A stretch of 64,000 nt of DNA from Bacteroidota bacterium (GCA_016195025.1 JACQAL010000036.1:145411-209410), one strand, 5' to 3'. Positions 1-64,000 are shown, numbered from the stretch's first letter. Numbers and translations: made by a program. The notes: generated by a model not told the origin, from the letters alone.

Positions 1-181
1 GCGCTTTCACTTCCTGCTTGATGAAAATCACAAAACTGCTCACCAGCGAATCGGAATAAAGCTTGCGCAGGTAAATGTTTTCATAATCGCCATAAGCTTT
101 TACTGTATCGAGCGATTGATTGTTTTGAGAAGTGCAGTAGAGAGATGAGAGCAGAAAAAAGAGTGAGAAAAGTTTTTTCAT
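1..181 (-). CDS. N-terminal part of an exported protein, possibly cupin-like (cut by window edge)
   Basis: The reverse strand opens with an ATG at 181 and stays open to the window edge. It gives 60 residues with a Sec-type signal peptide (Met-Lys-Lys, then a Leu/Phe core ending near Cys-Thr-Ser-Gln). The mature start resembles small exported Bacteroidota cupin proteins often found near dxs, but the metal-binding His motifs would lie beyond the edge, so the cupin call is inference. It is divergent from the gene starting at 285. A weak TAnnTTTG-like box lies about 19 bases upstream of the start. Confidence 0.6.
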   Translation of the reverse strand, partial: MKKLFSLFFLLSSLYCTSQNNQSLDTVKAYGDYENIYLRKLYSDSLVSSFVIFIKQEVKA

Positions 182-284
182 GGAAATTAATTTTGGCTAA
201 GGTAAAAATATTTCCATTTTACTTTCGTTGCATAAAAGTTTTTAATCAAGAATTATAGTTAAATTTGTCGGTTAAATTAAACAG

Positions 285-635
285 ATGAAAAGAATATTTG
301 TTTTAATTTTTTTTCTTGCATCAGTGGCTGTATTTTCGCAGGACAGCACAAATACATTTGACTATAATTACAAGAAAGGAATGAAATATTATAACAACGG
401 AGTAGATAGCATTAAAAAGTATGTTCCCGGATCACAGTTCCCGCAATGTTCCAAAATGCCGGAACAGGCAATGAGCCAATTCAAAAAAGCATTTCCTTAT
501 TTAGAAAAAGCTCGCCTGCTAAATCCGAAGGATGAAACAACTCTTAAAGCATTAATGGGTACGGCTTCTGCTGTAGGAAATAATGAAAAGTACATTCAAT
601 ATAAAAAAGAACTCGAAGCGCTGAATAAAAAATAA
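285..635 (+). CDS. Small exported TPR-like protein upstream of dxs
   Basis: The 116-residue product begins with a signal peptide (residues 1-18, ending Phe-Ser-Gln). The rest is helical with a single tetratricopeptide-like pair around residues 60-110 (AFPYLEKARLLNPKDETTL), so it probably acts in the periplasm as a small binding or scaffold protein. A TAAATTTG promoter box at 260-267 lies 17 bases before the ATG. Its stop is one base from the dxs start, so the two are almost certainly co-transcribed. Whether it has any role in isoprenoid synthesis cannot be told from sequence. Confidence 0.75.
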   Translation: MKRIFVLIFFLASVAVFSQDSTNTFDYNYKKGMKYYNNGVDSIKKYVPGSQFPQCSKMPEQAMSQFKKAFPYLEKARLLNPKDETTLKALMGTASAVGNNEKYIQYKKELEALNKK

Positions 636-636
636 A

Positions 637-2553
637 ATGCCCTACCAAGCCGGACCACTTTTAGAAAAAATAAATTATCCTTCGGACTTACGCAAGCTGA
701 AAGAAGAAGAATTGCCTCAGCTTTGCAATGAACTGCGTCAGTTTATCATTGATGTTGTTTCAGAAAAAGGCGGGCACTTTGGCGCATCGCTCGGAGTGGT
801 GGAACTTACGGTGGCGGTGCATTATGTTTTCAATACTCCCGATGATTTGCTTGTGTGGGATGTCGGTCACCAGGCGTACGGACATAAAATTCTTACCGGC
901 AGAAGAAAAAAATTTCACACGAATCGAATTTACAAAGGCATCAGCGGATTTCCGAAGCGAAGCGAAAGCGAATACGATACGTTTGGCGTTGGGCATTCTT
1001 CTACTTCTGTTTCGGCAGGATTGGGAATGGCGGTTGCGAATCGCCACAAAAAAGAAAATAAAAAAGTTATTGCAGTGATTGGCGATGGAGCGATCACTGC
1101 CGGTCTTGCGTTTGAAGGACTGAACAATGCCGGAACAGAAAATGCTGACCTGCTCGTCATTCTCAACGATAACTGCATGAGCATTGACCCGAATGTGGGC
1201 GCGATGAAAGAATATTTGACCGACATCACCACTTCGCATACTTACAATAAATTCAAGGATGAAATCTGGAACCTGCTGAGCAACTTTGGAAAAAGCGCTC
1301 AGGAGATTGCTTCTAAGATTGAAAATTCTACTAAAGCATTTTTTCTCAAGCAAAGTAATTTATTCGAGGCGCTCAAGTTCCGCTACTTCGGCCCGATAGA
1401 CGGGCATGATGTGCTTCGCCTCGTAAAAATTCTCCGCGACTTAAAAGATATTCCGGGACCAAAAATTCTTCATGCACTTACTGTGAAAGGAAAAGGATAT
1501 AAATTTTCTGAAGATGGCGACCCTACCGTTTGGCACGCACCCGGATTATTTAATAAGGAAACAGGAGAGATTGTAAAATCAAAATCAACGTCTCCTCAGC
1601 CGCCAAAATACCAGGATGTGTTCGGCCACACAATGGTTGAACTCGCGGAAAAAAATCCGAAGATTGTTGGAATCACTCCGGCAATGCCTTCGGGTTCTTC
1701 TTTAAATATTATGATGAAGGCAATGCCCAACCGAGCATTTGATGTTGGAATTGCCGAGCAGCATGCAGTAACTTTTTCTGCGGGACTTGCCACGCAGGGA
1801 TTGATTCCGTTCTGCAATATTTATTCTTCGTTCATGCAGCGCGCCTACGACCAGGTGATTCACGATGTCGCAATTCAAAAACTGAAAGTTATTTTTTGTT
1901 TGGATAGAGGTGGAGTTGCTGGAGCTGACGGTCCTACACATCACGGAGCATATGACTTTGCTTATTTCCGCTGTATTCCGAATATGATTGTAAGTGCACC
2001 GATGAATGAAGAAGAATTGAGAAACTTAATGTACACCGCTCAACTCGATGAAGTAAAACTTCCTTTTTCTATCCGCTATCCCAGAGGAAACGGTGTAATG
2101 GCGGATTGGAAAAAACCATTTTCAAAAATTGAAATCGGAAAAGGAAGAAAAATAAAAGACGGAGATGACATTGCAATTCTCACTATTGGCCATCCCGGAA
2201 ATTTTGCGGTGAATGCTTGCTTCGAATTACAGAATCAGGGAATTGATTGTGCGCATTATGATTTGCGTTTTGTAAAACCGCTCGATGAAAATTTGCTTCA
2301 TGAAGTTTTTTCAAAGTACGAAAAAATAATTACGGTGGAAGACGGCTGCATTGTTGGCGGAATGGGAAGCGCTATTTTAGAATTCATGGCGGAAAATAAT
2401 TATCACGCGCAGGTAAAACGGCTCGGCATTCCTGATAAAGTGATTGAGCACGGTGAGCAAAAAGAATTGTATGCTGAGTGTGGATACGATGCCAATGCGA
2501 TTATTAAAACTGCTGTTGAATTAGTTGGGGTGAAAAAAGAGATGGTTGGATAA
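637..2553 (+). CDS. dxs: 1-deoxy-D-xylulose-5-phosphate synthase
   Basis: Cytosolic, thiamine-diphosphate-dependent enzyme that condenses pyruvate and glyceraldehyde 3-phosphate, the first step of the non-mevalonate isoprenoid pathway. The length (638 residues) is normal for Dxs. The N-terminal domain carries the diphosphate/Mg site, GDGA at 149-152 with LNDN at 177-180. The pyrimidine domain carries the IAEQHAV segment with the activating Glu near residue 375, and a transketolase C-terminal domain follows. The start lies one base after the stop of the preceding small exported protein, so they share a transcript. ispF, a later step of the same pathway, is at 14165-14644. Confidence 0.97.
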   Translation: MPYQAGPLLEKINYPSDLRKLKEEELPQLCNELRQFIIDVVSEKGGHFGASLGVVELTVAVHYVFNTPDDLLVWDVGHQAYGHKILTGRRKKFHTNRIYKGISGFPKRSESEYDTFGVGHSSTSVSAGLGMAVANRHKKENKKVIAVIGDGAITAGLAFEGLNNAGTENADLLVILNDNCMSIDPNVGAMKEYLTDITTSHTYNKFKDEIWNLLSNFGKSAQEIASKIENSTKAFFLKQSNLFEALKFRYFGPIDGHDVLRLVKILRDLKDIPGPKILHALTVKGKGYKFSEDGDPTVWHAPGLFNKETGEIVKSKSTSPQPPKYQDVFGHTMVELAEKNPKIVGITPAMPSGSSLNIMMKAMPNRAFDVGIAEQHAVTFSAGLATQGLIPFCNIYSSFMQRAYDQVIHDVAIQKLKVIFCLDRGGVAGADGPTHHGAYDFAYFRCIPNMIVSAPMNEEELRNLMYTAQLDEVKLPFSIRYPRGNGVMADWKKPFSKIEIGKGRKIKDGDDIAILTIGHPGNFAVNACFELQNQGIDCAHYDLRFVKPLDENLLHEVFSKYEKIITVEDGCIVGGMGSAILEFMAENNYHAQVKRLGIPDKVIEHGEQKELYAECGYDANAIIKTAVELVGVKKEMVG

Positions 2554-2633
2554 AAAATATATTTTATGTATTAATAATTTTATACTTTTGTTCTAAGTAA
2601 TTCAAAACAAATTTATTTAAATCAAAACACATT

Positions 2634-3050
2634 ATGAAAAAACTTTTATTCATTCTTGGTTTTTTCGCTATGAGTTCTTTTGCTTTTGGGAATACTCAAA
2701 AGTATAAAGTGAACGATGCAGCGGTTGACCAACTCTTTGCTCAGTCGCAGGATATTTCTTCTGCTGTAGCCGGAGAAATGATGCTTGTAAACCTGAACCA
2801 GCCCAATACACAGGTTGCAGCAGGCGGACAAACAGTAGGAGGATTTCTTCTCAGAAGTTTCTTCTGCGGTTTCATTGCGCTTCATCGCAAATATATGGGA
2901 AGCGACATCAGTCAACTCTGGTGGAAATACTTCTGCATTCCTGTTGCCGGTGGTGTTGCAAATCTTGGTGATTTCTGCTGGGTACTTTTCTCTGGCAGCA
3001 AAGCATTGAGCAAGTACAAAGGCAACAACAAATGGTTTGTGTGGGCGTAA
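2634..3050 (+). CDS. TM2-like small membrane protein
   Basis: The 138-residue product has a signal peptide (1-19). A C-terminal half with two hydrophobic segments (about 70-90 and 97-118) is linked by a Gly/His turn, LHRKYMG. This resembles the TM2-like Bacteroidota proteins whose ending reads CWVLFSGSKALSKYK. The function of that group is unknown. A TACTTTTG box at 2583-2590 suggests its own promoter with a leader of about 40 bases. A strong intrinsic terminator follows at 3073-3108, so it looks monocistronic. Confidence 0.7.
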   Translation: MKKLLFILGFFAMSSFAFGNTQKYKVNDAAVDQLFAQSQDISSAVAGEMMLVNLNQPNTQVAAGGQTVGGFLLRSFFCGFIALHRKYMGSDISQLWWKYFCIPVAGGVANLGDFCWVLFSGSKALSKYKGNNKWFVWA

Positions 3051-3072
3051 ATTAAATTTCATGCCAGCCATG

Positions 3073-3108
3073 AAAAACCCTCTGCGATTAAATTTGTAGA
3101 GGGTTTTT
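3073..3108 (+). terminator. Rho-independent terminator after the TM2-like gene
   Basis: Perfect 11-bp arms (AAAAACCCTCT at 3073-3083 and AGAGGGTTTTT at 3098-3108) enclose a 14-base loop, and the right arm ends in a T-run. It starts 22 bases after the stop at 3050 and ends 18 bases before the next ATG at 3127. Confidence 0.85.
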
Positions 3109-3126
3109 ATTTATAAAAGTTATCTG

Positions 3127-4278
3127 ATGAAAAAAATGGTTCTCTTCACAGTTTTAATTCTTTTTTCAGGAGTAATGTTTTGTCAGGCTTTTTCTGTCAG
3201 CGGTGATTCTGTCACCATGTGCATTGCAAAAACGCGTGAAGGAACCCAGCTGAGAGGCAAACTCGCCTATGAGAATACCGAACAAATAATCATAATTGAT
3301 GTGGTGCTTGGAGAAGTTACGCTTCAGAAAAAAAATGTAGATTACTTTGAAAAAATGGAACCAAACTCAATTTATGAAATTGAATATGGAAATAATAACA
3401 GAGTAACAGGCAAAATTGTGAGCATTGATAAAAATCGGTGGAGAGTAAATTCAAAATCCTTAGGAATTGTGGAAATTAAATCTACAGAAGTAAAAGATTT
3501 TTTTCAGGTAAAAGGAGAATCTAAAGTGAAAGATAATTTGGGTTCTGCCACAGAAGGAGAAGAAGAATCTGGAGAGCTAACTAATATTGATCCGGGAAGA
3601 TATTTTTTGGGCACTGCTCCATTTGCCTTGAAAAAAAATAAATGTATTTTTCAAAATACTGAAATACTTGGAAACGGATTGAGTTATGGACTGTTTAAAA
3701 ATTTTACAATTTCAGCTGGAGGATTTTATTTTTGGGTTCCATACCTTAATCTCAAATATGCCACCGAAGTAATGAATAACGTCCACTTTTCTTTAGGACT
3801 AGCCGGATACGGATGGCCAATATTCAGTACAAATAATTCTTCGCCAGTTTCGGGCGGTCCTTATGCACAGATTGCATTAGGGAACGCAGAAAGTAATTTT
3901 TCAGTAGGCGCTTATTATCCTTACTATGGCAAAACAAGTTTTTTTGTTGAGGGCAATGGATTTGCCGATGAGTTTGGATTTTCAGCCGCAGGAATAAAAC
4001 GTATTGATAAAAGAATATCCTTAATGGCAGAAGATTTTTTTATGCCGTATCCTCAGCAGACAAGAGTGTATGGTTATTACCCATACACCGTTACTTATTC
4101 ATATTACTATATAAATATGGGAGCTGCAGGAGTAAAAATTTTGTTATCAGGTGGTTTATTTGGTTCTTCAAACAGCGTTTTGAATATTGGCATGTTTTGG
4201 ATTGTTAATTCAAACTTTAGTCGTAATAATAACTGGTTAGCATTTCCAATTATAAGCTATGCTGCTAATTTTAGATAA
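3127..4278 (+). CDS. Exported protein of unknown function with a probable C-terminal beta-barrel
   Basis: I do not recognise this 383-residue protein as a named family. It has a signal peptide (1-21). Residues about 30-125 form two short beta-rich units (GKLAYENTEQIIIIDVV and GKIVSIDKNRWRV) that read like small SH3-type folds. After an acidic linker (about 135-150), the rest alternates aromatic and glycine residues in the manner of an outer-membrane barrel and ends in Phe-Arg. It follows a terminator and converges on the minus-strand gene ending at 4279, with no bases between the two stops. Confidence 0.55.
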   Translation: MKKMVLFTVLILFSGVMFCQAFSVSGDSVTMCIAKTREGTQLRGKLAYENTEQIIIIDVVLGEVTLQKKNVDYFEKMEPNSIYEIEYGNNNRVTGKIVSIDKNRWRVNSKSLGIVEIKSTEVKDFFQVKGESKVKDNLGSATEGEEESGELTNIDPGRYFLGTAPFALKKNKCIFQNTEILGNGLSYGLFKNFTISAGGFYFWVPYLNLKYATEVMNNVHFSLGLAGYGWPIFSTNNSSPVSGGPYAQIALGNAESNFSVGAYYPYYGKTSFFVEGNGFADEFGFSAAGIKRIDKRISLMAEDFFMPYPQQTRVYGYYPYTVTYSYYYINMGAAGVKILLSGGLFGSSNSVLNIGMFWIVNSNFSRNNNWLAFPIISYAANFR

Positions 4279-5148
4279 TCATTTCAGCGACAAAATAAAT
4301 TTTTTCATTTCATCATTATATCCCCTTAATAATTTATAGTTTTTTTTCGCCACTAAATATTCTAACCTGCGCGAACCTCCAAGATAAAATTTTGAAAACA
4401 TACCCGTGCCAAGAGTTGCCGCAGTAAAATAAAGTTTTGCATAAATAAAATACCCGGTTAAACCAAGCGAGGCAACATTCAGAAAAGCGCTTGCAGCGCC
4501 TTCCCAAAAATAACCTGCATACAACTGACCAAGCCCGGGAAGAAATGCAGACATCTTCTGCGCCTTCAACAATTTTTTCAGGTGCGGATAATTTTGCGGA
4601 GCATATAGCTGCTCCAATGATTTTTTCAGCGCGTCTTTTTCCTGTTGGCTCAGTTCCGATAATTCAACCGCCCGGAAAATTTTTTCTTTTGCTTCGTTCC
4701 ATCGCTGAAGTTCATTCAGCACAAGCGCATAAAGCGGAAGAGTATTTTTTATAAGCGAACTGTCTTTTACAAAAGCATGCATCTGCACAAGATGATTTTC
4801 TGCATTGCTGAAATCTCCGGCAAGATAAGCGCAAAGCGCACTTTGCTCACGCGCTTCCGCAAGCAATGTGTCGCTGAGGTTGGTATAAATAATCCGCTCG
4901 GTGGATTTTTCCGCTTCCGAAAAATTTTCCATCTGCTTGTAACATTCCGCTTTTTTCAGCAGTGCAATCGTTCGCCCGGAATTATTCACAGATAAAAAGG
5001 CAGTTCGTTCATATTCCACTGCTGCGGGATAATACTTTCCGGAAAGAAATAAACTGTCAGCCTCACCACAACCCTCTCCAAAGGAGAGGGAGTGTGAAAA
5101 AATCAAAAAGTAATATGACAAAAAGGTTTTATAAAATAATTCTTTCAT
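4279..5148 (-). CDS. Exported or membrane protein, TPR-like with a C-terminal DUF5683/TM2-like segment
   Basis: The reading frame is open back to 5253, but the ATG at 5148 is preferred. It starts after the stop of the upstream gene (5183) and opens directly into a signal peptide. The 289-residue product has TPR-like helices (about 25-180). Then a conserved turn, SAFLPGLGQLYAGY, and two or three hydrophobic helices follow, as in the DUF5683 family. The neighbour at 5183-6064 carries the same turn, so the two are tandem paralogues. The signal-peptide C-region is encoded by a palindrome (5072-5090), giving an odd SLSFGEGCGE stretch. Function unknown. Confidence 0.65.
   Translation of the reverse strand: MKELFYKTFLSYYFLIFSHSLSFGEGCGEADSLFLSGKYYPAAVEYERTAFLSVNNSGRTIALLKKAECYKQMENFSEAEKSTERIIYTNLSDTLLAEAREQSALCAYLAGDFSNAENHLVQMHAFVKDSSLIKNTLPLYALVLNELQRWNEAKEKIFRAVELSELSQQEKDALKKSLEQLYAPQNYPHLKKLLKAQKMSAFLPGLGQLYAGYFWEGAASAFLNVASLGLTGYFIYAKLYFTAATLGTGMFSKFYLGGSRRLEYLVAKKNYKLLRGYNDEMKKFILSLK
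5072..5090. repeat. Palindromic module CCCTCTCC-AAA-GGAGAGGG inside a signal-peptide coding region
   Basis: Two perfect 8-bp arms flank AAA. The element is in frame inside the gene at 4279-5148 and adds Gly/Glu residues just after the hydrophobic core of the signal peptide. It looks like an inserted intergenic-type palindrome rather than selected protein sequence. Confidence 0.8.
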
Positions 5149-5182
5149 TTCGTATTTTTCGTATGCTTTTGTTTTTCGATGA

Positions 5183-6064
5183 TTAATTAAAAATTCTCCG
5201 TATCGGAATGTGCATGTCAAATAAAATCTGGTCATTGATTTCACGAACGGCATGTTCTCTTGCCAGTTTTACACTCAGCGTGCTTCCCCAAATATTTCCT
5301 ATATAAAAAATGGTAAACAAACTTCCAAGCGTAATAAACTCCGCATTCTTATATCCTTTTTTTTCTGAGCGCTCAAACGGGCGATAATAACTTTCAGCAG
5401 TGGAAATGCCGAGAATGCCAACCATCATCAGCGAAGCAAGTGCTTGCCCTTTATAGCCCGCATAAAATTTTCCGCTTCCCGGAATTATTGCCGACATCAT
5501 TCCCGCAAGCGCTGGAGATTTCTTTTTCATTTTCTTCAATTGTGAATAGTAGGCGGAAAAATTTTTTTCTTCCTGTGAAATGGGAAAATAATTTCCGGAA
5601 AAGTTTTTTGCGCGCGCTTCATAACTCTGATAATCTTTTTCCAGCAAAGAAATTCCGGCAAACTCTAAATTTTTCAGTTTAGCAAGAGAAGAATCTGTTC
5701 CCGTTGAAATATTCTGAAGAGACGTTTTTGCTTCAACGGATTTTTTCTGATATGCCTGGTTGAACATAGTATAGAAAGCAGATTTTTTATAAAACGGTTC
5801 TGTTTTTACCTTGGAAAAATAAATTTCGGATGAGTCAAGAATTTTAAAATTGTAATAGCACCAGCCGAGATAATAATTGATGCTGTCGGCAACTTCTGTT
5901 TTTTGTTCTGAGGTATTTTGTTTTTTCAGAATGAAAATTGCATCGCGGTATTGATTATTATCAATAAGATATTGTGTGAATTTTAATTCTTCAGAAATGG
6001 AATATTGAGACGAACAATTAAAAATAAAAAATAAAAAATAAAAAAAGAATATAACTAATTTCAT
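5183..6064 (-). CDS. DUF5683-like exported or membrane protein, paralogue of the 4279-5148 product
   Basis: The 293-residue product has a signal peptide (1-19) unusually rich in Phe. It is encoded by a 7-bp-periodic A-rich tract at 6019-6046. TPR-like helices follow to about residue 170. The shared motif SAIIPGSGKFYAGYKGQALAS comes near residue 190, with hydrophobic helices after it. The start overlaps the stop of the yidD-like gene by ATGA (6061-6064), so translation is probably coupled. The association with YidD suggests an envelope role, but no function can be assigned. Confidence 0.65.
   Translation of the reverse strand: MKLVIFFFYFLFFIFNCSSQYSISEELKFTQYLIDNNQYRDAIFILKKQNTSEQKTEVADSINYYLGWCYYNFKILDSSEIYFSKVKTEPFYKKSAFYTMFNQAYQKKSVEAKTSLQNISTGTDSSLAKLKNLEFAGISLLEKDYQSYEARAKNFSGNYFPISQEEKNFSAYYSQLKKMKKKSPALAGMMSAIIPGSGKFYAGYKGQALASLMMVGILGISTAESYYRPFERSEKKGYKNAEFITLGSLFTIFYIGNIWGSTLSVKLAREHAVREINDQILFDMHIPIRRIFN
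6019..6046. repeat. 7-bp-period A-rich tandem tract in a signal peptide
   Basis: T residues recur every 7 bases (6025, 6032, 6039) in an A run. The tract is translated on the minus strand as the Phe-rich core of a signal peptide. Low-complexity slippage is an alternative explanation. Confidence 0.5.
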
Positions 6065-6513
6065 TTCAATCTGTATTTCTCAGGAGCGTCATCAATTTTT
6101 CCATCCTTGAAATCGAGAAAAGTTATATCGTGTGCGGCTAAATTATTGCAGCGCATGAGCCGGTCGGAAGAAAGCGCAATACCTTTGATTAATCCATAGC
6201 GGAGAAGAGCATTTTTGCTGAACGAAGAGCAACTCGGATTATACGGGCAGTTGGTGGAAATCTGCGGAGATAAAAATTTCTGGTAAACAAAAAGCAAACT
6301 TCCGAATGCAAGCGAAACAGGATTGTAGCGGATACCCGGATTTTTTTTCCGTGACAGAAGAAAAGTTACTTTTCTTTTTGATTCAAACTGTGATTGAGAA
6401 AAATTCTGCTTCAACAAAAGTTCTTTGTCATTTTTTTTCTGCGCTATGGAAATAGAACAAATCAGAAGAAGAAAAATAGAAACCAGGAATTTTTTATTTA
6501 ATTGTCTTCGCAT
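6061..6513 (-). CDS. yidD: YidD-domain protein with an N-terminal signal peptide
   Basis: YidD assists YidC-dependent membrane protein insertion, although its mechanism is unclear. The YidD domain fills about residues 66-130 of 150. It shows the family signature FLSPQISTNCPYNPSCSSFSK with Cys89 and Cys95, then RLMRCN with Cys122. Unlike the short cytosolic enterobacterial protein, this one has a Sec signal peptide (1-24) and a basic linker ahead of the domain, so it is probably exported. It overlaps the downstream DUF5683-like gene by 4 bases and the upstream gene by 20 bases. Confidence 0.85.
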   Translation of the reverse strand: MRRQLNKKFLVSIFLLLICSISIAQKKNDKELLLKQNFSQSQFESKRKVTFLLSRKKNPGIRYNPVSLAFGSLLFVYQKFLSPQISTNCPYNPSCSSFSKNALLRYGLIKGIALSSDRLMRCNNLAAHDITFLDFKDGKIDDAPEKYRLK

Positions 6514-7222
6514 TGTCCGGAATTTTATAGTTGAGCCATTTCATATCCACCTGTTCGTTTATTTTTATATCGGAATAATTTCTTTTTGTAATAGTAGAAT
6601 CTCCGTTCGGCAAATATTGAAACTCTGTAATGGTTTGCGGAATATTCAGCTCTCCGGTTTTCTGATAATTGTAATAAAAAATTTTAGAAAGAAGTTTTTC
6701 TTTTTTTCCATAGAACGCCATGTAAATAGGCAAATAATTTTCGTGCACCAATTCTGCGCGCGTCATTTTAGTTGACACATCGAGCGGAGGAAGCCACGAA
6801 GTAATCACCATATTGTCTTCCACTTTTGTATTCTGCAGTTGAAATCCCATTTTCCGCAAACCCATGTCGTTTGTATTATCGTTCAGAAAATCGTGAATGA
6901 AGCTGTTCTCGCTGCTGAAATCGGCTGCTTGCGCCTGCGAAATAGTATTTTCTTTTACATTATACATTTTAAATTCGCCTTTGTCATTTGTAATCACAAG
7001 CATTTCCACAGGAGAAAAAATATGCGTTACGAGCACACTGCCGGAAACTTTGTAATACACTTCCGCTTTTGTGGTGATGGAGTTTCCTCCTTGCAACGAT
7101 TTTGAAACAAGGTTCATGCTCAGCATTTGCACTGGGGAAAAAGATGTGAATGAAAAAAATATTGCAGGAAAAAGAAAAAGAAACACTATTCTTTTAAGCA
7201 TAGGCAAAAATAGTTTTTTCAT
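6494..7222 (-). CDS. Exported protein, possibly LolA-like fold
   Basis: The product has 242 residues and a signal peptide, and consists mostly of alternating beta strands. Phrases such as EVYYKVSGSVLVTHIFSP and ITEFQYLPNGDSTITKRNYSDIKI recall LolA/LolB-type half-barrels or outer-membrane lipoprotein-sorting proteins. That is a fold-level impression, not a family match. An alternative ATG at 7201 gives a better-proportioned signal peptide and lies 3 bases after a TATTTTTG box (7205-7212), so the true start may be there. It heads the four-gene leftward operon with yidD and the two DUF5683-like genes. Confidence 0.55.
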   Translation of the reverse strand: MKKLFLPMLKRIVFLFLFPAIFFSFTSFSPVQMLSMNLVSKSLQGGNSITTKAEVYYKVSGSVLVTHIFSPVEMLVITNDKGEFKMYNVKENTISQAQAADFSSENSFIHDFLNDNTNDMGLRKMGFQLQNTKVEDNMVITSWLPPLDVSTKMTRAELVHENYLPIYMAFYGKKEKLLSKIFYYNYQKTGELNIPQTITEFQYLPNGDSTITKRNYSDIKINEQVDMKWLNYKIPDNAKTIK

Positions 7223-7257
7223 CTATATGCCGGCTAAAATCATCCGCCATAAAAGAT

Positions 7258-7265
7258 TATTTTTG
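7258..7265 (+). promoter_or_regulatory. TAnnTTTG box 5 bases before the start at 7271
   Basis: TATTTTTG matches the Bacteroidota -7 element. Only TCTGC separates it from the ATG, which implies a leaderless or nearly leaderless transcript for the gene at 7271 and the tag gene behind it. No clear -33 TTTG is present. Confidence 0.5.
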
Positions 7266-7270
7266 TCTGC

Positions 7271-8206
7271 ATGAAAAGAGTGTGGTTTTCAATTTTGTTT
7301 TCTTTTTTTATTTTGAATTTATTTTCTGCCGATGAAGAATTTACTACTCTTTTTAATAAAGGGTTTAAAAGCATTTACAATTTTAATTTCGAAAAAGCAG
7401 ATTCGGTTTTATCAGTATTGAATGCAAATTATTTTTCCGAACCGCAAACGCAAATTCTCGGGGCCAATTTTTTCTGGTGGAAAATACGTTCGGGCGAAGA
7501 TAATTCAGCGAACCGGAAAAAATATTTGGAATGCCTCGGCAATCTGGAAAAATTATTGGATAAAAAAAAGCGGGAAAAAAAACTTTCTCAGCCCGATATT
7601 TTTCATTACATCAATTTATATTCTTATCGTGCGCGCATAGAAATTTTTGACAATCATTATATCCGTGCGCTGACTTACACGGCAAAATGCAATTCTTACA
7701 TTATTCTGTCTTCCGATTTTGAAAATTCATATGAGCCGTTCAATCTCACTTCGGGTTTATACAATTGCTTCATGGCAATTGCAAAAGAAAATCATCCGCT
7801 GGCTGCTCCGTATTTTCTTTTTGCTCCGGCTTGCGATAAGGAAAAGGGTTTAAAGCAACTTGCAAAATGCAGCGCTTCTTCCGATATTTTGCTGCAAACC
7901 GAAGCAAATTATTTTCTGATGATTCTTTATGGAGAGCAGGAAGTGGATTACAATCTTTCCGCTTTCTATGCCGACAAACTTTTACAAAAATATTCTGACA
8001 ATCTTTTATACCAATATTACTTGTTTAAAGTAAAATTATTTTCAGGAAATCTTGAATCGGCTATGAAAAATTTAATTTTACTTTTCCAAAAAAGCAAAAA
8101 TGTTTCCGGCTTAACTGATGCGCAGCGAAAATATTTTACAGACATGGCAGGAAAAGACATGCAGGAATATTACAAGAAACATCCAATAGAAAAATCTGAA
8201 AATTAA
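7271..8206 (+). CDS. Exported helical-repeat protein of unknown function
   Basis: I do not recognise the family. The 311-residue product has a signal peptide (1-20, ending Phe-Ser-Ala) followed by helical repeats of TPR type (for example FNFEKADSVLSVLNANYF and NLSAFYADKLLQKYSDN), so it probably acts as a periplasmic binding or scaffold protein. It is followed 3 bases later by tag and is probably co-transcribed with it. A functional link to DNA repair is not implied. Confidence 0.6.
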   Translation: MKRVWFSILFSFFILNLFSADEEFTTLFNKGFKSIYNFNFEKADSVLSVLNANYFSEPQTQILGANFFWWKIRSGEDNSANRKKYLECLGNLEKLLDKKKREKKLSQPDIFHYINLYSYRARIEIFDNHYIRALTYTAKCNSYIILSSDFENSYEPFNLTSGLYNCFMAIAKENHPLAAPYFLFAPACDKEKGLKQLAKCSASSDILLQTEANYFLMILYGEQEVDYNLSAFYADKLLQKYSDNLLYQYYLFKVKLFSGNLESAMKNLILLFQKSKNVSGLTDAQRKYFTDMAGKDMQEYYKKHPIEKSEN

Positions 8207-8209
8207 ATT

Positions 8210-8764
8210 ATGAATCGCTGCCCTTGGCCATCGAATGATGCACTCATGATTAAATACCATGATGAAGAATGGGGGAAACCTTTGCACGATGACAATAAAC
8301 TTTTTGAGTTTTTAATTTTAGAATCTTTCCAGGCGGGATTAAGCTGGAGAACGGTTTTGCATAAGCGCGAGAATTTCCGCAAGGCATTTGCCAAATTCGA
8401 TGCAAAGAAAGTTTCTAAGTTCGACAAAAAGAAATTTAATTCTCTGATGCAGGATGCAGGAATCATTCGCAACAGATTAAAAATAGAGGCAGCAATCAAT
8501 AACGCAAAATGTTTTTTATCTATTCAGAAAGAGTTTGGTTCTTTTGACAAATATGTCTGGGGATTTGTAAATCATACATCTATTATCAATAAACCGCAAT
8601 CGTTAAAACATCTTCCTGCAAAAACTTCCATCAGCGACAAAATGAGCGAAGACATGCGCAAGCGCTGTTTTAAATTCCGCGGTTCAACCATTTGTTATGC
8701 GTTCATGCAGGCGGTGGGAATGGTGGATGACCATTTGGTTGGATGTGATTGCAAGAGGAAATAA
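8210..8764 (+). CDS. tag: DNA-3-methyladenine glycosylase I
   Basis: Base-excision repair enzyme that removes 3-methyladenine from alkylated DNA. The 184-residue length and the zinc ligands match the family, with Cys4, His17, His175 and Cys179 at the same numbers as in Escherichia coli Tag. The N-terminal NRCPWPSND and the EEWGKPLHDD and LSWRTVL segments are characteristic. The start is 3 bases after the preceding stop, and mrp begins 19 bases downstream. Confidence 0.95.
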   Translation: MNRCPWPSNDALMIKYHDEEWGKPLHDDNKLFEFLILESFQAGLSWRTVLHKRENFRKAFAKFDAKKVSKFDKKKFNSLMQDAGIIRNRLKIEAAINNAKCFLSIQKEFGSFDKYVWGFVNHTSIINKPQSLKHLPAKTSISDKMSEDMRKRCFKFRGSTICYAFMQAVGMVDDHLVGCDCKRK

Positions 8765-8783
8765 ATTTGTATCTTTAATAATC

Positions 8784-9875
8784 ATGATTACACAAGAAAA
8801 AGTTTTAGAAGCGCTCCGTAATGTTGACGACCCGGATTTGAAAAAGGACATTGTCACTCTCGGTATGGTTCGTGACATTGCGATTGACGAAAAAAATGTT
8901 TCGTTCCGTGTTGTTCTCACAACTCCCGCCTGCCCGATGAAAGATATGATTCAGCGCGCTTGCGTGAATGCGATTATTCATTTTGTGGATAAGGAAGCGA
9001 ATGTGAAAGTAAAAATGGATGCGGATGTTACTTCGCAACGAAAAGACAAGAATGAAATTCTTCCCAACGTAAAAAATATTATTGCCGTTGCTTCCGGAAA
9101 AGGAGGAGTGGGAAAATCCACCATCGCTGCAAATCTCGCAGTGGGCTTGGTAAAACTCGGAGCAAAAGTCGGATTGGTGGATGCAGATATTCACGGTCCT
9201 TCGCAAACACTGATGTTTGATGTTGTGAATGAAAAACCAATGATGACGCAAGTGGATGGAAAAAATAAAATGCTCCCGGTGGAAAGTTATGGAGTAAGAC
9301 TTTTATCAATAGGATTTTTTGCGCAGGCGAATCAGGCGGTTGCGTGGCGCGGACCGATGGCATCCAAAGCGCTACAGCAACTTTTTACCGATGCAAATTG
9401 GGGAGAACTGGATTATATGATTGTGGATTTGCCTCCGGGAACAGGAGACATTCATCTTTCGCTCGTGCAGAATTTTCCGATTACCGGAGCGATTATCGTG
9501 AGTACTCCGCAGCCCGTTGCGCTTGCCGATGCGCGCAAAGGCGTTGCCATGTTCCGCATGAGCGGAATAAATGTTCCTGTGATTGGATTGATAGAAAATA
9601 TGTCTTACTTCACTCCGGCTGAACTTCCGCAGAATAAATATTACATCTTCGGGAAAGACGGAGCAAAAAATCTGGCGGAAGAATTAAATATTCCCTTGCT
9701 CGGACAAATTCCGCTCGTGCAAAGCATTCGCGAATCAGGAGATGTTGGTCGTCCTGCGATTCTCCAGGAAAATACTCCGCAATCCATTGCGCTGATGGAA
9801 ATGGTTCAAAAAGCCGCGCAGCAAATTGCCATTGCAAATGAAGAAAGAAAAGCGAAAGTGGAAACTGTTGTATAA
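8784..9875 (+). CDS. mrp: Mrp/ApbC-type iron-sulfur carrier ATPase with N-terminal MIP18 domain
   Basis: Cytosolic P-loop ATPase that carries or inserts iron-sulfur clusters. Although the frame is open from 8697, inside tag, the ATG at 8784 starts the MIP18/DUF59 domain (about 5-80) properly. The deviant Walker A GKGGVGKS is at 105-112, followed by DADIHGPSQ and the DLPPGTGD block. The ENMSYF segment lacks the CPxC pair that holds a bridging cluster in many Mrp proteins and reads ENMSYFTPAELPQNKYYIFG instead, so any cluster must use other ligands. A TAAATTTG box (8762-8769) overlaps the end of tag. The NifU-domain gene follows. Confidence 0.93.
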   Translation: MITQEKVLEALRNVDDPDLKKDIVTLGMVRDIAIDEKNVSFRVVLTTPACPMKDMIQRACVNAIIHFVDKEANVKVKMDADVTSQRKDKNEILPNVKNIIAVASGKGGVGKSTIAANLAVGLVKLGAKVGLVDADIHGPSQTLMFDVVNEKPMMTQVDGKNKMLPVESYGVRLLSIGFFAQANQAVAWRGPMASKALQQLFTDANWGELDYMIVDLPPGTGDIHLSLVQNFPITGAIIVSTPQPVALADARKGVAMFRMSGINVPVIGLIENMSYFTPAELPQNKYYIFGKDGAKNLAEELNIPLLGQIPLVQSIRESGDVGRPAILQENTPQSIALMEMVQKAAQQIAIANEERKAKVETVV

Positions 9876-9930
9876 AAATTAAAATGATTCGTAAAATTCG
9901 TAACAAGATTCGTTACTTCGTTACCAGACA

Positions 9931-10161
9931 ATGAAAGAAAAAATTTCCAAAATAGAAAATGCGCTTGAGCAAGTTCGCCCGTTTCTGAAAGCGGATGGCG
10001 GAGATATTTCACTGGTGGAAGTTACCGATGATAATATTGTCAGGGTGAAATTGCTTGGTGCCTGCAAAGGATGTTCCATCAGCAACATTACCATGAAAGC
10101 GGGAATTGAAGAAGCCATAAGGAATGCCGTTCCTGAAATCCGTATGGTGGAAGCGGTTTGA
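9931..10161 (+). CDS. NifU C-terminal domain protein
   Basis: The 76-residue protein consists only of the NifU C-terminal (Nfu) domain. It has PFLKADGGDISLVEV and the CxxC pair Cys45-Cys48 (GACKGCS) that binds a transient iron-sulfur cluster between two subunits. It probably passes clusters to target proteins together with Mrp, encoded 55 bases upstream on the same strand. The gap holds four degenerate copies of an ATTCGTAA-like word (9887-9925) and no clear promoter. Confidence 0.9.
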   Translation: MKEKISKIENALEQVRPFLKADGGDISLVEVTDDNIVRVKLLGACKGCSISNITMKAGIEEAIRNAVPEIRMVEAV

Positions 10162-10231
10162 TTTTTTCATTTCTATTTTTATTTACCTTCGCTTTCCAAT
10201 TCAACAACTCACTAACTCAAAAATTTTTTTC

Positions 10232-10843
10232 ATGACACCACAAATGCGCAAGTTTCTCGTCTGGGGAATTTTCTTTTTTCTCCTTCTTATGATTCTCTTT
10301 TCTGGTTGTAATTCTTACAACAGTATGAATAGTAAAGAAAAAAATGTTACTGCAAAATGGGCGGAAGTTGAAAATGCCTATCAACGTAGAAATGACTTAA
10401 TACCAAATCTTGTTGCTGTTGTTAAGAATTATGCGGATTTCGAAAAATCAACTCTCGAAGCAGTTATAAATGCTCGCGCAAACGCAACAAAAATCACACT
10501 TGACCCAACTAAGCTTGATGCGGAGTCACTTCAAAAATTTCAGCAAGCACAGGGGCAGGTAAGCACTGCATTGGGGAGACTATTAGTAGTTGCAGAACAA
10601 TATCCTGATTTAAAGGCCAATCAAAATTATATGGACTTACAAACTCAATTGGAAGGAACAGAAAACAGAATAACTACTGCAAGAAAATATTTTATTGATG
10701 CTGTTCAAGAATATAATACAGAAATCTCTTCTTTCCCTGATAAACTTTGGTCTGGCACATTTGGTTTTAAAGAACATGCAACATTCCAAATGAAAGAAGG
10801 AGCAGATGTTCCTCCAGATGTAAATTCTCTATTTAAGAAATAA
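10232..10843 (+). CDS. lemA: LemA family protein
   Basis: LemA proteins are membrane-anchored helical bundles of unclear function. The ATG at 10232 is chosen over the open frame from 10124 because it begins a normal signal/anchor segment ending in a lipobox-like LFSGC (Cys26), so it may be a lipoprotein. The 203-residue product has the family core KWAEVENAYQRRNDLIPNLV near residues 45-65 and ARKYFIDAVQEYN near 155. It leads a lemA-TPM-TPM operon, a common Bacteroidota arrangement. A TACCTTCG box, one mismatch from TAnnTTTG, is about 40 bases upstream. Confidence 0.92.
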   Translation: MTPQMRKFLVWGIFFFLLLMILFSGCNSYNSMNSKEKNVTAKWAEVENAYQRRNDLIPNLVAVVKNYADFEKSTLEAVINARANATKITLDPTKLDAESLQKFQQAQGQVSTALGRLLVVAEQYPDLKANQNYMDLQTQLEGTENRITTARKYFIDAVQEYNTEISSFPDKLWSGTFGFKEHATFQMKEGADVPPDVNSLFKK

Positions 10844-10844
10844 A

Positions 10845-11288
10845 ATGCCTTCTGCTAAAAAATTTTTCTCTGCCGAGCAGGTAAAGCAAATTGAATCTGC
10901 CATTCACGAAGCGGAGAAAAATACTTCGGGGGAAATTCGCGTTCATATAGAAAATAAATGCAGGGGAGAAGAACTGCATTGCGCAAAAATCATTTTTCAT
11001 AAAAATAATATGCATAAAACTTTGCTGCGGAACGGAATTTTATTTTACCTAGCGGTGAGGGACAGAAAATTTGCCGTGATAGGTGATGGAGGAATTCACA
11101 AAAATGTTCCGGAAAATTTCTGGCACACGGTGCGCGATAAAGTTTTGGAAAAATTCAAAGTAGAAAAATTCACCGAAGGGCTCTGCGAAGGAATTGCCAT
11201 GACGGGAAGAGAACTGAAAAAATATTTTCCGCATTCTTCTTCTGACAAGAATGAACTTTCAGATGAAATAATTTTTGGAAGAAAATGA
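10845..11288 (+). CDS. TPM-domain protein (short, no signal peptide)
   Basis: TPM domains occur in membrane-associated proteins, and some show acid phosphatase activity in vitro. This 147-residue copy shows the domain start (FSAEQVKQIESAIHEAEKNT, then SGEIRVHIE) and the central FAVIGDGGIHKNV. It has no signal peptide or membrane helix and a shortened C-terminus, so it is probably cytosolic or bound to its neighbours. It starts 1 base after the lemA stop and overlaps the next gene by ATGA. Confidence 0.85.
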   Translation: MPSAKKFFSAEQVKQIESAIHEAEKNTSGEIRVHIENKCRGEELHCAKIIFHKNNMHKTLLRNGILFYLAVRDRKFAVIGDGGIHKNVPENFWHTVRDKVLEKFKVEKFTEGLCEGIAMTGRELKKYFPHSSSDKNELSDEIIFGRK

Positions 11289-12055
11289 AAAGAGTTTTGT
11301 TTTTCACTTTTGCCTTTTTACTTTTTACTTTTGCCTTTGCTTCCAGCGATTGCATTCCCGACAAACCTTCTCCTCCGCGCCTTGTAAATAATTTTTCAAA
11401 ACAGTTCCCCGATTTTCTTTCCGAATGGGAAGAAGAAGAACTCGAACAAAAACTCGAACAGTTCAGCAAAGAAACTTCCAACCAGATTGTGATTGTGATT
11501 GTGGATGACTTGTGCGGAACAGATGCAAATTCTTTTTCCACGCAACTCGGGCATAAGTGGGCGGTTGGGCAGGGAAAATTTGATAACGGAGTTGTGGTGA
11601 TGATAAAACCTACAGGCGGTGCAGGACAGCGCGATGCATACATTGCTGTCGGCTATGGATTGGAAGGCGCAATTCCTGATATCACTTCAAAACAAATTGT
11701 AGATAATGAAATCCTTCCGGAGTTCAAGAGCGGAAATTTTTATGACGGATTAAATTCGGCAACAGATGTTTTGATTTCGCTCGCGAAAAAAGAATATAGT
11801 TACAAAGATTACGGAGGGAAAAAAGAAAACTGGTTTCCGTTTTTATTTGGCATTTTATTTTTCATTCTGCTTTTTTATTTTGTATTCCGCAACTCGCGCG
11901 GCTACACGATGACTTCCAGCGGTGGAAGAACTTATTACGGTGGCGGCTGGAGCAGCTGGGGTGGCGGAGGATTTGGCGGTGGAGGTGGAAGCGGAGGTTT
12001 CGGAGGATTTGGCGGAGGAGGATTTGGTGGCGGTGGAGCAGGAGGCAAGTGGTGA
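11285..12055 (+). CDS. TPM-domain membrane protein with Gly-rich tail
   Basis: The 256-residue product has a signal peptide (1-19) and a TPM domain (about 35-170, with TSNQIVIVIVDDLCGTDANS and VAVGYGLEGAI-like segments). One membrane helix (about 178-200) precedes a tail made almost wholly of Gly, Ser, Phe and Trp. This is the usual layout of YgcG-like proteins. The signal-peptide core is encoded by 7-bp repeats (11307-11334), giving the repetitive FTFAFLLFTFAFA. It is the last gene of the lemA operon, with ATGA coupling to the previous gene. Confidence 0.9.
   Translation: MKRVLFFTFAFLLFTFAFASSDCIPDKPSPPRLVNNFSKQFPDFLSEWEEEELEQKLEQFSKETSNQIVIVIVDDLCGTDANSFSTQLGHKWAVGQGKFDNGVVVMIKPTGGAGQRDAYIAVGYGLEGAIPDITSKQIVDNEILPEFKSGNFYDGLNSATDVLISLAKKEYSYKDYGGKKENWFPFLFGILFFILLFYFVFRNSRGYTMTSSGGRTYYGGGWSSWGGGGFGGGGGSGGFGGFGGGGFGGGGAGGKW
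11307..11334. repeat. Four 7-bp words (CTTTTGC/CTTTTTA) in a signal peptide
   Basis: CTTTTGC, CTTTTTA, CTTTTTA and CTTTTGC run in uninterrupted 7-bp register, in frame in the signal peptide of the TPM protein. Confidence 0.7.
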
Positions 12056-12063
12056 AAAATAAT

Positions 12064-12098
12064 TCAAAAGTCAAAAGATAAAATTCAAAAGTAAATAC
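12064..12098. repeat. Five-unit 7-bp tandem tract between the TPM gene and the SRPBCC gene
   Basis: TCAAAAG, TCAAAAG, ATAAAAT, TCAAAAG and TAAATAC lie in 7-bp register in the 49-base gap. No promoter box is seen. Confidence 0.6.
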
Positions 12099-12104
12099 AA
12101 AACT

Positions 12105-12515
12105 ATGAAGACGAAAACAGTAGAACAAAAAGTAACTTTTGAAAATATTTTTCCCGAAGAAGTGTACCATGCATTTATGGATTCAAAAAAGCACAGCGCA
12201 TTCACAGGAGCAAAGGCAACCATCAGCAAAAAAGCGGGAGGAAAATATTCTGCGTATGATGGTTATCATGGCGGAGTGAATCTTGAATTAATTCCCGGAA
12301 AAAAAATTGTGCAGTCGTGGCACGCGAGCAACTGGCCGAAAGGACATTTTGGGAAAGCAACTTTTAGTTTGAAGAAAACTAAAACAGGAACGCAACTTTC
12401 ACTTGTTCATGCAGGCATTCCGGATTACGATTATAAAGCCATTAACAACGGCTGGAAAGAATATTACTGGAAGCCGATGAAAAAATATTTCGCTTTACAA
12501 AAACAGAAATCATAA
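12105..12515 (+). CDS. SRPBCC domain protein (AHSA1-like)
   Basis: The 136-residue cytosolic protein fits the START-like SRPBCC fold, subfamily activator-of-Hsp90 homologue 1. The evidence is an opening with a polyprotein-like pairing (EEVYHAFMDSKKHSAFTG), a GGKYSAYDGYHGGVNLELIPGK centre, and a C-terminal helix, NNGWKEYYWKPMKKYF. Such proteins bind hydrophobic ligands, and the ligand here cannot be inferred. It stands alone between the lemA operon and a lipoprotein gene. Confidence 0.88.
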   Translation: MKTKTVEQKVTFENIFPEEVYHAFMDSKKHSAFTGAKATISKKAGGKYSAYDGYHGGVNLELIPGKKIVQSWHASNWPKGHFGKATFSLKKTKTGTQLSLVHAGIPDYDYKAINNGWKEYYWKPMKKYFALQKQKS

Positions 12516-12534
12516 ATTCGCAAAAAAATTTCTT

Positions 12535-13005
12535 ATGAAAAAGTTTTTTATCCTTCCCGTAATTATTTTTTTCTTCGCTTGCAGCAGCGGCAGCGTCAAG
12601 AATAAAAAAGAAACTGCTGATTCTTCTTCCGTAAAAAAACCGGAACAGGCAATGACCCCGCAGGAAAAAGAAATGCAGGAGATGAAAGAGATGGCGGAGA
12701 AACAAAAAAAACAGCCGCAGGAAAATCCTTATAAGAATGCAAAGATTGAAGTGAAAATCATAGACAACACAAAATCAAAAAATGCCGATGACGTGAAAGT
12801 GAGTGGATTTGGCTATGACATTTATATTTTTGACGCGCTGTATGTACATCAACCAAATGTTCCGGCAATCAATGGCAACCGCGGATTCAAAACTAAAGAG
12901 CAGGCGAAGAACGCAGGCGAACTAGTCGCATACAAAATAAAAAATAATATTATGCCGCCCAGCGTTACTATTCAGGAATTAGATAGTTTGGGAGTTTTGA
13001 AATAG
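12535..13005 (+). CDS. DUF4907 lipoprotein
   Basis: The 156-residue product has a lipoprotein signal peptide (FFFACSS, Cys16). A charged, Gln/Lys/Glu-rich linker (about 25-65) comes before a DUF4907 domain with the family phrases GFGYDIYIFDALYVHQPNVPA and PPSVTIQELDSLGVL. Function unknown. The last 34 bases overlap the 3-prime end of rsmA on the other strand. Confidence 0.8.
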   Translation: MKKFFILPVIIFFFACSSGSVKNKKETADSSSVKKPEQAMTPQEKEMQEMKEMAEKQKKQPQENPYKNAKIEVKIIDNTKSKNADDVKVSGFGYDIYIFDALYVHQPNVPAINGNRGFKTKEQAKNAGELVAYKIKNNIMPPSVTIQELDSLGVLK

Positions 13006-13805
13006 TTTGCCCGGCCATAAAGGGAGAAAGAAGAAATTTCTTTTGTCAGTTCTACAAAATCATTTACGGATAATTGTTCCGCTCGTTTGTTGAGAATTTC
13101 GGATTTTGAATTTTTAATTTCGAATTTCGAAAGTGCATTCCTCAAAGTTTTTCTACGCTGGTTGAAAGCGGTTTTCACCACTTCAAAAAATAATTTTTCA
13201 TCGCAGTTTAATTTTTCAGTTTCATTTCTCGTCAAACAAATCACTGCCGATTTAACTTTTGGCGGTGGAATGAAAACATTTTCATTTACTGTAAATAAAT
13301 ATTCAATCTTATAAAACGCCTGCATGAGCACGCTGAGAATGCCATATGTTTTATTTCCGGGAGGAGACGCAATGCGCTGGGCAACTTCTTTCTGAAACAT
13401 TCCTACCACTTCGGGAATTTGATTTCTGCATTCGAGAACTTTGAAAAGAATTTGCGAAGAAATATTGTAAGGGAAATTTCCTATGATGGAAAATGGTTGA
13501 TGGTTGATGGCAGATGGCAACCATTCAGAAGAAAATTCAAGAAAATCTTTTTCAATCATTCTGTCTTTTAGTATGGGATGATTTTTTTTGAGAAAAGAAA
13601 TTGATTCTTTATCAATTTCAACTACGAAAAGTTCCAAATCTTTTTCCTGCAAAAGATACTTTGTCAGTACACCTGTTCCAGCGCCAACCTCTACAATTGT
13701 TTTGTAATTTTTTTTCGAAAGGGATGAAACTATTTTCCTGGCAATATTTTCATCGCGCAGAAAATGCTGCCCGAGATGTTTTTTGGGGGAGACAAAAGAA
13801 CTCAT
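12972..13805 (-). CDS. rsmA: 16S rRNA dimethyladenosine transferase
   Basis: Methylates two adjacent adenines near the 3-prime end of 16S rRNA during ribosome maturation. It shows the N-terminal KKHLGQHFL, the S-adenosylmethionine loop VEVGAGTGVLT (38-48) and the catalytic NFPY (110-113). Two degenerate 7-bp repeat tracts lie in frame. One (13493-13520) adds residues around 98-105 just before NFPY, and one (13094-13128) encodes residues around 226-238 in the C-terminal domain. The 277-residue length is slightly above usual. The start is coupled to DUF4286 by ATGA (13802-13805). Confidence 0.95.
   Translation of the reverse strand: MSSFVSPKKHLGQHFLRDENIARKIVSSLSKKNYKTIVEVGAGTGVLTKYLLQEKDLELFVVEIDKESISFLKKNHPILKDRMIEKDFLEFSSEWLPSAINHQPFSIIGNFPYNISSQILFKVLECRNQIPEVVGMFQKEVAQRIASPPGNKTYGILSVLMQAFYKIEYLFTVNENVFIPPPKVKSAVICLTRNETEKLNCDEKLFFEVVKTAFNQRRKTLRNALSKFEIKNSKSEILNKRAEQLSVNDFVELTKEISSFSLYGRANYFKTPKLSNS
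13094..13128. repeat. Five 7-bp words inside rsmA (C-terminal domain)
   Basis: GAATTTC, GGATTTT, GAATTTT, TAATTTC and GAATTTC run in perfect 7-bp register. Translated in frame they give FEIKNSKSEILNK-like sequence. Confidence 0.75.
13493..13520. repeat. Four 7-bp words inside rsmA (before the NFPY motif)
   Basis: ATGGTTG, ATGGTTG, ATGGCAG and ATGGCAA are in register, encoding PSAINHQPF on the minus strand. A TGGTTG/CAACCA pair could also fold. Confidence 0.75.
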
Positions 13806-14101
13806 TCAATAATTTCAAGAATAGTTCGAAATGCTACAAATTTATCTTTGAATTTTTCCGAATGTTCTTTCTGAAGTTTTATCGCGAACTCTTTCTGATA
13901 TTTATTTATATCCTCCATTTTCCGGAATGTATATTGAATGGCATAAGTAATTTCATTTTCATCGGCAAGCAATTTGCAAATTTTATTCTCAACAAAACAT
14001 TTTGTATTCATCACATCTGGAATATGAACTTCTTTCATCCAGCGGAGCCAATCTTCGTGGATTTCTTTTTCAATGGTTACAGTTACATTATAGATAAACA
14101 T
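13802..14101 (-). CDS. DUF4286 family protein
   Basis: The 99-residue protein matches DUF4286, a small ferredoxin-like alpha/beta family common in Bacteroidota. It opens with FIYNVTVTIEKEIHEDWLRWM and has HIPDVMNT and ITYAIQYTF. Function is unknown. Translational coupling to rsmA by ATGA suggests an RNA- or translation-related role, but that rests on context only. The 63-base gap to ispF upstream holds TACGAAAAA direct repeats and no clear promoter. Confidence 0.88.
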   Translation of the reverse strand: MFIYNVTVTIEKEIHEDWLRWMKEVHIPDVMNTKCFVENKICKLLADENEITYAIQYTFRKMEDINKYQKEFAIKLQKEHSEKFKDKFVAFRTILEIIE

Positions 14102-14164
14102 AAATCTTCGAAAAACGAAACTGTACGAAAAATACGAAAAAGAAAAGATGGAGAAATAAAATTT

Positions 14165-14644
14165 TCAATAGCCCATCAGCAAACAAACCGCATGCGCTTC
14201 CACGCCTTCTTCTCTTCCCACAAAACCAAGATGCTCGGTGGTGGTGGCTTTGATGGAAATATTTTTGAGAGGCATTTTTAAAATTTCGGCAATTATTTTT
14301 TTCATTTCAGGAATGAAGGGAGAAATTTTTGGTTGCTGGAGTGCAACGGTGCAATCCACATTTCCGATTTCATAGCCATTTTTTTTCAGCATGCTGTAAA
14401 CCTGCTTCAAAAAATTTTTACTGTCAGCGCCTTTTAATTCTTCAGAGGTGTCGGGAAAATGATTGCCGATATCGCCCAGGTTGGCTGCGCCCAGCAACGC
14501 ATCACAAATGGCATGAATCAATGTGTCTGCATCTGAATGGCCGACTGCTCCTTTGGTATGCGGAATTTTTATTCCTCCCAGAAAAAAATCTTTTCCTTCC
14601 TCCAGCGGATGTACATCATAGCCAAGCCCAACCCGTATTTTCAT
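14165..14644 (-). CDS. ispF: 2-C-methyl-D-erythritol 2,4-cyclodiphosphate synthase
   Basis: Zinc enzyme of the non-mevalonate isoprenoid pathway that closes the cyclic diphosphate. The 159-residue length is typical. Zinc ligands are Asp10 and His12 (GYDVH) and His44. HSDAD (36-40), the NLGDIGNHFPDTS loop and ATTTEHLGFVGREEG are diagnostic. It sits 3 bases after porV in the leftward porU-porV-ispF transcript. Dxs, the first step, is encoded at the left end of the window. Confidence 0.97.
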   Translation of the reverse strand: MKIRVGLGYDVHPLEEGKDFFLGGIKIPHTKGAVGHSDADTLIHAICDALLGAANLGDIGNHFPDTSEELKGADSKNFLKQVYSMLKKNGYEIGNVDCTVALQQPKISPFIPEMKKIIAEILKMPLKNISIKATTTEHLGFVGREEGVEAHAVCLLMGY

Positions 14645-14647
14645 ATA

Positions 14648-15856
14648 TTAATTTTTTCCTTCGGGTGCGGGCTCTTTTTCTTTGAACGCATCAAAGTCGA
14701 ACAGCAGTGAAAAGCGCAACGTGTTTTGAAGCGGATGGCGCTGCAAGGTGGGAACAAGATAGGCAAAATCTAAACTGAACACGGAATACTTAACGCCAAT
14801 TCCAAAGTTGATAAATTTTCTTCCGCCTTTTGTGGCGGGCTCGTTAAAATAGCCGGCACGCAGGGCAAATTGCTTGGCGTACCAATATTCAAATCCACCG
14901 CCAATATTTATTTCGCGGAGTTCTTCGTTAAATCCTCCGGGCGCATCGGAAAAAGAACCGACCATTCCGCTCACCACCGATTTGGTTTTCCATGAACCGT
15001 TTGAATCCTGAGGATTGGGAGTGGGAACAAGAAGTTTATTGAAGTCGGCAGCGAGGGAAATTTCATTGTAATCGTCCAACTGAACATGGTAGCAGGAGCC
15101 AATGCGCATGTTGATGGGAATAAAATCTTTTTCTCCGCGGTCGCTGTAAGAAATTTTTGCGCCAATGTTTGAAATGTTAGCGCCAAACCGCCAGTTGGTT
15201 TTTTTTCCGTTCACATCTTTTTCACTTCCCTGGTAATATCCTGAAATATCTGCCGCCACTGAATTGCCCGCGTGTGTTTGCGAACCCTGCACAATAATGT
15301 TGCTGGTGAGGTTGGAATGAATGTAGCGAATGGCGCCTCCGCCAGAAAAATGTTCGCCCAACTTGGTTGCATAGCCCACATCGTAGGCAAATTCATTGGG
15401 GCGAAACTGGCCGATAACCTGGGCGTTTATATCGGTGAAAGTTATATCTCCGAGTGAAAAATAACGAAGCGAGGATGCAATGACTCCGTTCTTCTTTAAC
15501 TTGTAATATCCGGCAAGATAAGCAAGAGAAATATCGGGAACCAGCGCGCGCAGCCAGGGCGTGTATGAAATGGAAATGCCTGTTTGCTTTTTCACAAAGG
15601 CATACTTGGATGGATTCCAATGCATGGAGTTTGCATCGGGCGCAGTGGCAACTCCGGCATCGCCCATGGCACCAGCGCGTGAATCGGGAGTAATTAAAAG
15701 AAAGGGAACTGCGGTGGTGATGGTGTTCAGGGTTTTACTGACATCCTGCCCGGCAATATTTACTTTTTGATTGCTTTGGGCAACGCAAAAAGTTTGAAAA
15801 AATAACCCTGATAAAATCAGGATTATATTGCAGGAAAAAATATTTTTTTCTGTCAT
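14648..15856 (-). CDS. porV: Type IX secretion outer-membrane shuttle protein PorV (LptO)
   Basis: PorV is a FadL-like outer-membrane barrel that takes cargo from the T9SS translocon to the PorU attachment complex. The 402-residue product has a signal peptide. The family opening comes near residues 45-85, with TAVPFLLITPDSRAGAMGD and VATAPDANSMHWNPSKYAF. The remainder is barrel-like and ends in a strand (LRFSLLFDFDAF) plus a short charged tail. It lies 42 bases downstream of porU in the same direction, the order seen in many Bacteroidota. A second, divergent relative is encoded at 46288-47379. Confidence 0.95.
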   Translation of the reverse strand: MTEKNIFSCNIILILSGLFFQTFCVAQSNQKVNIAGQDVSKTLNTITTAVPFLLITPDSRAGAMGDAGVATAPDANSMHWNPSKYAFVKKQTGISISYTPWLRALVPDISLAYLAGYYKLKKNGVIASSLRYFSLGDITFTDINAQVIGQFRPNEFAYDVGYATKLGEHFSGGGAIRYIHSNLTSNIIVQGSQTHAGNSVAADISGYYQGSEKDVNGKKTNWRFGANISNIGAKISYSDRGEKDFIPINMRIGSCYHVQLDDYNEISLAADFNKLLVPTPNPQDSNGSWKTKSVVSGMVGSFSDAPGGFNEELREINIGGGFEYWYAKQFALRAGYFNEPATKGGRKFINFGIGVKYSVFSLDFAYLVPTLQRHPLQNTLRFSLLFDFDAFKEKEPAPEGKN

Positions 15857-15898
15857 CCTTATTTTTATTGCCGAAAAAAGAACGGCAAAAGTATTAAT

Positions 15899-18800
15899 TT
15901 ATTTTAGTATCACTAATTTTTCAAACTGCTCAGCCGATTCGCCTGTGGCAGCGCGCACGCGTATGCGGTAAATATAAACTCCGCGCCCAATTCTGTCTCC
16001 GTAATCATCGGTGCCGTCCCAGTCAACAGGGTCGGAGCGGAAGCCCTCCATGTTCACAATCTCATGAATGTTTTTCACCACTTTTCCCGAAATGGTAAAA
16101 ATCTGAATCTGCACATCCATGTTCACGCAGCAAATATTATGTTCAAAATAAAAAGAGGTCTTTGTGGTGAAGGGGTTGGGATAATTCAGCACATGCTTGA
16201 GCGCAAGTTGGGCGGAAGTTGCCACCACAAAATCGGTGGAAGCGGTGGAAGAATTATTATACACATCCCAAACTTTTACGCCCAGCGTGTGGTGCCCTTC
16301 CGAAAGTTGCGAAAGCGGATAGCGGATGGTTCCTTTTTTATAACTGTTCATGTCTGATTCATAATAATCATTCAGCACAATGGGATGCGCATTGTCTGCA
16401 TCGAGCACTGCCGTGAGGTCATGCCCTATGCCTGTGCCGGCAGTGTTGATTCCGCTTGAATCGCTCACCACCACATAAATTTTCGGGTCGGTGTTGGTGA
16501 TTCCTCCCGAAACAAATTTTTCATTATTCAAATAAAGTTTTATTTCAGGACCTATTTTATCCTGCGCGGCAGTGGTATCGGTTCCGCCAATCACAAAGTC
16601 GGTAAAATAGCCGCTTCCGTCCTGATAGCCGTTATGCGTGAAGTAACTGATTCTTCCTTTGTCAAAATTATACGCAATGTCTTTGGGAACAATAAATGAA
16701 AAAGAAAACTTTCCGTTGGTAACGCTTGCTTTTCCTTTGAAGAGAACATTTTTCTGAAGTAAAAAAGGAAACTGCGTGTCGGCAGGATAATCATTTGCAA
16801 GCGTGGTGATTTTTGCCGCCTTGTCATACACGGTTGGAAAAATAATTCCGCTGAACCCCGAAAGAAGATTTCCGTTTTTATCGCGCACCTCTCCCTGAAT
16901 GGTAAGTTTGCTGAGTGCGCGCGCAGTGTCGGGCTGCGTAACATTTACAGCCGCTCCGTTAATAGTGGTGGTGGCAACCGTATATTGAGGATAGTTTAAT
17001 GAAAGCGCTGGGTCAGAGAGCAACGAAAAGTTGCGTTGATTTACATCTGAAGCATTCATATCTTTTTTTGTGAGCATGAATATATCGCCAAGGCGGGGCA
17101 TTTGTCCGTTGGGCATGGGAGCAAAAGCATGATTGAAAAAAGCGGTATTCAATGCCTGGTTTCCATTGGCATAAGAAACGCGCGTGGTTGTCATTAGCCC
17201 GATAGAACCGCCAATGGGATTTAAAAAAGTTAATTCTCCTGCCGAAGTTTTTGAAGGATCATCCCAAACGCTGAAGTCGCAGGTGGCAGTAAAGAAAAAC
17301 GGGAGTTTGCACTTGTTTGTCCATGATTCAATATCGTGAAGTTCAAGAATGCGCTTGTTCGACCAGCCCAATGTTCCTCCATGCCCCACATAATTCATGA
17401 TTAAACCTCCGCGGTCTATGCGGTGATTGATGGCATTGTTCACATCGGGATATCTTCCTCCGCCAGGAGTAATCACTTCCTGGTAAGCATCGCTGTAAAT
17501 TTTATCGAAGTTATAATTTTTATAACTGCCGGCAACCTGCGTTGCAAGCGCTTCAGAATTTATTTCAAAGGTATTGTCACCGTCATCGGCAACAAGGCAA
17601 ATGGTGTTTATCCAATCGCCAAAGCCGGAGCATACATCGTTCGAGCAGGAGTTTTCAGGAATAATAACGCCCGGAATACTGGTATACTTTGTAATTTTTG
17701 TTACGGCAATATCGGCTTCGCTGTTCGATTTTACAGGAATGCGCCCCACGCCAATGTCAAGCACATCGGGCGTAACATCCCAATTGCCTTCATTGCTGTC
17801 GAGTTGCCCGTAAAAATCATCCGAAGGATAGGATTTTGTAACGTCCCATGAATTTCCCGATTCATAAGCGGGAACATAATTGGTATTGTTGGAAGTTCCC
17901 TTTTGATTGTAAGAACCCCTGCCGACAATCAAAAGATATTTTGGAAGTTGAGTGGAATCGGCAGCGCGCTCGTAAAACATTCTTACAAAATCGCGGATGG
18001 AAGAAACATCCTGCGCACCGGAAGAAAACTCATTGTAGATTTCTTGTGTGGTGGCAACCGAAACCGACAAACCATCCTGCTTGCGGTGTAAATCGGCAAT
18101 GGCATTTGCCTGCGAAAGAAAAAGCGGATGCGCAACCACAATCAAATCGCTCTGTGTCATGCCGTGCAAATCCTGATTGGGAATTTTGCCTTCTGTTTTC
18201 GGAACAAGAAAAGTTTGCCCGCTGAACGCAATGAACTCCCGCAGCGAATCGGTGGGCAGCGTAAAATCAACCGAGCCGCCTGAAAAATTTATATCCTGAA
18301 GTTTTACATCGAACGGGTGGGTTACATCCCAAACTTTTACTGAAGACGTAGCATTCGATAAAATAAACTTTGAAACATTTCCTGCTTTCACCGAACCTGC
18401 ATCGCGGAAAATCATCTCGCTTCCGTTCAAAGAAAGATTTCTTCTTGCGTTTACTTCAATATAATCCAGCCAGCCGATGGCAGGCGAAGGAGTAACTTTT
18501 GTAATCGTGACGGGAATAGTGGAAGAAGAAGAAAAACAACTCAGTGTGTCGGATGTATAATTATAATAAGTACCATAAATATTTCCCGTGTTCACACCCG
18601 CAATGCTGAAAGAGGAAGAAGCGCCACCGGCACTCCAGGAGAAATCGGTATTGCCCGCCTGTGAATCTCTTCGTGCCGATGTTTCCACTTTTACATAAGG
18701 ACACGCGGTAGTTACAATATTAGGGAAATTAAAATTGAACGTATAAGAAGTGGTGATGTCAAAAATTTCTCCGAGCCATTTTCTTCCCGACTTAATCGGA

Positions 18801-19810
18801 TTGTTGAGTTCGAGGTGGTGAAACTGGTAATCGTCAAAAGAGATGATGGTGTTGGTATGAGAAAGCGCTGAAGAATTCTGCAGGGAAATTCTTTTTCCGC
18901 TTCCGGGCAAATCGGCTGCAATAAAATAATAAGTTGTATCGGAATAAATATTCAGGTTATGATGAAACCATTTGTCCAGCGCGGAGTAAGCCCATCGGTG
19001 CTGCGATTGCCCGTAAAATAAAATGTAATCTGCCGAATCAAATTTTCCGTTATTGTTCTGGTCGAAAATATCAATGGCGTTTTCCTGCAAATCATCATAA
19101 CGGAATTTGTTGTTTGCAAAGGACAGCTGTCCTCCGCCATTTCCATAAAGGCGAATGGCAGAAGTGGAAAGTGAATCCATTTCCACTCCTAAGTTTTTAA
19201 GGAATGCAACATCCATTTTATAAATTCCATCCGCCATCACGGCAATTTTATACCATTTGCCGTTTGCAAGAACAGAATTTGCAGCATACGTTTTGGGAGC
19301 AGGATTTATCTTGTTGGGGGTTTCTTTCGGAATAACCTGCAGCGAAAAAGAAATTAACTTTTCATAATTGCCGGTTGTTTTATTTTTTCTAATGGGAATG
19401 AACTGCACATACGCATACGGCTTCTTTTTAATCATAGAAAAAGTTGCCGCGGGAACAATTTCATCTGAAATAATATTTTTTATGGAAGCATTGTATCTTT
19501 CCACCGCCTTTTTTTCTTCTTCATTCAACAGCTGAAACTGAGCATTGAAAATTTTCACATCGGCTGAAAAAGAATTTAGCGGAAGGGAATATCTTTCCAC
19601 ATAAACAGGAAAAAGATGGTTGCTGAAATCGCGCTGCGCGCCAAAGAAATTTAATAACGAATGTTTTTCTTTACCGGGAAATTCTTCAACAGAAATTTTT
19701 TGCCATAAAATATTTTTCTGCCCCTCGCTTTCATATAAAGAAGAATTTCTGTTTTGAGAAAAAGAAATTTGAAACAAGACAAGAAAAAAAATAAAAAACG
19801 GATTTTTCAT
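15899..19810 (-). CDS. porU: Type IX secretion sortase PorU (C25 peptidase)
   Basis: PorU is the cell-surface C25 cysteine peptidase that cleaves T9SS signal domains and attaches cargo to lipopolysaccharide. The frame begins with a TTG at 19831, but the ATG at 19810 starts the signal peptide and follows a TACATTTG box by 18 bases, so it is preferred (1303 residues). The catalytic pair is visible: His810 in VGHGG and Cys844 in FTATCDFS. The C-terminus (about 1215-1303) is a T9SS-type domain, NYPNPFTTKTSFYF through GVYIYRIRV. It heads the porU-porV-ispF run and diverges from porP. Confidence 0.95.
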   Translation of the reverse strand: MKNPFFIFFLVLFQISFSQNRNSSLYESEGQKNILWQKISVEEFPGKEKHSLLNFFGAQRDFSNHLFPVYVERYSLPLNSFSADVKIFNAQFQLLNEEEKKAVERYNASIKNIISDEIVPAATFSMIKKKPYAYVQFIPIRKNKTTGNYEKLISFSLQVIPKETPNKINPAPKTYAANSVLANGKWYKIAVMADGIYKMDVAFLKNLGVEMDSLSTSAIRLYGNGGGQLSFANNKFRYDDLQENAIDIFDQNNNGKFDSADYILFYGQSQHRWAYSALDKWFHHNLNIYSDTTYYFIAADLPGSGKRISLQNSSALSHTNTIISFDDYQFHHLELNNPIKSGRKWLGEIFDITTSYTFNFNFPNIVTTACPYVKVETSARRDSQAGNTDFSWSAGGASSSFSIAGVNTGNIYGTYYNYTSDTLSCFSSSSTIPVTITKVTPSPAIGWLDYIEVNARRNLSLNGSEMIFRDAGSVKAGNVSKFILSNATSSVKVWDVTHPFDVKLQDINFSGGSVDFTLPTDSLREFIAFSGQTFLVPKTEGKIPNQDLHGMTQSDLIVVAHPLFLSQANAIADLHRKQDGLSVSVATTQEIYNEFSSGAQDVSSIRDFVRMFYERAADSTQLPKYLLIVGRGSYNQKGTSNNTNYVPAYESGNSWDVTKSYPSDDFYGQLDSNEGNWDVTPDVLDIGVGRIPVKSNSEADIAVTKITKYTSIPGVIIPENSCSNDVCSGFGDWINTICLVADDGDNTFEINSEALATQVAGSYKNYNFDKIYSDAYQEVITPGGGRYPDVNNAINHRIDRGGLIMNYVGHGGTLGWSNKRILELHDIESWTNKCKLPFFFTATCDFSVWDDPSKTSAGELTFLNPIGGSIGLMTTTRVSYANGNQALNTAFFNHAFAPMPNGQMPRLGDIFMLTKKDMNASDVNQRNFSLLSDPALSLNYPQYTVATTTINGAAVNVTQPDTARALSKLTIQGEVRDKNGNLLSGFSGIIFPTVYDKAAKITTLANDYPADTQFPFLLQKNVLFKGKASVTNGKFSFSFIVPKDIAYNFDKGRISYFTHNGYQDGSGYFTDFVIGGTDTTAAQDKIGPEIKLYLNNEKFVSGGITNTDPKIYVVVSDSSGINTAGTGIGHDLTAVLDADNAHPIVLNDYYESDMNSYKKGTIRYPLSQLSEGHHTLGVKVWDVYNNSSTASTDFVVATSAQLALKHVLNYPNPFTTKTSFYFEHNICCVNMDVQIQIFTISGKVVKNIHEIVNMEGFRSDPVDWDGTDDYGDRIGRGVYIYRIRVRAATGESAEQFEKLVILK

Positions 19811-19828
19811 TGTTTCTGCTAAAAATTT

Positions 19829-19836
19829 CAAATGTA
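19829..19836 (-). promoter_or_regulatory. TACATTTG -7 box of porU
   Basis: The plus-strand CAAATGTA reads TACATTTG towards porU, 18 bases before the ATG at 19810. It overlaps the TTG-initiated extension and so argues against that longer start. No -33 TTTG at 19-21 bases. Confidence 0.5.
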
Positions 19837-19888
19837 GTTTATTTTTTTCACGATTTTGAAAGATTTAAGAGTAATTAAAAAACCTTAA

Positions 19889-19919
19889 TTTGCCTTTTTA
19901 AATATTATTAATACCTTTG
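19889..19919 (+). promoter_or_regulatory. Near-consensus Bacteroidota promoter for porP-gldJ
   Basis: TTTG at 19889-19892, then exactly 19 bases, then TACCTTTG at 19912-19919. This is the textbook -33/-7 arrangement. Transcription would begin about 19926, giving a leader of about 120 bases before porP. Confidence 0.8.
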
Positions 19920-19962
19920 TAGTTCGACAAGTTTTTGAATTTGGAATATTGTGAACATCGCC

Positions 19963-19976
19963 CCAACGAAAGTTGG
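19963..19976 (+). other. GNRA-type hairpin in the porP leader
   Basis: CCAAC-GAAA-GTTGG forms a 5-bp stem capped by a GAAA tetraloop in the long 5-prime leader. Downstream is an eight-codon open frame (19990-20016) with a weak GGAG before it. Whether either is functional is unknown. Confidence 0.4.
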
Positions 19977-20047
19977 AGAATAATATTTTATGCCATTAAA
20001 ATTTTTTTGCTCTTAACGCGTATATTGAAAAAAAAATAAACGGAAGT

Positions 20048-21007
20048 ATGAATAAGTTTTTACTCGCTCTTGCTGTAATTGTTTCTTATTTTTCTTTTGA
20101 TAATAGAGTCAATGCGCAAGACCCGCACTTTACCCAGTTTTATGCAAACCCCATTTATCTGAATCCTGCATTTGCCGGAAGCCACCGCTGCCCCCGGATT
20201 ATTTTTAATTACCGCAATCAGTGGCCTAATATTTCAGGAACATTTATTACAACAAGTTTTTCGTATGATATGCGCGTTGAGGCATTATCCGGAGGATTGG
20301 GAATTCATTTTCTGAATGACCGCGCAGGACAAGGCACCATGAGCATTACCCGTTTCAGCGCCATGTATGCTTACCAACTGGCAATTACCCGCGAATTCTC
20401 TATGGCATTCGGGCTTGAAGCAACCTACGGACAGAAAAAACTCGATTGGTCAAAACTTACTTTTGGCGATCAGATTGACCCCAAATACGGATTCATTTAT
20501 CAAACGCTTGAAACAAAAAATCAGCAAGTGGTTTCTTATCCCGATTTTTCTGCAGGTGTGCTTGGATTCAGCAAACGGTTTTATGCCGGCTTTGCCGTGT
20601 TTCATCTTACTCAACCTGACGAAGCATTCATATACACAAACAGCCCTCTTCCCATGAAATATACAGGACACGTTGGCGCAGTAATTCCTCTTGACGGCAG
20701 ATATGGCAACTCCAACATTTCTCCGAATATTATTTATCAGCAGCAACAAGATTTTCGCGAACTGAATCTCGGGCTTTATATTTCGAAAGGACCGATGGTG
20801 GGCGGACTGTGGTATAGAAATCAGGATGCAGTGGTTGCTTTAATTGGTTTTCAGCAAGACCCCGTGAAAATGGGATATAGTTATGACATTACTGTTTCAA
20901 AATTAGGAATAGTAACTGCGGGCTCACACGAAATTTCGTTCCAACTTCTTTTTAAATGCAGGCCGCGCCATAAAAAGTTCAGAACTGTAAGTTGTCCTTC
21001 TTTCTGA
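20048..21007 (+). CDS. porP: PorP/SprF family T9SS outer-membrane protein
   Basis: PorP/SprF proteins are outer-membrane barrels partnering T9SS machinery or anchoring specific cargo. The 319-residue product has a signal peptide (1-23). The family start is QDPHFTQFYANPIYLNPAFAGS, and AGQGTMSITRFSAMYAYQL follows. The rest is barrel-like. It may be either the core PorP of the PorK-L-M-N machine or a cargo-specific SprF. Its place upstream of gldJ does not decide this. It has its own strong promoter and a structured leader. Confidence 0.92.
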   Translation: MNKFLLALAVIVSYFSFDNRVNAQDPHFTQFYANPIYLNPAFAGSHRCPRIIFNYRNQWPNISGTFITTSFSYDMRVEALSGGLGIHFLNDRAGQGTMSITRFSAMYAYQLAITREFSMAFGLEATYGQKKLDWSKLTFGDQIDPKYGFIYQTLETKNQQVVSYPDFSAGVLGFSKRFYAGFAVFHLTQPDEAFIYTNSPLPMKYTGHVGAVIPLDGRYGNSNISPNIIYQQQQDFRELNLGLYISKGPMVGGLWYRNQDAVVALIGFQQDPVKMGYSYDITVSKLGIVTAGSHEISFQLLFKCRPRHKKFRTVSCPSF

Positions 21008-21073
21008 TTCATCATAAAATATTTTAACAATAGTTTCGTTAGCGATTTATTTAAGAAGCATAAAAATCAAAAT

Positions 21074-22654
21074 ATGAAAACACTCACAAAAATCACACAG
21101 GTTATTCTCCTTGCCGGAGGAATTGTTTTTGTTTCATCGTGCGGAAAGGAAACTTCTCCTATTACAGGATGGAATTACAACGATGCCGCCAACGGAGGAT
21201 TTGAAGTTCTTCCTTATGCCGAACAGGAAACAGGTCCCGGGCTTGTCCTTATTGAAGGCGGAACATTTACAATGGGGCGCGTGGAGCAGGATGTAAATTA
21301 CGACTGGAACACCATTCCCCGCAGGGTAACCGTTTCGTCTTTTTACATGGATGAAACCGAAATCAGAAACCTTGATTACCTTGAATACCTGCACTGGCTC
21401 AACAGGATTTATGCATCTGATGAAACCTTTTACGAAATTTATAAAAGAGCGCTTCCCGATACATTGGTATGGAGGTCGCGCCTTGCATACAACGAGCCCT
21501 ATGTTGAATATTATTTGCGCCATCCTTCTTATCGCGATTATCCGGTAGTGGGAATAAATTGGTTGCAGGCAAGTGATTTTTGTGTTTGGCGAACCGACCG
21601 CGTGAATGAATACATTCTCATCCGCGAAGGAATTCTCGATTGGGATTTGGGACAAAGTTTGGCGAATAATTTTAATACCGATGCTTACCTTTCCGGAAAA
21701 TACGAAGGCGTAGTTAAGCAATTAATTCCCCGCCCGGATGGAACAGAAAGAAAAGTTCGCATGGAGGATGGGATTCTTTTGCCAAAGTATCGCCTTCCTA
21801 CCGAAGCCGAGTGGGAATTTGCATCTTATGGATTAATTGGAAACACAGTGGAAGGACGTATTTTGAAAAGACGCCTTTATCCATGGAACGGTCACGCAGT
21901 TCGTAATCCGAATGATAAATTCATAGGAGATTTTATGGGGAACTTTGTAATTACAGGAGGTGATTACATGGGGATTGCAGGCCGCTTGAATGATGCTGCA
22001 GATATTACCGCTCCTGTTTATTCCTACTGGCCCAATGATTACGGATTATATAACATGGCCGGCAACGTAAGCGAATGGGTAATGGACGTATATCGCCCGC
22101 TTTCTTATATGGACATGGATGACTTCCGCCCTTTCCGCGGAAATGTTTTTAAAACTGCTATGAAAGATGAAGATGGAATTATGGTTGACCAAGGCGACTC
22201 ATTGCTTTACGATGCCGACAGCAATCTTATCAGCCGCCCGGGAATGGTTAAGATGCGCGATGTGGATACTAAATACAAAGAAGACCATCTTGACGAGCGC
22301 AGAAATTATAAGTATGCGGATAATATCAACTATCACGATGGAGACCATCCATCGAGCATTAAATATAATGAAGATGCCCCTACTTCTGACAGAGAAGCAA
22401 ATTTTGAAATGTACCAATACCCGGTTCGCAAAGGAGAATATCCGGATGTTAATCCGAAAGAAGCATATCAAATGTCTCTCGTTAACAATAAAGCCCACGT
22501 ATATAAAGGGGGTTCATGGAGAGACAGGGCATATTGGATGGTTCCTGCAACACGAAGATTTCTTGACCAGCGCCAGGCAAAAGATTGCATTGGATTCCGT
22601 TGTGCAATGGCGCGCGTGGGAAGCCCGCAGGGAATGGGGACCAAGAAAAAATAA
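21074..22654 (+). CDS. gldJ: GldJ lipoprotein of the gliding/T9SS machinery
   Basis: GldJ is an outer-membrane-associated lipoprotein needed for T9SS stability and gliding in Flavobacterium. The 526-residue product has a lipobox (VSSC, Cys23). A formylglycine-enzyme/sulfatase-modifying fold (about 55-515) shows GLVLIEGGTFTMGRVEQDV, YRLPTEAEWEFAS, GNVSEWVMDVYRP and GSWRDRAYW. The opening ITGWNYNDAANGGF and FYMDETEIRNLDYLEYL fit GldJ better than GldK, and the murF neighbour on the 3-prime side is the usual gldJ context. It lies 66 bases after porP without a new promoter box, so they are probably one transcript, ended at 22676-22709. Confidence 0.92.
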   Translation: MKTLTKITQVILLAGGIVFVSSCGKETSPITGWNYNDAANGGFEVLPYAEQETGPGLVLIEGGTFTMGRVEQDVNYDWNTIPRRVTVSSFYMDETEIRNLDYLEYLHWLNRIYASDETFYEIYKRALPDTLVWRSRLAYNEPYVEYYLRHPSYRDYPVVGINWLQASDFCVWRTDRVNEYILIREGILDWDLGQSLANNFNTDAYLSGKYEGVVKQLIPRPDGTERKVRMEDGILLPKYRLPTEAEWEFASYGLIGNTVEGRILKRRLYPWNGHAVRNPNDKFIGDFMGNFVITGGDYMGIAGRLNDAADITAPVYSYWPNDYGLYNMAGNVSEWVMDVYRPLSYMDMDDFRPFRGNVFKTAMKDEDGIMVDQGDSLLYDADSNLISRPGMVKMRDVDTKYKEDHLDERRNYKYADNINYHDGDHPSSIKYNEDAPTSDREANFEMYQYPVRKGEYPDVNPKEAYQMSLVNNKAHVYKGGSWRDRAYWMVPATRRFLDQRQAKDCIGFRCAMARVGSPQGMGTKKK

Positions 22655-22675
22655 TTGGCAAACAGAATAATAAAT

Positions 22676-22709
22676 AAATCCCGTTACAAATTTGTAGCGG
22701 GATTTTTTG
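22676..22709 (+). terminator. Terminator of porP-gldJ
   Basis: 15-base arms at 22676-22690 and 22691-22705 (AAATCCCG... / ...CGGGATTT) pair with one mismatch and run into TTTTTT. A candidate -33 TTTG for murF lies in the right arm. Confidence 0.85.
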
Positions 22710-22715
22710 TTTGTC

Positions 22716-22723
22716 TACCTTTG
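22716..22723 (+). promoter_or_regulatory. TACCTTTG -7 box of murF, 7 bases before the ATG
   Basis: TACCTTTG is followed by TATTCTT and ATG (22731). A TTTG at 22691-22694 gives a 21-base spacer. A start about 7 bases after the box would fall on or next to the ATG, so the murF mRNA is probably leaderless. Confidence 0.65.
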
Positions 22724-22730
22724 TATTCTT

Positions 22731-24038
22731 ATGAAGTTTCCAGAAATATCTAAACTTTACTCTCTCTTCCGGGATTTTCCGCAGGTAGTTACTGATAGCC
22801 GAAAGGCAACTTCCAATTCTATTTTCTTTGCATTGAAAGGAGAAAATTTTAACGGTAACCAGTTTGCAGAAATTGCTTTGAACCAGGGTTGTGCCTATGC
22901 AGTAATTGACGAAGAAAAATTTTATAAAGGCGAACGATATATTCTTGTGAATGATTCTCTGAAAACTTTGCAGGAGCTGGCAAAGTTTCATAGGGGGAAA
23001 TTAAAAATTCCGTTCATCGCAATTACCGGCAGCAACGGCAAAACAACCACGAAAGAATTAATAAAATCTGTTCTGTCAAAAAAATTTAAAACACTCGCGA
23101 CAGAAGGAAACCTGAATAATCATATTGGAGTTCCTCTTACAATTCTTTCTATAACATCTGAGATTGAAATAGTCATCATTGAAATGGGCGCAAATCATAC
23201 AGGAGAAATTGCGATGTTGTGTGAAATTGCAAATCCTGATTATGGGCTCATCACCAATATTGGCAAAGCTCACATAGGCGAATTCGGAAGTTTTGGAAAC
23301 ATTGTGAAAGCAAAATCTGAACTATATGATTTCATCCGAAAGAAAAACGGAAAAGTTTTTATCAATACTGAAAATGATTTGCTGATGAAAAATGCCGAAG
23401 GAATAGAAAAGATTTCTTATGGGAATTCTGAAAACAATTTTTCTCAATGTGAATTTATTGAAGCCAATCCGAATTTGAAAGTGAAATATGAAAATGAAAT
23501 TATTTCTTCCAATCTTATCGGCAAATACAATTTTGAAAATATTTCTGCAGCAATTTGTATAGGAAAATATTTTGGCATTGACGATAAAAAAATAAAAGAG
23601 GCGATTGAAGAATATGTTCCGTCTAACAACCGCTCTCAAGCGGTTCAGACAAAAAATAATTCCCTGATTCTTGATGCCTATAATGCAAACCCCTCCAGTA
23701 TGCAGGCAGCTTTAGGAAATTTTTATGATATGGAAGGAGAAAACAAGTGGCTCATACTGGGAGATATGCTGGAACTTGGCAAATATGAAACCGAAGAACA
23801 CGCAACTATTCTGAAACAAATTGCAGAGAAAAAATTTCAGAATGTTATTTTAGTAGGAGAAAGATTTTCAAAAGCAGTTTCAGAATTAAAAATTTCTTTC
23901 CCGAATCTTTTTCTTTTTAAAACTTCGGATGAACTTTCTGAAAAATTAAAATCCGATTCTCCAATAAAAAATTCTTCCCTTATTTTAATTAAAGGTTCCC
24001 GCGGAATGAAACTAGAAAAAGTGGTGGAATTTCTTTAA
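22731..24038 (+). CDS. murF: UDP-N-acetylmuramoyl-tripeptide--D-alanyl-D-alanine ligase
   Basis: Cytosolic ATP-dependent ligase that adds D-Ala-D-Ala to the muropeptide precursor. The ATG at 22731 is chosen over the open frame from 22707, because the promoter box lies inside that extension. The 435-residue product has the substrate-binding N-domain with VTDSRKATSNSIFFALKGE (20-38). The ATP loop TGSNGKTTTKE comes at 99-109, followed by EGNLNNHIGVPLT, EMGANHTGEI and DAYNANPSSM. The stop overlaps the end of the convergent acyl-CoA dehydrogenase gene by 4 bases. Confidence 0.97.
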   Translation: MKFPEISKLYSLFRDFPQVVTDSRKATSNSIFFALKGENFNGNQFAEIALNQGCAYAVIDEEKFYKGERYILVNDSLKTLQELAKFHRGKLKIPFIAITGSNGKTTTKELIKSVLSKKFKTLATEGNLNNHIGVPLTILSITSEIEIVIIEMGANHTGEIAMLCEIANPDYGLITNIGKAHIGEFGSFGNIVKAKSELYDFIRKKNGKVFINTENDLLMKNAEGIEKISYGNSENNFSQCEFIEANPNLKVKYENEIISSNLIGKYNFENISAAICIGKYFGIDDKKIKEAIEEYVPSNNRSQAVQTKNNSLILDAYNANPSSMQAALGNFYDMEGENKWLILGDMLELGKYETEEHATILKQIAEKKFQNVILVGERFSKAVSELKISFPNLFLFKTSDELSEKLKSDSPIKNSSLILIKGSRGMKLEKVVEFL

Positions 24039-25174
24039 GCAAGCACCGAGCGCGAAATCACAATCTTCTGTACTTCAGTTGTGCCTTCGTATATCTGCGT
24101 AATCTTTGCATCGCGCATCAAACGCTCCACGTGATATTCTTTTACAAAACCATACCCACCGTGAACCTGCACAGCTTCCACAGTAGTTTCCATAGCTACT
24201 CTTGATGCATAAACTTTTGCCATCGCGCTCGCTGTTCCGTAATCTTCGTGGCGGTCTTTGAGCCACGCTGCTTTCAGGCAAAGCAATCGTGCCGCTTCAA
24301 TTTCTGTCGCCATATCGGCAAGCTTAAATTGTATCGCCTGGTGATTTGAAATTGTTTTTCCGAATGCTTTTCTTTCTTTGGAGTAAGCGAGAGCAAGTTC
24401 ATAGGCGCCCGAAGCAATTCCGAGGGCCTGCGCGGCAATTCCGATTCTTCCACCCGCTAAAGTTTTCATAGCGAACTTGAATCCGAAACCATCTTCGCCA
24501 ATGCGATTTGCTTTGGGAACTTTTACATTCGTGAACATCAGCGAGTGCGTATCGCTTCCGCGAATTCCAAGTTTATCTTCTTTCTTTCCTACTTGAAAAC
24601 CTTGCATTCCTTTTTCCACAATCAAACAATTAATTCCTTTATGTCCTTTTTCAGGATGTGTTTGCGCCATCACAAGATAAACGGAAGCTGTTCCTCCGTT
24701 CGTGATCCAGTTTTTAATTCCGTTCAGCAAATAATAATCGCCTTTATCTTCCGCAGTGGTTTTTTGCGAAGTGGCATCGCTACCCGCTTCCGGTTCGCTC
24801 AGACAAAATGCGCCAATGATTCCTCCTTTCGCAAGCGGAACCAAATATTTTTGTTTCTGTTCTTCCGTTCCAAAGGCTTCAAGTCCCCAGCACACCAGCG
24901 AATTGTTCACGCTCATCACCACCGAAGCAGAAGCATCCACTTTAGAAATTTCCTCCATCGCCAGCACGTATGAAATTGTATCCATTCCCCCGCCTCCGTA
25001 TTTCGGGTCAACCATCATTCCGAGAAAACCAAGTTGCCCAAGTTGTTTAATTTCTTCCGTGGGAAATTTTTGTTTGTCATCGCGCTCGATTACACCCGGC
25101 TTTAAAACTTCCTGAGCGAAATCATGCGCGGCTTTTTGCACGGAAAGATGTTCTTCTGATAATTCAAACTTCAT
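24035..25174 (-). CDS. Acyl-CoA dehydrogenase (short/medium-chain type)
   Basis: FAD enzyme that oxidises acyl-CoA to enoyl-CoA in beta-oxidation or amino-acid breakdown, passing electrons to electron transfer flavoprotein. The 379-residue length, the FCLSEPEAGSDATS flavin loop, GNGIKNWITNG-like and ERKAFG segments, and the catalytic Glu363 in QIYEGTTEVQ are typical. Similarity is closest in feel to butyryl/short-chain enzymes, but chain length cannot be fixed by eye. It is transcribed away from anmK across a 60-base gap containing ACGAATAT direct repeats. Confidence 0.93.
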   Translation of the reverse strand: MKFELSEEHLSVQKAAHDFAQEVLKPGVIERDDKQKFPTEEIKQLGQLGFLGMMVDPKYGGGGMDTISYVLAMEEISKVDASASVVMSVNNSLVCWGLEAFGTEEQKQKYLVPLAKGGIIGAFCLSEPEAGSDATSQKTTAEDKGDYYLLNGIKNWITNGGTASVYLVMAQTHPEKGHKGINCLIVEKGMQGFQVGKKEDKLGIRGSDTHSLMFTNVKVPKANRIGEDGFGFKFAMKTLAGGRIGIAAQALGIASGAYELALAYSKERKAFGKTISNHQAIQFKLADMATEIEAARLLCLKAAWLKDRHEDYGTASAMAKVYASRVAMETTVEAVQVHGGYGFVKEYHVERLMRDAKITQIYEGTTEVQKIVISRSVLA

Positions 25175-25234
25175 AGGTGCGAATATCGAATTTCTTACGA
25201 ATATACGAATATCACTTATTAGTAATTTAGCGAT

Positions 25235-26305
25235 ATGGAGAAATACAAAGTCATTGGATTAATGTCCGGAACTTCCTTAGATGGATTGGATATTGCGTAT
25301 TGTGAATATAAAAAAAACGAAAACTGGAAATACGAAATTATAAAAGCCGAAACAATTAACTATAATAAAGAATGGAAGAAAAAATTTTCATCTGCATTTG
25401 CAAAATCAAAAAAAGAAATTTCAAAACTGGATATTGAATACGGAAAATTCATAGGAGAAAAAGTAAATTCATTCATAAAGAAAAATAAAATCAAACCCGA
25501 TTTTATTTCTTCGCACGGGCACACGGTTTTTCATCAGCCCGAAAAAAAAATCACACTTCAGATCGGAAATGGAAAAACAATTTCTTCGGTTTGCAAATTG
25601 CCGGTTATTTGTGATTTCCGTTCAGAAGATGTTGCGCTTGGCGGACAAGGTGCTCCGCTTGTTCCAATAGCCGATAAACTTCTTTTTTCGGATTATGATT
25701 TCTGTTTAAACCTCGGAGGAATCGCAAATATTTCCTATGACGATTCAAAAAGAAAAAGAATTGCCTTTGACATTTGTCCCGCAAACATTGTGCTGAATGA
25801 TTTAGCAAACAAACTCGGAAAAGAATTTGACAAGGATGGAAAAATTTCTTCCAAAGGAAAAATTAATACCGAATTGCTGAATAAATTAAATGCTTTAGAA
25901 TTTTATAAAACAAATTCTCCAAAATCTTTGGGAAGAGAATGGATTGAGAAATATTTTTTCCCTATCCTAAATTCATATAGCATTTCAATTCAGGACAAAC
26001 TCCGAACAGTTGTTGAACACATATCAATGCCAATTGCTTTGGCTGTCAATTGCCAACTGCCAACTGCTAACTGCCAACTTTTAATTACTGGCGGTGGCGC
26101 TTACAATAAATTTCTCATCGAAAAAATTTCCGCGCATACAAACTGCAAAATAATTTTGCCCGATGACAAAACCATTCAATTCAAGGAAGCAATGGCTTTT
26201 GCTTTTCTTGGCGTGTTAAGAATGCGCAATGAAATAAATATTCTGAAAAGCGTTACCGGAGCAAAGCGCGACAGTTCGGGAGGAAGAATTTTTTTTCCAA
26301 CTTAG
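25235..26305 (+). CDS. anmK: Anhydro-N-acetylmuramic acid kinase
   Basis: Recycles cell-wall anhydro-MurNAc by hydrolysing the anhydro ring and phosphorylating the sugar. It shows the ASKHA-fold signature GLMSGTSLDGLDIAY (8-22), SHGHTVFHQP, DFRSEDVALGGQGAPLVP and the late GGGAYN. Five tandem 7-bp words (26044-26078) are in frame just before GGGAYN and add residues around 270-281 (VNCQLPTANCQL), a stretch that looks foreign to the family. A TAATTTAG box ends 4 bases before the ATG. The stop overlaps the convergent gene by 4 bases. Confidence 0.95.
   Translation: MEKYKVIGLMSGTSLDGLDIAYCEYKKNENWKYEIIKAETINYNKEWKKKFSSAFAKSKKEISKLDIEYGKFIGEKVNSFIKKNKIKPDFISSHGHTVFHQPEKKITLQIGNGKTISSVCKLPVICDFRSEDVALGGQGAPLVPIADKLLFSDYDFCLNLGGIANISYDDSKRKRIAFDICPANIVLNDLANKLGKEFDKDGKISSKGKINTELLNKLNALEFYKTNSPKSLGREWIEKYFFPILNSYSISIQDKLRTVVEHISMPIALAVNCQLPTANCQLLITGGGAYNKFLIEKISAHTNCKIILPDDKTIQFKEAMAFAFLGVLRMRNEINILKSVTGAKRDSSGGRIFFPT
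26044..26078. repeat. Five 7-bp words (TGCCAAC type) inside anmK
   Basis: TGTCAAT, TGCCAAC, TGCCAAC, TGCTAAC and TGCCAAC lie in uninterrupted 7-bp register, encoding Asn-Cys-Gln-Leu-Pro repeats just before a nucleotide-binding Gly motif. Confidence 0.85.
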
Positions 26306-26625
26306 AGTTGTTCTTCATCGAAAAACTCTTCTTCGTCTTCATCATCTGCGTCTCCTCCGCTCAAAATTGAATCCTCGAGGTTTTCCAATTTCGGTTCGCC
26401 CTCATTGAAGAATTCTCCTTCCCCTTCTGCGCCTTCGGTTTCTGTGGTTTCTTCCGCTGCTGCGTTATCCCACTCTTCCGATTTTGCTTTTGCTTTTTTG
26501 GAAGACGCTTTCATCGCTTTTATTTTTTGCGATGGAGTTTTTTTCTTAGCCGCTTTTTGCTTTTTTGCTTTTGGCGCTGGCTTTGCCTTCTTTGCTTTTT
26601 TCTTTTTTGATTTTGCTTTCTTCAT
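26302..26625 (-). CDS. Small charge-segregated protein (Lys/Ala-rich head, acidic tail)
   Basis: The product has 107 residues. About 1-50 is Lys/Ala/Pro-rich, like histone H1 tails or bacterial Hc1-like proteins. About 51-107 is almost wholly acidic (DADDEDEEEFFDEEQL at the end). No domain is recognisable. A DNA- or RNA-binding basic head with a self-masking acidic tail is inference only. The coding region could also be a low-complexity frame, but the clean start, convergent 4-base overlap with anmK and consistent composition favour a real gene. Confidence 0.6.
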   Translation of the reverse strand: MKKAKSKKKKAKKAKPAPKAKKQKAAKKKTPSQKIKAMKASSKKAKAKSEEWDNAAAEETTETEGAEGEGEFFNEGEPKLENLEDSILSGGDADDEDEEEFFDEEQL

Positions 26626-26725
26626 AAAAGAAGTTTTTCAAAAATATCGCACTTGATTTCCAAGCACATTACAAAAGTAAAAACTTTTGATATAAAAAGA
26701 ATAGGAGATTACTTTTTTTTGAGAG

Positions 26726-29338
26726 TTAATTTGGCACAACAACCGAATTATATAAAGATTCAAGTTTCTGCTTTTGGCTTTGCGCATGCGCCAACTGCTG
26801 TTCAAGTTGCTTGATTTCGGTCGAACTACCCTGCTTTGCCTTCAGCGTTGAAATCTGCCCGGTAATTTTTTGTTCGCGCTCGGCATACATCTGCGCCAAA
26901 TCTTTAATTCCTTTCTGCCCGAAATAACGAATCCATTTATTGTCTTCGGTGCGGGCAATGTGCTCCAGAATTTTTATTCCGGCATTAATCGTGTCATCAG
27001 AACATTTTTTCAGAAACTCGGTATACGTATTCGCAAACGAAACATTTTCCCATCCGCTCATCTTCTCCGAAAGTTTTACGAAGAAAGGATTGTTTGCATC
27101 GCTGCCGTGCGAAGAATAAATCTGCGCAACGCCCAGCAGCATGTCCATGCTTTTTTCCGTTTCAAATTGTTTGGCAATTTTCATTGCTTCTTTTTCATCT
27201 TTCTTTGCAAGCGCGCCAAGAGAAGATCCAGCAACGGAATAGGATTTGTCATTTACTGATTGGCGATAGAGCGGAGTCAGGTCATCGTCTGTATAATTAT
27301 TCGCTAGTTGTTCAATTGCATGCGCCCTCACGGATGACTTAACATCGTTCTTTGCCAGTTCAACAAATTTTTCTTTAACTTTTGATTTATACTCTGCAGG
27401 AAGTTTTTCGGTCAGGTCAATTGCACGGTCGCGCAAATCAAAATTTTTATCGTTGAGCGCCATCACAATTACCTCCGCGGCTTCGGGAATACTCGCGAAG
27501 TTTGCACATTCTTTCAGCGCTTCCAGCCGGTCAGCATAGAGCGGGCAGTTTTTATACTCGAACGCGCGCTCCTGAACCGAAAGTTTTTCTTCCTTATTAC
27601 AGAGTAAAGATTTTTCAGCGTCTACATTTACAAAATCGGGTTTATGCGCAAGCGGAAAAGAAAAATCTTCCATAGCATTTTCAACCCACACGCGCTTGCG
27701 TTCTTTTTTCCCATCGGCATAAAAATCTATGTCGAGCGGAATTCTGAACGTTCCGAATTTTTCCAAATCCTGCAACTGCTGAATGCGCACCAAATATTTT
27801 TTCGCAGTGTCATTGTACGCATGCTGAATCAAAATTTTCGGATGGCCGATTCCATAATACCATTCATTGAAGAACCAATGTAAATCTTCTCCGGTAACTT
27901 GTTCAAATGCCAAACGTAAATTATCCGCTTCCACCGAAGTGAATTTATTTTTCTCGAGATAAAGTTTGAGCGATGCAAAGAATGCATCATCGCCCACATA
28001 TTTTCTCAGCATGTGAATCACCGCACCACCTTTATTATAAGAATGAGAATCGAACACATCATCCGGCTCGTTGTAATTGTAGCGGATAAGATGCTTTGGA
28101 TTTTTCACTGCAGATGAAAGATACCCGCGCATGGATTCATAGCCGTGCTGGTCGGCAGCGTTTCTTCCATATTTATATTCTTCCCATAAATATTCTCCAT
28201 ACGTAGCAAAACCTTCGTTGAGCGTAATGTTCGACCACTGCTCGCAAGTTACATAATCACCAAACCAATGATGAAAGAGTTCGTGCGAAATCACATCTTC
28301 ATAATCTCTGTCCAGATGCTCACGATCCGTCTGATTCAGAAATTCTCCGTGCAGCGTGGCGGAAGTATTTTCCATTGCGCCTGAAACATAATCGCGCACA
28401 ACCACCTGCGAATATTTTTCCCAGGGATATGGCGTGCCGAGTTTGCTGGAGAAAAACTCAATCATCTCAGGCGTGTTTCCGAAAATTAATTTTGTGTATG
28501 GCTCATATTCTTTCTCCACATAATAATTCACATCCATATTTTTCCATTTATCTTTTACAATCTGATAATCTCCAATCGCCATCATGGTAAGATAGGGCGC
28601 AGAGGGAAGAGATTGTTTCCAGTAATCGGTGCGCGAGCCATCGGAATTTTTTTTGGAAGAAATCAAAAGCCCGTTTGAAAGCGTTGCAAAATTTTTATGA
28701 GCCGAATCAATAGTGATAAAAATTTCCTGAGTCATTCTTTCGTTCGGCTTGTCAATGGTTGGAAGCCAGCAGGAGTTTGATTCGGGTTCGCCCTGCGTCC
28801 AGAGTTCGGTGGGTTTGTTTTTTTCTTTTCCTAAGGGATTGATGAAATACAAACCTTTGTCAGAAGAAATTGCATTGCCTGTATGAGTTTCGCGCTCGTT
28901 TGGCTTTGCTACGTAATCAATAAAAAGCTTCAGCGTATCGTTTTTTGTGTATTCTTTGTCGAGAGAAATTTTAATTTGATTTTTATCATAGTCAAATTTC
29001 AGCGGCTGCGTTGGATTTTTCAGGAGAGAAACTTCCTTCACATCAAAACCTTTTGCATCAAGAATAATTTCTTTCGCGGGATAGAAATACGGTTTGAAAG
29101 TGATAGTTGCTTTTCCGTTCAGATATTGTTTTTCCCAGTTGAAACTTACTTCCAGTTTTGTGTGAAGAATGTCAATGGCTCGGGCGGAAGAAGGGTGGAA
29201 CGGAATCGTTTCGGCTTTGTCGAGCGTGTCAGAATATTTCTGATAATATTGCTGCGCAACTTCATGCGATTTTCTGGAAGTAGTACAGGAAATAAATCCC
29301 AAAAGAAAAAAATAAATTACTGCTTTTTTCAGGTTCAT
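26726..29338 (-). CDS. M1 family aminopeptidase lipoprotein with HEAT-like C-terminus
   Basis: Zinc aminopeptidase, probably periplasmic and lipid-anchored (lipobox GFISC, Cys18). The exopeptidase loop GAMEN is at 320-324. The zinc motif HELFHHW has His352, Glu353 and His356, and Glu375 is the third ligand, 18 residues on as expected. After residue 600, helical HEAT-like repeats (AEVIVMALNDKNFDLRDRAIDL and similar) replace the usual domain, and a coiled coil (about 825-862) ends the protein. It would trim imported peptides. It stands alone. Confidence 0.93.
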   Translation of the reverse strand: MNLKKAVIYFFLLGFISCTTSRKSHEVAQQYYQKYSDTLDKAETIPFHPSSARAIDILHTKLEVSFNWEKQYLNGKATITFKPYFYPAKEIILDAKGFDVKEVSLLKNPTQPLKFDYDKNQIKISLDKEYTKNDTLKLFIDYVAKPNERETHTGNAISSDKGLYFINPLGKEKNKPTELWTQGEPESNSCWLPTIDKPNERMTQEIFITIDSAHKNFATLSNGLLISSKKNSDGSRTDYWKQSLPSAPYLTMMAIGDYQIVKDKWKNMDVNYYVEKEYEPYTKLIFGNTPEMIEFFSSKLGTPYPWEKYSQVVVRDYVSGAMENTSATLHGEFLNQTDREHLDRDYEDVISHELFHHWFGDYVTCEQWSNITLNEGFATYGEYLWEEYKYGRNAADQHGYESMRGYLSSAVKNPKHLIRYNYNEPDDVFDSHSYNKGGAVIHMLRKYVGDDAFFASLKLYLEKNKFTSVEADNLRLAFEQVTGEDLHWFFNEWYYGIGHPKILIQHAYNDTAKKYLVRIQQLQDLEKFGTFRIPLDIDFYADGKKERKRVWVENAMEDFSFPLAHKPDFVNVDAEKSLLCNKEEKLSVQERAFEYKNCPLYADRLEALKECANFASIPEAAEVIVMALNDKNFDLRDRAIDLTEKLPAEYKSKVKEKFVELAKNDVKSSVRAHAIEQLANNYTDDDLTPLYRQSVNDKSYSVAGSSLGALAKKDEKEAMKIAKQFETEKSMDMLLGVAQIYSSHGSDANNPFFVKLSEKMSGWENVSFANTYTEFLKKCSDDTINAGIKILEHIARTEDNKWIRYFGQKGIKDLAQMYAEREQKITGQISTLKAKQGSSTEIKQLEQQLAHAQSQKQKLESLYNSVVVPN

Positions 29339-29397
29339 AAATGGAGTGCAAATATGTAAGAAAAGTTTGGAGTGGAGAAATAATTAGGCGAGAAATA

Positions 29398-31797
29398 TCA
29401 ATTGACCTTGAGAATTTTTGCTACATAGGTTTTGCTTCCATCATCATTTGAACAAAAAACCATATAAACGCCTGAGCGTGCATTTTCTCCTTTAAAATTT
29501 TTTCCGTACCAGATTGCTTGCCCGCCCAGCGCTTTGGTTTGGTAAACAAGCATTCCGGTGATATCGGTAATTTTCACCACCGCATTTTCAATCAGACCCG
29601 TGATGGCAATGGGTCCTTCATAATCGGGGCGAACGGGATTTGGAAAAACATATACATCGGTAAAATCTTCGAGTCCTTGTGTGGCATCGCTGCGGTAAGA
29701 AATAATTCCTTCGGAAGTTCCGAAAAAAACTTCTCCTGTTTTAGGATGAATTACAATGGAAGTGATTTCATTGGAAAGAAGCGGGCTGTTATCGGCAGTG
29801 AAATGATTGATTTGCTGCGTGCCGTCTGCCGACATAAGATATACTCCGGAGTTTTGTGTTCCAATCCATTTCCGGTTGGCACCATCCACCGCAATGGCGG
29901 TTACTTCTTCTGTTTCGAGAAGCAGTTGCGTGTGCGTGTCCTGTTGAATAAAAATTTGCTGCGCCTTGCATCCGGTAGAAGAAAAGATCTGGTCGGCACA
30001 ATAGAAAACCATTATTCCTTTATCGGTTCCCACCCAAATTTCTCCGTCATTGTCTTCCGCGAGACACAATGCATCGGTGGGAATATCGCTGTTGTTTCCG
30101 GAAATATTATTTACGCACGAAGGAAAAGAAAGATGAATTTTATTATCATCGCCTGTTCCCCATGTTCCGTTGTCATTAAACACAAGCATTCCTCCGCTGC
30201 GCGGAAGCACCATCCACTTCTGATTATTTTTTGTCACAATAATTTGACCTATGGTAGGAGTAGTTGCTGAAGGAGAAAAATTAAAGTTCTGCCAGGTTCC
30301 ATCGGTTGCTTTGCGAACTACCAACGGGTTGGTGGCATAACAATTTGTAATCCATAAATTATTATTTTGGTCGAAGGTCATTCCGAAAATACCAACCCAG
30401 TGAAAAGTTGCATCGCCTCTCGATTGCAAACCGCTGGCTCCGGTGTTTGATTCATTCCATAAATTAACCAGCGCTCCGTTTTTAATTTCCACGATTCCCT
30501 GCCCGAGCGTTCCAAGATAAACATGTTCTTTATCAACCGGGTCAATGGCAACCGATACAATATCGCGCATGGTGTCAAGCGCAGCAATAACCGTTGTTCC
30601 AATTCCGGAAGTTCCTGTTGTGCTTGACCAGTTTTCGCTGCTGAATTTATATGCTTCTGCAAAATGAGAACTGCCTACCCATAAATCATTTCGGCTGCCG
30701 GGAGCGGTCCACAAATCGCCATTTGAGATTTGCATGGCATATACTTGTGATTTGTTTGGCCCGTTGGGGAAAAAATAATTTGTTCCGCTCCAGATTTGAT
30801 AATTTTTTACAATACCGTAATTATGGTCGGCAATCCATGTTACATCGGAAACATTATTATCTATTATTGCCTGAAAAGGGTCAAGATTTAATCCGGTTGT
30901 ATAACTGTTAATGCGTCCAAGCCAATTGAAGTTCAAGTCAAAAATATCGGTGGCGCCCGGATAAGGAATCAATAATTTATTGGCGCCAGTTTCTAATTTT
31001 CTTACAGGAAAAAATGAAGTGTCGAGCTTCAGAAAATGAGTCCATTGGGTGCCGTCATAAACATAGAGTGTATCGCATCCATAAATATTACAACTGTAAG
31101 GATGATTGTTCGCAATAATTTTTCCGGCAAAAGAAACAATGGTATTATACATTCCCTTCGGCAATAAAGAAAATTTTTGCCAGGAATTATAGTCGGCAAG
31201 GTTGGAAGAATTCCACGATGCGCGGTAAACACCCGAATCAGTGGCGGCATAAATGTAATTTGCATCGGAAGTAATATCGTGCACATTAATGTAGCCGCTG
31301 TTTTGCCCTATGTAATAGGAATCCCCGATTTCTTTTTTATCCAGATCAACCACCACAATTCCAAAACCGCAGGCGAGGTAAGCCAGCCCATTTATAAAGT
31401 AAATATTGTTAATGATTTTTTTGGCGGTAATTAATTTGCGCTTTATATCAGAAATGTTGTAAATATTTTTTCCCTGCACCAAATCAATGTTTGCATTTTT
31501 ATAGGCAATAAGCAAGGTATTATCAAAGAAATTATATCGCAGCGCACTCACATCCACATCGGATAATCCGGAAACTTTTGAAAGCGTATTAAGTTCATAC
31601 CGGTTTTTTTCCAGTTGAAACACCCCGCTTTCGCTGGCGCAATAAATCAAATCATTGCTTTGTGTAATGGAAATTCCTGCCTTGTAGGAAAGATGATTTC
31701 GCCATTGCCCGATGGCGAGTTGGCAGATTCCATCGCCTTCCATCAGAAAAAATAACAGCAAAAGCAAAAATGTGCAGGTTTTTTTCAAGGGCTTCAT
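29398..31797 (-). CDS. porZ: PorZ-like T9SS surface protein (beta-propeller with C-terminal domain)
   Basis: PorZ is part of the T9SS attachment complex with PorU, PorV and PorQ, and it presents the lipopolysaccharide acceptor. The 799-residue length is close to the known 782. The N-terminal pattern matches PorZ homologues: a signal peptide, IGQWRNHLSYKAGISITQSND, then KVSGLSDVDVSALRYN and YKNANIDLVQGKNIYNISDIKR. Two propeller domains follow with WVGTDKGIMVF-type blades. A T9SS C-terminal domain closes the protein (about 720-799, YVFPNPVRPDYEGPIAITG to GVYMVFCS). Start ATG at 31797. Confidence 0.85.
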   Translation of the reverse strand: MKPLKKTCTFLLLLLFFLMEGDGICQLAIGQWRNHLSYKAGISITQSNDLIYCASESGVFQLEKNRYELNTLSKVSGLSDVDVSALRYNFFDNTLLIAYKNANIDLVQGKNIYNISDIKRKLITAKKIINNIYFINGLAYLACGFGIVVVDLDKKEIGDSYYIGQNSGYINVHDITSDANYIYAATDSGVYRASWNSSNLADYNSWQKFSLLPKGMYNTIVSFAGKIIANNHPYSCNIYGCDTLYVYDGTQWTHFLKLDTSFFPVRKLETGANKLLIPYPGATDIFDLNFNWLGRINSYTTGLNLDPFQAIIDNNVSDVTWIADHNYGIVKNYQIWSGTNYFFPNGPNKSQVYAMQISNGDLWTAPGSRNDLWVGSSHFAEAYKFSSENWSSTTGTSGIGTTVIAALDTMRDIVSVAIDPVDKEHVYLGTLGQGIVEIKNGALVNLWNESNTGASGLQSRGDATFHWVGIFGMTFDQNNNLWITNCYATNPLVVRKATDGTWQNFNFSPSATTPTIGQIIVTKNNQKWMVLPRSGGMLVFNDNGTWGTGDDNKIHLSFPSCVNNISGNNSDIPTDALCLAEDNDGEIWVGTDKGIMVFYCADQIFSSTGCKAQQIFIQQDTHTQLLLETEEVTAIAVDGANRKWIGTQNSGVYLMSADGTQQINHFTADNSPLLSNEITSIVIHPKTGEVFFGTSEGIISYRSDATQGLEDFTDVYVFPNPVRPDYEGPIAITGLIENAVVKITDITGMLVYQTKALGGQAIWYGKNFKGENARSGVYMVFCSNDDGSKTYVAKILKVN

Positions 31798-31905
31798 GCT
31801 TGGGTTAAAAGTAGCAAAGAAACTGGAACGAAAATTTTATTGCGATATTGTGTATGACTAAAATTTTTTCGAGATTTAATTTTATTTTTGCTTTATGAAA
31901 AATCT

Positions 31906-31978
31906 GCGCCCGTAGTTCAACGGATAGAATATTTGGCTTCGGACCAAAGGGTTGGGAGTTCGAATCTCTCCGGGCGCA
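31906..31978 (+). tRNA. tRNA-Arg (anticodon TCG)
   Basis: 73 bases fold as a full cloverleaf. The acceptor GCGCCCG/CGGGCGC pairs perfectly with discriminator A, the anticodon stem is TTTGG/CCAAA around loop CTTCGGA (anticodon TCG, decoding CGN), and the T-arm GGGAG/CTCTC encloses TTCGAAT. No encoded CCA. It lies between porZ and the DUF5777 gene, both on the other strand. Confidence 0.95.
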
Positions 31979-31981
31979 CTT

Positions 31982-32956
31982 TTATTTTTTCTCCTTCTTT
32001 CCCTTAGAAGCAATTTGGAACACCCGCGAAATATTAAATCCGAATTTATAACCACCATTTTTCCAGGAATCGGGTGACTTTGGAATAAAATAATTTTCCG
32101 TAATGCCTGCCGCATTGGTGAAGTTGAGATGGAACACATGCCCGCCCGTTTCAATTTCAATGCCCACAGCCAGCGGATTATAATAAGGATTGGCAGAATT
32201 ATTTTTCCGATAGGAAGAACTCACATAAAAATAATCTGCAAGCAGGGAAAAACTCCGGCTGAGTTTCAAACGGATTCCTGCTCCCACTGCCAGCAAATCA
32301 TTTTCATCCACCGCGCTGTTGTCGGGATTTACATTTGCAAGAACATAATTGCGGTGCGTATAGGAAGGAGTAATTGCCAGCGAAAACCAAGGCGCAAACT
32401 TGCGCGCCAGAATAATCTGCGTGGTGTACACCATTCTATGCGCGAACTTTTTATTGTCATTCACCCACAAAGAATCGGCACCGGAATATAATTGCGATTC
32501 GCTTTGAGGAGTGAGCGAAGCAATACTGTAAGCAGAAATGGAAAGAGGAATTTTGTTGTCGGTAGTTTGTTCCAGGAATCTGTATTTAATGGAGGCGTCA
32601 ATATTTTCATCTCGCTTGCTCCGCCCTACTCCAACTTGCAAATGATTTGTAATGCCGTAATCAAAAGAAATGCGCACATCCGAAATTGCATCCCATCCGT
32701 AAAGCGTGTGAACTCCTCCTCCGCTTGCCGAACCAATATTTCCGAACCGGTGAGTAATCCGGAAATCCAGTTCGCCTGCTCCAACCGTTTGCGGTGTTTG
32801 CATGCTGATTACTTTAAGCGTTTTGAAAGTGGCGGTTACTTTGTTTACAGACTTATCTGGCGTGCTGGTGCTGTCAAGCATTTTCAGCAAATCATCTTGG
32901 GAAAACAAAGGAATAAAAAACAAAAAACAAAATATAAAGAGGAAAAATATTTTCAT
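31982..32956 (-). CDS. DUF5777 family outer-membrane beta-barrel protein
   Basis: The 324-residue product has a signal peptide (1-19) and a barrel pattern of amphipathic strands. Family phrases are QTVGAGELDFRITHRFGN, DAISDVRISFDYGITNHLQVGVG and FHLNFTNAAG. Function unknown, but the family is often encoded with YceI and heme or metal proteins, as here. It is the last gene of a three-gene run (cytochrome-like, YceI, DUF5777) with gaps of 14 and 6 bases. The signal-peptide core is encoded by 7-bp A-rich repeats (32911-32938). Confidence 0.82.
   Translation of the reverse strand: MKIFFLFIFCFLFFIPLFSQDDLLKMLDSTSTPDKSVNKVTATFKTLKVISMQTPQTVGAGELDFRITHRFGNIGSASGGGVHTLYGWDAISDVRISFDYGITNHLQVGVGRSKRDENIDASIKYRFLEQTTDNKIPLSISAYSIASLTPQSESQLYSGADSLWVNDNKKFAHRMVYTTQIILARKFAPWFSLAITPSYTHRNYVLANVNPDNSAVDENDLLAVGAGIRLKLSRSFSLLADYFYVSSSYRKNNSANPYYNPLAVGIEIETGGHVFHLNFTNAAGITENYFIPKSPDSWKNGGYKFGFNISRVFQIASKGKKEKK
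32911..32938. repeat. Four 7-bp A-rich words in the DUF5777 signal peptide
   Basis: GAATAAA, AAACAAA, AAACAAA and ATATAAA are in register and encode the Phe/Leu core of the signal peptide on the minus strand. Confidence 0.55.
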
Positions 32957-32962
32957 AGAAAA

Positions 32963-33517
32963 TTATTTTTTAGGATTGAATTCCGTTAAGGTGGAATTAA
33001 TTTTCGTTTCAACTATTTCGGCAATGTTCTGAGTTACCAGCGAAGGAATTTCAATGTTATGGTCTTTGAGCGCAACCGGAAATTTACTGTCAATGGTAAT
33101 TTCTCCGCCTTTCACAGTAATTGTTCCCGGAATGGTGCGTTCTTTTTCCACTCCGTGAATATTTAATTTACCCGTTACGCTTACTTTATACACTCCGTCT
33201 TTTTTATAATCAATGGTATCTTTAATTTTTCCGGAGAAGGTTGCATACGGAAATTTATCACTCTCCATGTATTTTTCGTTGAAATGTTCCTGCATTAATT
33301 TTTTTTCAAACTCAAAACCTTTGATGGTAACTTTCACGGCAATTTCATTCTTGGCGGTGTTCAGCATCACCTGTGCTGATTTACTGGTGGCAGCAATGTC
33401 TTCAATGGGCCCGTGAGAAAAAAAACTTATCTCATAACTTTTTCCTGTATAGATTTGCGCCCGGCAGAAAAAAGAAAAAAACAAAGTTGCGGCAAGAAAA
33501 AATAATTTTATTTTCAT
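32963..33517 (-). CDS. YceI-like lipocalin-fold protein
   Basis: The 184-residue exported protein (signal peptide 1-20) has the YceI beta-barrel pattern: SYEISFFSHGPIEDIAATSKS, EKYMESDKFPYATFSGKI, VTGKLNIHGVEKERTIPGTI and the closing KDHNIEIPSLVTQNIAE. YceI proteins bind isoprenoid-like lipids in the periplasm. Here the DUF5777 barrel and a cytochrome-like lipoprotein are co-encoded, suggesting a shared envelope role in electron or quinone handling. That role is inference. Confidence 0.88.
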   Translation of the reverse strand: MKIKLFFLAATLFFSFFCRAQIYTGKSYEISFFSHGPIEDIAATSKSAQVMLNTAKNEIAVKVTIKGFEFEKKLMQEHFNEKYMESDKFPYATFSGKIKDTIDYKKDGVYKVSVTGKLNIHGVEKERTIPGTITVKGGEITIDSKFPVALKDHNIEIPSLVTQNIAEIVETKINSTLTEFNPKK

Positions 33518-33531
33518 AGAATTAATTTGTT

Positions 33532-33915
33532 TTAATTATTAGGAGCACCTGCTTGCAGCCAGCAACTTATTTTATCCCTTTGTGTTTGCGGAAGCGGCCC
33601 TGCTTGCGGCATCCATCCATTAACATTGCCGTCAATCACCCGCGCTTGTATTCTTCCAGCATCCGCTTTGGCTTTAACAAGCGCGTAGGTGGTAAGGTCA
33701 TATCCGGAATAATTCCCGGCTGACGGATTGTGGCAGCCCGGATTTATACAACTCGTTTGAATAATTGGCTGTATGCTTTTCGTCCAAGTAATCGTATCGC
33801 AAAAGCCCGGAGGTGTTACATTTTGAATTCTCGGAAGAGGACCGACATCCTTCACACATGAATTCTGCAAAACGAAGAAAAGGATAACGAACAATGCGAA
33901 AAGTATTTTCTTCAT
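33532..33915 (-). CDS. Cytochrome c-like lipoprotein with a CX4CH motif
   Basis: The 127-residue product has a lipobox (LQNSC, Cys20). Its one candidate heme motif is CINPGCH, two Cys separated by four residues instead of the usual two. The rest fits a small family of Bacteroidota planctomycete-type cytochromes (ITWTKSIQPIIQTSC, then DLTTYALVKAKADAGRI and ISCWLQAGAPNN). Heme attachment is likely but unproven. A TATATTTG box (33933-33940, minus strand) lies 17 bases upstream, so this gene probably heads the three-gene operon. Confidence 0.8.
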   Translation of the reverse strand: MKKILFALFVILFFVLQNSCVKDVGPLPRIQNVTPPGFCDTITWTKSIQPIIQTSCINPGCHNPSAGNYSGYDLTTYALVKAKADAGRIQARVIDGNVNGWMPQAGPLPQTQRDKISCWLQAGAPNN

Positions 33916-34002
33916 AGATAAATAATGGAGTACAAATATAAAAATTTACCTCAAAGAATTTTTATTAAACATAATTCATTCCATTCCGAAACGCATTTTG
34001 TC

Positions 34003-34010
34003 TAATTTTG
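34003..34010 (+). promoter_or_regulatory. TAATTTTG box 6 bases before the gcdH-like start
   Basis: TAATTTTG then CTTCCT then ATG (34017). The TTG that could start the frame at 34008 overlaps the box, supporting 34017 as the start of a leaderless or nearly leaderless mRNA. Confidence 0.6.
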
Positions 34011-34016
34011 CTTCCT

Positions 34017-35198
34017 ATGCCAAAAGCCGATAATTTCCAGTATCACGATTACTATTTGGTTGATGAATTATTGACCGATGAACAAAAACTCGTTCGCGAA
34101 ACCGCGCGCGCATGGGTGAAAAAAGAAGTTTCGCCTATAGTGGAAGATGCCTGCCAGAAAGCGCAGTTCCCGAAGCAATGGATAAAAGGGTTGGCAGAAA
34201 TCGGAGCGTTCGGTCCGTACATTCCGCACGAATACGGAGGCGCTGGTCTCGACCAGATTTCTTACGGGCTCATCATGATGGAACTCGAGCGCGGAGATTC
34301 CGGTTTGCGTTCAACCGCTTCGGTTCAGAGTTCGCTTGTGATGTACCCGATTTTTTCTTATGGAAGCGAAGAGCAGAAAAAAAAATATTTACCCAAACTT
34401 GCTTCAGGAGAAATGATGGGATGTTTCGGTTTGACCGAACCCGACCACGGCTCGAATCCGAATGGAATGATTACAAACTTTAAGGACAAAGGCGACCATG
34501 TGATTCTGAACGGAGCCAAGATGTGGATTTCAAATTCTCCGTTTGCTGATATTGCAGTGGTATGGGCAAAGAATGAAGCAGGAGAAATTTGCGGATTGGT
34601 TGTTGAACGCGGAATGAAAGGATTCACCACTCCTGAAACACACGGCAAATGGTCACTTCGCGCGAGCGCAACAGGTGAATTAGTTTTCGATAATGTAAAA
34701 GTTCCGAAAGAAAATATTTTTCCGAAAGTGAAAGGATTGAAAGGTCCGCTCGGATGTTTAAACTCCGCGCGCTACGGAATTTCATGGGGAGCGATTGGCG
34801 CTGCGCTGGATTGCTACGATTCAGCTTTGCGATATTCCAAAGAAAGAATCCAGTTCGGAAAACCGATTGCATCGTTTCAACTCACGCAGAAAAAATTAGC
34901 TGAAATGATTACCGAAATCACCAAAGCACAATTACTCTGCTGGCGATTGGGAACTTTGAAAAATGAAAACCGCGCAACGCCTCAGCAAATTTCCATGGCG
35001 AAAAGAAATAATGTGAACATGGCTTTGCAGATTGCAAGAGAAGCACGGCAGATTCACGGAGCGATGGGAATCACCGGAGAATATCCCATCATGCGGCACA
35101 TGATGAATTTAGAATCGGTTATAACTTACGAAGGCACGCACGATATTCATTTGCTCATTACCGGCTACGACATAACAGGCATCAGCGCGTTTGAATAA
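34017..35198 (+). CDS. Glutaryl-CoA-dehydrogenase-like acyl-CoA dehydrogenase
   Basis: FAD-dependent dehydrogenase of the glutaryl-CoA group, which oxidises and decarboxylates glutaryl-CoA to crotonyl-CoA in lysine and tryptophan breakdown. The 393-residue product shows FGLTEPDHGSNPNGM at the flavin, RYGISWGAIGAA, RIQFGKPIASFQLTQ and the catalytic Glu372 in ITYEGTHDIH. The YEGTHDIHLLITG ending is more typical of glutaryl-CoA than of fatty-acyl enzymes. The cyclase gene begins 9 bases after the stop, so they may share a transcript without a functional link. Confidence 0.9.
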   Translation: MPKADNFQYHDYYLVDELLTDEQKLVRETARAWVKKEVSPIVEDACQKAQFPKQWIKGLAEIGAFGPYIPHEYGGAGLDQISYGLIMMELERGDSGLRSTASVQSSLVMYPIFSYGSEEQKKKYLPKLASGEMMGCFGLTEPDHGSNPNGMITNFKDKGDHVILNGAKMWISNSPFADIAVVWAKNEAGEICGLVVERGMKGFTTPETHGKWSLRASATGELVFDNVKVPKENIFPKVKGLKGPLGCLNSARYGISWGAIGAALDCYDSALRYSKERIQFGKPIASFQLTQKKLAEMITEITKAQLLCWRLGTLKNENRATPQQISMAKRNNVNMALQIAREARQIHGAMGITGEYPIMRHMMNLESVITYEGTHDIHLLITGYDITGISAFE

Positions 35199-35207
35199 AA
35201 AATTTTC

Positions 35208-36974
35208 ATGGAGTATGTAAAGAAAAAAAATTCCTGCTTTCTTCTTGTTTTGTTTTCATTTTCTTTTTCTCATTCGCAATACCGCGGCTACGATTCTTTG
35301 CTTCGAATTATTAATAATCATTTGGAAGACGATACAGTAAAATTGGAGATGCTCGCAAGAATCACGGATAACTGCCCATCCAATGAAGCGGCTATGCAAC
35401 ATGCAAACAACGGACTTGCGTTATCTCAAAAACTTCATCACAAAAAATTTTCTATCCGCTTTACACATATTATCGGAAATGTTTTTTATAACATGGGCAA
35501 TTACGCAAAGTCGCTCGAATATTATCTGAAAGAAGAAAAACTGATTGAGCCGGGCGATAAGCGAAGATTAACTTCTGTTTACAATGGATTGGGAAATGTC
35601 TATTCCGCCATGCAGAATTATGACAAGGCAATTGAATATTACAGAGAAGGAATTGTCGTTCTTGATTCAATGGGATCTAAGTATATCAGAAACCATTCTT
35701 CATTTTACAATAACCTCGGGCTCGCTTACTTCTCTAAAAAAAATTATAACGAAGCGGTGAACTATTTTTTGAAAGTTATTAAACTGGAGGATGGTCCCTA
35801 TGCAACAGGCGATGCATACAGCAACACAGGCGATGTGTATTTTGAGCGCAAAAGTTTCGGCACTGCAATTGAATATTATAAGAAAGCGCTGTCTTTATTC
35901 GAGCAAATGGGAATGAGCCAGCGGGTTTCAAGCGCTTATAACAATATCGGAAAGGTGTGCCTTGCGCAAAATAATTTTACAGAGGCGGAACAATATTTCA
36001 CGCAGGCAATTGAAAAAATAAAAGGCACCGCCAATGAAGTTTTGCTTGTGAGTTACGATGGTCTTTCAAAAACAAATGCCGGGCTGAATAATTATAAAGA
36101 TGCGTATGAATATCATAAAAAATATTCTGACTTAAAAGATACCATTCTCAATGCTGAATCTTCCAAGCAAATTGCCGAAATGCAAACCAAATACGAAACC
36201 GAAAAAAAAGAACAGCAGATAAATTTATTGAACAAAGACAAAGAACTTCAGGACGCACAACTTAATCGTCAGAAAATAATTATATGGACAGTTGCCGGAG
36301 GATTTTTAATTGTGTTGGTGCTTTCCGTTTTCATTTTCCGCGAGAGGAAAAAATCAGAAAAACTTTTGTTGAATATTCTTCCCTTTGAAACCGCGAGAGA
36401 ATTAAAAGCAAAAGGCAAAGCATCTCCACGTTATTATGAAAATGTTACTGTCATGTTCACTGATTTCAAGGGATTCACCACCATTGCCGAAAAACTTTCT
36501 GCGGAAGAATTAGTTTCGGAATTAGATTTCCTTTTCAAGAAGTTTGATGAAATAATTTCTAAATATAACATTGAAAAAATAAAAACAATCGGAGATTCTT
36601 ACATGTGCGTCAGCGGATTGCCAACTCCAAATTCAAATCATGCAGGAGAAATTGTAAAAGCAGGATTAGAAATTCAAAATTGGATGATTGGACAAAATGG
36701 AAAATGGAGTTTGCGAATAGGAATCCATTCAGGAGCAGTAACCGCAGGAGTAGTTGGAGATAAAAAATTTGCTTACGATATTTGGGGAGATACAGTGAAT
36801 ACAGCATCGCGCATGGAATCATCGGGCGAGGCGGGTAAAATAAATATTTCGGGTGCAACGTACCAAATCCTTCAAGGTTTTGAAAACCTTGAAGGATTAG
36901 TATTCGCCCACCGCGGAAAAATCCCTGCTAAGAACAAAGGAGAAATTGAAATGTATTTTATTGACCGCGTATGA
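35208..36974 (+). CDS. TPR class III adenylate/guanylate cyclase
   Basis: Exported-sensor cyclase of 588 residues: signal peptide (1-23), about six TPRs (60-310), coiled coil, one membrane helix (358-378) and a cytosolic class III cyclase domain (about 400-588). Metal-binding Asp419 (VMFTDFKGF) and Asp463 (IGDSYM) are 44 residues apart, as in the family. The transition-state NTASR is present. A 33-base palindrome (36866-36898) is in frame around residues 553-563 in the C-terminal part of the domain. It is coupled by ATGA to the phosphatase gene. Confidence 0.92.
   Translation: MEYVKKKNSCFLLVLFSFSFSHSQYRGYDSLLRIINNHLEDDTVKLEMLARITDNCPSNEAAMQHANNGLALSQKLHHKKFSIRFTHIIGNVFYNMGNYAKSLEYYLKEEKLIEPGDKRRLTSVYNGLGNVYSAMQNYDKAIEYYREGIVVLDSMGSKYIRNHSSFYNNLGLAYFSKKNYNEAVNYFLKVIKLEDGPYATGDAYSNTGDVYFERKSFGTAIEYYKKALSLFEQMGMSQRVSSAYNNIGKVCLAQNNFTEAEQYFTQAIEKIKGTANEVLLVSYDGLSKTNAGLNNYKDAYEYHKKYSDLKDTILNAESSKQIAEMQTKYETEKKEQQINLLNKDKELQDAQLNRQKIIIWTVAGGFLIVLVLSVFIFRERKKSEKLLLNILPFETARELKAKGKASPRYYENVTVMFTDFKGFTTIAEKLSAEELVSELDFLFKKFDEIISKYNIEKIKTIGDSYMCVSGLPTPNSNHAGEIVKAGLEIQNWMIGQNGKWSLRIGIHSGAVTAGVVGDKKFAYDIWGDTVNTASRMESSGEAGKINISGATYQILQGFENLEGLVFAHRGKIPAKNKGEIEMYFIDRV
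36866..36898. repeat. 33-base palindrome inside the cyclase gene
   Basis: 16-base arms beginning AATCCTTCAAGG are perfectly complementary around a single central base. Translated in frame as ILQGFENLEG between the last cyclase strands. Confidence 0.9.
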
Positions 36975-39184
36975 AAAAAGTTTTTTCCATAGTTGTGTTT
37001 TTGTTTTTCTGCCTTATTTCTTTTTCGCAAAAAGGCAAAGAATATTTATTGATTGATTCCATTAATTACAGTTCGCTCTCTTCTGCTGATAAGCACGCTC
37101 TTGATTCGCTTCTTCCGATTTATCATAAGGCAACGCACGATACAGCGCGCTTAAAAATTTTAGCAGCAATTCCCGAACTTACCAACGATGAAACCGTTTG
37201 GCCAAAATACAACCGTCTTCTTTTCAGCATGTCAAAAAAACATCTGGAAGACACCGCCTCGCTCAGCGAAAAAGAAATAAAGACATATAAAAAATTCCTG
37301 GGGCAAGCATTTCAGAATTTCGGATACGAAGCGGATTTTCTGAATGGCGACATAAAAAAAGGAAAGGAGTATTCTGAAAAAGCATTGGCGCTGCAACTTC
37401 AGGCGGACGATAAAACAGGCGCAGCCACAACGCTTGGGAATATCGGACTTACTTACTATGAATCCGGTGACATCGTTCGTTCGCTGGAATATTTTTTCAA
37501 GTCATTAAAACTGCAGGAAGAAGTTCATGATAAAAACGGAATGGGATATGCCCTGAACAACATCGCCACCTCTTACCTTGCGCAGGGTGATACTTCCAAA
37601 GCCATGGAGTACATGCAAAAAAGTTTGAACTGCCGCGCGGAAACAAAAGACAAAAGAGGATACGCCATTACGCTTGAAAACTTAGCGGGCTTATTCCGCA
37701 GGCAGGAAAAAATTGATACTGCCTTGAAATGTTTTATGAAAGGTTTAAGCATCTGGAAAGAGTTGGGAGAAAGACAAGGCATAGGTTATTCGTATCAAAA
37801 TCTTGGGGCTTTGTATTTATTACTCGCAAATAATAAACACGATTCGGGCTTGGCGGCTGCGGATTCATTGTATCCAGTGGCAATGAACTATTTTCAAAAT
37901 GCTTTGGAACTTTATGAAATCTGCAAGTTCAAGCAAGGGCTTGCCACGGTTCTTGCAAACATGGGTAATTGTTATTTCGCACAAAATAATCTTTCCCGCG
38001 CGGAAGAAGCCGGCATGCGTTCATTGAAAGAGGCGCAGCAAGTTGGCTATACGGAAGCCATCGCCAATGCTGCCCGGCTGCTGTATCTGATTTATCGAAA
38101 AGAAAATAAATGGAGCGAGGCGCTGAAGATGCACGAGTTAAACATACAAATGCGCGATAGTATTTTTAACCGGGAAACACAAAAATCCACTTTCAAGCAA
38201 CAAGCAAAATATGAATACGAAAAGCAGCAGGCATTAAAAGATGCAGAACATCAAAAAGAACAGGCAATAGCGGAAGAAGAAAAAAAGCGACAAAAAATAA
38301 TTTCCTGGTCTATTGCAGTAGGGTTAGTGCTCGTTGCCGCATTTGCAATTTTTATTTCCAACCGTTTGCGAATTACTCACAGGCAGAAACAAATCATCGA
38401 ACAGCAGAAAAAAATTGTTGACCAGAAAAACAAACACATCACCGACAGCATTAACTATGCAAAACGAATTCAGGATTCCATTCTTCCTTCAAAAACAGAA
38501 TTTGAAAAACATTTTTCCGATTATTTTATTTTTTTTCGACCGCGAGAAATTGTAAGCGGAGATTTTTACTGGCTTTCATCACAAAATGAAAAAACAATTC
38601 TCGCCATTGCCGACTGCACGGGGCATGGAGTTCCGGGAGCATTTATGAGCATGATAGGAAACACCCTGTTGAACGAAATTGTGAATGAAAAAAATATTTT
38701 TCAACCGGCTGAAATTTTAAATCATCTAAACGAAGGAATTATTCACGCGCTTCACCAGGAATCCCGCTCACAGGATGACGGGATGGATATTTCTGTTTGC
38801 CTCTTTGATAAAGAAAAAAATAAAATCACTTTCGCAGGAGCCAATCATTCCATGTATTTTGCACATACTAATCTGCTGCAGGAAATTAAAGGAGATATTT
38901 ATTCCATCGGAAGCGCTTTCAGCAAAAAAGATTTTTCTTTCACGCAGAAAGAAATGCCGGTTCCTGAAAATACAACCTTGTATTTTTCCACCGATGGATT
39001 TTCTGACCAGGTAGGAGGAGTGCATGGGAAAAAATTTCTTGTAAAGCAAATGCAGGAACTGTTGGTGCGCATTTCACCGCTGGAAATAAAAGAGCAGGAG
39101 GAAAAAATCAAAAGCGCATTTGAAGAATGGAAAGGAAGCCGTGCACAGTTAGACGATGTGCTGGTGGCGGGAATAAAAATCTGA
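36971..39184 (+). CDS. TPR protein with SpoIIE/PP2C phosphatase domain
   Basis: The 737-residue product has a signal peptide, TPRs (about 110-400), a coiled coil, a membrane helix (about 441-463), a second coiled coil and a cytosolic SpoIIE-type PP2C domain (about 520-737). Metal-binding acidic residues stand in SGDFYWLSS, IADCTGHGVPGAFMSMIG, YFSTDGFSDQ and LDDVLVAG. Such phosphatases act on phosphorylated STAS or SiaC-type proteins, and a SiaC-like gene ends head-on at the next base. The start overlaps the cyclase stop by ATGA. Confidence 0.92.
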   Translation: MKKVFSIVVFLFFCLISFSQKGKEYLLIDSINYSSLSSADKHALDSLLPIYHKATHDTARLKILAAIPELTNDETVWPKYNRLLFSMSKKHLEDTASLSEKEIKTYKKFLGQAFQNFGYEADFLNGDIKKGKEYSEKALALQLQADDKTGAATTLGNIGLTYYESGDIVRSLEYFFKSLKLQEEVHDKNGMGYALNNIATSYLAQGDTSKAMEYMQKSLNCRAETKDKRGYAITLENLAGLFRRQEKIDTALKCFMKGLSIWKELGERQGIGYSYQNLGALYLLLANNKHDSGLAAADSLYPVAMNYFQNALELYEICKFKQGLATVLANMGNCYFAQNNLSRAEEAGMRSLKEAQQVGYTEAIANAARLLYLIYRKENKWSEALKMHELNIQMRDSIFNRETQKSTFKQQAKYEYEKQQALKDAEHQKEQAIAEEEKKRQKIISWSIAVGLVLVAAFAIFISNRLRITHRQKQIIEQQKKIVDQKNKHITDSINYAKRIQDSILPSKTEFEKHFSDYFIFFRPREIVSGDFYWLSSQNEKTILAIADCTGHGVPGAFMSMIGNTLLNEIVNEKNIFQPAEILNHLNEGIIHALHQESRSQDDGMDISVCLFDKEKNKITFAGANHSMYFAHTNLLQEIKGDIYSIGSAFSKKDFSFTQKEMPVPENTTLYFSTDGFSDQVGGVHGKKFLVKQMQELLVRISPLEIKEQEEKIKSAFEEWKGSRAQLDDVLVAGIKI

Positions 39185-39559
39185 TTATTCCGAAACAAAT
39201 TCAACCGGCACGGTAGTCATTTTTGAAAACCGTTCGCCCGAAGAAAGCATATCCGTATCATCCGCATCGTGGTGCCAGTAAATTTTCACTTTTGATTTAT
39301 TTGCCACTTCTTCCAGCATTGAAATGATTCTGAAAATTTGTTTTGCAGAAGCCGTGTTGTAATACTGAAACTTGAAATGAAAATTTGTTCCTGTGTTTGG
39401 CGCAGCCGCGTATTTATTCAGCCATTCGAGCACAGGCGCATAAAAAGCAATTGCATCTTCGGGATGCGACCATCCGGAGATTTCAAAAATTCCCCTGTTG
39501 CTGTCGAGCATAACTCCGGGCGTAACATTTTCCTGAGGAAGAATCTGAATGGGTATCAT
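39185..39559 (-). CDS. siaC: SiaC-type regulatory phosphoprotein (formerly DUF1987)
   Basis: SiaC proteins switch partners according to phosphorylation by SiaB kinase and dephosphorylation by a PP2C phosphatase (SiaA in Pseudomonas). The 124-residue product shows the family centre HFKFQYYNTASAKQIF, whose Thr69 corresponds to the known phosphosite Thr68, and the acidic WHHDADDTDMLSSGERF. It converges without gap on the SpoIIE phosphatase gene. No SiaB-like kinase is seen in the window. The output partner is unknown; Pseudomonas SiaC controls a diguanylate cyclase. Confidence 0.88.
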   Translation of the reverse strand: MIPIQILPQENVTPGVMLDSNRGIFEISGWSHPEDAIAFYAPVLEWLNKYAAAPNTGTNFHFKFQYYNTASAKQIFRIISMLEEVANKSKVKIYWHHDADDTDMLSSGERFSKMTTVPVEFVSE

Positions 39560-39569
39560 GATGATTGTT

Positions 39570-40193
39570 TTACTTGCAATTTTTTTTAATGCTGTCGTAA
39601 ATTTTAAAATAACCCAACTCGCCTGCTTTGCTCCAGTCGGAACACGCGCCTTTTTTATCGCCCGACAGAAACTTGGCAGTTCCCCGCTGCGCGAATGCCT
39701 GGTAATCTTTGGAATTAAATGAAATCACTTTTGAAAAATCGTTGATGGAATTTTTATAATCCTTCAGGTTCATATACGAAAGCCCGCGGTTAAAATAAGC
39801 ATCGGAAAAATTATTGTCCAGTTCAATCGCTTTTGAAAAATCTTCTATAGAGCCATAGTAATCCTCTAATTTTGCTTTTACTTTTCCCCTGCCCTTGTAT
39901 TCTTTTGCTTGCTTGTCGTTCAACTCAATTGCCTTGTTGTAATTGAGCATGGCTTTTTTAGTTTCATTCATAATTGAAGAAACTTCGGCAAGATAAAAAA
40001 ACGCTTCCGGATTTTTTGGATTGAGTTCCACCGCCTTGTTCAGTTCCACTTCTGCGCCTTCATAATTTCCGAGGTTGAACTGCGCAATGCCGCTCTTGAG
40101 CGAACCGGCTGAATCAACTGCCTGCGCAGAAGAATGCACCGCACACAACGTACATTGTACAATTAATGCAATCGCTGTAGTTGTTTTTTTCAT
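39570..40193 (-). CDS. Exported TPR protein
   Basis: The 207-residue product has a signal peptide (1-24) and about five TPRs through the rest (AIAQFNLGNYEGAEVELNKAV-like, then LNYNKAIELN, FSKAIELDNNFSDAYFN and later copies), ending KIYDSIKKNCK. Likely a periplasmic scaffold. The signal peptide contains 7-bp words (40144-40164, TACATTG/TACAATT) encoding LIVQCTLCAV. Downstream lies siaC, 10 bases on, and upstream DUF3127, 2 bases before, so the three form a leftward run. Confidence 0.8.
   Translation of the reverse strand: MKKTTTAIALIVQCTLCAVHSSAQAVDSAGSLKSGIAQFNLGNYEGAEVELNKAVELNPKNPEAFFYLAEVSSIMNETKKAMLNYNKAIELNDKQAKEYKGRGKVKAKLEDYYGSIEDFSKAIELDNNFSDAYFNRGLSYMNLKDYKNSINDFSKVISFNSKDYQAFAQRGTAKFLSGDKKGACSDWSKAGELGYFKIYDSIKKNCK
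40144..40164. repeat. Three 7-bp words (TACATTG type) in a signal peptide
   Basis: CACAACG, TACATTG and TACAATT in register, encoding part of the signal peptide of the TPR protein. The same TACATTG word recurs at 62089-62116. Confidence 0.6.
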
Positions 40194-40195
40194 CT

Positions 40196-40561
40196 TTAAA
40201 AAGGCAAATCATCATCGGGAGTAGGCACAAGTGTTTCGTTAGTAAAGTTCGGTTCAGAAATATTTCCGGCAGAAGGAGCGCTTGCGGCTTTTTCAATTTT
40301 GAATACATCGAGCGAATTAAAAAATTTTATTTCTCCCTGCGGATTTCTCCACTCTCTTCCCTTCAATTGAAAGTGCACGGTGATTTCATCGCCCACGTTT
40401 GAGTTTTCGATGAGCGAACATCTGTCCTGCGTAAGTTGAAATAAAATAGTTTGAGGATAGGAAGGAGAATTATCTGTAAGCACGAATTCTCTTTTTCGGA
40501 AACGGTCTGAAACTTTTTGTTCGTTTCCTTTTACTTTGATAAATCCGGTGTAGGTAAGCAT
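40196..40561 (-). CDS. DUF3127 protein with an SSB-like acidic C-terminal tip
   Basis: The 121-residue protein fits DUF3127, an OB-fold-like family of unknown function in Bacteroidota (YTGFIKVKGNEQKVSDRFRKREFVL, then GDEITVHFQLKGREW). The last residues, DDDLPF, closely copy the DDDIPF tip by which single-stranded-DNA-binding protein recruits repair enzymes, joined by a flexible linker as in SSB. A nucleic-acid role is therefore plausible but is inference. A complete promoter lies at 40596-40626. The TPR and siaC genes follow. Confidence 0.82.
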   Translation of the reverse strand: MLTYTGFIKVKGNEQKVSDRFRKREFVLTDNSPSYPQTILFQLTQDRCSLIENSNVGDEITVHFQLKGREWRNPQGEIKFFNSLDVFKIEKAASAPSAGNISEPNFTNETLVPTPDDDLPF

Positions 40562-40595
40562 ATCTTGAAAATTTGAGTGTTGCTGTTTGAGAACT

Positions 40596-40626
40596 CAAAT
40601 ATACAAATGTGTATCTCTCCTGCAAA
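40596..40626 (-). promoter_or_regulatory. Promoter of the DUF3127-TPR-siaC run
   Basis: On the minus strand, TTTG (40623-40626), exactly 19 bases, then TATATTTG (40596-40603), 34 bases before the ATG at 40561. This is a full match to the Bacteroidota consensus. Confidence 0.8.
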
Positions 40627-40636
40627 TAAATTTATC

Positions 40637-41500
40637 CTACGGCTCATCCGACAAGAGAACCTTCCATGCTTCTTCCACCTTTCCTTCGTCAAGTAATTTT
40701 TTGGCAAGCGAATGAATTTCTTTTTCGGAAGAAATATGTTGAAGATGTTCCTTTTTATACGCAAGCACTTCTTCTTTCGCAGGAAGTTTATCTGCATTTC
40801 CCAACTGCCCGAGATTATTTCCTGTAAGCACGGTGCTGTTGCGGATTTTTTCAGGTATCGAATCCACTCCTATTCCATGCTGAACAGATGGCTTTGTCAC
40901 TTCAAACAAGGCATGCGCTGCGCGCACATACCAGTTGCCGCCCGCTCTTCCCACCAAATCAATTTTATGCTGGTCAATGAAATTTTTTTCATTCAGAATT
41001 GTTTCGCTCACGTGCAGGAGAACAATTTCGCATACCACTAAATTTCCCGCTCCCGGATTTTTTCCCAGTTCAATCACTTCTTTCACGGTGCACTCCATTT
41101 GCACGGGCGATTCTTTCACGCGGGGCGGTTTCACTTTTTCCGAAGGCAGCATGGTAAATCCTGATTTTACAAATTCATTCACGCCTTTGGGATATTCCGT
41201 GCTGGAAAGAGATGCCTGATGCACCATGTCATACGTTACCACATTCACCACCGCTTCGGGAACTTCGAGCACATTGTCGTGCGTGTGCTTCGTTACGTTG
41301 GTTCTTCCGCTGCGCGCAGGAGAAAAAACCAAAATGGGCGGATTGGAACTGAAAGCATTGAAAAAACTGAACGGGCTGAGATTTACATTTCCGTTTTTAT
41401 CTATGGTGCTGACAAACGCCACCGGGCGCGGAGCAATGGCGTGAACCAAATAGCCCTGCAAGGCGGCAACAGAAAGTTGGTTGGGGTTGAGCGTGAGCAT
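40637..41500 (-). CDS. Flavin reductase family protein
   Basis: The 287-residue cytosolic protein has an FMN-binding split barrel (about 15-210) of the flavin-reductase type: HAIAPRPVAFVSTIDKNGNVNLSPFSFF near residues 21-48 and PARSGRTNVTKHTHDN. A helical C-terminal extension of about 70 residues follows (LAYKKEHLQHISSEKEIHSLAKKLL). It may supply reduced flavin to a monooxygenase, but none is adjacent. It appears monocistronic. A TATTTTCG-like box with one mismatch lies upstream at about 41534-41541. Confidence 0.88.
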   Translation of the reverse strand: MLTLNPNQLSVAALQGYLVHAIAPRPVAFVSTIDKNGNVNLSPFSFFNAFSSNPPILVFSPARSGRTNVTKHTHDNVLEVPEAVVNVVTYDMVHQASLSSTEYPKGVNEFVKSGFTMLPSEKVKPPRVKESPVQMECTVKEVIELGKNPGAGNLVVCEIVLLHVSETILNEKNFIDQHKIDLVGRAGGNWYVRAAHALFEVTKPSVQHGIGVDSIPEKIRNSTVLTGNNLGQLGNADKLPAKEEVLAYKKEHLQHISSEKEIHSLAKKLLDEGKVEEAWKVLLSDEP

Positions 41501-41614
41501 GAAATCTTCGAAAAGCGAATGAATGCGAATTTACGAAAATAGGAAATGGTTTTATTGCCCGACAGTTTTCTAATCCGCTGAAAATGCTGGAACAGTTTTT
41601 TCGTATTCTTCCGT

Positions 41615-41958
41615 ATGAAAAAAATTTACTGTTTCGGGGTTTTCATTTTGCTTTCTTTCTTCTCACATCGCTGAAGTTCAAAAAAGAAATTGCAAAAAAC
41701 ATTATGCTTGCCACCAAAGCCGATTTCTTCAGCAACTATTTGAAAAACCCGCAGAACATTGTGGTGAACTGGGATTTTTTACTGAGTATGAAAGTGAACA
41801 ACTACGTGGCGGCAAGCATCAGCGCTTCTCTTCTTTACGATAACGATATTCCGGTTGCGCTGTTCAGCGATGCGGGGGGAATAAGAACTCAAACCGGCAC
41901 GGGACCCCGAACGCAGTTTAAAGAAATTCTGGCAGTGGGTTTTTCGTATAAGTTTTGA
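41615..41958 (+). pseudogene. Internally deleted DUF3078 gene remnant
   Basis: An ATG at 41615 opens a normal signal peptide (Met-Lys-Lys-Ile-Tyr... LLSFFS) that stops at a TGA at 41672-41674. In the neighbouring frame the C-terminus of a DUF3078 protein continues (KEIAKNIMLATKADFFSNYL, NPQNIVVNWDFLLSMKVN, GPRTQFKEILAVGFSYKF) to a stop at 41956-41958. About 100 of an expected 300 or so residues remain, joined to the signal peptide out of frame, as if an internal deletion removed the rest. The frame is open from 41584, but that longer product makes no sense at its N-terminus. A 21-bp array begins 24 bases later. Confidence 0.75.
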
Positions 41959-41981
41959 AAGGGAACATAAAACGGCTTTTC

Positions 41982-42163
41982 CATAGTACGCTATAGCGAA
42001 TTTATAGTAAACTATAGCGAATTTATAGTAAACTATAGCGAATTTATAGTAAACTATGGCGAATTTATAGTAAACTATAGCGAATTTATAGTAAACTATA
42101 GCGAGTTTATAGTAAACTATAGCGAATTTATAGTAAACTATAGCGAGTATATAGTTTACTATA
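41982..42163. repeat. 21-bp tandem dyad array (nine units, last one inverted)
   Basis: Units start at 41982, 42003, 42024, 42045, 42066, 42087, 42108, 42129 and 42150, exactly 21 bases apart. Each is TATAG-TAAA-CTATA (5-bp arms, 4-base centre) plus a 7-base spacer GCGAATT. The first unit is degenerate (CATAG-TACG-CTATA). The last has the centre TTTA, which makes it the reverse complement of the others. It fills the 244-base gap between the DUF3078 remnant and the convergent ABC permease gene. No cas genes or unique spacers are present. Confidence 0.95.
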
Positions 42164-42202
42164 AATACGAAAAACCGCAATTTTTTATCAAAAACAAACA
42201 AT

Positions 42203-43456
42203 TTAATATCCCAGCACCTGGTCTCCTTTCTGGGCTTTCACATCCACGGCATCGCGCAAGCCGTTGCCCAGCATGACAAACGCCAGCACCATGAGCATGA
42301 TGGCAAGCCCGGGAATGATGGCAAGATAAGCGGCATCGGTGGTAATGTAAGGTCGGTGCTCGCTGATCATGGCTCCCCACGAAGGCGTTGGCGGCTGCGC
42401 GCCCAATCCGAGAAAACTCAAGCCCGCTTCAATCAGAATGGCGTTGGCAAAATTATCGGCACAAATCACCGCCATGGGTCCTAAAATATTGGGAAGCACG
42501 TGGCGGAAAATCAAACGGGCATTGGTAAAGCCCAGCGCCCTGCCCGCTTCAATGAATTCCTGTTCGCGCAGCGCAAGGGTTTGCCCGCGCACCACGCGCG
42601 CCACATCCACCCACATGGTTAATCCCACCGCAATGAACACCTGCACCAAACCTTTTCCGAGCACCAGCGTAATGGCGATCACCAGCAGCAGCGTGGGAAT
42701 AGACCACACCACGTTGACAACCCACATGATTACATCATCAATCCACCCGCGGAAAAAACCACCGGTGGCGCCTATGACAACTCCAATCACCAGAGAAATT
42801 AAAACCGAAATCAATCCCACCGTAAGCGAAACCCGCGTGCCGAGCAGCAGGCGGCTCAGCAAATCTCTTCCCAGCCGGTCGGTGCCGAGCCAGTATTTTC
42901 TTGAAACAATATTTTCTTTTTCCAACTGCACGCGAAGTTCTTCAATGGGGCGGCTGATAATGGAAGAATCTCCCACCTGGTAAAATTCAAGCAGCCCGCG
43001 GCTGGAATAACTGGTGAAGGGGCGGTTGTAATCAATGGGATAAATTACATCGGCAAGATTGAAACGGATTTGCGGGCCGTTGTTCGGGTCGGAGCCGGTG
43101 TATTGTTCCACCACAATATCGTTTTCTTCAAAAAAATAATCGTACATGGGAATGAGGCGGTAATTGTTCGGTTCGCCTTCCTGCATGCGGGTAAAAAATC
43201 CGGCATCGCTGCCCTGCTCGTTCTTCCGCACTTTCAGAAATTTCATTTCAAAGCCGGGCTTCTTGATGTTCAGTTCGGGGAATTGCAGATTGCCGTTGGG
43301 AGTGGAATCGGGCGTAATGAGATAACCGAGCAGCGCAATCACCACCGAAATTCCAATCACCGCCAGACCGAGCATGGCAGAATTATTCCTCTTCAGCCGA
43401 TGCCACATCATGGCAGAAAAAGAATACGAAGAGCGCTTGCGGTTGATGAAAGCCAT
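42203..43456 (-). CDS. Oligopeptide/dipeptide-type ABC transporter permease (DppC/OppC family)
   Basis: Inner-membrane permease of a peptide-type importer. The 417-residue product has one helix near residues 27-47, a 150-residue insertion, and a core of about five helices (205-405). The EAA loop (EQEFIEAGRALGFTNARLIFRHVLPN) contacts the ATPase. Family members are usually near 300 residues, and the extra segment (50-195) would lie outside the membrane. The partner permease, ATPases and binding protein are not adjacent. The gene after it in transcription is the array; the one before it is a glycosyltransferase, one base away. C- and G-ending codons look richer than in neighbours. Confidence 0.92.
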   Translation of the reverse strand: MAFINRKRSSYSFSAMMWHRLKRNNSAMLGLAVIGISVVIALLGYLITPDSTPNGNLQFPELNIKKPGFEMKFLKVRKNEQGSDAGFFTRMQEGEPNNYRLIPMYDYFFEENDIVVEQYTGSDPNNGPQIRFNLADVIYPIDYNRPFTSYSSRGLLEFYQVGDSSIISRPIEELRVQLEKENIVSRKYWLGTDRLGRDLLSRLLLGTRVSLTVGLISVLISLVIGVVIGATGGFFRGWIDDVIMWVVNVVWSIPTLLLVIAITLVLGKGLVQVFIAVGLTMWVDVARVVRGQTLALREQEFIEAGRALGFTNARLIFRHVLPNILGPMAVICADNFANAILIEAGLSFLGLGAQPPTPSWGAMISEHRPYITTDAAYLAIIPGLAIMLMVLAFVMLGNGLRDAVDVKAQKGDQVLGY

Positions 43457-43457
43457 A

Positions 43458-44597
43458 TCAGGATTTTCTTTCCTTCCAGGAATAATTGGTGAATGGAGAA
43501 ATTAATCCGAGCGCGGAAACATACACGGGATACAAGAGCGATGCCGCAATAAATAAAAGCGGGTAGACCTTTTTACCGAAGAAAGAAGAAGCGGAATGAT
43601 ACATCATATAATCAATCGCGCACTTTATGAAAAGCGTTGCAATCAGGGCGAAAGCAAATTTAACATTTATGATGAAAAGCATTGCTGAAAGAAAAATGAA
43701 AAAGTTTGCTCCAAAAACAAGAATGGCAGTCAGCGTGATATGGCTGAAACCATATAAAAAAGTTTTTGATGCCCACCGTTTCCGCTGGCGAAGCGCACCG
43801 GAAAAATTTTTCTCTGCAAGAGTAATCACCACTGCTTCGTTTGATTTCAGATATTTTATTTCTCCGGAAAAAAATTTGTGAAACTTCAGCAGGAGAAACA
43901 TGTCATCGCCCGTTAACGTTTTTTCCATTCCTTCAAAACCATTCACTGCATCAAAGGCGTTTTTTTCATAGGCGAGATTCGCTCCGCTGCAAAGAACGGG
44001 AAGATGATAATAAAGCGAACCGCACGCGCTTGCCGCAAGCGCAAGCATTTCCTGTGATTGAAGTTTTTCAAAAAAGTTTTTTTCTTCTTTAAGTAAAACA
44101 GGTGCGACAATCATTTTTGGTTTTTCTTTTTCGTAAAATGCCGCTATGGATTCGAGCCATCTCTCGCCCATTTCGCAATCGGCATCGGTGGTGATGATGA
44201 ATTGTCCGGCTGCGTGTTTGATTCCTTCCGCAATGGCAGATTTTTTTCCTTCCTTCCCGGCAGGGAGTTCTGTGAATTTAATATTGGAAACTTTTTGCGC
44301 GGAAATAAATTCTGCCGTTCGGTCGGTGGAATGGTCGTTCACAATAATGATTTCAAAATGAGAAGATGGATAGGTTTGTTTTACAAGACAAGAAAGAAGT
44401 TTCAGAATGTTTTGTTCTTCATTGCGCACGGGAACGATGATGCTGACGATGGTTGATGTCCCGATCATCGGGAGATGGTTGAGGGTTGATGGTTTCAACA
44501 ATAAACTCTGAGTTTTTTTCCAACCAATTAAATAAAAAATCAGCAGCAAAACATACGCTCCGCAAACAGCAAATGTTAGTAAATAAAAAATACTCAT
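43458..44597 (-). CDS. Family 2 glycosyltransferase, membrane-bound
   Basis: Processive-type GT2 of 379 residues: an N-terminal helix (3-23), a catalytic domain (about 47-270) and C-terminal helices (about 280-360). Catalytic landmarks are DHSTD, TTDADCEMG, TGDDMFLL and the QRKRW box typical of GT-2 synthases. The donor and acceptor are unknown. An in-frame palindrome and 7-bp words (44459-44494) add residues around 36-46 between the first helix and the catalytic domain. It lies one base from the ABC permease gene. Confidence 0.9.
   Translation of the reverse strand: MSIFYLLTFAVCGAYVLLLIFYLIGWKKTQSLLLKPSTLNHLPMIGTSTIVSIIVPVRNEEQNILKLLSCLVKQTYPSSHFEIIIVNDHSTDRTAEFISAQKVSNIKFTELPAGKEGKKSAIAEGIKHAAGQFIITTDADCEMGERWLESIAAFYEKEKPKMIVAPVLLKEEKNFFEKLQSQEMLALAASACGSLYYHLPVLCSGANLAYEKNAFDAVNGFEGMEKTLTGDDMFLLLKFHKFFSGEIKYLKSNEAVVITLAEKNFSGALRQRKRWASKTFLYGFSHITLTAILVFGANFFIFLSAMLFIINVKFAFALIATLFIKCAIDYMMYHSASSFFGKKVYPLLFIAASLLYPVYVSALGLISPFTNYSWKERKS
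44459..44473. repeat. TCCCGAT-C-ATCGGGA palindrome followed by 7-bp words, inside the glycosyltransferase gene
   Basis: A perfect 7-bp-arm palindrome is directly followed by GATGGTT, GAGGGTT and GATGGTT (44474-44494) in register. Both are in frame in the linker between helix and catalytic domain. Confidence 0.75.
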
Positions 44598-44675
44598 GAA
44601 TGTTCTTCGTTAAGCCAATTATATCTTTACAAATGTATTTATACTACAAGAATGGATAGCAGGAAGAATGGAATG

Positions 44676-44719
44676 ATGGAATATTGGAAGAATGAAAAGC
44701 CACCCTTCCAATATTCCAT
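44676..44719. repeat. Inverted pair of octamer arrays upstream of ruvC
   Basis: 15-bp arms (ATGGAATATTGGAAG at 44676-44690 and CTTCCAATATTCCAT at 44705-44719) are perfect, with a 14-base loop. The left flank is GGAAGAAT-type octamers and the right side TTCCATTC-type octamers. They lie in the 146-base divergent gap between the glycosyltransferase and ruvC starts. Confidence 0.85.
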
Positions 44720-44743
44720 TCTTCCAATCTTCCATTTAATTTA

Positions 44744-45337
44744 ATGAAGCAGGACAAAATCATACTCGGCATTGACCCCGGAACAAACATCATGGGGCAC
44801 GGAACCATTCACCTGCTGGGAAAAGAAATGAAATTGCTCGGAGCAGGAATTATTTCGCTGCAGAAAATAAAAGACCACCCGCTCAAACTGAAACGGATTT
44901 TCGAAGGCACCATTGAACTGATTGAAATGCACAAGCCCGATGAACTTGCCATTGAAGCGCCCTTCTTCGGAAAAAATGTTCAATCCATGCTCAAACTCGG
45001 AAGAGCGCAGGGCATTGCCATGGCAGCAGCGATTGTGCGCGGCATTCCGGTTTTCGAATACTCGCCCAAAAAAATAAAACACTCCATCACCGGAAACGGA
45101 AATGCATCAAAGGAACAAGTGGCTGCCATGCTTCAAAAACTTCTGCTGATAAAAAATCTTCCGCATTATTTAGATGCCACCGATGCATTGGGCGCTGCGG
45201 TGTGCCATTACTTTCAATCCAGCACGCAAGCGATGCAAAATAATTCTGTGAATGGAAAAAAGAAATTTTCAGGATGGAAAAGTTTTCTGGCGGAAAACCC
45301 CGGGAGAAACATCAGCGCGAAAAGACAATCACTTTAA
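44744..45337 (+). CDS. ruvC: Crossover junction endonuclease RuvC
   Basis: Resolves Holliday junctions in recombination with RuvAB. The four catalytic acids are present: Asp11 (GIDPGT), Glu71 (IEAPFFG), Asp144 and Asp147 (LDATDALG). They align with the E. coli Asp7, Glu66, Asp138 and Asp141. The product has 197 residues, about 25 more than E. coli RuvC, the excess being a basic C-terminal tail (about 165-197). No TAnnTTTG box is evident. The 3-prime end overlaps the convergent HIT gene by 9 bases. Confidence 0.96.
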   Translation: MKQDKIILGIDPGTNIMGHGTIHLLGKEMKLLGAGIISLQKIKDHPLKLKRIFEGTIELIEMHKPDELAIEAPFFGKNVQSMLKLGRAQGIAMAAAIVRGIPVFEYSPKKIKHSITGNGNASKEQVAAMLQKLLLIKNLPHYLDATDALGAAVCHYFQSSTQAMQNNSVNGKKKFSGWKSFLAENPGRNISAKRQSL

Positions 45338-45724
45338 CTGCCCGCGAATTTTTTTTGCAATCTCTTCCATTTCTTCCTTGGGCAAATTTAATTTGGGGCG
45401 CGAAAAATTTATGTCGCTTACGTTATTAATAGGAATAAGATGAATATGCGCATGCGGAACTTCCAATCCAAGCACCGCCACTCCTATTCGTTTACAGGGA
45501 ATTGCTTTTTCAATCGCTCTCGCAACTTTTTTTGAAAACAACTGCAAGCCCGCGAACTCTTCGTCTTCAATGTCGAAAATATAATCGGTTTCCTTTTTCG
45601 GAATCACCAGCGTATGCCCTTTTGCGAGCGGAAACACATCGAGAAAAGCAAGATAGTTTTCCGACTCTGCAATTTTATAGCAGGGAATTTCCCCTTTAAC
45701 AATCTTTGAAAAAATGGAAGCCAT
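45329..45724 (-). CDS. HIT family hydrolase
   Basis: Histidine-triad nucleotide hydrolase of 131 residues, with the catalytic HAHIH at 91-95 (VPHAHIHLIP) and the FLDVFPLAKGHTLVIPK segment typical of Hint-type proteins. It probably cleaves adenosine-phosphoramidates or dinucleoside polyphosphates. The 3-base gap after greA makes a greA-HIT pair, common in Bacteroidota. The end overlaps ruvC by 9 bases. Confidence 0.94.
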   Translation of the reverse strand: MASIFSKIVKGEIPCYKIAESENYLAFLDVFPLAKGHTLVIPKKETDYIFDIEDEEFAGLQLFSKKVARAIEKAIPCKRIGVAVLGLEVPHAHIHLIPINNVSDINFSRPKLNLPKEEMEEIAKKIRGQLK

Positions 45725-45727
45725 TTG

Positions 45728-46195
45728 CTATCGGCTGATTTCAAGAATTTCAAAAGTCATTTTTCCGGCAGGAACAATTACATCGGCTTTGTCTTTCACT
45801 TTCTTTCCGAGCAGCCCTTTCGCAATGGGAGAGTCCACAGAAATTTTTCCTTCCTTCAAGTTGGCTTCTGTTTCGGGAACAATCCAGTAGGTCAGAATTT
45901 TCCCTAAGCCATTTTTAATTTTCACTTTCGAAAGAATGGAAACTTTTGAATTGTCGAGTTTGGATGCATCCACCACTTTTGCATTGCGGATGATTTCTTC
46001 GAGTTTTGAAATTTTCATTTCCAAAAGACCCTGCGCATCTTTTGCAGCATCGTATTCGGCATTTTCGGATAAATCGCCTTTGTCGCGCGCTTCGGCAATT
46101 TGTTTTGAAATGGCAGGGCGTTCTTTCGTTTTCATCTGGTGGAGTTCTTGCTCCAATTTCTTAAGCCCTTCTTTTGTAATATAACTTTGAGACAT
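45728..46195 (-). CDS. greA: Transcription elongation factor GreA
   Basis: Rescues backtracked RNA polymerase by stimulating transcript cleavage. The 155-residue length and the N-terminal coiled coil (about 8-75) are typical, with the tip acids in GDLSENAEYDAAKD (39-52). A C-terminal globular domain follows with SPIAKGLLGKKVKD. It heads the greA-HIT pair. A terminator for the preceding gene (46225-46258) lies 30 bases upstream. The TACCTTTG box at 46264-46271 (minus strand) would place a transcript start directly before that terminator. Confidence 0.96.
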   Translation of the reverse strand: MSQSYITKEGLKKLEQELHQMKTKERPAISKQIAEARDKGDLSENAEYDAAKDAQGLLEMKISKLEEIIRNAKVVDASKLDNSKVSILSKVKIKNGLGKILTYWIVPETEANLKEGKISVDSPIAKGLLGKKVKDKADVIVPAGKMTFEILEISR

Positions 46196-46224
46196 GGGAG
46201 AAAAATTTACAAAGGTTATTGAGT

Positions 46225-46258
46225 AAAAAACCCCCCGATACTTTTCTGCATCGAGGGG
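46225..46258 (-). terminator. Terminator of the PorV/PorQ-like gene
   Basis: On the minus strand, CCCCTCGAT and ATCGGGGGG arms (46250-46258 and 46231-46239) form a GC-rich stem with one mismatch, and TTTTTT follows. It ends the 46-58 kb leftward cargo block before greA. Confidence 0.8.
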
Positions 46259-46287
46259 ATGAACAAAGGTAAGAAAATATTTTTAGG

Positions 46288-47379
46288 TTATAAACTCATG
46301 CGCAGTCCAATGGTATGCGTACCGTTAAACGGATTGGTGGCGCGGTATCCGTAATCCAATCCGAAGGTGGAGCCCTTTTCTTTATTAATGGGAAGTTCCA
46401 CCGTGAATCCCGCACTGAAGCCGGTGAAGGCAGTGGTGCGAATAGGCGGATCTGCTGTATTATCTTTATTCCTGATTCCTTTCTCAATAAGGTAGCCCGC
46501 GCGAAGCATCAGGAAAGATTTAAAACCATACTCCACGCCAACTTTCTCCTGGTCTTTTCCAAAGGAGTTTGAAGTGAAGGTTGCCGCCAATGTGATGCGG
46601 TGCATTTTGCTGGCGCTGTCGCCTCCCAGATAAAAATCATGCGCGCCTCCCATGTTTAACTGCGAAGGCATTTCATACGCATCGGAACGGCTTGAAACCA
46701 CATGGTCGAGCCCGCTTACAGTTCCGTTCACAGAAGTTTCGCGGAAAGAAAGCCCGTCACCGGAGAATCGCATTTTGGAGCCCACATTCTTCAGCGATAT
46801 TCCAAACTTGGTGCTGTTCATTTTTCCGGTCACATACTGAATGCCGGCATCGAGCGCTGCGCCTGCGGCTTTGGCGTTGGGAATGGCTTCCTGCAATACT
46901 TTTAAATTCATTCCGCCAAAAATATGGTCGGTAAATGCTCTTGCGTAAGATGTATTAATGTTGATGATAGAGATTTTAAAATTACCCAATCCTCCTTCGG
47001 GAAGGTCATAGGTGGTAACGGGAATGTCACCGAAATTCATGGACATGATGCCCACTCCCAGCACACCCGAAGTGCCCACGTGCTGTGAAAACCCGAAGGC
47101 ATTTAAACCGATTCCGCTTCCGGATAAATAATTGGTGTGCGCGAAAAGCAATTCGGTTTTTTTGGTGAAAGCGGTTCCCGCAACATTCAGGAATTGCGCT
47201 TCCAGTCCGTGTGCGCCCGCCATGTTGGCATCTGCCCATCCCGAATTTCTTGCCCATGGATTGATGAGCAATTCGGAGGCGCCTGCCTGTCCGGCTCTGT
47301 CGGGGTTTCCTGCGAAACTGTATCCGCTGAAAAATACTCCGGCAAAAATTGCTGTCAGAAGTTTTGTAGTGTGCTTCAT
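46288..47379 (-). CDS. PorV/PorQ-like outer-membrane protein
   Basis: The 363-residue exported barrel (signal peptide 1-23, ending SFAGN) is of the PorV/PorQ family. Its opening ASELLINPWARNSGWADANMAGAHGLEAQFLNVAG replaces the TPDSRAGAMGD region, and the strand pattern ends in IGLRMSL. It is the third gene of a T9SS cargo cluster and may be a dedicated shuttle for its cargo, by analogy with PorV. Distinct from the porV at 14648-15856. It lies 27 bases after the cupredoxin gene in the same direction. Confidence 0.82.
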   Translation of the reverse strand: MKHTTKLLTAIFAGVFFSGYSFAGNPDRAGQAGASELLINPWARNSGWADANMAGAHGLEAQFLNVAGTAFTKKTELLFAHTNYLSGSGIGLNAFGFSQHVGTSGVLGVGIMSMNFGDIPVTTYDLPEGGLGNFKISIININTSYARAFTDHIFGGMNLKVLQEAIPNAKAAGAALDAGIQYVTGKMNSTKFGISLKNVGSKMRFSGDGLSFRETSVNGTVSGLDHVVSSRSDAYEMPSQLNMGGAHDFYLGGDSASKMHRITLAATFTSNSFGKDQEKVGVEYGFKSFLMLRAGYLIEKGIRNKDNTADPPIRTTAFTGFSAGFTVELPINKEKGSTFGLDYGYRATNPFNGTHTIGLRMSL

Positions 47380-47406
47380 ATTTATTTTCTTTATTACGAT
47401 TCTTTT

Positions 47407-48969
47407 TTATTTGTTAAGAATAATTTTCTTTACGCTCTTGTTGTTTTCCGACCTTACTTCGAGCAAATAAATTCCTGCGGGATAATTGCTGAGATTGAAA
47501 GTGAATTTTGCAGGAACCGAAACAGTTTCTTTTGTCTGGGAAATTGTTTCGCCCATGATATTGTAAAGTTTCAGGGTTACGTTGCCTAAGTCATACGCAT
47601 TAATGTGAACGAAAATATTGTCGGTGGTCGGATTCGGATAAACGGAAACCATGTCTTCCTGAATAATTTCTTCTACTCCTGTTCCGCCCGCAATATCCAC
47701 ATCATCAATGTAGAGATTGTTCTCATAATTACTGATGTTTACAAACCTCACCATTAACTGCGGTTTATTGGTTGGCAGCATAACCGTGTCCTCCATCCAT
47801 TCATTTCCAAATGGCTCAAACGGAACCGTGCTGAATGCTTTAGCGGCAGTAACCAGTTTATTTGAACCGGATGCTCCGTACTTTTTATAAACCTGCGTCC
47901 ATGTTGCGCCTGTATCGGCAGACCATTCAATCACCAGCGTATCTGATTTGGCATTGGGACTGCTGGGGTCGGTATAAAGTTGATATGCTCTCCAGAATGT
48001 CAGCATGGGAGCATTGCACAGCATGGGTGTGATGAGATAATCTTTTGAGCCGATGGTAGTGTCGGAAAAATTATTCATGTAAATGGCACCTGCACCGAGA
48101 TGAGGATTTTTAATAGTATTAGTAATAGCCCATGATATATCATTGTCAGGGTTGCTGGTGTTCCAGCCAAAAGGAAAATTTGCCGGGTCGTTAAATCCTT
48201 CCATCAGCGGATTCAGCCCGTTGATGGTAACGTTTATGGTATCGAAAGTCACACAACTCATCGTATCGGTAACTTTTACTGAATACATTCCGGAAGATAA
48301 CACTGTAATCTTCTGGGTAACTTCTGTAGTTGACCATGCATATTTATATCCTTTGCCTGCACCGCCTGCATCAAGCGTAACTGCTCCGCAGGTTGTAACA
48401 TCGGGTCCGAGATTAACAACAGGAGGATTGGGATTAATGGTAACAGTAACACTTGCCGTACTGTTTCCGCAGGAGTTATAGGCAACTACCCAAAAACTTC
48501 CGGAAGCATTTACAACAAGTGTCTGCGTGGTTGCGCCTGTGGACCAAACATAGGTAGCGCCCATATTGCCTGCATCGAGCGTAACGCTTCCTCCGCATTG
48601 AACAACATCTCCTATGCTCACCATCGGTGGCGCATTCACATAGAAAATTCCCGTCATTCCCATTCCCACATGATAATCGCATTGATAGGTAAACGTATCA
48701 ACCGATGCAGGAATAAATTCAAATTTATCTCCGGGAGTAGTCATATCAGGTGAAACAACATTAACAGGATATGTAATATGCACGTTGTGCGTGTTTGCCG
48801 CACCAGCGTCATAAACAAAACGAATGGTATCGCCCAAACATAAACTCAATGAGTTTGGCATAAACAGATTGTCCTTCACCCAAACTGTATCGGCAGTTGC
48901 ATGGGCGCGCAAAGAGAAAGACAAAGAAAACGCGGTGATGAGCGACAGGATTGTTAAAACTTTTTTCAT
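47407..48969 (-). CDS. T9SS-secreted cupredoxin protein
   Basis: The 520-residue product has a signal peptide (1-25). An N-terminal plastocyanin-like domain (about 28-115) carries a type 1 copper site: the first His lies in THNVHITYP, and Cys, His and Met lie in YQCDYHVGMGM. Two Ig/PKD-like repeats follow (115-250), then a jelly-roll domain (about 260-430). The T9SS C-terminal domain (about 440-520) shows VSVYPNPTTDNIFVH and YPAGIYLLEV. So an electron-transfer or copper-binding protein is predicted at the cell surface. It lies 40 bases after the 1632-residue cargo gene, probably in the same transcript. Confidence 0.9.
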   Translation of the reverse strand: MKKVLTILSLITAFSLSFSLRAHATADTVWVKDNLFMPNSLSLCLGDTIRFVYDAGAANTHNVHITYPVNVVSPDMTTPGDKFEFIPASVDTFTYQCDYHVGMGMTGIFYVNAPPMVSIGDVVQCGGSVTLDAGNMGATYVWSTGATTQTLVVNASGSFWVVAYNSCGNSTASVTVTINPNPPVVNLGPDVTTCGAVTLDAGGAGKGYKYAWSTTEVTQKITVLSSGMYSVKVTDTMSCVTFDTINVTINGLNPLMEGFNDPANFPFGWNTSNPDNDISWAITNTIKNPHLGAGAIYMNNFSDTTIGSKDYLITPMLCNAPMLTFWRAYQLYTDPSSPNAKSDTLVIEWSADTGATWTQVYKKYGASGSNKLVTAAKAFSTVPFEPFGNEWMEDTVMLPTNKPQLMVRFVNISNYENNLYIDDVDIAGGTGVEEIIQEDMVSVYPNPTTDNIFVHINAYDLGNVTLKLYNIMGETISQTKETVSVPAKFTFNLSNYPAGIYLLEVRSENNKSVKKIILNK

Positions 48970-49009
48970 AGTATAAAATTATTTTTTTATTGCTGCTGTC
49001 ATTTTTATA

Positions 49010-52000
49010 TTAGAATGAACCAACGTCTAAGGGTCTCATGATACCAAACCATTTCAGTATTTTTTCTCCCACGCCCGGCACTTCAATATGAATAATGTAA
49101 ACCCCGCTCGAGATAGGTGTGCCTGCATTGTTTTTCAAATCCCAGTATCGCGAGCCGTCCCACGTAGAGAGCGCATTGCTTTTTACTTCCGAATCAAATG
49201 CCGGATGCGGATCATACGCTTCTCCTTTTTTGATTCTCCGTATCAGCGTTCCGCCAAGATTATAAATGGAAATGGTGCATTGCTCGGGAAGATTCGTTAT
49301 AAGAATTTTTGTTTCCACTCCTTTTGTTTCATAGCCGGAATAGGCATAATACGGATTGGGAACCACGTTGATTAAATCAAGCGCGCTCACAGCCGAATCG
49401 TTCAGGTTGGTATGCGTGGCAATGCCATCGGTGCTGAATGTGTACATGGGCAAATTCCTGTTCTGCCCAAAGGCGGTGGATGCCGTATCGGCAATTATAT
49501 TTTTAGTGCCTACGACTGTAAGGGCGGGCGAGTAGCCGATTTTATATGATTTAGCCACTCTCAGCCGCACGGTAACATCCGATTCAAGCAAACTATGCCC
49601 GGAATTCAGCAGTGGAATATTCACCCACATGGCATCGCGGTAAATATCCTTCAACTGCGGATTAGCAGGTTGCCCATTATTCAATCCCATAGTAGTTCTT
49701 ATTTGTTTACACCCATCGTACCGGGGAACAGTAATGGTTTGAACAGATGAAACATCTCTGTTATGTCCGAAAATATATATGTAATGGTATCCTCCAAACA
49801 AAGCCGGGTCTGTTCCGGATGCTTGTTTTCCCATTGCCCAGGGAGCAGAACCATATTTGGTTGAAGTGGGATTCCAAGTCATGTCGGCTCCGTTCTGGTT
49901 AAAGTCATACGCAGAGAATGAGATAACACTGGCAACCGCACCGCTTGTGCCACCGGTTATAACTTCCCCATTAGAAAATGTTCCCGTTACATTGGTAAGA
50001 ATGGCAATGGATGCCGTGTTGTCGGAATTATTCTGAATAAGAATGTCTCCTTTTGCTAACGAAGTTGCCCCGGTAACAGTTTCCCCGTTTAAAAGCATAG
50101 GCGCATCCTTTGCATCCTGGAATGTGGGCGCTGTAAAAGAAGTAACTGTTGCTTTGGCGCCTGATTTTGCCCCTACAATTACATCTCCGGCAGAAATAAT
50201 TCCACTGATAGAATCAATAGTCAAGGTTGCTCCGGCATTCACCACCCTCGCAGTGCCGCCATTGGTATATGCAGTTATAGATTCAGAGTTCATAAATGTT
50301 CCTTTCAACCCAGCATAAGTAATAGTTCCTCTTAAATTATAGGTGAGCACTTTCCGGCTTGATACTTTTGAAAGCGCGGAGTTTTCCCCGAAAGCAATGT
50401 TAAGGCGCTCGCCTGTTTCCACATTGATGGCATAGCCGGGAAACCATCCCATGCCGGTTGGAAAATCGTAACTTGTATCGGTGTTTCCGTTTTTATCTAC
50501 CGAAAACGCCTTGCGGTAATCTAATTTCCTGGCGCGGTATTTTTCAGTCGGAGCGGTGCTTACAGAATAATTGCTGTCTTCGCACATTTCAAGCACAACG
50601 CAGCGCGACCATTTGCTCTTATCGCTTGTCAATACAACATCCACACTTGATAGGTCGCTTAGTTTGACCGTACCCATATAGTTTATTTTGGGAGAAAACA
50701 TAGTGCCTCCATAATAAGAAGACCAATCAAAATGATCGCTTGGAGTTGCCGGTATAGCGGCATTATCCGTGCGGGCAGTTAACCTGTAAGGCGCCCATGT
50801 TCCATCCACAACTCCCGCATATATTTCATTATCATCTAAGCCAACATAATCGTCCTGCCACGGATCCACTTTTGAAGGGTTTGTAATATGTGTTCCTGAC
50901 CTAATCCAGTTTGCGTATGATAACGCATTAATATCAGCAACACCTGTCAGCCAGTTTTTAGTTTCATCGGCAAAAGTCATGGAAGAACTCAGGTAGCCAT
51001 TGTTTACAGAAGCTGCCGAGCCGGGCTCGCCTGCCTGCAAAACAGCAACAGAGATTCCGTATTGCGGAACAATATTTTCATATACGCGCTCAACGGTCTG
51101 GTCAGACCAAACAGTATCGCCCGTAGTGTTGTTAATCAAAATCCAGTTTGACTTGCCGATGCTGCCTCCGGCAGGAGCGGAAAGATAATTCTGAATCTTT
51201 GCGCTGTCGGTGGGGGTGGGGTTCGGGAAAGGTCCCGGTCCGTAAATCACTTCTCCCAACCTGAACGAACCGCTCACGGCAGTCACGCGCAGGCGCGATG
51301 AATTGGCAAACGCAATGGTGCCGGTAGCGCCCGAGGTTCTTCCTTTTATCTTTTCTCCCACCTTGAATGTTCCTCCGAGCATCTGGTAGTCAATCCTTGC
51401 CGTGGAATCAAACTTAAGCGTGAAATTAGTGGCATCGGGCACATTGAGCGGGTCAACCACTTTTACATTGATGGGACCATATCCTGCAACGTACTCAAGT
51501 GATTTTGCGCGGTTATCGGATGCGCTGAGAATGGAACTGGTGGTAGCAGATGTCAGTTCAAGATATTGGCCTCCGTTTCCGTTTCCTTCCACGCGCGTAA
51601 TACCCGGCTGCGAACCGTATGCTGCACTCATGGAAGTTCCTCCTGAATAAGGAGCCGGATTATGAGGAATGCCTGAATAGGAGTGCAGGTTTCTGCGCCC
51701 TTGCTTATAAGGTTTTTTCTGTCCGTCAAATGTGGCGGTGATGGTTGAATTTGCAACGCCATTGGTAAAATTACTGCATTTGTTTTGACTTAAATCCGGA
51801 GTCGCATCCTGCTTATAGGGTTTAAACTGGTTATAGCCATATGCCACCGCCATGTAATAATAGGTATGATGATTCACGATTGTTGGGTCACCGAGCGCGA
51901 ACAAATCTTTGGTAACCACCAAGGAATGAAATACGCCTTTATCATCTCCCGTTACCTGCACGGAAGGAACAATTGCATTCAGTTGGGCATTGAAAACATA

Positions 52001-53908
52001 ATTGGTAATAGTGGACACTCCGTTTTTAACATCGCACTGCGCAAGCATGCGCGCCTTGTCGGGATTATCCAAATCGCTGGCAGAAACAGTATTGTCTTTC
52101 AACTGGAAAATCTTATATCCTTCAAAATCATACGTGGTGTCTATGCAATGAAGCGGTTTGCCGCTTGCATCGAGCAGCGCAATGGTAGCATCGTACTCGG
52201 AATAATTTTCATTGTAGTTGTTGGAGGTGGGCTTATTGGTCAGGTAAAGAATTAATTTTTTATCCAACTCCTGAATGGTAATATCGGGAGCATCGGGACC
52301 ATTGAGCACCTGGAAACAATTGTCAAAAAGTTTTTGCGCTTTGTCGTCTGCGGCTTTCATGAGGCATACCGAATTGATATTGTCAGAGCCCCGCGCCCAT
52401 ACTACACCGGCTGTTACCACATTCACAGCGCCCGGCTGCAATTTGAAGGGACCGGCAGATTCGAGCAACCTGCGGTCGCCCGGAGTATTGTTAACAGATG
52501 CTTCGCTCCAGTAAGGGAGCGTTTGGCTTGTAGAACAATTACCTCCGGTTCCCCAGTCATGGGTGTCACTGGTCTTTTGTGTACAAGGGTCACCGGGAAA
52601 TGAGTATGCGCATAGTGGTCCTCCGCTTAAGTATCCTTGTCCTCCATAGGTAAAAGGAGTTCCATCCTGCCAGGAACCGCTCATGTAATTATAATATTCC
52701 TTTGCGCCTGAAGGGTCTCTCTGCGGATAGCCGGCTCCGTTTGTAAAATGTACAAAGTGCGCCATGATTGCCTGTTCGCATATTTCATCCACCACGCAGT
52801 TGTGGTTGTTGTCTTTTCCGTCACCGGGAGTAGCAATAGGTCCCCGGAAGAAATCTATTCCGAGGGCAGGAGGCGCAATTCCATAACCCAATTCACCGGA
52901 GCAGGCAACATCGTTGTTTGTTCCATTATATACATAGCCAAGTCCTCTTTCAACATCGCAGCCCACCCAGTCATCGGTGGCGCATCCAAGGTCGGGGTCG
53001 CACCATATTGCAATGAACGTGCTGTCTAATGTTAAACTGGAGCGGTTGTAAATGCGGTAACTCAGAAAGGTCATGTTGTTAATTTCATCATCGGTGGAAA
53101 AAGCGAATGCCTGGCAATGAACTTCCAGCCCCATGGGCAGTCCTTTGGTTTCGCTGTGAATATTTCCTTTATCATTTATTACCCAGAACAAACATTCATC
53201 GCCACTGATATGGTCTTTTGGCACGCAGTTGACTTCGCTGCAGGTTCCATCGCCAAAATCAGGATAGTCGCCATCGGCAGAATTATATTTTCCATCTCCG
53301 TTTTTATCTACAAAGGGCGCTATGGTTGGCGCCTGACCCAAGGCAGCATTGCCGTTGCCGGGCCAGTTTTGTATGGCGGTGGTAGCGGCTCCTCCTCCGA
53401 TAAAGGCGGTAACTTCCGCCTGTGTAATTTTATAATGATGGTCCCATGCATTGCATTGGTCTGCTGAAATAAGAGCGGAGCCATCGGTTGTTAGCGGCCC
53501 GGGCCACCAGTCGTTTCCGGCATCGCGGTATTCTTGTCCGGCAAGGTGAAGGTTGTTTCCATTATCATACCCGCCAATCCATAAAGCGCCCGCGTAAATC
53601 GGCATAATGCCCGAGCCCTTCGGCACTTCATAAATTCCGTGCGTTTGCTGTGAATAATCCCACCACATGTCACCGCCCGTAAGATAATGCGCGCGCACAT
53701 TATTAATGTCCAAATCGGCTTGTGCCGCTCCGGGCGTACATCCGCTGAGAACAGTGGGAGGAGCGGCATTCGGCTTGCCTCCACCCTGCGAACCGGAGTT
53801 AACTGATTTGAGAGCAAAACTGCTGGGAACTGAAAACAGGCAGCAGGCAAGCATGCACGCTGCAAGAAGGGATGATTTGTTTCCAACGTTGTGTTTGGCT
53901 TTTTTCAT
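49010..53908 (-). CDS. Very large exported T9SS-type cargo (1632 residues)
   Basis: A signal peptide (1-33) precedes a large surface region rich in Asp, Gly and Trp (WWDYSQQTHGIYEVPKGSG near residues 80-98). The C-terminus (about 1530-1632) is a T9SS/FlgD-like domain: NVVPNPYYAYSGYE, TISIYNLGG, GVYIIHIEVPG. Degenerate repeats of the form GxFxxGExIxGxTSGAxAxV occur at least six times, at about 51225-51390 and 49915-50310. No enzymatic motif is recognised. No promoter is seen in the 449 bases upstream, so it is probably read from the TonB receptor gene through the array at 54017-54205. Confidence 0.85.
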   Translation of the reverse strand: MKKAKHNVGNKSSLLAACMLACCLFSVPSSFALKSVNSGSQGGGKPNAAPPTVLSGCTPGAAQADLDINNVRAHYLTGGDMWWDYSQQTHGIYEVPKGSGIMPIYAGALWIGGYDNGNNLHLAGQEYRDAGNDWWPGPLTTDGSALISADQCNAWDHHYKITQAEVTAFIGGGAATTAIQNWPGNGNAALGQAPTIAPFVDKNGDGKYNSADGDYPDFGDGTCSEVNCVPKDHISGDECLFWVINDKGNIHSETKGLPMGLEVHCQAFAFSTDDEINNMTFLSYRIYNRSSLTLDSTFIAIWCDPDLGCATDDWVGCDVERGLGYVYNGTNNDVACSGELGYGIAPPALGIDFFRGPIATPGDGKDNNHNCVVDEICEQAIMAHFVHFTNGAGYPQRDPSGAKEYYNYMSGSWQDGTPFTYGGQGYLSGGPLCAYSFPGDPCTQKTSDTHDWGTGGNCSTSQTLPYWSEASVNNTPGDRRLLESAGPFKLQPGAVNVVTAGVVWARGSDNINSVCLMKAADDKAQKLFDNCFQVLNGPDAPDITIQELDKKLILYLTNKPTSNNYNENYSEYDATIALLDASGKPLHCIDTTYDFEGYKIFQLKDNTVSASDLDNPDKARMLAQCDVKNGVSTITNYVFNAQLNAIVPSVQVTGDDKGVFHSLVVTKDLFALGDPTIVNHHTYYYMAVAYGYNQFKPYKQDATPDLSQNKCSNFTNGVANSTITATFDGQKKPYKQGRRNLHSYSGIPHNPAPYSGGTSMSAAYGSQPGITRVEGNGNGGQYLELTSATTSSILSASDNRAKSLEYVAGYGPINVKVVDPLNVPDATNFTLKFDSTARIDYQMLGGTFKVGEKIKGRTSGATGTIAFANSSRLRVTAVSGSFRLGEVIYGPGPFPNPTPTDSAKIQNYLSAPAGGSIGKSNWILINNTTGDTVWSDQTVERVYENIVPQYGISVAVLQAGEPGSAASVNNGYLSSSMTFADETKNWLTGVADINALSYANWIRSGTHITNPSKVDPWQDDYVGLDDNEIYAGVVDGTWAPYRLTARTDNAAIPATPSDHFDWSSYYGGTMFSPKINYMGTVKLSDLSSVDVVLTSDKSKWSRCVVLEMCEDSNYSVSTAPTEKYRARKLDYRKAFSVDKNGNTDTSYDFPTGMGWFPGYAINVETGERLNIAFGENSALSKVSSRKVLTYNLRGTITYAGLKGTFMNSESITAYTNGGTARVVNAGATLTIDSISGIISAGDVIVGAKSGAKATVTSFTAPTFQDAKDAPMLLNGETVTGATSLAKGDILIQNNSDNTASIAILTNVTGTFSNGEVITGGTSGAVASVISFSAYDFNQNGADMTWNPTSTKYGSAPWAMGKQASGTDPALFGGYHYIYIFGHNRDVSSVQTITVPRYDGCKQIRTTMGLNNGQPANPQLKDIYRDAMWVNIPLLNSGHSLLESDVTVRLRVAKSYKIGYSPALTVVGTKNIIADTASTAFGQNRNLPMYTFSTDGIATHTNLNDSAVSALDLINVVPNPYYAYSGYETKGVETKILITNLPEQCTISIYNLGGTLIRRIKKGEAYDPHPAFDSEVKSNALSTWDGSRYWDLKNNAGTPISSGVYIIHIEVPGVGEKILKWFGIMRPLDVGSF

Positions 53909-54357
53909 AGTACCTTGTATTAGTATATTAATTGCTTTATGCGTTTTCTATTAGATTTATTTTATACTGTTGAATTATTGTGAATTTTAGAATACTTTAC
54001 AAGTTCCACCGCACGCGTAGAGTGTTCTACCGCACGCGTAGAGTGTTCTACCGCATGCGTAGAGTGTTCTACCGCACGGGTAGAGTGTTCTACCGCACGG
54101 GTGGAGTATTCCACCGGACGGGTGGAGTGTTCCACCGGAGCAGCAGAGTATTCCACCGGAGCAGCAGAGTATTCCACCGGAGCAGCAGAGTATTCCACCG
54201 GTGGAGTGGAACAGCATGCGCGGCAAGCGTTGTTAATGCCGGTTACCATTTTATATGCTGCTTTCATTGTTTGCATTGCTGGTTTCGCAGTTATAGTTTC
54301 TATCGGTTTGGTTTCTTCTTCTATGAGTACTGATAATGTTCATGTCCATTAAATTCA
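53909..54357. other. 449-base intergenic region with a 21-bp array
   Basis: Between the cargo start (53908) and the TonB receptor stop (54358). It holds the array at 54017-54205 and no TAnnTTTG box facing the cargo. Because the 21-mer lacks stops, several frames are open on both strands. One plus-strand frame ends in a 38-codon hydrophobic segment (54236-54352), for which I see no promoter or ribosome site. Confidence 0.7.
54017..54205. repeat. 21-bp tandem dyad array (nine units) with arm covariation
   Basis: Units start at 54017 and then every 21 bases to 54185. Each has a 5-bp arm, 4-base centre, 5-bp arm and 7-base spacer. Units 1-4 are GTAGA-GTGT-TCTAC, units 5-6 GTGGA-GTRT-TCCAC. Both arms change together, so pairing is kept. 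Units 7-9 are GCAGA-GTAT-TCCAC, where two pairs are lost. Spacers drift from CGCACGC to CGGAGCA. A degenerate unit precedes it, and the perfect palindrome TCCACCGGTGGA closes it. It sits inside a leftward run of cargo genes. Confidence 0.95.
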
Positions 54358-57300
54358 TTAAAAATTAAACACTACGCCTATCCTGATTCTTCGCGGTATG
54401 CTGTAATTGGAAGGATTCGGCAATTTGGCGCGGTATAAATCAACAAAGGAGGTCGGGCTGGCATATCCCTGAATCACCCCCTGATTGCCGGGATAAGAAA
54501 GATAGCCGTCATCCGCAGGGTCGCCAGTATGGCGATACACGTTCAGGATATTTTTAGTGTTGAACAGGTTTAAGATTTGCACATACGCGGTCAAACTATA
54601 GCGGCTTGCTTTATCTTCGGAACTTTTTGTTTTAAGGGCAATATTTTTATCAAGGCGAAGGTCCACCCTGTATTGCCAGGGCATGTTGGAACCATTGATA
54701 TCTCCTCCAAGGTTGCTCGGCTGGTTAAGCCCTAAAAGAACCTGTGTTCCATTGTTGCCGTTTCCGCTCACTACATTTGAGAGGCGGCTGTATGGCAGCC
54801 CGCTTCCCATGCGGAAAATAAGATTACCGCCAAAGTTTTCAAATACGGCTTTTGCCCATGCTGCCTGAGGTCCGCGGTAATCCTTTCCTCCGCCAAAACG
54901 GTAATCATAATTTAACACGATGGCATGGCGCTGGTCGAAATCGGCAGGATAAACGGAGCGAAGGTTGGGCTGACCTGCCGCAATTACACCGGAAGCAGAA
55001 GAAGCGGCAGAGCCGGTGGCTTCGGCAAACTGCAGCGTATAACTTGCGGTTAACTGCGAACTCGCAGTCCTGCGCAAATCATATTTCACGGTGAATCCTT
55101 TTACGTTTCCAAAATCAATATTATCGTAAGTAATATAACTTACGGGATAAGCATCCAGCACGTTCCTCTGCTGAAGCATGTTTTTCATCTGGCGGTAATA
55201 GGCGGAAAGGGTAAGGGCTGAATTTTTCCGCTCGCTTAATGTTTGCGTAAATCCTAATTCATAATCAATGGTCTTCTCCGGCTTCAGCGCAGGATTTCCA
55301 ATGGTGCTGAAGTAGCCGCTTTGAATAAACAAATAGTCAGTGGGAGAAAATTGTCCGTTGGCAGGCGGGCGCTGTGTCAGCATATCATAATGCGCAAAAA
55401 ACTGGGCGCGGTCTGAAATAGGAAATGCAAACGCAATGCGGGGCATAAGGTTAACCTGCGTTTTATACATCTTGAATACTTTATCTGTTGACGAAGAATC
55501 TAAAAATTTCTCGCCCGGATATTTCAGGTAGGGCTGAATGGAGCCGCTGGTGGTTTGATGCGCAATCAAAGTAGGGTCGGTTACCAGCACGCCATTGGCA
55601 TCGTACCAGGTATCGCCATTGCGGTAGCCCACTACTTTGCTGGGGTTCTTCACATCATCTACATACACCACGTAATCGGAACCCATGTTGGAAGGATGCT
55701 TGAATTTGCTGTCCTCGCTTACCGTGTATGCTTCGTACAGGAGATATTTATCCTGCAGCATCGGCTGGTTGGCATTGAATGCATCCATACGCAAGCCGAT
55801 ATTGAATTTCATATCCTTGATATCAAATTTATCCTGGATATATCCCGATACATAGACGGGCTGAAAAGCGGGAATGGTACGGATATGGTTTCCATCGGAA
55901 GTGGTATCCTTATAAAAGGACTTTAATGCATCTAAGTTGAATTGCTTGTTGGATAATTTTTTATTGTCGTAAGAATATCCGTAATAACTGATGTATGAAT
56001 TTCCGTTGTTCAGCAATTCATCGGGAGAGAACATGCTGATGTTTAACTGGGTTGGGTCGAGCATATCAATATCCACCCATTCGTTATCCTGTTTTCCCAA
56101 ACTCTGCCTTACATTTTTTCCAAAAGTGCTTTCAGCAGAAGAATTGTTTACATACGGATGGTCATAATAAGGAATGCCGTTTGCATCTACATGATTCAAT
56201 GTTTTGACAAAGGTGTCTAACTGGGTAAGATGCTTGTTCATTAACTGGCGGCCCAGCGTCCACAATCCGGTAGGGTTAACGTACCATGCGCGGTCTACTC
56301 TTTTTTCGTAATCAAATCCCGCCTGTATAGCGTGGTTTTTTATATCGGTGGAAAAAGTTCCGGTAATGCGAAGTTGATTGCGCTGAAGGTTATGATAGCC
56401 GTTATACTGCCGGCCGGTGTTGTGCCAGAGCGAATACGGGCTTTGCGGACGGTCACCATTGCGCATACCGATGGGATATAAATCATCAATTGTTTTCGGA
56501 GCAGGCATGAGAGAATAATAATCGGTGGTGTAATTGGCAGCGAGCGGATTCAAATCGCCTGCTGTAAATTTCACAGCCGTATCCGCCCAGGTATTTTGAG
56601 AATAATATTTAACATTTCCTGCCGAGTCCTTTACCGCAGTGTAAACCGGTTTTCTGTCGGTTTCAAATTTTCCCACATATCCGTAATTGAAATAATTATT
56701 TTTATGCGCATCGCTTTGTTCTGTCTCATTGTATTTGCTGTAACCCACCTGCAGCGTATAGTAGGCATTCTGAAAGAGTGCGGTTGTTTTATCGTCTTTG
56801 GAATGCTGTTTTCCGAGGCGGTGAGTAATTTTTGCATACATCCTCATGTTATTGTAAATCACCTGCGGATTATGAGAAGGATTCAGAAGAGAATATTCAT
56901 AAACAAAATCATGGTAATTGCCATGGTCGAAAGAGCCGCCCAATGTTACGGTAAGGTTATCCATCGGCTTGTAATCAATTTTTCCGCCCAGTCGCACCGA
57001 GTTGCTTTTTACATTCTGCCTCGCCTTGATGTGCTCAAGGTCATCGCTGGTCAGATAATCGGCTGCGAGAATGGCACCGGTCGCATCCGGATTTGTTATT
57101 AACGGATGCTCTTCGAGTTGCTTGAGTTTATCATCTTTCACTTTATATACTCCGGCAGCAGTAGGGCTGGGGTCTTTTTCAGAATTTACTTCGCCCGAGA
57201 AAAAGAATCCGAGTTTCGGGTGAACCTGCCCGGTGCTGTCTTTCTTTGCTCCGATGGGACCGCCCACATCAAAGTTGACATAGTTTTCTCCGAACTTATC

Positions 57301-58071
57301 GGTGAGTTGGGAAGTTTTCATTTCCACACCGCCATAATATTCAGGGCGGATTCCACCGCGGGTGGTAATGTTGATAATGCCTCCTGTTGCATCTCCGTAT
57401 TGCGCGGGAATTCCACCCGTGATTACGGAAATCTGTTCAATGTCTGATTCGGGAAGCCCTGCGGTTCCGCGCGCGGGAACTCCGTCAATATAATAACGTG
57501 TTGCCCCTCCATCAGGATTTATATTATTGGGTTTGCCGCCATCATCCTGCCTGCTTCCCCTGAGAGAAAGCGCAGCGCCTTCATCTGACTGAAATACTCC
57601 TGCGGTGGTGGATGCAACTGAATTCACATTGTGCGTAGGCATGGCTTCAAACTGCTCGCGCGTTACCGTGCCGCCTTGCTTTGTGTCGGGGTCAATAAGA
57701 GGAACGGTATATTCCACCACTTCAAAAGTTTTTATTTCCTGCATGGTGGTTTTCACTTTCAAATCCTGGTAAGTGGTTTTGTCGGCACCGACAATAACAC
57801 CGGAAATTTGTAAAGGAGCATAGCCAACGGCTACCGCTTTCAGATTATATTTCCCCGGAGGAATTGGTTTGATGGTGAAGTTGCCGTCAATGTCGGCAAC
57901 GGTTTTTGCCACTGCGTTTCCGGCTTGCTCCAACTGCACATTGGCGAAAGAAATTCCTTCTCCGTTTGTTTCGTCAATCACTTTTCCTTTCAGGGCTCCG
58001 GTTTGCGCGAAGGCGGCTGTTCCTGCGGTGAGTGCTGTAAGTAAGAAGACAGCGTAGATTTTTTTAATCAT
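54358..58071 (-). CDS. TonB-dependent receptor with N-terminal carboxypeptidase-regulatory domain
   Basis: Outer-membrane active transporter of 1237 residues: signal peptide (1-22), carboxypeptidase-D regulatory-like domain (27-112; GALKGKVIDETNGEGISFANV), plug (about 130-260; TGGIPAQYGDATGGIINITTRGG) and a 22-strand-type barrel ending PRRIRIGVVFNF. No SusD partner follows, so the substrate cannot be guessed. Downstream are T9SS cargo genes and a PorV/PorQ relative. A TTTG-N21-TACATTTG promoter (58236-58268) gives a leader of about 160 bases containing a TTGCG-TTCG-CGCAA hairpin (58109-58122). Confidence 0.95.
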   Translation of the reverse strand: MIKKIYAVFLLTALTAGTAAFAQTGALKGKVIDETNGEGISFANVQLEQAGNAVAKTVADIDGNFTIKPIPPGKYNLKAVAVGYAPLQISGVIVGADKTTYQDLKVKTTMQEIKTFEVVEYTVPLIDPDTKQGGTVTREQFEAMPTHNVNSVASTTAGVFQSDEGAALSLRGSRQDDGGKPNNINPDGGATRYYIDGVPARGTAGLPESDIEQISVITGGIPAQYGDATGGIINITTRGGIRPEYYGGVEMKTSQLTDKFGENYVNFDVGGPIGAKKDSTGQVHPKLGFFFSGEVNSEKDPSPTAAGVYKVKDDKLKQLEEHPLITNPDATGAILAADYLTSDDLEHIKARQNVKSNSVRLGGKIDYKPMDNLTVTLGGSFDHGNYHDFVYEYSLLNPSHNPQVIYNNMRMYAKITHRLGKQHSKDDKTTALFQNAYYTLQVGYSKYNETEQSDAHKNNYFNYGYVGKFETDRKPVYTAVKDSAGNVKYYSQNTWADTAVKFTAGDLNPLAANYTTDYYSLMPAPKTIDDLYPIGMRNGDRPQSPYSLWHNTGRQYNGYHNLQRNQLRITGTFSTDIKNHAIQAGFDYEKRVDRAWYVNPTGLWTLGRQLMNKHLTQLDTFVKTLNHVDANGIPYYDHPYVNNSSAESTFGKNVRQSLGKQDNEWVDIDMLDPTQLNISMFSPDELLNNGNSYISYYGYSYDNKKLSNKQFNLDALKSFYKDTTSDGNHIRTIPAFQPVYVSGYIQDKFDIKDMKFNIGLRMDAFNANQPMLQDKYLLYEAYTVSEDSKFKHPSNMGSDYVVYVDDVKNPSKVVGYRNGDTWYDANGVLVTDPTLIAHQTTSGSIQPYLKYPGEKFLDSSSTDKVFKMYKTQVNLMPRIAFAFPISDRAQFFAHYDMLTQRPPANGQFSPTDYLFIQSGYFSTIGNPALKPEKTIDYELGFTQTLSERKNSALTLSAYYRQMKNMLQQRNVLDAYPVSYITYDNIDFGNVKGFTVKYDLRRTASSQLTASYTLQFAEATGSAASSASGVIAAGQPNLRSVYPADFDQRHAIVLNYDYRFGGGKDYRGPQAAWAKAVFENFGGNLIFRMGSGLPYSRLSNVVSGNGNNGTQVLLGLNQPSNLGGDINGSNMPWQYRVDLRLDKNIALKTKSSEDKASRYSLTAYVQILNLFNTKNILNVYRHTGDPADDGYLSYPGNQGVIQGYASPTSFVDLYRAKLPNPSNYSIPRRIRIGVVFNF

Positions 58072-58235
58072 ATTCTGAATATTTAATTTTTAATGTCGGA
58101 AAATAAATTTGCGCGAACGCAATTTTTCTTTTTGCAAATGAATGCTGTATGTAAAGCGATTCGCAGTCAATTCTAAAATCATTTTTTCTTTCTCCGGGAA
58201 ATCGGGATTGAGAAAGAATATTTTTAAAGAGCGGG

Positions 58236-58268
58236 CAAATGTATAAAAATATAAATGTCATCACCAAA
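58236..58268 (-). promoter_or_regulatory. Promoter of the TonB receptor gene
   Basis: On the minus strand, TTTG (58265-58268), 21 bases, TACATTTG (58236-58243). Transcription would start about 58229, about 158 bases before the ATG at 58071. Confidence 0.65.
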
Positions 58269-58360
58269 TTTTTTTTCGTTGTGTTTTTCAGAACAAGAGA
58301 GCAAATTTTTTCTTACAGGACAAATGTACGGCATCAACCTGATGTTTGTTGCGGCAAATT

Positions 58361-58395
58361 AGTAAGTGGTAGGAAAAATTTAGTAACTGGTAAGT
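58361..58395. repeat. Direct repeat with 21-bp period after the LytTR gene
   Basis: AGTAAGT, GGTAGGA, AAAATTT, AGTAACT and GGTAAGT are in 7-bp register, so AGTAAGTGGTA and AGTAACTGGTA repeat 21 bases apart, one base from the LytTR stop. LytTR sites also repeat near 21 bases, but these copies match that consensus poorly. Confidence 0.6.
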
Positions 58396-58396
58396 T

Positions 58397-59140
58397 TTAT
58401 TTCAGCCGCTGGAGCAAATCATCTCTTTTCCTGCGTGAAACTTCTACTTTGCTTCCATCGCTCATTTCGGCATAGCCGCCATCTTCTTTCATAAAACGAA
58501 CCATGTGAGCCATATTAATAAGATTGGAATGATGCACGCGCACAAAATCTTTTTCCGGCAAAAGGTCTTCATACTGTTTCAACGTTCCGGATACGAGCAG
58601 TTTTTTCCCGTTGGAAAGAAATACATTCGTATAGTTATCATTCGCTTCGCAACGGATAATATCTTTTATGGATACAATTTCATACGCATGTCCGCTGGGA
58701 AATGTGATTTTACTGAACTGGTCTTCTTTTTGTTTTACATTTTCAAGAAGCGAACGGAGATTTTCTTCGTTAGAAAATTTTTGATTTCGTCCAGCTATTT
58801 TTCCCACCGCAATTTTTAATTCTTCCGCATCAATCGGCTTCAGCAAATAATCAAGCGCGCTGTATTTGATTGCCTTGATGGCAAATTTTTCATGAGCCGT
58901 TGTGAAAATGACTTCGAACTTTAAATCGGAAAGTTTTTCCAAAACATCAAATCCGCTTCCATCGCCCAGCATTACATCGAGAAAAATTAAATCGGGTTTT
59001 GTTTTGTAGAAAAGATCATATCCTTCTTTCACGCTTCCGGCTTTGCCGAGAAGAGAAACTTCCGGACAATTTCTTTTCAATAATTCTTCAAGTGCGCTTG
59101 CACTTTTTTTCTCGTCTTCGATTATGATTGCATTAATCAT
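58397..59140 (-). CDS. LytTR-family response regulator
   Basis: Receiver domain (1-120) with phosphoacceptor Asp55 (LIFLDVMLG) and acidic pocket IIEDEKK, then a LytTR DNA-binding domain (about 145-247; EANDNYTNVFLSNGKKLLVSGTL and FVRVHHSNLINMAHM). 247 residues, standard. Transcribed 26 bases after the propeller histidine kinase, its expected partner. The TonB receptor gene follows after 325 bases and is a plausible target by position. Confidence 0.95.
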   Translation of the reverse strand: MINAIIIEDEKKSASALEELLKRNCPEVSLLGKAGSVKEGYDLFYKTKPDLIFLDVMLGDGSGFDVLEKLSDLKFEVIFTTAHEKFAIKAIKYSALDYLLKPIDAEELKIAVGKIAGRNQKFSNEENLRSLLENVKQKEDQFSKITFPSGHAYEIVSIKDIIRCEANDNYTNVFLSNGKKLLVSGTLKQYEDLLPEKDFVRVHHSNLINMAHMVRFMKEDGGYAEMSDGSKVEVSRRKRDDLLQRLK

Positions 59141-59166
59141 TATTATTACGAAAATACAAATTGGGT

Positions 59167-62151
59167 TTACACCGGAATATATATTTCCACTTTTGTTCCG
59201 AGCGCATTTCCGTTTTCCTGCAAATCAAAAATATTTACGCTGAGATTCGAGTGATGAATGCGGTTCAGCACTTCCAGCCGTTCGTTTGTAATTTTCATTC
59301 CCATGGATTCGTGCAGCGGGCTGGATTTGGATTTTATTTCTTCCGACTTCTTCCTTCCGATTCCGTTGTCAGTAATCATACATATAATATAGGTATCGTT
59401 TTGCGAAATGCTGATTTCAATTTTTCCATTGCCATTTTCCTTTGGAACAACTCCATGAATGATTGCGTTCTCCACGTAGGGTTGAATGAGCATAGATGGA
59501 ATTTTATGAAAATCCATTTCAACTGCCGAATTAATTTTTATTTCGTAATCAAATTTATTTCCCCAACGCAATGATTCCAGTTCCAGATATAATTTCAGCG
59601 AATCAATTTCTTCGCGAAGCGTGACGGAAGATTTTTCGCTGTTGGAAAGAATCATGCGCATGAGTTTGGCAAACTTGTTCAAATATTTCAGCGCGGAATC
59701 CTCATCCTTTGTCATAATAAAACTTTGAATCGAACTCAGCGAATTAAAAATAAAATGCGGGTCCATCTGCGCGCGCAATGCTTTGAGTTCATTGGTTGCC
59801 AGTTGAATTTCGCGCGAAAGTTTTTCGGTTTCTTTTCTTCTGATTGCATCGGCTCGAAGGCGGAATAAAATCAGAAGCAAAATAATTCCTGCCACGGTTG
59901 AGCTTGCGACAAACCACCACCTTTTCCAGATGGGTGGAAGAATTACAAAAGAAAATGTTGCTGGATTTTTATTCCATAAATTTTCATTGTTGCATGAAAT
60001 AACTTTGAACGAATATTTTCCCGGAGAAAGATTTGCATAGCGCGCGAAAGTTTCTTTTGTTTCGGGCGACCATGTTTTATCATAGCCATTGAGCATGTAT
60101 TTATAGCGGACTTTTTCCGGATTGGTCAAACAAATTCCGACATACTCAAAAGAAATATTGTTGAGATAATACGGAAGTTTGGAATTGTTTGCGAGCAGCG
60201 TATCGTTATAAAAGATGCGGATGTTTTTTATGCTCGTCTGCGATTCGATGTGATTGCGATGAAGCGCGTAGGGATTAAAATGAATGAGCCCGTTCACCGT
60301 GCCGAACCAAAGCGTGCCGTCTTCATCGCGCCAGATTCCGTTTGAGTTTGTTTCCAAACTGCTCACGCCTTCTTCCTGCCCGAACTGCTCGAGCAAAATT
60401 TTTCCGGTGCGTTTCCATTCTTTCACATTTAATTTATTTACGCCCTGGTTTGTTCCGATGTAAAGATTTTCATAGGAGGAATCAAACTTCATCACGTAAA
60501 TCAAATCGGAACTCAAACCATCTTTCTCGCTGACCTGAGAAATTTTTTCTGAAGAAGAATTATAAATATAAATTCCATCGAAACTTCCGAGAAAAATATT
60601 TCCATCCCTGTCTTCTTCAATGGCGAGATAGGTTTTGCTTTTCAGGTTTAATTTCTCAGAAATATTTTCAAAATCTTTCCCATTGTAGCGGAACAATCCA
60701 CCGAGGTAAGTTCCGAACCAGATATTTTTTTTGCTGTCTTCAAATTCAAACCACACATTAAAATTTTGTCCGTCCGAAGTTTTCAAATCAAACTTTTTAA
60801 AATTTCTCCCGTCCCAGATTGCGCCTCCGCGATTTCCGCCCAGCCAACTATTTCCCTTCGAATCCTGAAGCAAAGAAGTAACCGAATCGCCTTTCAATCC
60901 CTCCAATTTTCCGCGAATGTTTTTGAAAGCACTTCCATTGTAAATAGAAACTCCTTTGTTCGTTCCCATCCAGATATTTCCATTCTTGTCTTCCATGCCC
61001 GCGCACATGAAAGTTCCGATGAGCCCGTCTTTCTCTGAAAAATTTTTGAACTCTTTTCCATCGTAGCGGTAAAATCCTTCTTCGTAGGTTCCCACCCAGA
61101 GATTTTTTTTACGGTCGCGGAAAATCGGAAAGATGAACGGATTTTTCAAACCGTGCTTGTCGGAAAAAGTGGAGAATGCCGGATCGCGGAAACGATACAA
61201 GCCATTGGAAGTTCCGAGCCAGAGATTTCCCTCATCATCCACAAAAAGTTTGCTCACTTTATTTCCATTCTGCACATCGCTCACATGAAACGACTGCACT
61301 TTTCCATCTTCAGAAATTTTATTCAGCCCTTTCAAAGTTCCCACCCAAATATTATTTGAATGTTCATCTTTCCTTACCGCCTGAATTGCTTTATCCAACA
61401 AACCATCTTTCGCAGTGAATGTTTTGAACTTTATTCCATCGTATTTTACAACGCCAGCATTTGTTCCGAACCACATATTTCCATTTTCATCTTCGGTGAT
61501 GGAGGTAACGGTTGAATCATAAACGCTGTTGATGATGGAATAATTGTCGAACGATTTATCCTGCGGGTTTTTATTGGTGAAAACAATTTTGCTCACACCG
61601 CTATCGGAATTCAACCAGAGATTTCCATTCTTATCCGCATAGATTAACGAAATATTATTCGAACTCAAACCATTTTTTATTGTGAGCGAAGAAAAATTTC
61701 TACCATTATATATAGTGATTCCATTGGTTGTGGCAATCCAGAGATTTCCGTTTTTATCTGAGGTGAGCGAGTTAATATAATCTCCGGACAATCCGTTTTT
61801 CGAAGTGAAGGTTGAAAAATTCTTCCCGTCAAACTTACTTAGCCCGCTGATAGTTCCAATCCAGATATTTCCCTGCGAATCTTCCGCAATGCTCGTCACC
61901 AAGTGATTCGCCAAACCGTTTTTCGGAGAATAGTTGGTGAAATTTTTTCCATCGAACTTGCTGAGTCCTCCGTAGCCACCCGTCCATAAATTTCCTTTGC
62001 TGTCCTGAAAAATGCAATACACCTGCACATAAGGCAACCCTTGCTCGGCAGAATAATTTTTGAAGTTGTAGGATTGGGAAAAACAATGTACATTGTACAT
62101 TGTACATTGTACAATGAAAAAAGAAAACAAAAACTTTTTCTTAAAAAACAT
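59167..62151 (-). CDS. Propeller-type sensor histidine kinase (LytS-like core)
   Basis: The 994-residue sensor has a signal peptide (1-26) whose hydrophobic end is encoded by TACATTG repeats (62089-62116). A long two-component-regulator propeller (about 30-640, many GNLWIGT blades) is followed by a Y_Y_Y domain (about 655-735) and one membrane helix (about 742-762). The cytosolic kinase has His799 in MDPHFIFNSLSS and an HATPase with DNGIGRK. The propeller is extracytoplasmic, in the manner of hybrid polysaccharide sensors, but the kinase and regulator are separate here. The LytTR gene follows 26 bases on. Confidence 0.94.
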   Translation of the reverse strand: MFFKKKFLFSFFIVQCTMYNVHCFSQSYNFKNYSAEQGLPYVQVYCIFQDSKGNLWTGGYGGLSKFDGKNFTNYSPKNGLANHLVTSIAEDSQGNIWIGTISGLSKFDGKNFSTFTSKNGLSGDYINSLTSDKNGNLWIATTNGITIYNGRNFSSLTIKNGLSSNNISLIYADKNGNLWLNSDSGVSKIVFTNKNPQDKSFDNYSIINSVYDSTVTSITEDENGNMWFGTNAGVVKYDGIKFKTFTAKDGLLDKAIQAVRKDEHSNNIWVGTLKGLNKISEDGKVQSFHVSDVQNGNKVSKLFVDDEGNLWLGTSNGLYRFRDPAFSTFSDKHGLKNPFIFPIFRDRKKNLWVGTYEEGFYRYDGKEFKNFSEKDGLIGTFMCAGMEDKNGNIWMGTNKGVSIYNGSAFKNIRGKLEGLKGDSVTSLLQDSKGNSWLGGNRGGAIWDGRNFKKFDLKTSDGQNFNVWFEFEDSKKNIWFGTYLGGLFRYNGKDFENISEKLNLKSKTYLAIEEDRDGNIFLGSFDGIYIYNSSSEKISQVSEKDGLSSDLIYVMKFDSSYENLYIGTNQGVNKLNVKEWKRTGKILLEQFGQEEGVSSLETNSNGIWRDEDGTLWFGTVNGLIHFNPYALHRNHIESQTSIKNIRIFYNDTLLANNSKLPYYLNNISFEYVGICLTNPEKVRYKYMLNGYDKTWSPETKETFARYANLSPGKYSFKVISCNNENLWNKNPATFSFVILPPIWKRWWFVASSTVAGIILLLILFRLRADAIRRKETEKLSREIQLATNELKALRAQMDPHFIFNSLSSIQSFIMTKDEDSALKYLNKFAKLMRMILSNSEKSSVTLREEIDSLKLYLELESLRWGNKFDYEIKINSAVEMDFHKIPSMLIQPYVENAIIHGVVPKENGNGKIEISISQNDTYIICMITDNGIGRKKSEEIKSKSSPLHESMGMKITNERLEVLNRIHHSNLSVNIFDLQENGNALGTKVEIYIPV
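62089..62116. repeat. Four 7-bp words (TACATTG) in the kinase signal peptide
   Basis: TACATTG, TACATTG, TACATTG and TACAATG run in register. Translated on the minus strand as part of IVQCTMYNVHC in the signal peptide. Confidence 0.9.
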
Positions 62152-62179
62152 AAGCGAAGTTAGAAAGATTCTCCGCCTT

Positions 62180-62686
62180 TTAATATTGAGGGCGTTTCAG
62201 AATTTCGGAATAAATTATTGCTTTGCGAATATCAAAATCTGATTCCTGTTCTTCTGTTGGAACGGATTCTTCAGTAAAAGGTTTTTTAGAAATTTCCTTT
62301 TCGCTTGCTAAAAAAGGTTTTGGCATTTCTTTTATTTTGGAAGGAGGATGTGATGGAGTTGCTTTAACTTTTTTTGCGTGCGTAACAATTTTTGCCGGCT
62401 GCGGTTTTATTTTGATTGGCTCAGGTTTTAGATCCCGATAGCTATCGGGATGCCTCTCGGGAATTTTTGGCTCAGGAACTTTTCCTAAAACTTCTTCGAG
62501 CATTTTTTTAAAATCATCTCCGGGCTGAGGAAGCGGTGAAGAAGTTGGCGGCTTAACTGTGGAAGACGGTTCGGGTTTTTTCTCCGCAGGTTTTTGCTGA
62601 GTTGCTTTTTTAGCCGCCTTGATGATACTATATATAATGTATAGTATTGCAAAGACAATGTATATGTAATTTGTGGCTGCGTGCAT
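62180..62686 (-). CDS. Small single-helix membrane protein with Pro/Lys-rich tail
   Basis: I do not recognise the family. The 168-residue product has one N-terminal membrane helix (about 6-24, YIYIVFAILYIIYSII) and a long charged, Pro-rich cytosolic segment (about 30-140). A 20-base perfect palindrome (62432-62451) is in frame, encoding RHPDSYRD, around residues 80-85. The product ends EILKRPQY. It lies 28 bases upstream of the propeller kinase in the same direction and may be co-transcribed. Confidence 0.6.
   Translation of the reverse strand: MHAATNYIYIVFAILYIIYSIIKAAKKATQQKPAEKKPEPSSTVKPPTSSPLPQPGDDFKKMLEEVLGKVPEPKIPERHPDSYRDLKPEPIKIKPQPAKIVTHAKKVKATPSHPPSKIKEMPKPFLASEKEISKKPFTEESVPTEEQESDFDIRKAIIYSEILKRPQY
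62432..62451. repeat. 20-base perfect palindrome ATCCCGATAGC/GCTATCGGGAT in a gene
   Basis: A perfect dyad inside the coding sequence at 62180-62686, shortly followed by a partial CTCGGGA copy. It looks like an intergenic-type palindrome carried into a Pro-rich linker. Confidence 0.85.
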
Positions 62687-62693
62687 TAGTAGG

Positions 62694-62776
62694 ATTGCGG
62701 ATTACGAATTTTAGATTTCGGATTAAAAATACAAAAGGCAATTCAATCCGCAATTTTGTCAATTCGCAATCCGAAA
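62694..62776. repeat. Two inverted 7-bp-word tracts between the hppD gene and the 62180-62686 gene
   Basis: GATTGCG, GATTACG, AATTTTA, GATTTCG and GATTAAA (62694-62728) are mirrored by AATCCGC, AATTTTG, TCAATTC, GCAATCC (about 62746-62773). The gap contains no clear promoter. Confidence 0.75.
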
Positions 62777-62780
62777 TATT

Positions 62781-63926
62781 TTAGAGTGTTCCGCGCTGCT
62801 CCTGCTCGCGTTCAATTGCTTCAAACAACGCTTTGAAATTTCCTTTGCCGAAACTTTTCGCGCCTTTGCGCTGGATGATTTCAAAAAACACGGTCGGGCG
62901 GTCTTCTACAGGTTTTGTAAAAAGTTGCAGCAAATATCCTTCTTCATCCCGGTCAACAAGAATATTTAATTTTTTTATTTGCTCAATGTCTTCATCAATT
63001 TTCCCCACTCGTGCAAACAAATCATCATAATAAGTTTCGGGCACGTAAAGAAAATCTACTCCGCGTTTGCGAAGCTCCGTCACTGTAAAAATAATATCTT
63101 CTGTCAACAGCGCAATGTGCTGCACTCCTCCGCTTTTATAAAATTCAAGGTACTCGTCAATCTGAGATTTCTTTTTTCCTTTTGCCGGTTCGTTAATAGG
63201 AAATTTCACATAGCCGTTTCCGTTAGAAACCACTTTGCTCATCAGCGCGGTATATTCAGTGGAAATATCTTTGTCATCAAAAGTGATTAGCAATTTAAAT
63301 CCCATTACATCTTCATAAAATTTCACCCACTGATTCATTTGCCCGAGATCCACATTTCCTACGCAATGGTCAACCACTTTCAATCCGACAGAAGAGGTTT
63401 TGATTAATGATTTTGCAGGTTTGTATCCGGGAAGAAAAACTCCTTTGTAATTTTTTCTTTCCACAAATGTGTGAATGGTTTCACCGTATGTGTGAATGGA
63501 AGAAACTTTTACTTCTCCAAATTCATCTTTGAAAGTTTGCGGAGGAGAAAATGGTTTTGCTCCGCGCTTCACCGTTTCGTTGAAAGATTTTTCCGCATCA
63601 TCCACCCACAGTGCAAGCACTTTCACACCATCGCCATGCTTTGCAACGTGCTTTGTGATTTCGCTGTTCGGGTCAAGCGAAGTAGTGAGCACCAAACGGA
63701 TTTTTCCCTGCTGAAGCACATACGATGCTCGGTCTTTCATTCCTGTTTCCAATCCTGCATACGCCACAAGTTCATAGCCCCAGGCAGATTGATAATAGTA
63801 AGCAGATTGTTTCGCGTTACCAACATAAAATTCTACATAATCGGTTCCGTTGAGCGGAAGAAAATCAGGGCTGCCATTTTTATGAAGCTCCTGAAGTTTA
63901 TTTATTGGTTCTGTTTTGGTAGCCAT
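62781..63926 (-). CDS. hppD: 4-hydroxyphenylpyruvate dioxygenase
   Basis: Non-heme iron oxygenase that turns 4-hydroxyphenylpyruvate into homogentisate in tyrosine breakdown, showing aerobic aromatic catabolism. The 381-residue product has two vicinal-oxygen-chelate domains. The iron ligands are His187 (VDHCVGN), His270 (GVQHIALLT) and Glu349 (VFFEIIQRKG). The C-terminal gate is GKGNFKALFEAIEREQEQRG. The upstream part of any tyrosine operon lies beyond the window edge or elsewhere. Confidence 0.97.
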   Translation of the reverse strand: MATKTEPINKLQELHKNGSPDFLPLNGTDYVEFYVGNAKQSAYYYQSAWGYELVAYAGLETGMKDRASYVLQQGKIRLVLTTSLDPNSEITKHVAKHGDGVKVLALWVDDAEKSFNETVKRGAKPFSPPQTFKDEFGEVKVSSIHTYGETIHTFVERKNYKGVFLPGYKPAKSLIKTSSVGLKVVDHCVGNVDLGQMNQWVKFYEDVMGFKLLITFDDKDISTEYTALMSKVVSNGNGYVKFPINEPAKGKKKSQIDEYLEFYKSGGVQHIALLTEDIIFTVTELRKRGVDFLYVPETYYDDLFARVGKIDEDIEQIKKLNILVDRDEEGYLLQLFTKPVEDRPTVFFEIIQRKGAKSFGKGNFKALFEAIEREQEQRGTL

Positions 63927-64000
63927 TGAAAAAATTTATGTGCTGGTTACTTGAAACATTTTTTACAGCCGTTGATTTATTTCTTAATAAAAATAAACTG

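What the first reader, a model, noticed from the sequence alone, without database searches (positions are those of the whole stretch)
46288..62151. A self-contained receptor, cargo, cupredoxin and PorV/Q block beside a two-component pair
A propeller kinase, LytTR regulator, TonB receptor, 1632-residue cargo, T9SS cupredoxin and PorV/PorQ relative run in one direction over 16 kb, ended by a terminator. The set could form a dedicated surface assembly: uptake through the TonB receptor, two surface proteins, and a private shuttle. A copper protein at the surface suggests metal capture or extracellular electron transfer. No such system is known to me by name.
Basis: partly seen in the sequence, partly recalled or inferred. 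Interest (0 to 1): 0.65.

Follow-up and report, generated by a model that had tools for sequence, protein, structure and literature searches.

The report
Three-gene T9SS surface receptor module
A conserved trio of genes (a TonB-dependent outer-membrane receptor, a very large secreted surface protein, and what looks like its own private outer-membrane carrier) travels together across about half of the Bacteroidota genomes sampled, and probably builds a receptor whose outer part is delivered by the type IX secretion system; no description of it was found.

Summary
Across 161 unique loci the conserved core is three genes: TonB-dependent receptor, large surface protein, PorV/PorQ-family barrel (137 of 161 flanked on both sides, gaps about 26 bp). 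In 296 Bacteroidota genomes, all 141 with a strong surface-protein match also have the barrel, and none lacks sprA. The large protein matches no named family end to end. Its C-terminus is a distinct T9SS sorting domain whose best profile and structural matches are the retained domains of PorZ and PorU, plus a tail of fixed length absent from type A signals. The barrel is not PorV, PorQ or PorV2, which this genome also encodes. Best explanation: a cognate carrier exports and anchors the surface protein, which sits on the receptor as an outer lid. The kinase/LytTR pair precedes only 22 of 142 receptor-flanked copies; the cupredoxin occurs in two genomes of one genus and is not part of the module. 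Complex formation and substrate are inferred. Verdict: new variant of a known kind (cognate T9SS carrier/signal pairs); interest 0.66.

The parts
54358..58071 (-). TonB-dependent receptor with N-terminal CarboxypepD_reg domain; core gene 1
   Evidence: PF13620, PF13715, PF07715 and PF00593 above cut-off; immediately upstream of the surface protein in 142 of 161 unique loci; profile at E<=1e-50 is found only in genomes that also have the barrel and the surface protein
49010..53908 (-). 1632-aa T9SS-exported surface protein; core gene 2. Conserved N-region about residues 48-836; lineage-specific inserts about 836-915 and 1181-1337
   Evidence: no Pfam/NCBIfam match; homologs in 36 of 40 genomes of the relatives search and 163 of 296 phylum genomes
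49013..49366 (-). distinct T9SS sorting domain (called CTD-X here), residues 1515-1632, from VVPNPYY to the tail KWFGIMRPLDVGSF
   Evidence: all 75 family members match the PorZ C-terminus; AF2 model top PDB hits PorZ, PorU, RemZ CTD; 13 residues after the conserved hydrophobic-Lys motif in 146 of the 154 proteins where it was measured
46288..47379 (-). PorV/PorQ-family outer-membrane barrel, proposed cognate carrier and anchor; core gene 3
   Evidence: NF033709 130.9 bits, far below PorV, PorQ and PorV2 cut-offs; family profile best PDB match PorV chain 6h3i_F, E 1.4e-16
46231..46258 (-). terminator-like hairpin ending the run
   Evidence: 11-bp stem, 7 GC pairs, then TTTTTT
59167..62151 (-). 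two-component-propeller histidine kinase; accessory
   Evidence: Reg_prop x7, Y_Y_Y, His_kinase; pair with LytTR precedes 22 of 142 receptor-flanked copies
58397..59140 (-). LytTR response regulator; accessory
   Evidence: Response_reg and LytTR above cut-off
47407..48969 (-). cupredoxin-like protein with ordinary type A T9SS domain; lineage-specific insertion, not core
   Evidence: TIGR04183 52.6 bits, Copper-bind only 17.9 against a cut-off of 21.2; present only here and in G006
53962..54276 (-). ORF over a 21-bp tandem array between receptor and surface-protein genes; not core
   Evidence: 9.4 copies at 54003-54200; the receptor-to-surface-protein gap is otherwise about 26 bp

Best explanation
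The core is a three-gene outer-membrane module. All three proteins start with what look by eye like Sec signal sequences. The large protein is exported by the T9SS because its C-terminus is a sorting domain. The adjacent PorV/Q-family barrel is its cognate carrier: it collects the protein at the SprA translocon and then keeps hold of the uncleaved domain, anchoring the protein at the surface, as PorQ does with PorZ. The conserved N-terminal part of the anchored protein then sits on or beside the TonB-dependent receptor as its external capture or lid subunit, so that the receptor works with a T9SS-delivered partner where SusC-type receptors use a surface lipoprotein. Shown here: conserved order, co-occurrence, co-duplication of the three genes, the sorting-domain assignment, and the separate identity of the barrel. 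Inferred: carrier specificity, retention, the physical complex, and import as the function. The substrate is unknown.
For: Order receptor, surface protein, barrel in 137 of 161 unique loci, median gaps 25.5 and 26 bp. Of 296 genomes, 141 have both strong surface-protein match and barrel, none has the strong surface-protein match alone, 4 have the barrel with a weak surface-protein match, and all are sprA-positive. Twelve intact proteins that share the N-region but lack CTD-X have neither neighbour; most end in type A-like domains. CTD-X: PorZ model matched by 75 of 75 members against 1 of 43 type A controls; Foldseek top hits PorZ 5m11, PorU 6za2, RemZ CTD in the translocon 8gl8_D; constant 13-residue tail, 27-29 residues after the conserved G-x-Y against 18-20 in type A. 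Window genome has separate PorV, PorQ and PorV2. Two genomes with two modules each: the nearest relatives of receptor, surface protein and barrel correspond as whole modules. Rate covariation after removing GreA and HIT pairs N-region with receptor (0.73, against 0.42 with the barrel) and CTD-X best with the barrel. Literature: PorZ CTD retained on PorQ, PorU CTD bound to PorV (PMC10202324); type B cargo uses cognate carriers often encoded next door (PMC12618676, PMC9143113).
Against: No experiment and no complex prediction. At least 16 unique CTD-X proteins have neither neighbour, so the pairing is not strict; for those whose genome was sampled elsewhere, a full module was mostly found in the same genome. 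Covariation is confounded by imperfect removal of the species tree; CTD-X reliability is only 0.40, and under ML distances its correlation with the barrel (0.49) is equalled by the neighbouring middle region (0.49) and only slightly above the receptor (0.43). The N-region fold has no confident match, so a capture or lid role rests on gene order and analogy. No SusD was sought genome-wide.
Confidence: 0.6

Rival explanations
1. The receptor exports or handles the large protein, like the CarboxypepD_reg-bearing transporter Oar of Myxococcus, which is required for secretion of the protease PopC, and the barrel is a downstream docking site.
For: The receptor has the Oar domain architecture (Oar described in PMC6434023); strict adjacency of receptor and surface protein.
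Against: That architecture dominates all TonB-dependent transporters of Bacteroidetes (PMC6434023); the large protein carries a T9SS domain and its strong matches never occur without sprA, so an exporter is already available.
Confidence: 0.12
2. The three genes are co-regulated surface genes without a physical complex; the barrel is a spare PorV serving many cargos.
For: T9SS is heavily used here, at least 150 type A domains in the genome.
Against: The barrel is absent at E<=1e-20 from 83 sprA-positive genomes and tracks this one surface protein; whole modules duplicate together.
Confidence: 0.14
3. A hydrophobic-compound uptake system: the barrel acts as a FadL/TodX-type channel beside the receptor, and the large protein captures substrate.
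For: The barrel family also matches the FadL-type channels TodX and TbuX weakly (E 0.001-0.01).
Against: The match to PorV is far stronger (E 1.4e-16), and it does not explain the T9SS domain or the co-occurrence with sprA.
Confidence: 0.08
4. The first reader's copper or extracellular-electron-transfer assembly including the cupredoxin.
For: A cupredoxin-like domain with a His61, Cys97, His100, Met103/105 pattern lies between surface protein and barrel.
Against: Only 2 of 7 genomes of the genus have it and no other locus examined does; the second copy lacks the Met; the match to Copper-bind is below cut-off.
Confidence: 0.03

Closest known systems
PorZ-PorQ and PorU-PorV (T9SS attachment complex)
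   Same: A surface protein keeps a T9SS-type C-terminal domain and is held by a PorV/PorQ-family barrel (PMC10202324); CTD-X is nearest to these two domains
   Different: The large protein has no PorZ propeller or PorU protease match; the barrel is neither PorV nor PorQ; CTD-X has a C-terminal tail of fixed length; encoded with a TonB-dependent receptor
Type B T9SS cargo with cognate PorP/SprF carrier (SprB-SprF, PG1035-PorP-PorE)
   Same: Carrier gene directly downstream of the cargo gene; some orphan cargos without an adjacent carrier (PMC12618676, PMC9143113)
   Different: Different sorting domain (not TIGR04131), carrier from the PorV/Q rather than the PorP/SprF family, and a receptor instead of PorE
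SusCD-type receptors
   Same: TonB-dependent receptor gene beside a surface protein gene
   Different: No SusD family match in the large protein; the partner appears to be a T9SS substrate rather than a surface lipoprotein
PorU2-PorV2 (putative second sortase pair in NCBIfam)
   Same: A PorV/Q paralog encoded near a specific large surface protein in the same genome
   Different: Different barrel type and unrelated partner; no receptor

Membership tests
T9SS type A sorting domain (TIGR04183/PF18962) | score above the curated cut-off | tested here: not met
   16.7 bits against a cut-off of 23 for the window protein; no Pfam match for it; type A controls match strongly
T9SS type A sorting domain (TIGR04183/PF18962) | Ig-like sandwich fold of solved type A domains | tested here: met
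   model matches the RemZ and NucA CTDs bound in SprA-PorV (8gl8_D, 8glk_D), Foldseek prob 1.00
T9SS type B sorting domain (TIGR04131) with PorP/SprF | TIGR04131 match and PorP/SprF gene downstream | tested here: not met
   one of 75 members at E 0.1; downstream gene is PorV/Q family
PorV/PorQ family (NF033709) | score above the curated cut-off | tested here: met
   130.9 bits against 90
PorV, PorQ, PorV2 equivalogs | score above the curated cut-offs 250, 220, 325 | tested here: not met
   45.9, 60.9, 42.8 bits; true PorV, PorQ and PorV2 are elsewhere in the genome
TonB-dependent receptor | plug and barrel domains | tested here: met
   PF07715 and PF00593 above cut-off
SusCD pair | SusD-type lipoprotein as partner | tested here: not met
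   the adjacent protein matches no SusD model and its N-terminus looks like an ordinary signal peptide by eye
T9SS substrate | export depends on SprA | not testable with these tools
   co-occurrence only: none of the 141 strong matches lacks sprA
Blue copper protein (cupredoxin gene) | type 1 copper ligands and family match | tested here: inconclusive
   His/Cys/His/Met pattern present by eye, Copper-bind 17.9 bits below cut-off 21.2

The most novel reading that the evidence does not exclude
A further cognate carrier/signal class of the T9SS: a PorV/Q-family clade that exports and permanently anchors one very large protein, which caps a TonB-dependent receptor. This would be a SusCD-like nutrient receptor whose outer half is built by the T9SS instead of by lipoprotein export, old enough to span several classes of Bacteroidota.
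Probability: 0.35. Interest if true: 0.85.

Novelty: new variant of a known kind. Interest (0 to 1): 0.66.

Why it matters
Published work names type A, B and C sorting domains and shows cognate carriers for type B. A separate domain class with its own PorV/Q-family carrier, present in about half of the sampled Bacteroidota genomes and in nearly all relatives of this genome, would widen the rules by which the T9SS chooses carriers and keeps proteins at the surface. It would also connect the T9SS to TonB-dependent receptors, and it assigns a probable location and partners to a protein of about 1,000-1,600 residues that matches no named family.

Tried and rejected
Copper or electron-transfer reading: rejected because the cupredoxin is lineage-specific. 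All six genes as one unit: rejected; kinase and regulator are patchy and the cupredoxin is rare. Housekeeping neighbours GreA, HIT and RuvC as members: rejected; they are conserved next door only within the class, are absent from the loci of other classes, and a terminator separates them in the window. Weak surface-protein hits in 18 genomes lacking the barrel: E-values of 3.9e-9 or worse, treated as cross-matches. N-region function by fold: model confident (pLDDT 88.7), but PDB hits to GH116 and related glycosidases have TM about 0.2, and no profile match in PDB; no enzyme claim made. PHROG hits are to the lineage-specific inserts. Four literature searches aimed at PorV/PorQ relatives, or at a TonB receptor with a T9SS cargo, found no description of this set; PorV is also an abbreviation for porcine rotavirus, which swamped one.

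Full report
Observation. The six ORFs of the finding are present on the minus strand at the stated coordinates with the stated domains. The strongest terminator-like site in the region lies directly after the last gene. The window also encodes PorV (14648-15856), PorU (15899-19831), a PorP/SprF-family protein (20048-21007), GldJ (21074-22654) and PorZ (29398-31797), and the genome has at least 150 type A sorting domains, so the T9SS is in heavy use here.

What is conserved. Homologs of the 1632-aa protein occur in 36 of 40 genomes of the relatives search. Gene order in 40 loci shows receptor, large protein, PorV/Q-like barrel, GreA, HIT as a constant run across nearly all families of the class. 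In other classes of the phylum the GreA/HIT genes disappear but the first three genes stay together. After removing duplicates, 161 proteins carry the same C-terminal domain (CTD-X) and 137 have the receptor directly upstream and the barrel directly downstream on the same strand, with median gaps of 25.5 and 26 bp. Seventeen proteins share the N-region without CTD-X: five are cut by contig ends, and the twelve intact ones have neither neighbour; most of these end in recognisable type A-like domains. Of the CTD-X proteins without neighbours, those whose genome was sampled elsewhere mostly have a full module in the same genome.

Phylogenetic profile. In the same 296 genomes, the large-protein profile matched 163, the barrel profile 145 at E<=1e-20, the receptor profile 84 at E<=1e-50 and SprA 228. 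All 141 genomes with a large-protein match at E<=3e-9 have the barrel, all 145 barrel genomes have at least a weak large-protein match, all receptor genomes have both, and none of the 141 or 145 lacks SprA; 83 SprA genomes lack the barrel. Genomes share ancestry, so the Fisher value is not an independent probability, but the pattern in the class is telling: the same eight genomes, the window's included, have all three and the rest of the sample have none at these thresholds.

Duplication as a unit. Two genomes of another class carry two modules each (L166/L203 and L204/L205). For receptor, large protein, CTD-X and barrel alike, the nearest relatives correspond module to module between genomes, not within a genome.

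The sorting domain. Members of the CTD-X alignment match, weakly but uniformly, the C-terminus of PorZ (75 of 75), TIGR04183 (72) and PorU (55); among 43 type A controls only one matches PorZ, while all match TIGR04183. The AF2 model of residues 1337-1632 (mean pLDDT 74.7, the strands of the domain mostly about 80-97) has as its top PDB hits PorZ, PorU, and the RemZ CTD in the T9SS translocon. A profile search of PDB sequences returns only PorZ and PorU, at marginal E-values. The domain ends 13 residues after a conserved hydrophobic-Lys motif in 146 of the 154 proteins where this was measured, mostly with a final Phe or Tyr, about eight residues longer than type A. The window's own PorZ and PorU lack this tail motif.

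The barrel. It is a PorV/PorQ-family member but far below the cut-offs for PorV, PorQ and PorV2, and the same genome encodes PorV, PorQ and PorV2, the last near PorU2. The closest solved relative by profile is PorV itself.

Mechanism. PorZ and PorU are the T9SS substrates reported to keep their domains and to remain on PorQ and PorV (PMC10202324), and type B substrates use cognate carriers commonly encoded next door (PMC12618676, PMC9143113). By analogy the module's barrel is proposed to collect and hold the large protein. Evolutionary-rate covariation, after regressing out GreA and HIT, is highest between N-region and receptor (0.73, against 0.42 with the barrel); CTD-X correlates best with the barrel and with its own neighbouring middle region (both 0.49) and less with the N-region of the same polypeptide (0.34). 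Correcting for measurement noise strengthens this pattern (CTD-X to barrel 0.96, receptor to barrel 0.91, N-region to receptor 0.80), but the reliability of the short CTD-X is low (0.40). This suggests contacts N-region to receptor and CTD-X to barrel, but it is supporting evidence only.

Accessory genes. The histidine kinase/LytTR pair precedes 22 of 142 receptor-flanked copies; with equal windows it is 16 of 113 upstream against 1 of 128 downstream. Six of the 22 are other members of the window's genus, so it is a recurrent but optional neighbour. The cupredoxin gene occurs only in the window genome and in G006.

Limits. Counts depend on which loci were fetched; the search for related loci kept the best 80 matches, which favours the class. 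No complex prediction could be run, no experiment exists, and no organism outside Bacteroidota could be searched.

Noticed in passing
window 54003-54200: A 21-bp tandem array (9.4 copies) separates the receptor and surface-protein genes; its ORF reads VEYSAAP/VEHSTRA repeats. With up to 2 mismatches the unit is found nowhere else in the genome.
   Followed up: partly
window 41983-42163: A second 21-bp tandem array with a different unit, 8.6 copies.
   Followed up: no
window 49010-53908, residues about 836-915 and 1181-1337: Lineage-specific inserts with GTF..GE.ITG.TSGA repeats that weakly match phage families (phrog_358 and a head-closure family).
   Followed up: partly
window 14648-31797: PorV, PorU, a PorP/SprF-family protein, GldJ and PorZ genes lie within about 17 kb of each other, roughly 15-32 kb from the module.
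   Followed up: partly
window 62180-62686: Small protein with a weak OadG-like N-terminus upstream of the kinase; weak homologs sit directly upstream of the receptor in L050, L052 and L056, so it may be a recurrent neighbour.
   Followed up: partly
L200 2659-9519 (genome contig C16): The genome also encodes the putative second pair PorU2 (1722 aa) and PorV2 close together.
   Followed up: no
L210, L217: In other classes, runs of proteins with the same N-region but type A-like C-termini, without receptor or barrel.
   Followed up: no
window 3127-4278 and 40637-41500: ORFs of 383 and 287 aa without any NCBIfam match.
   Followed up: no
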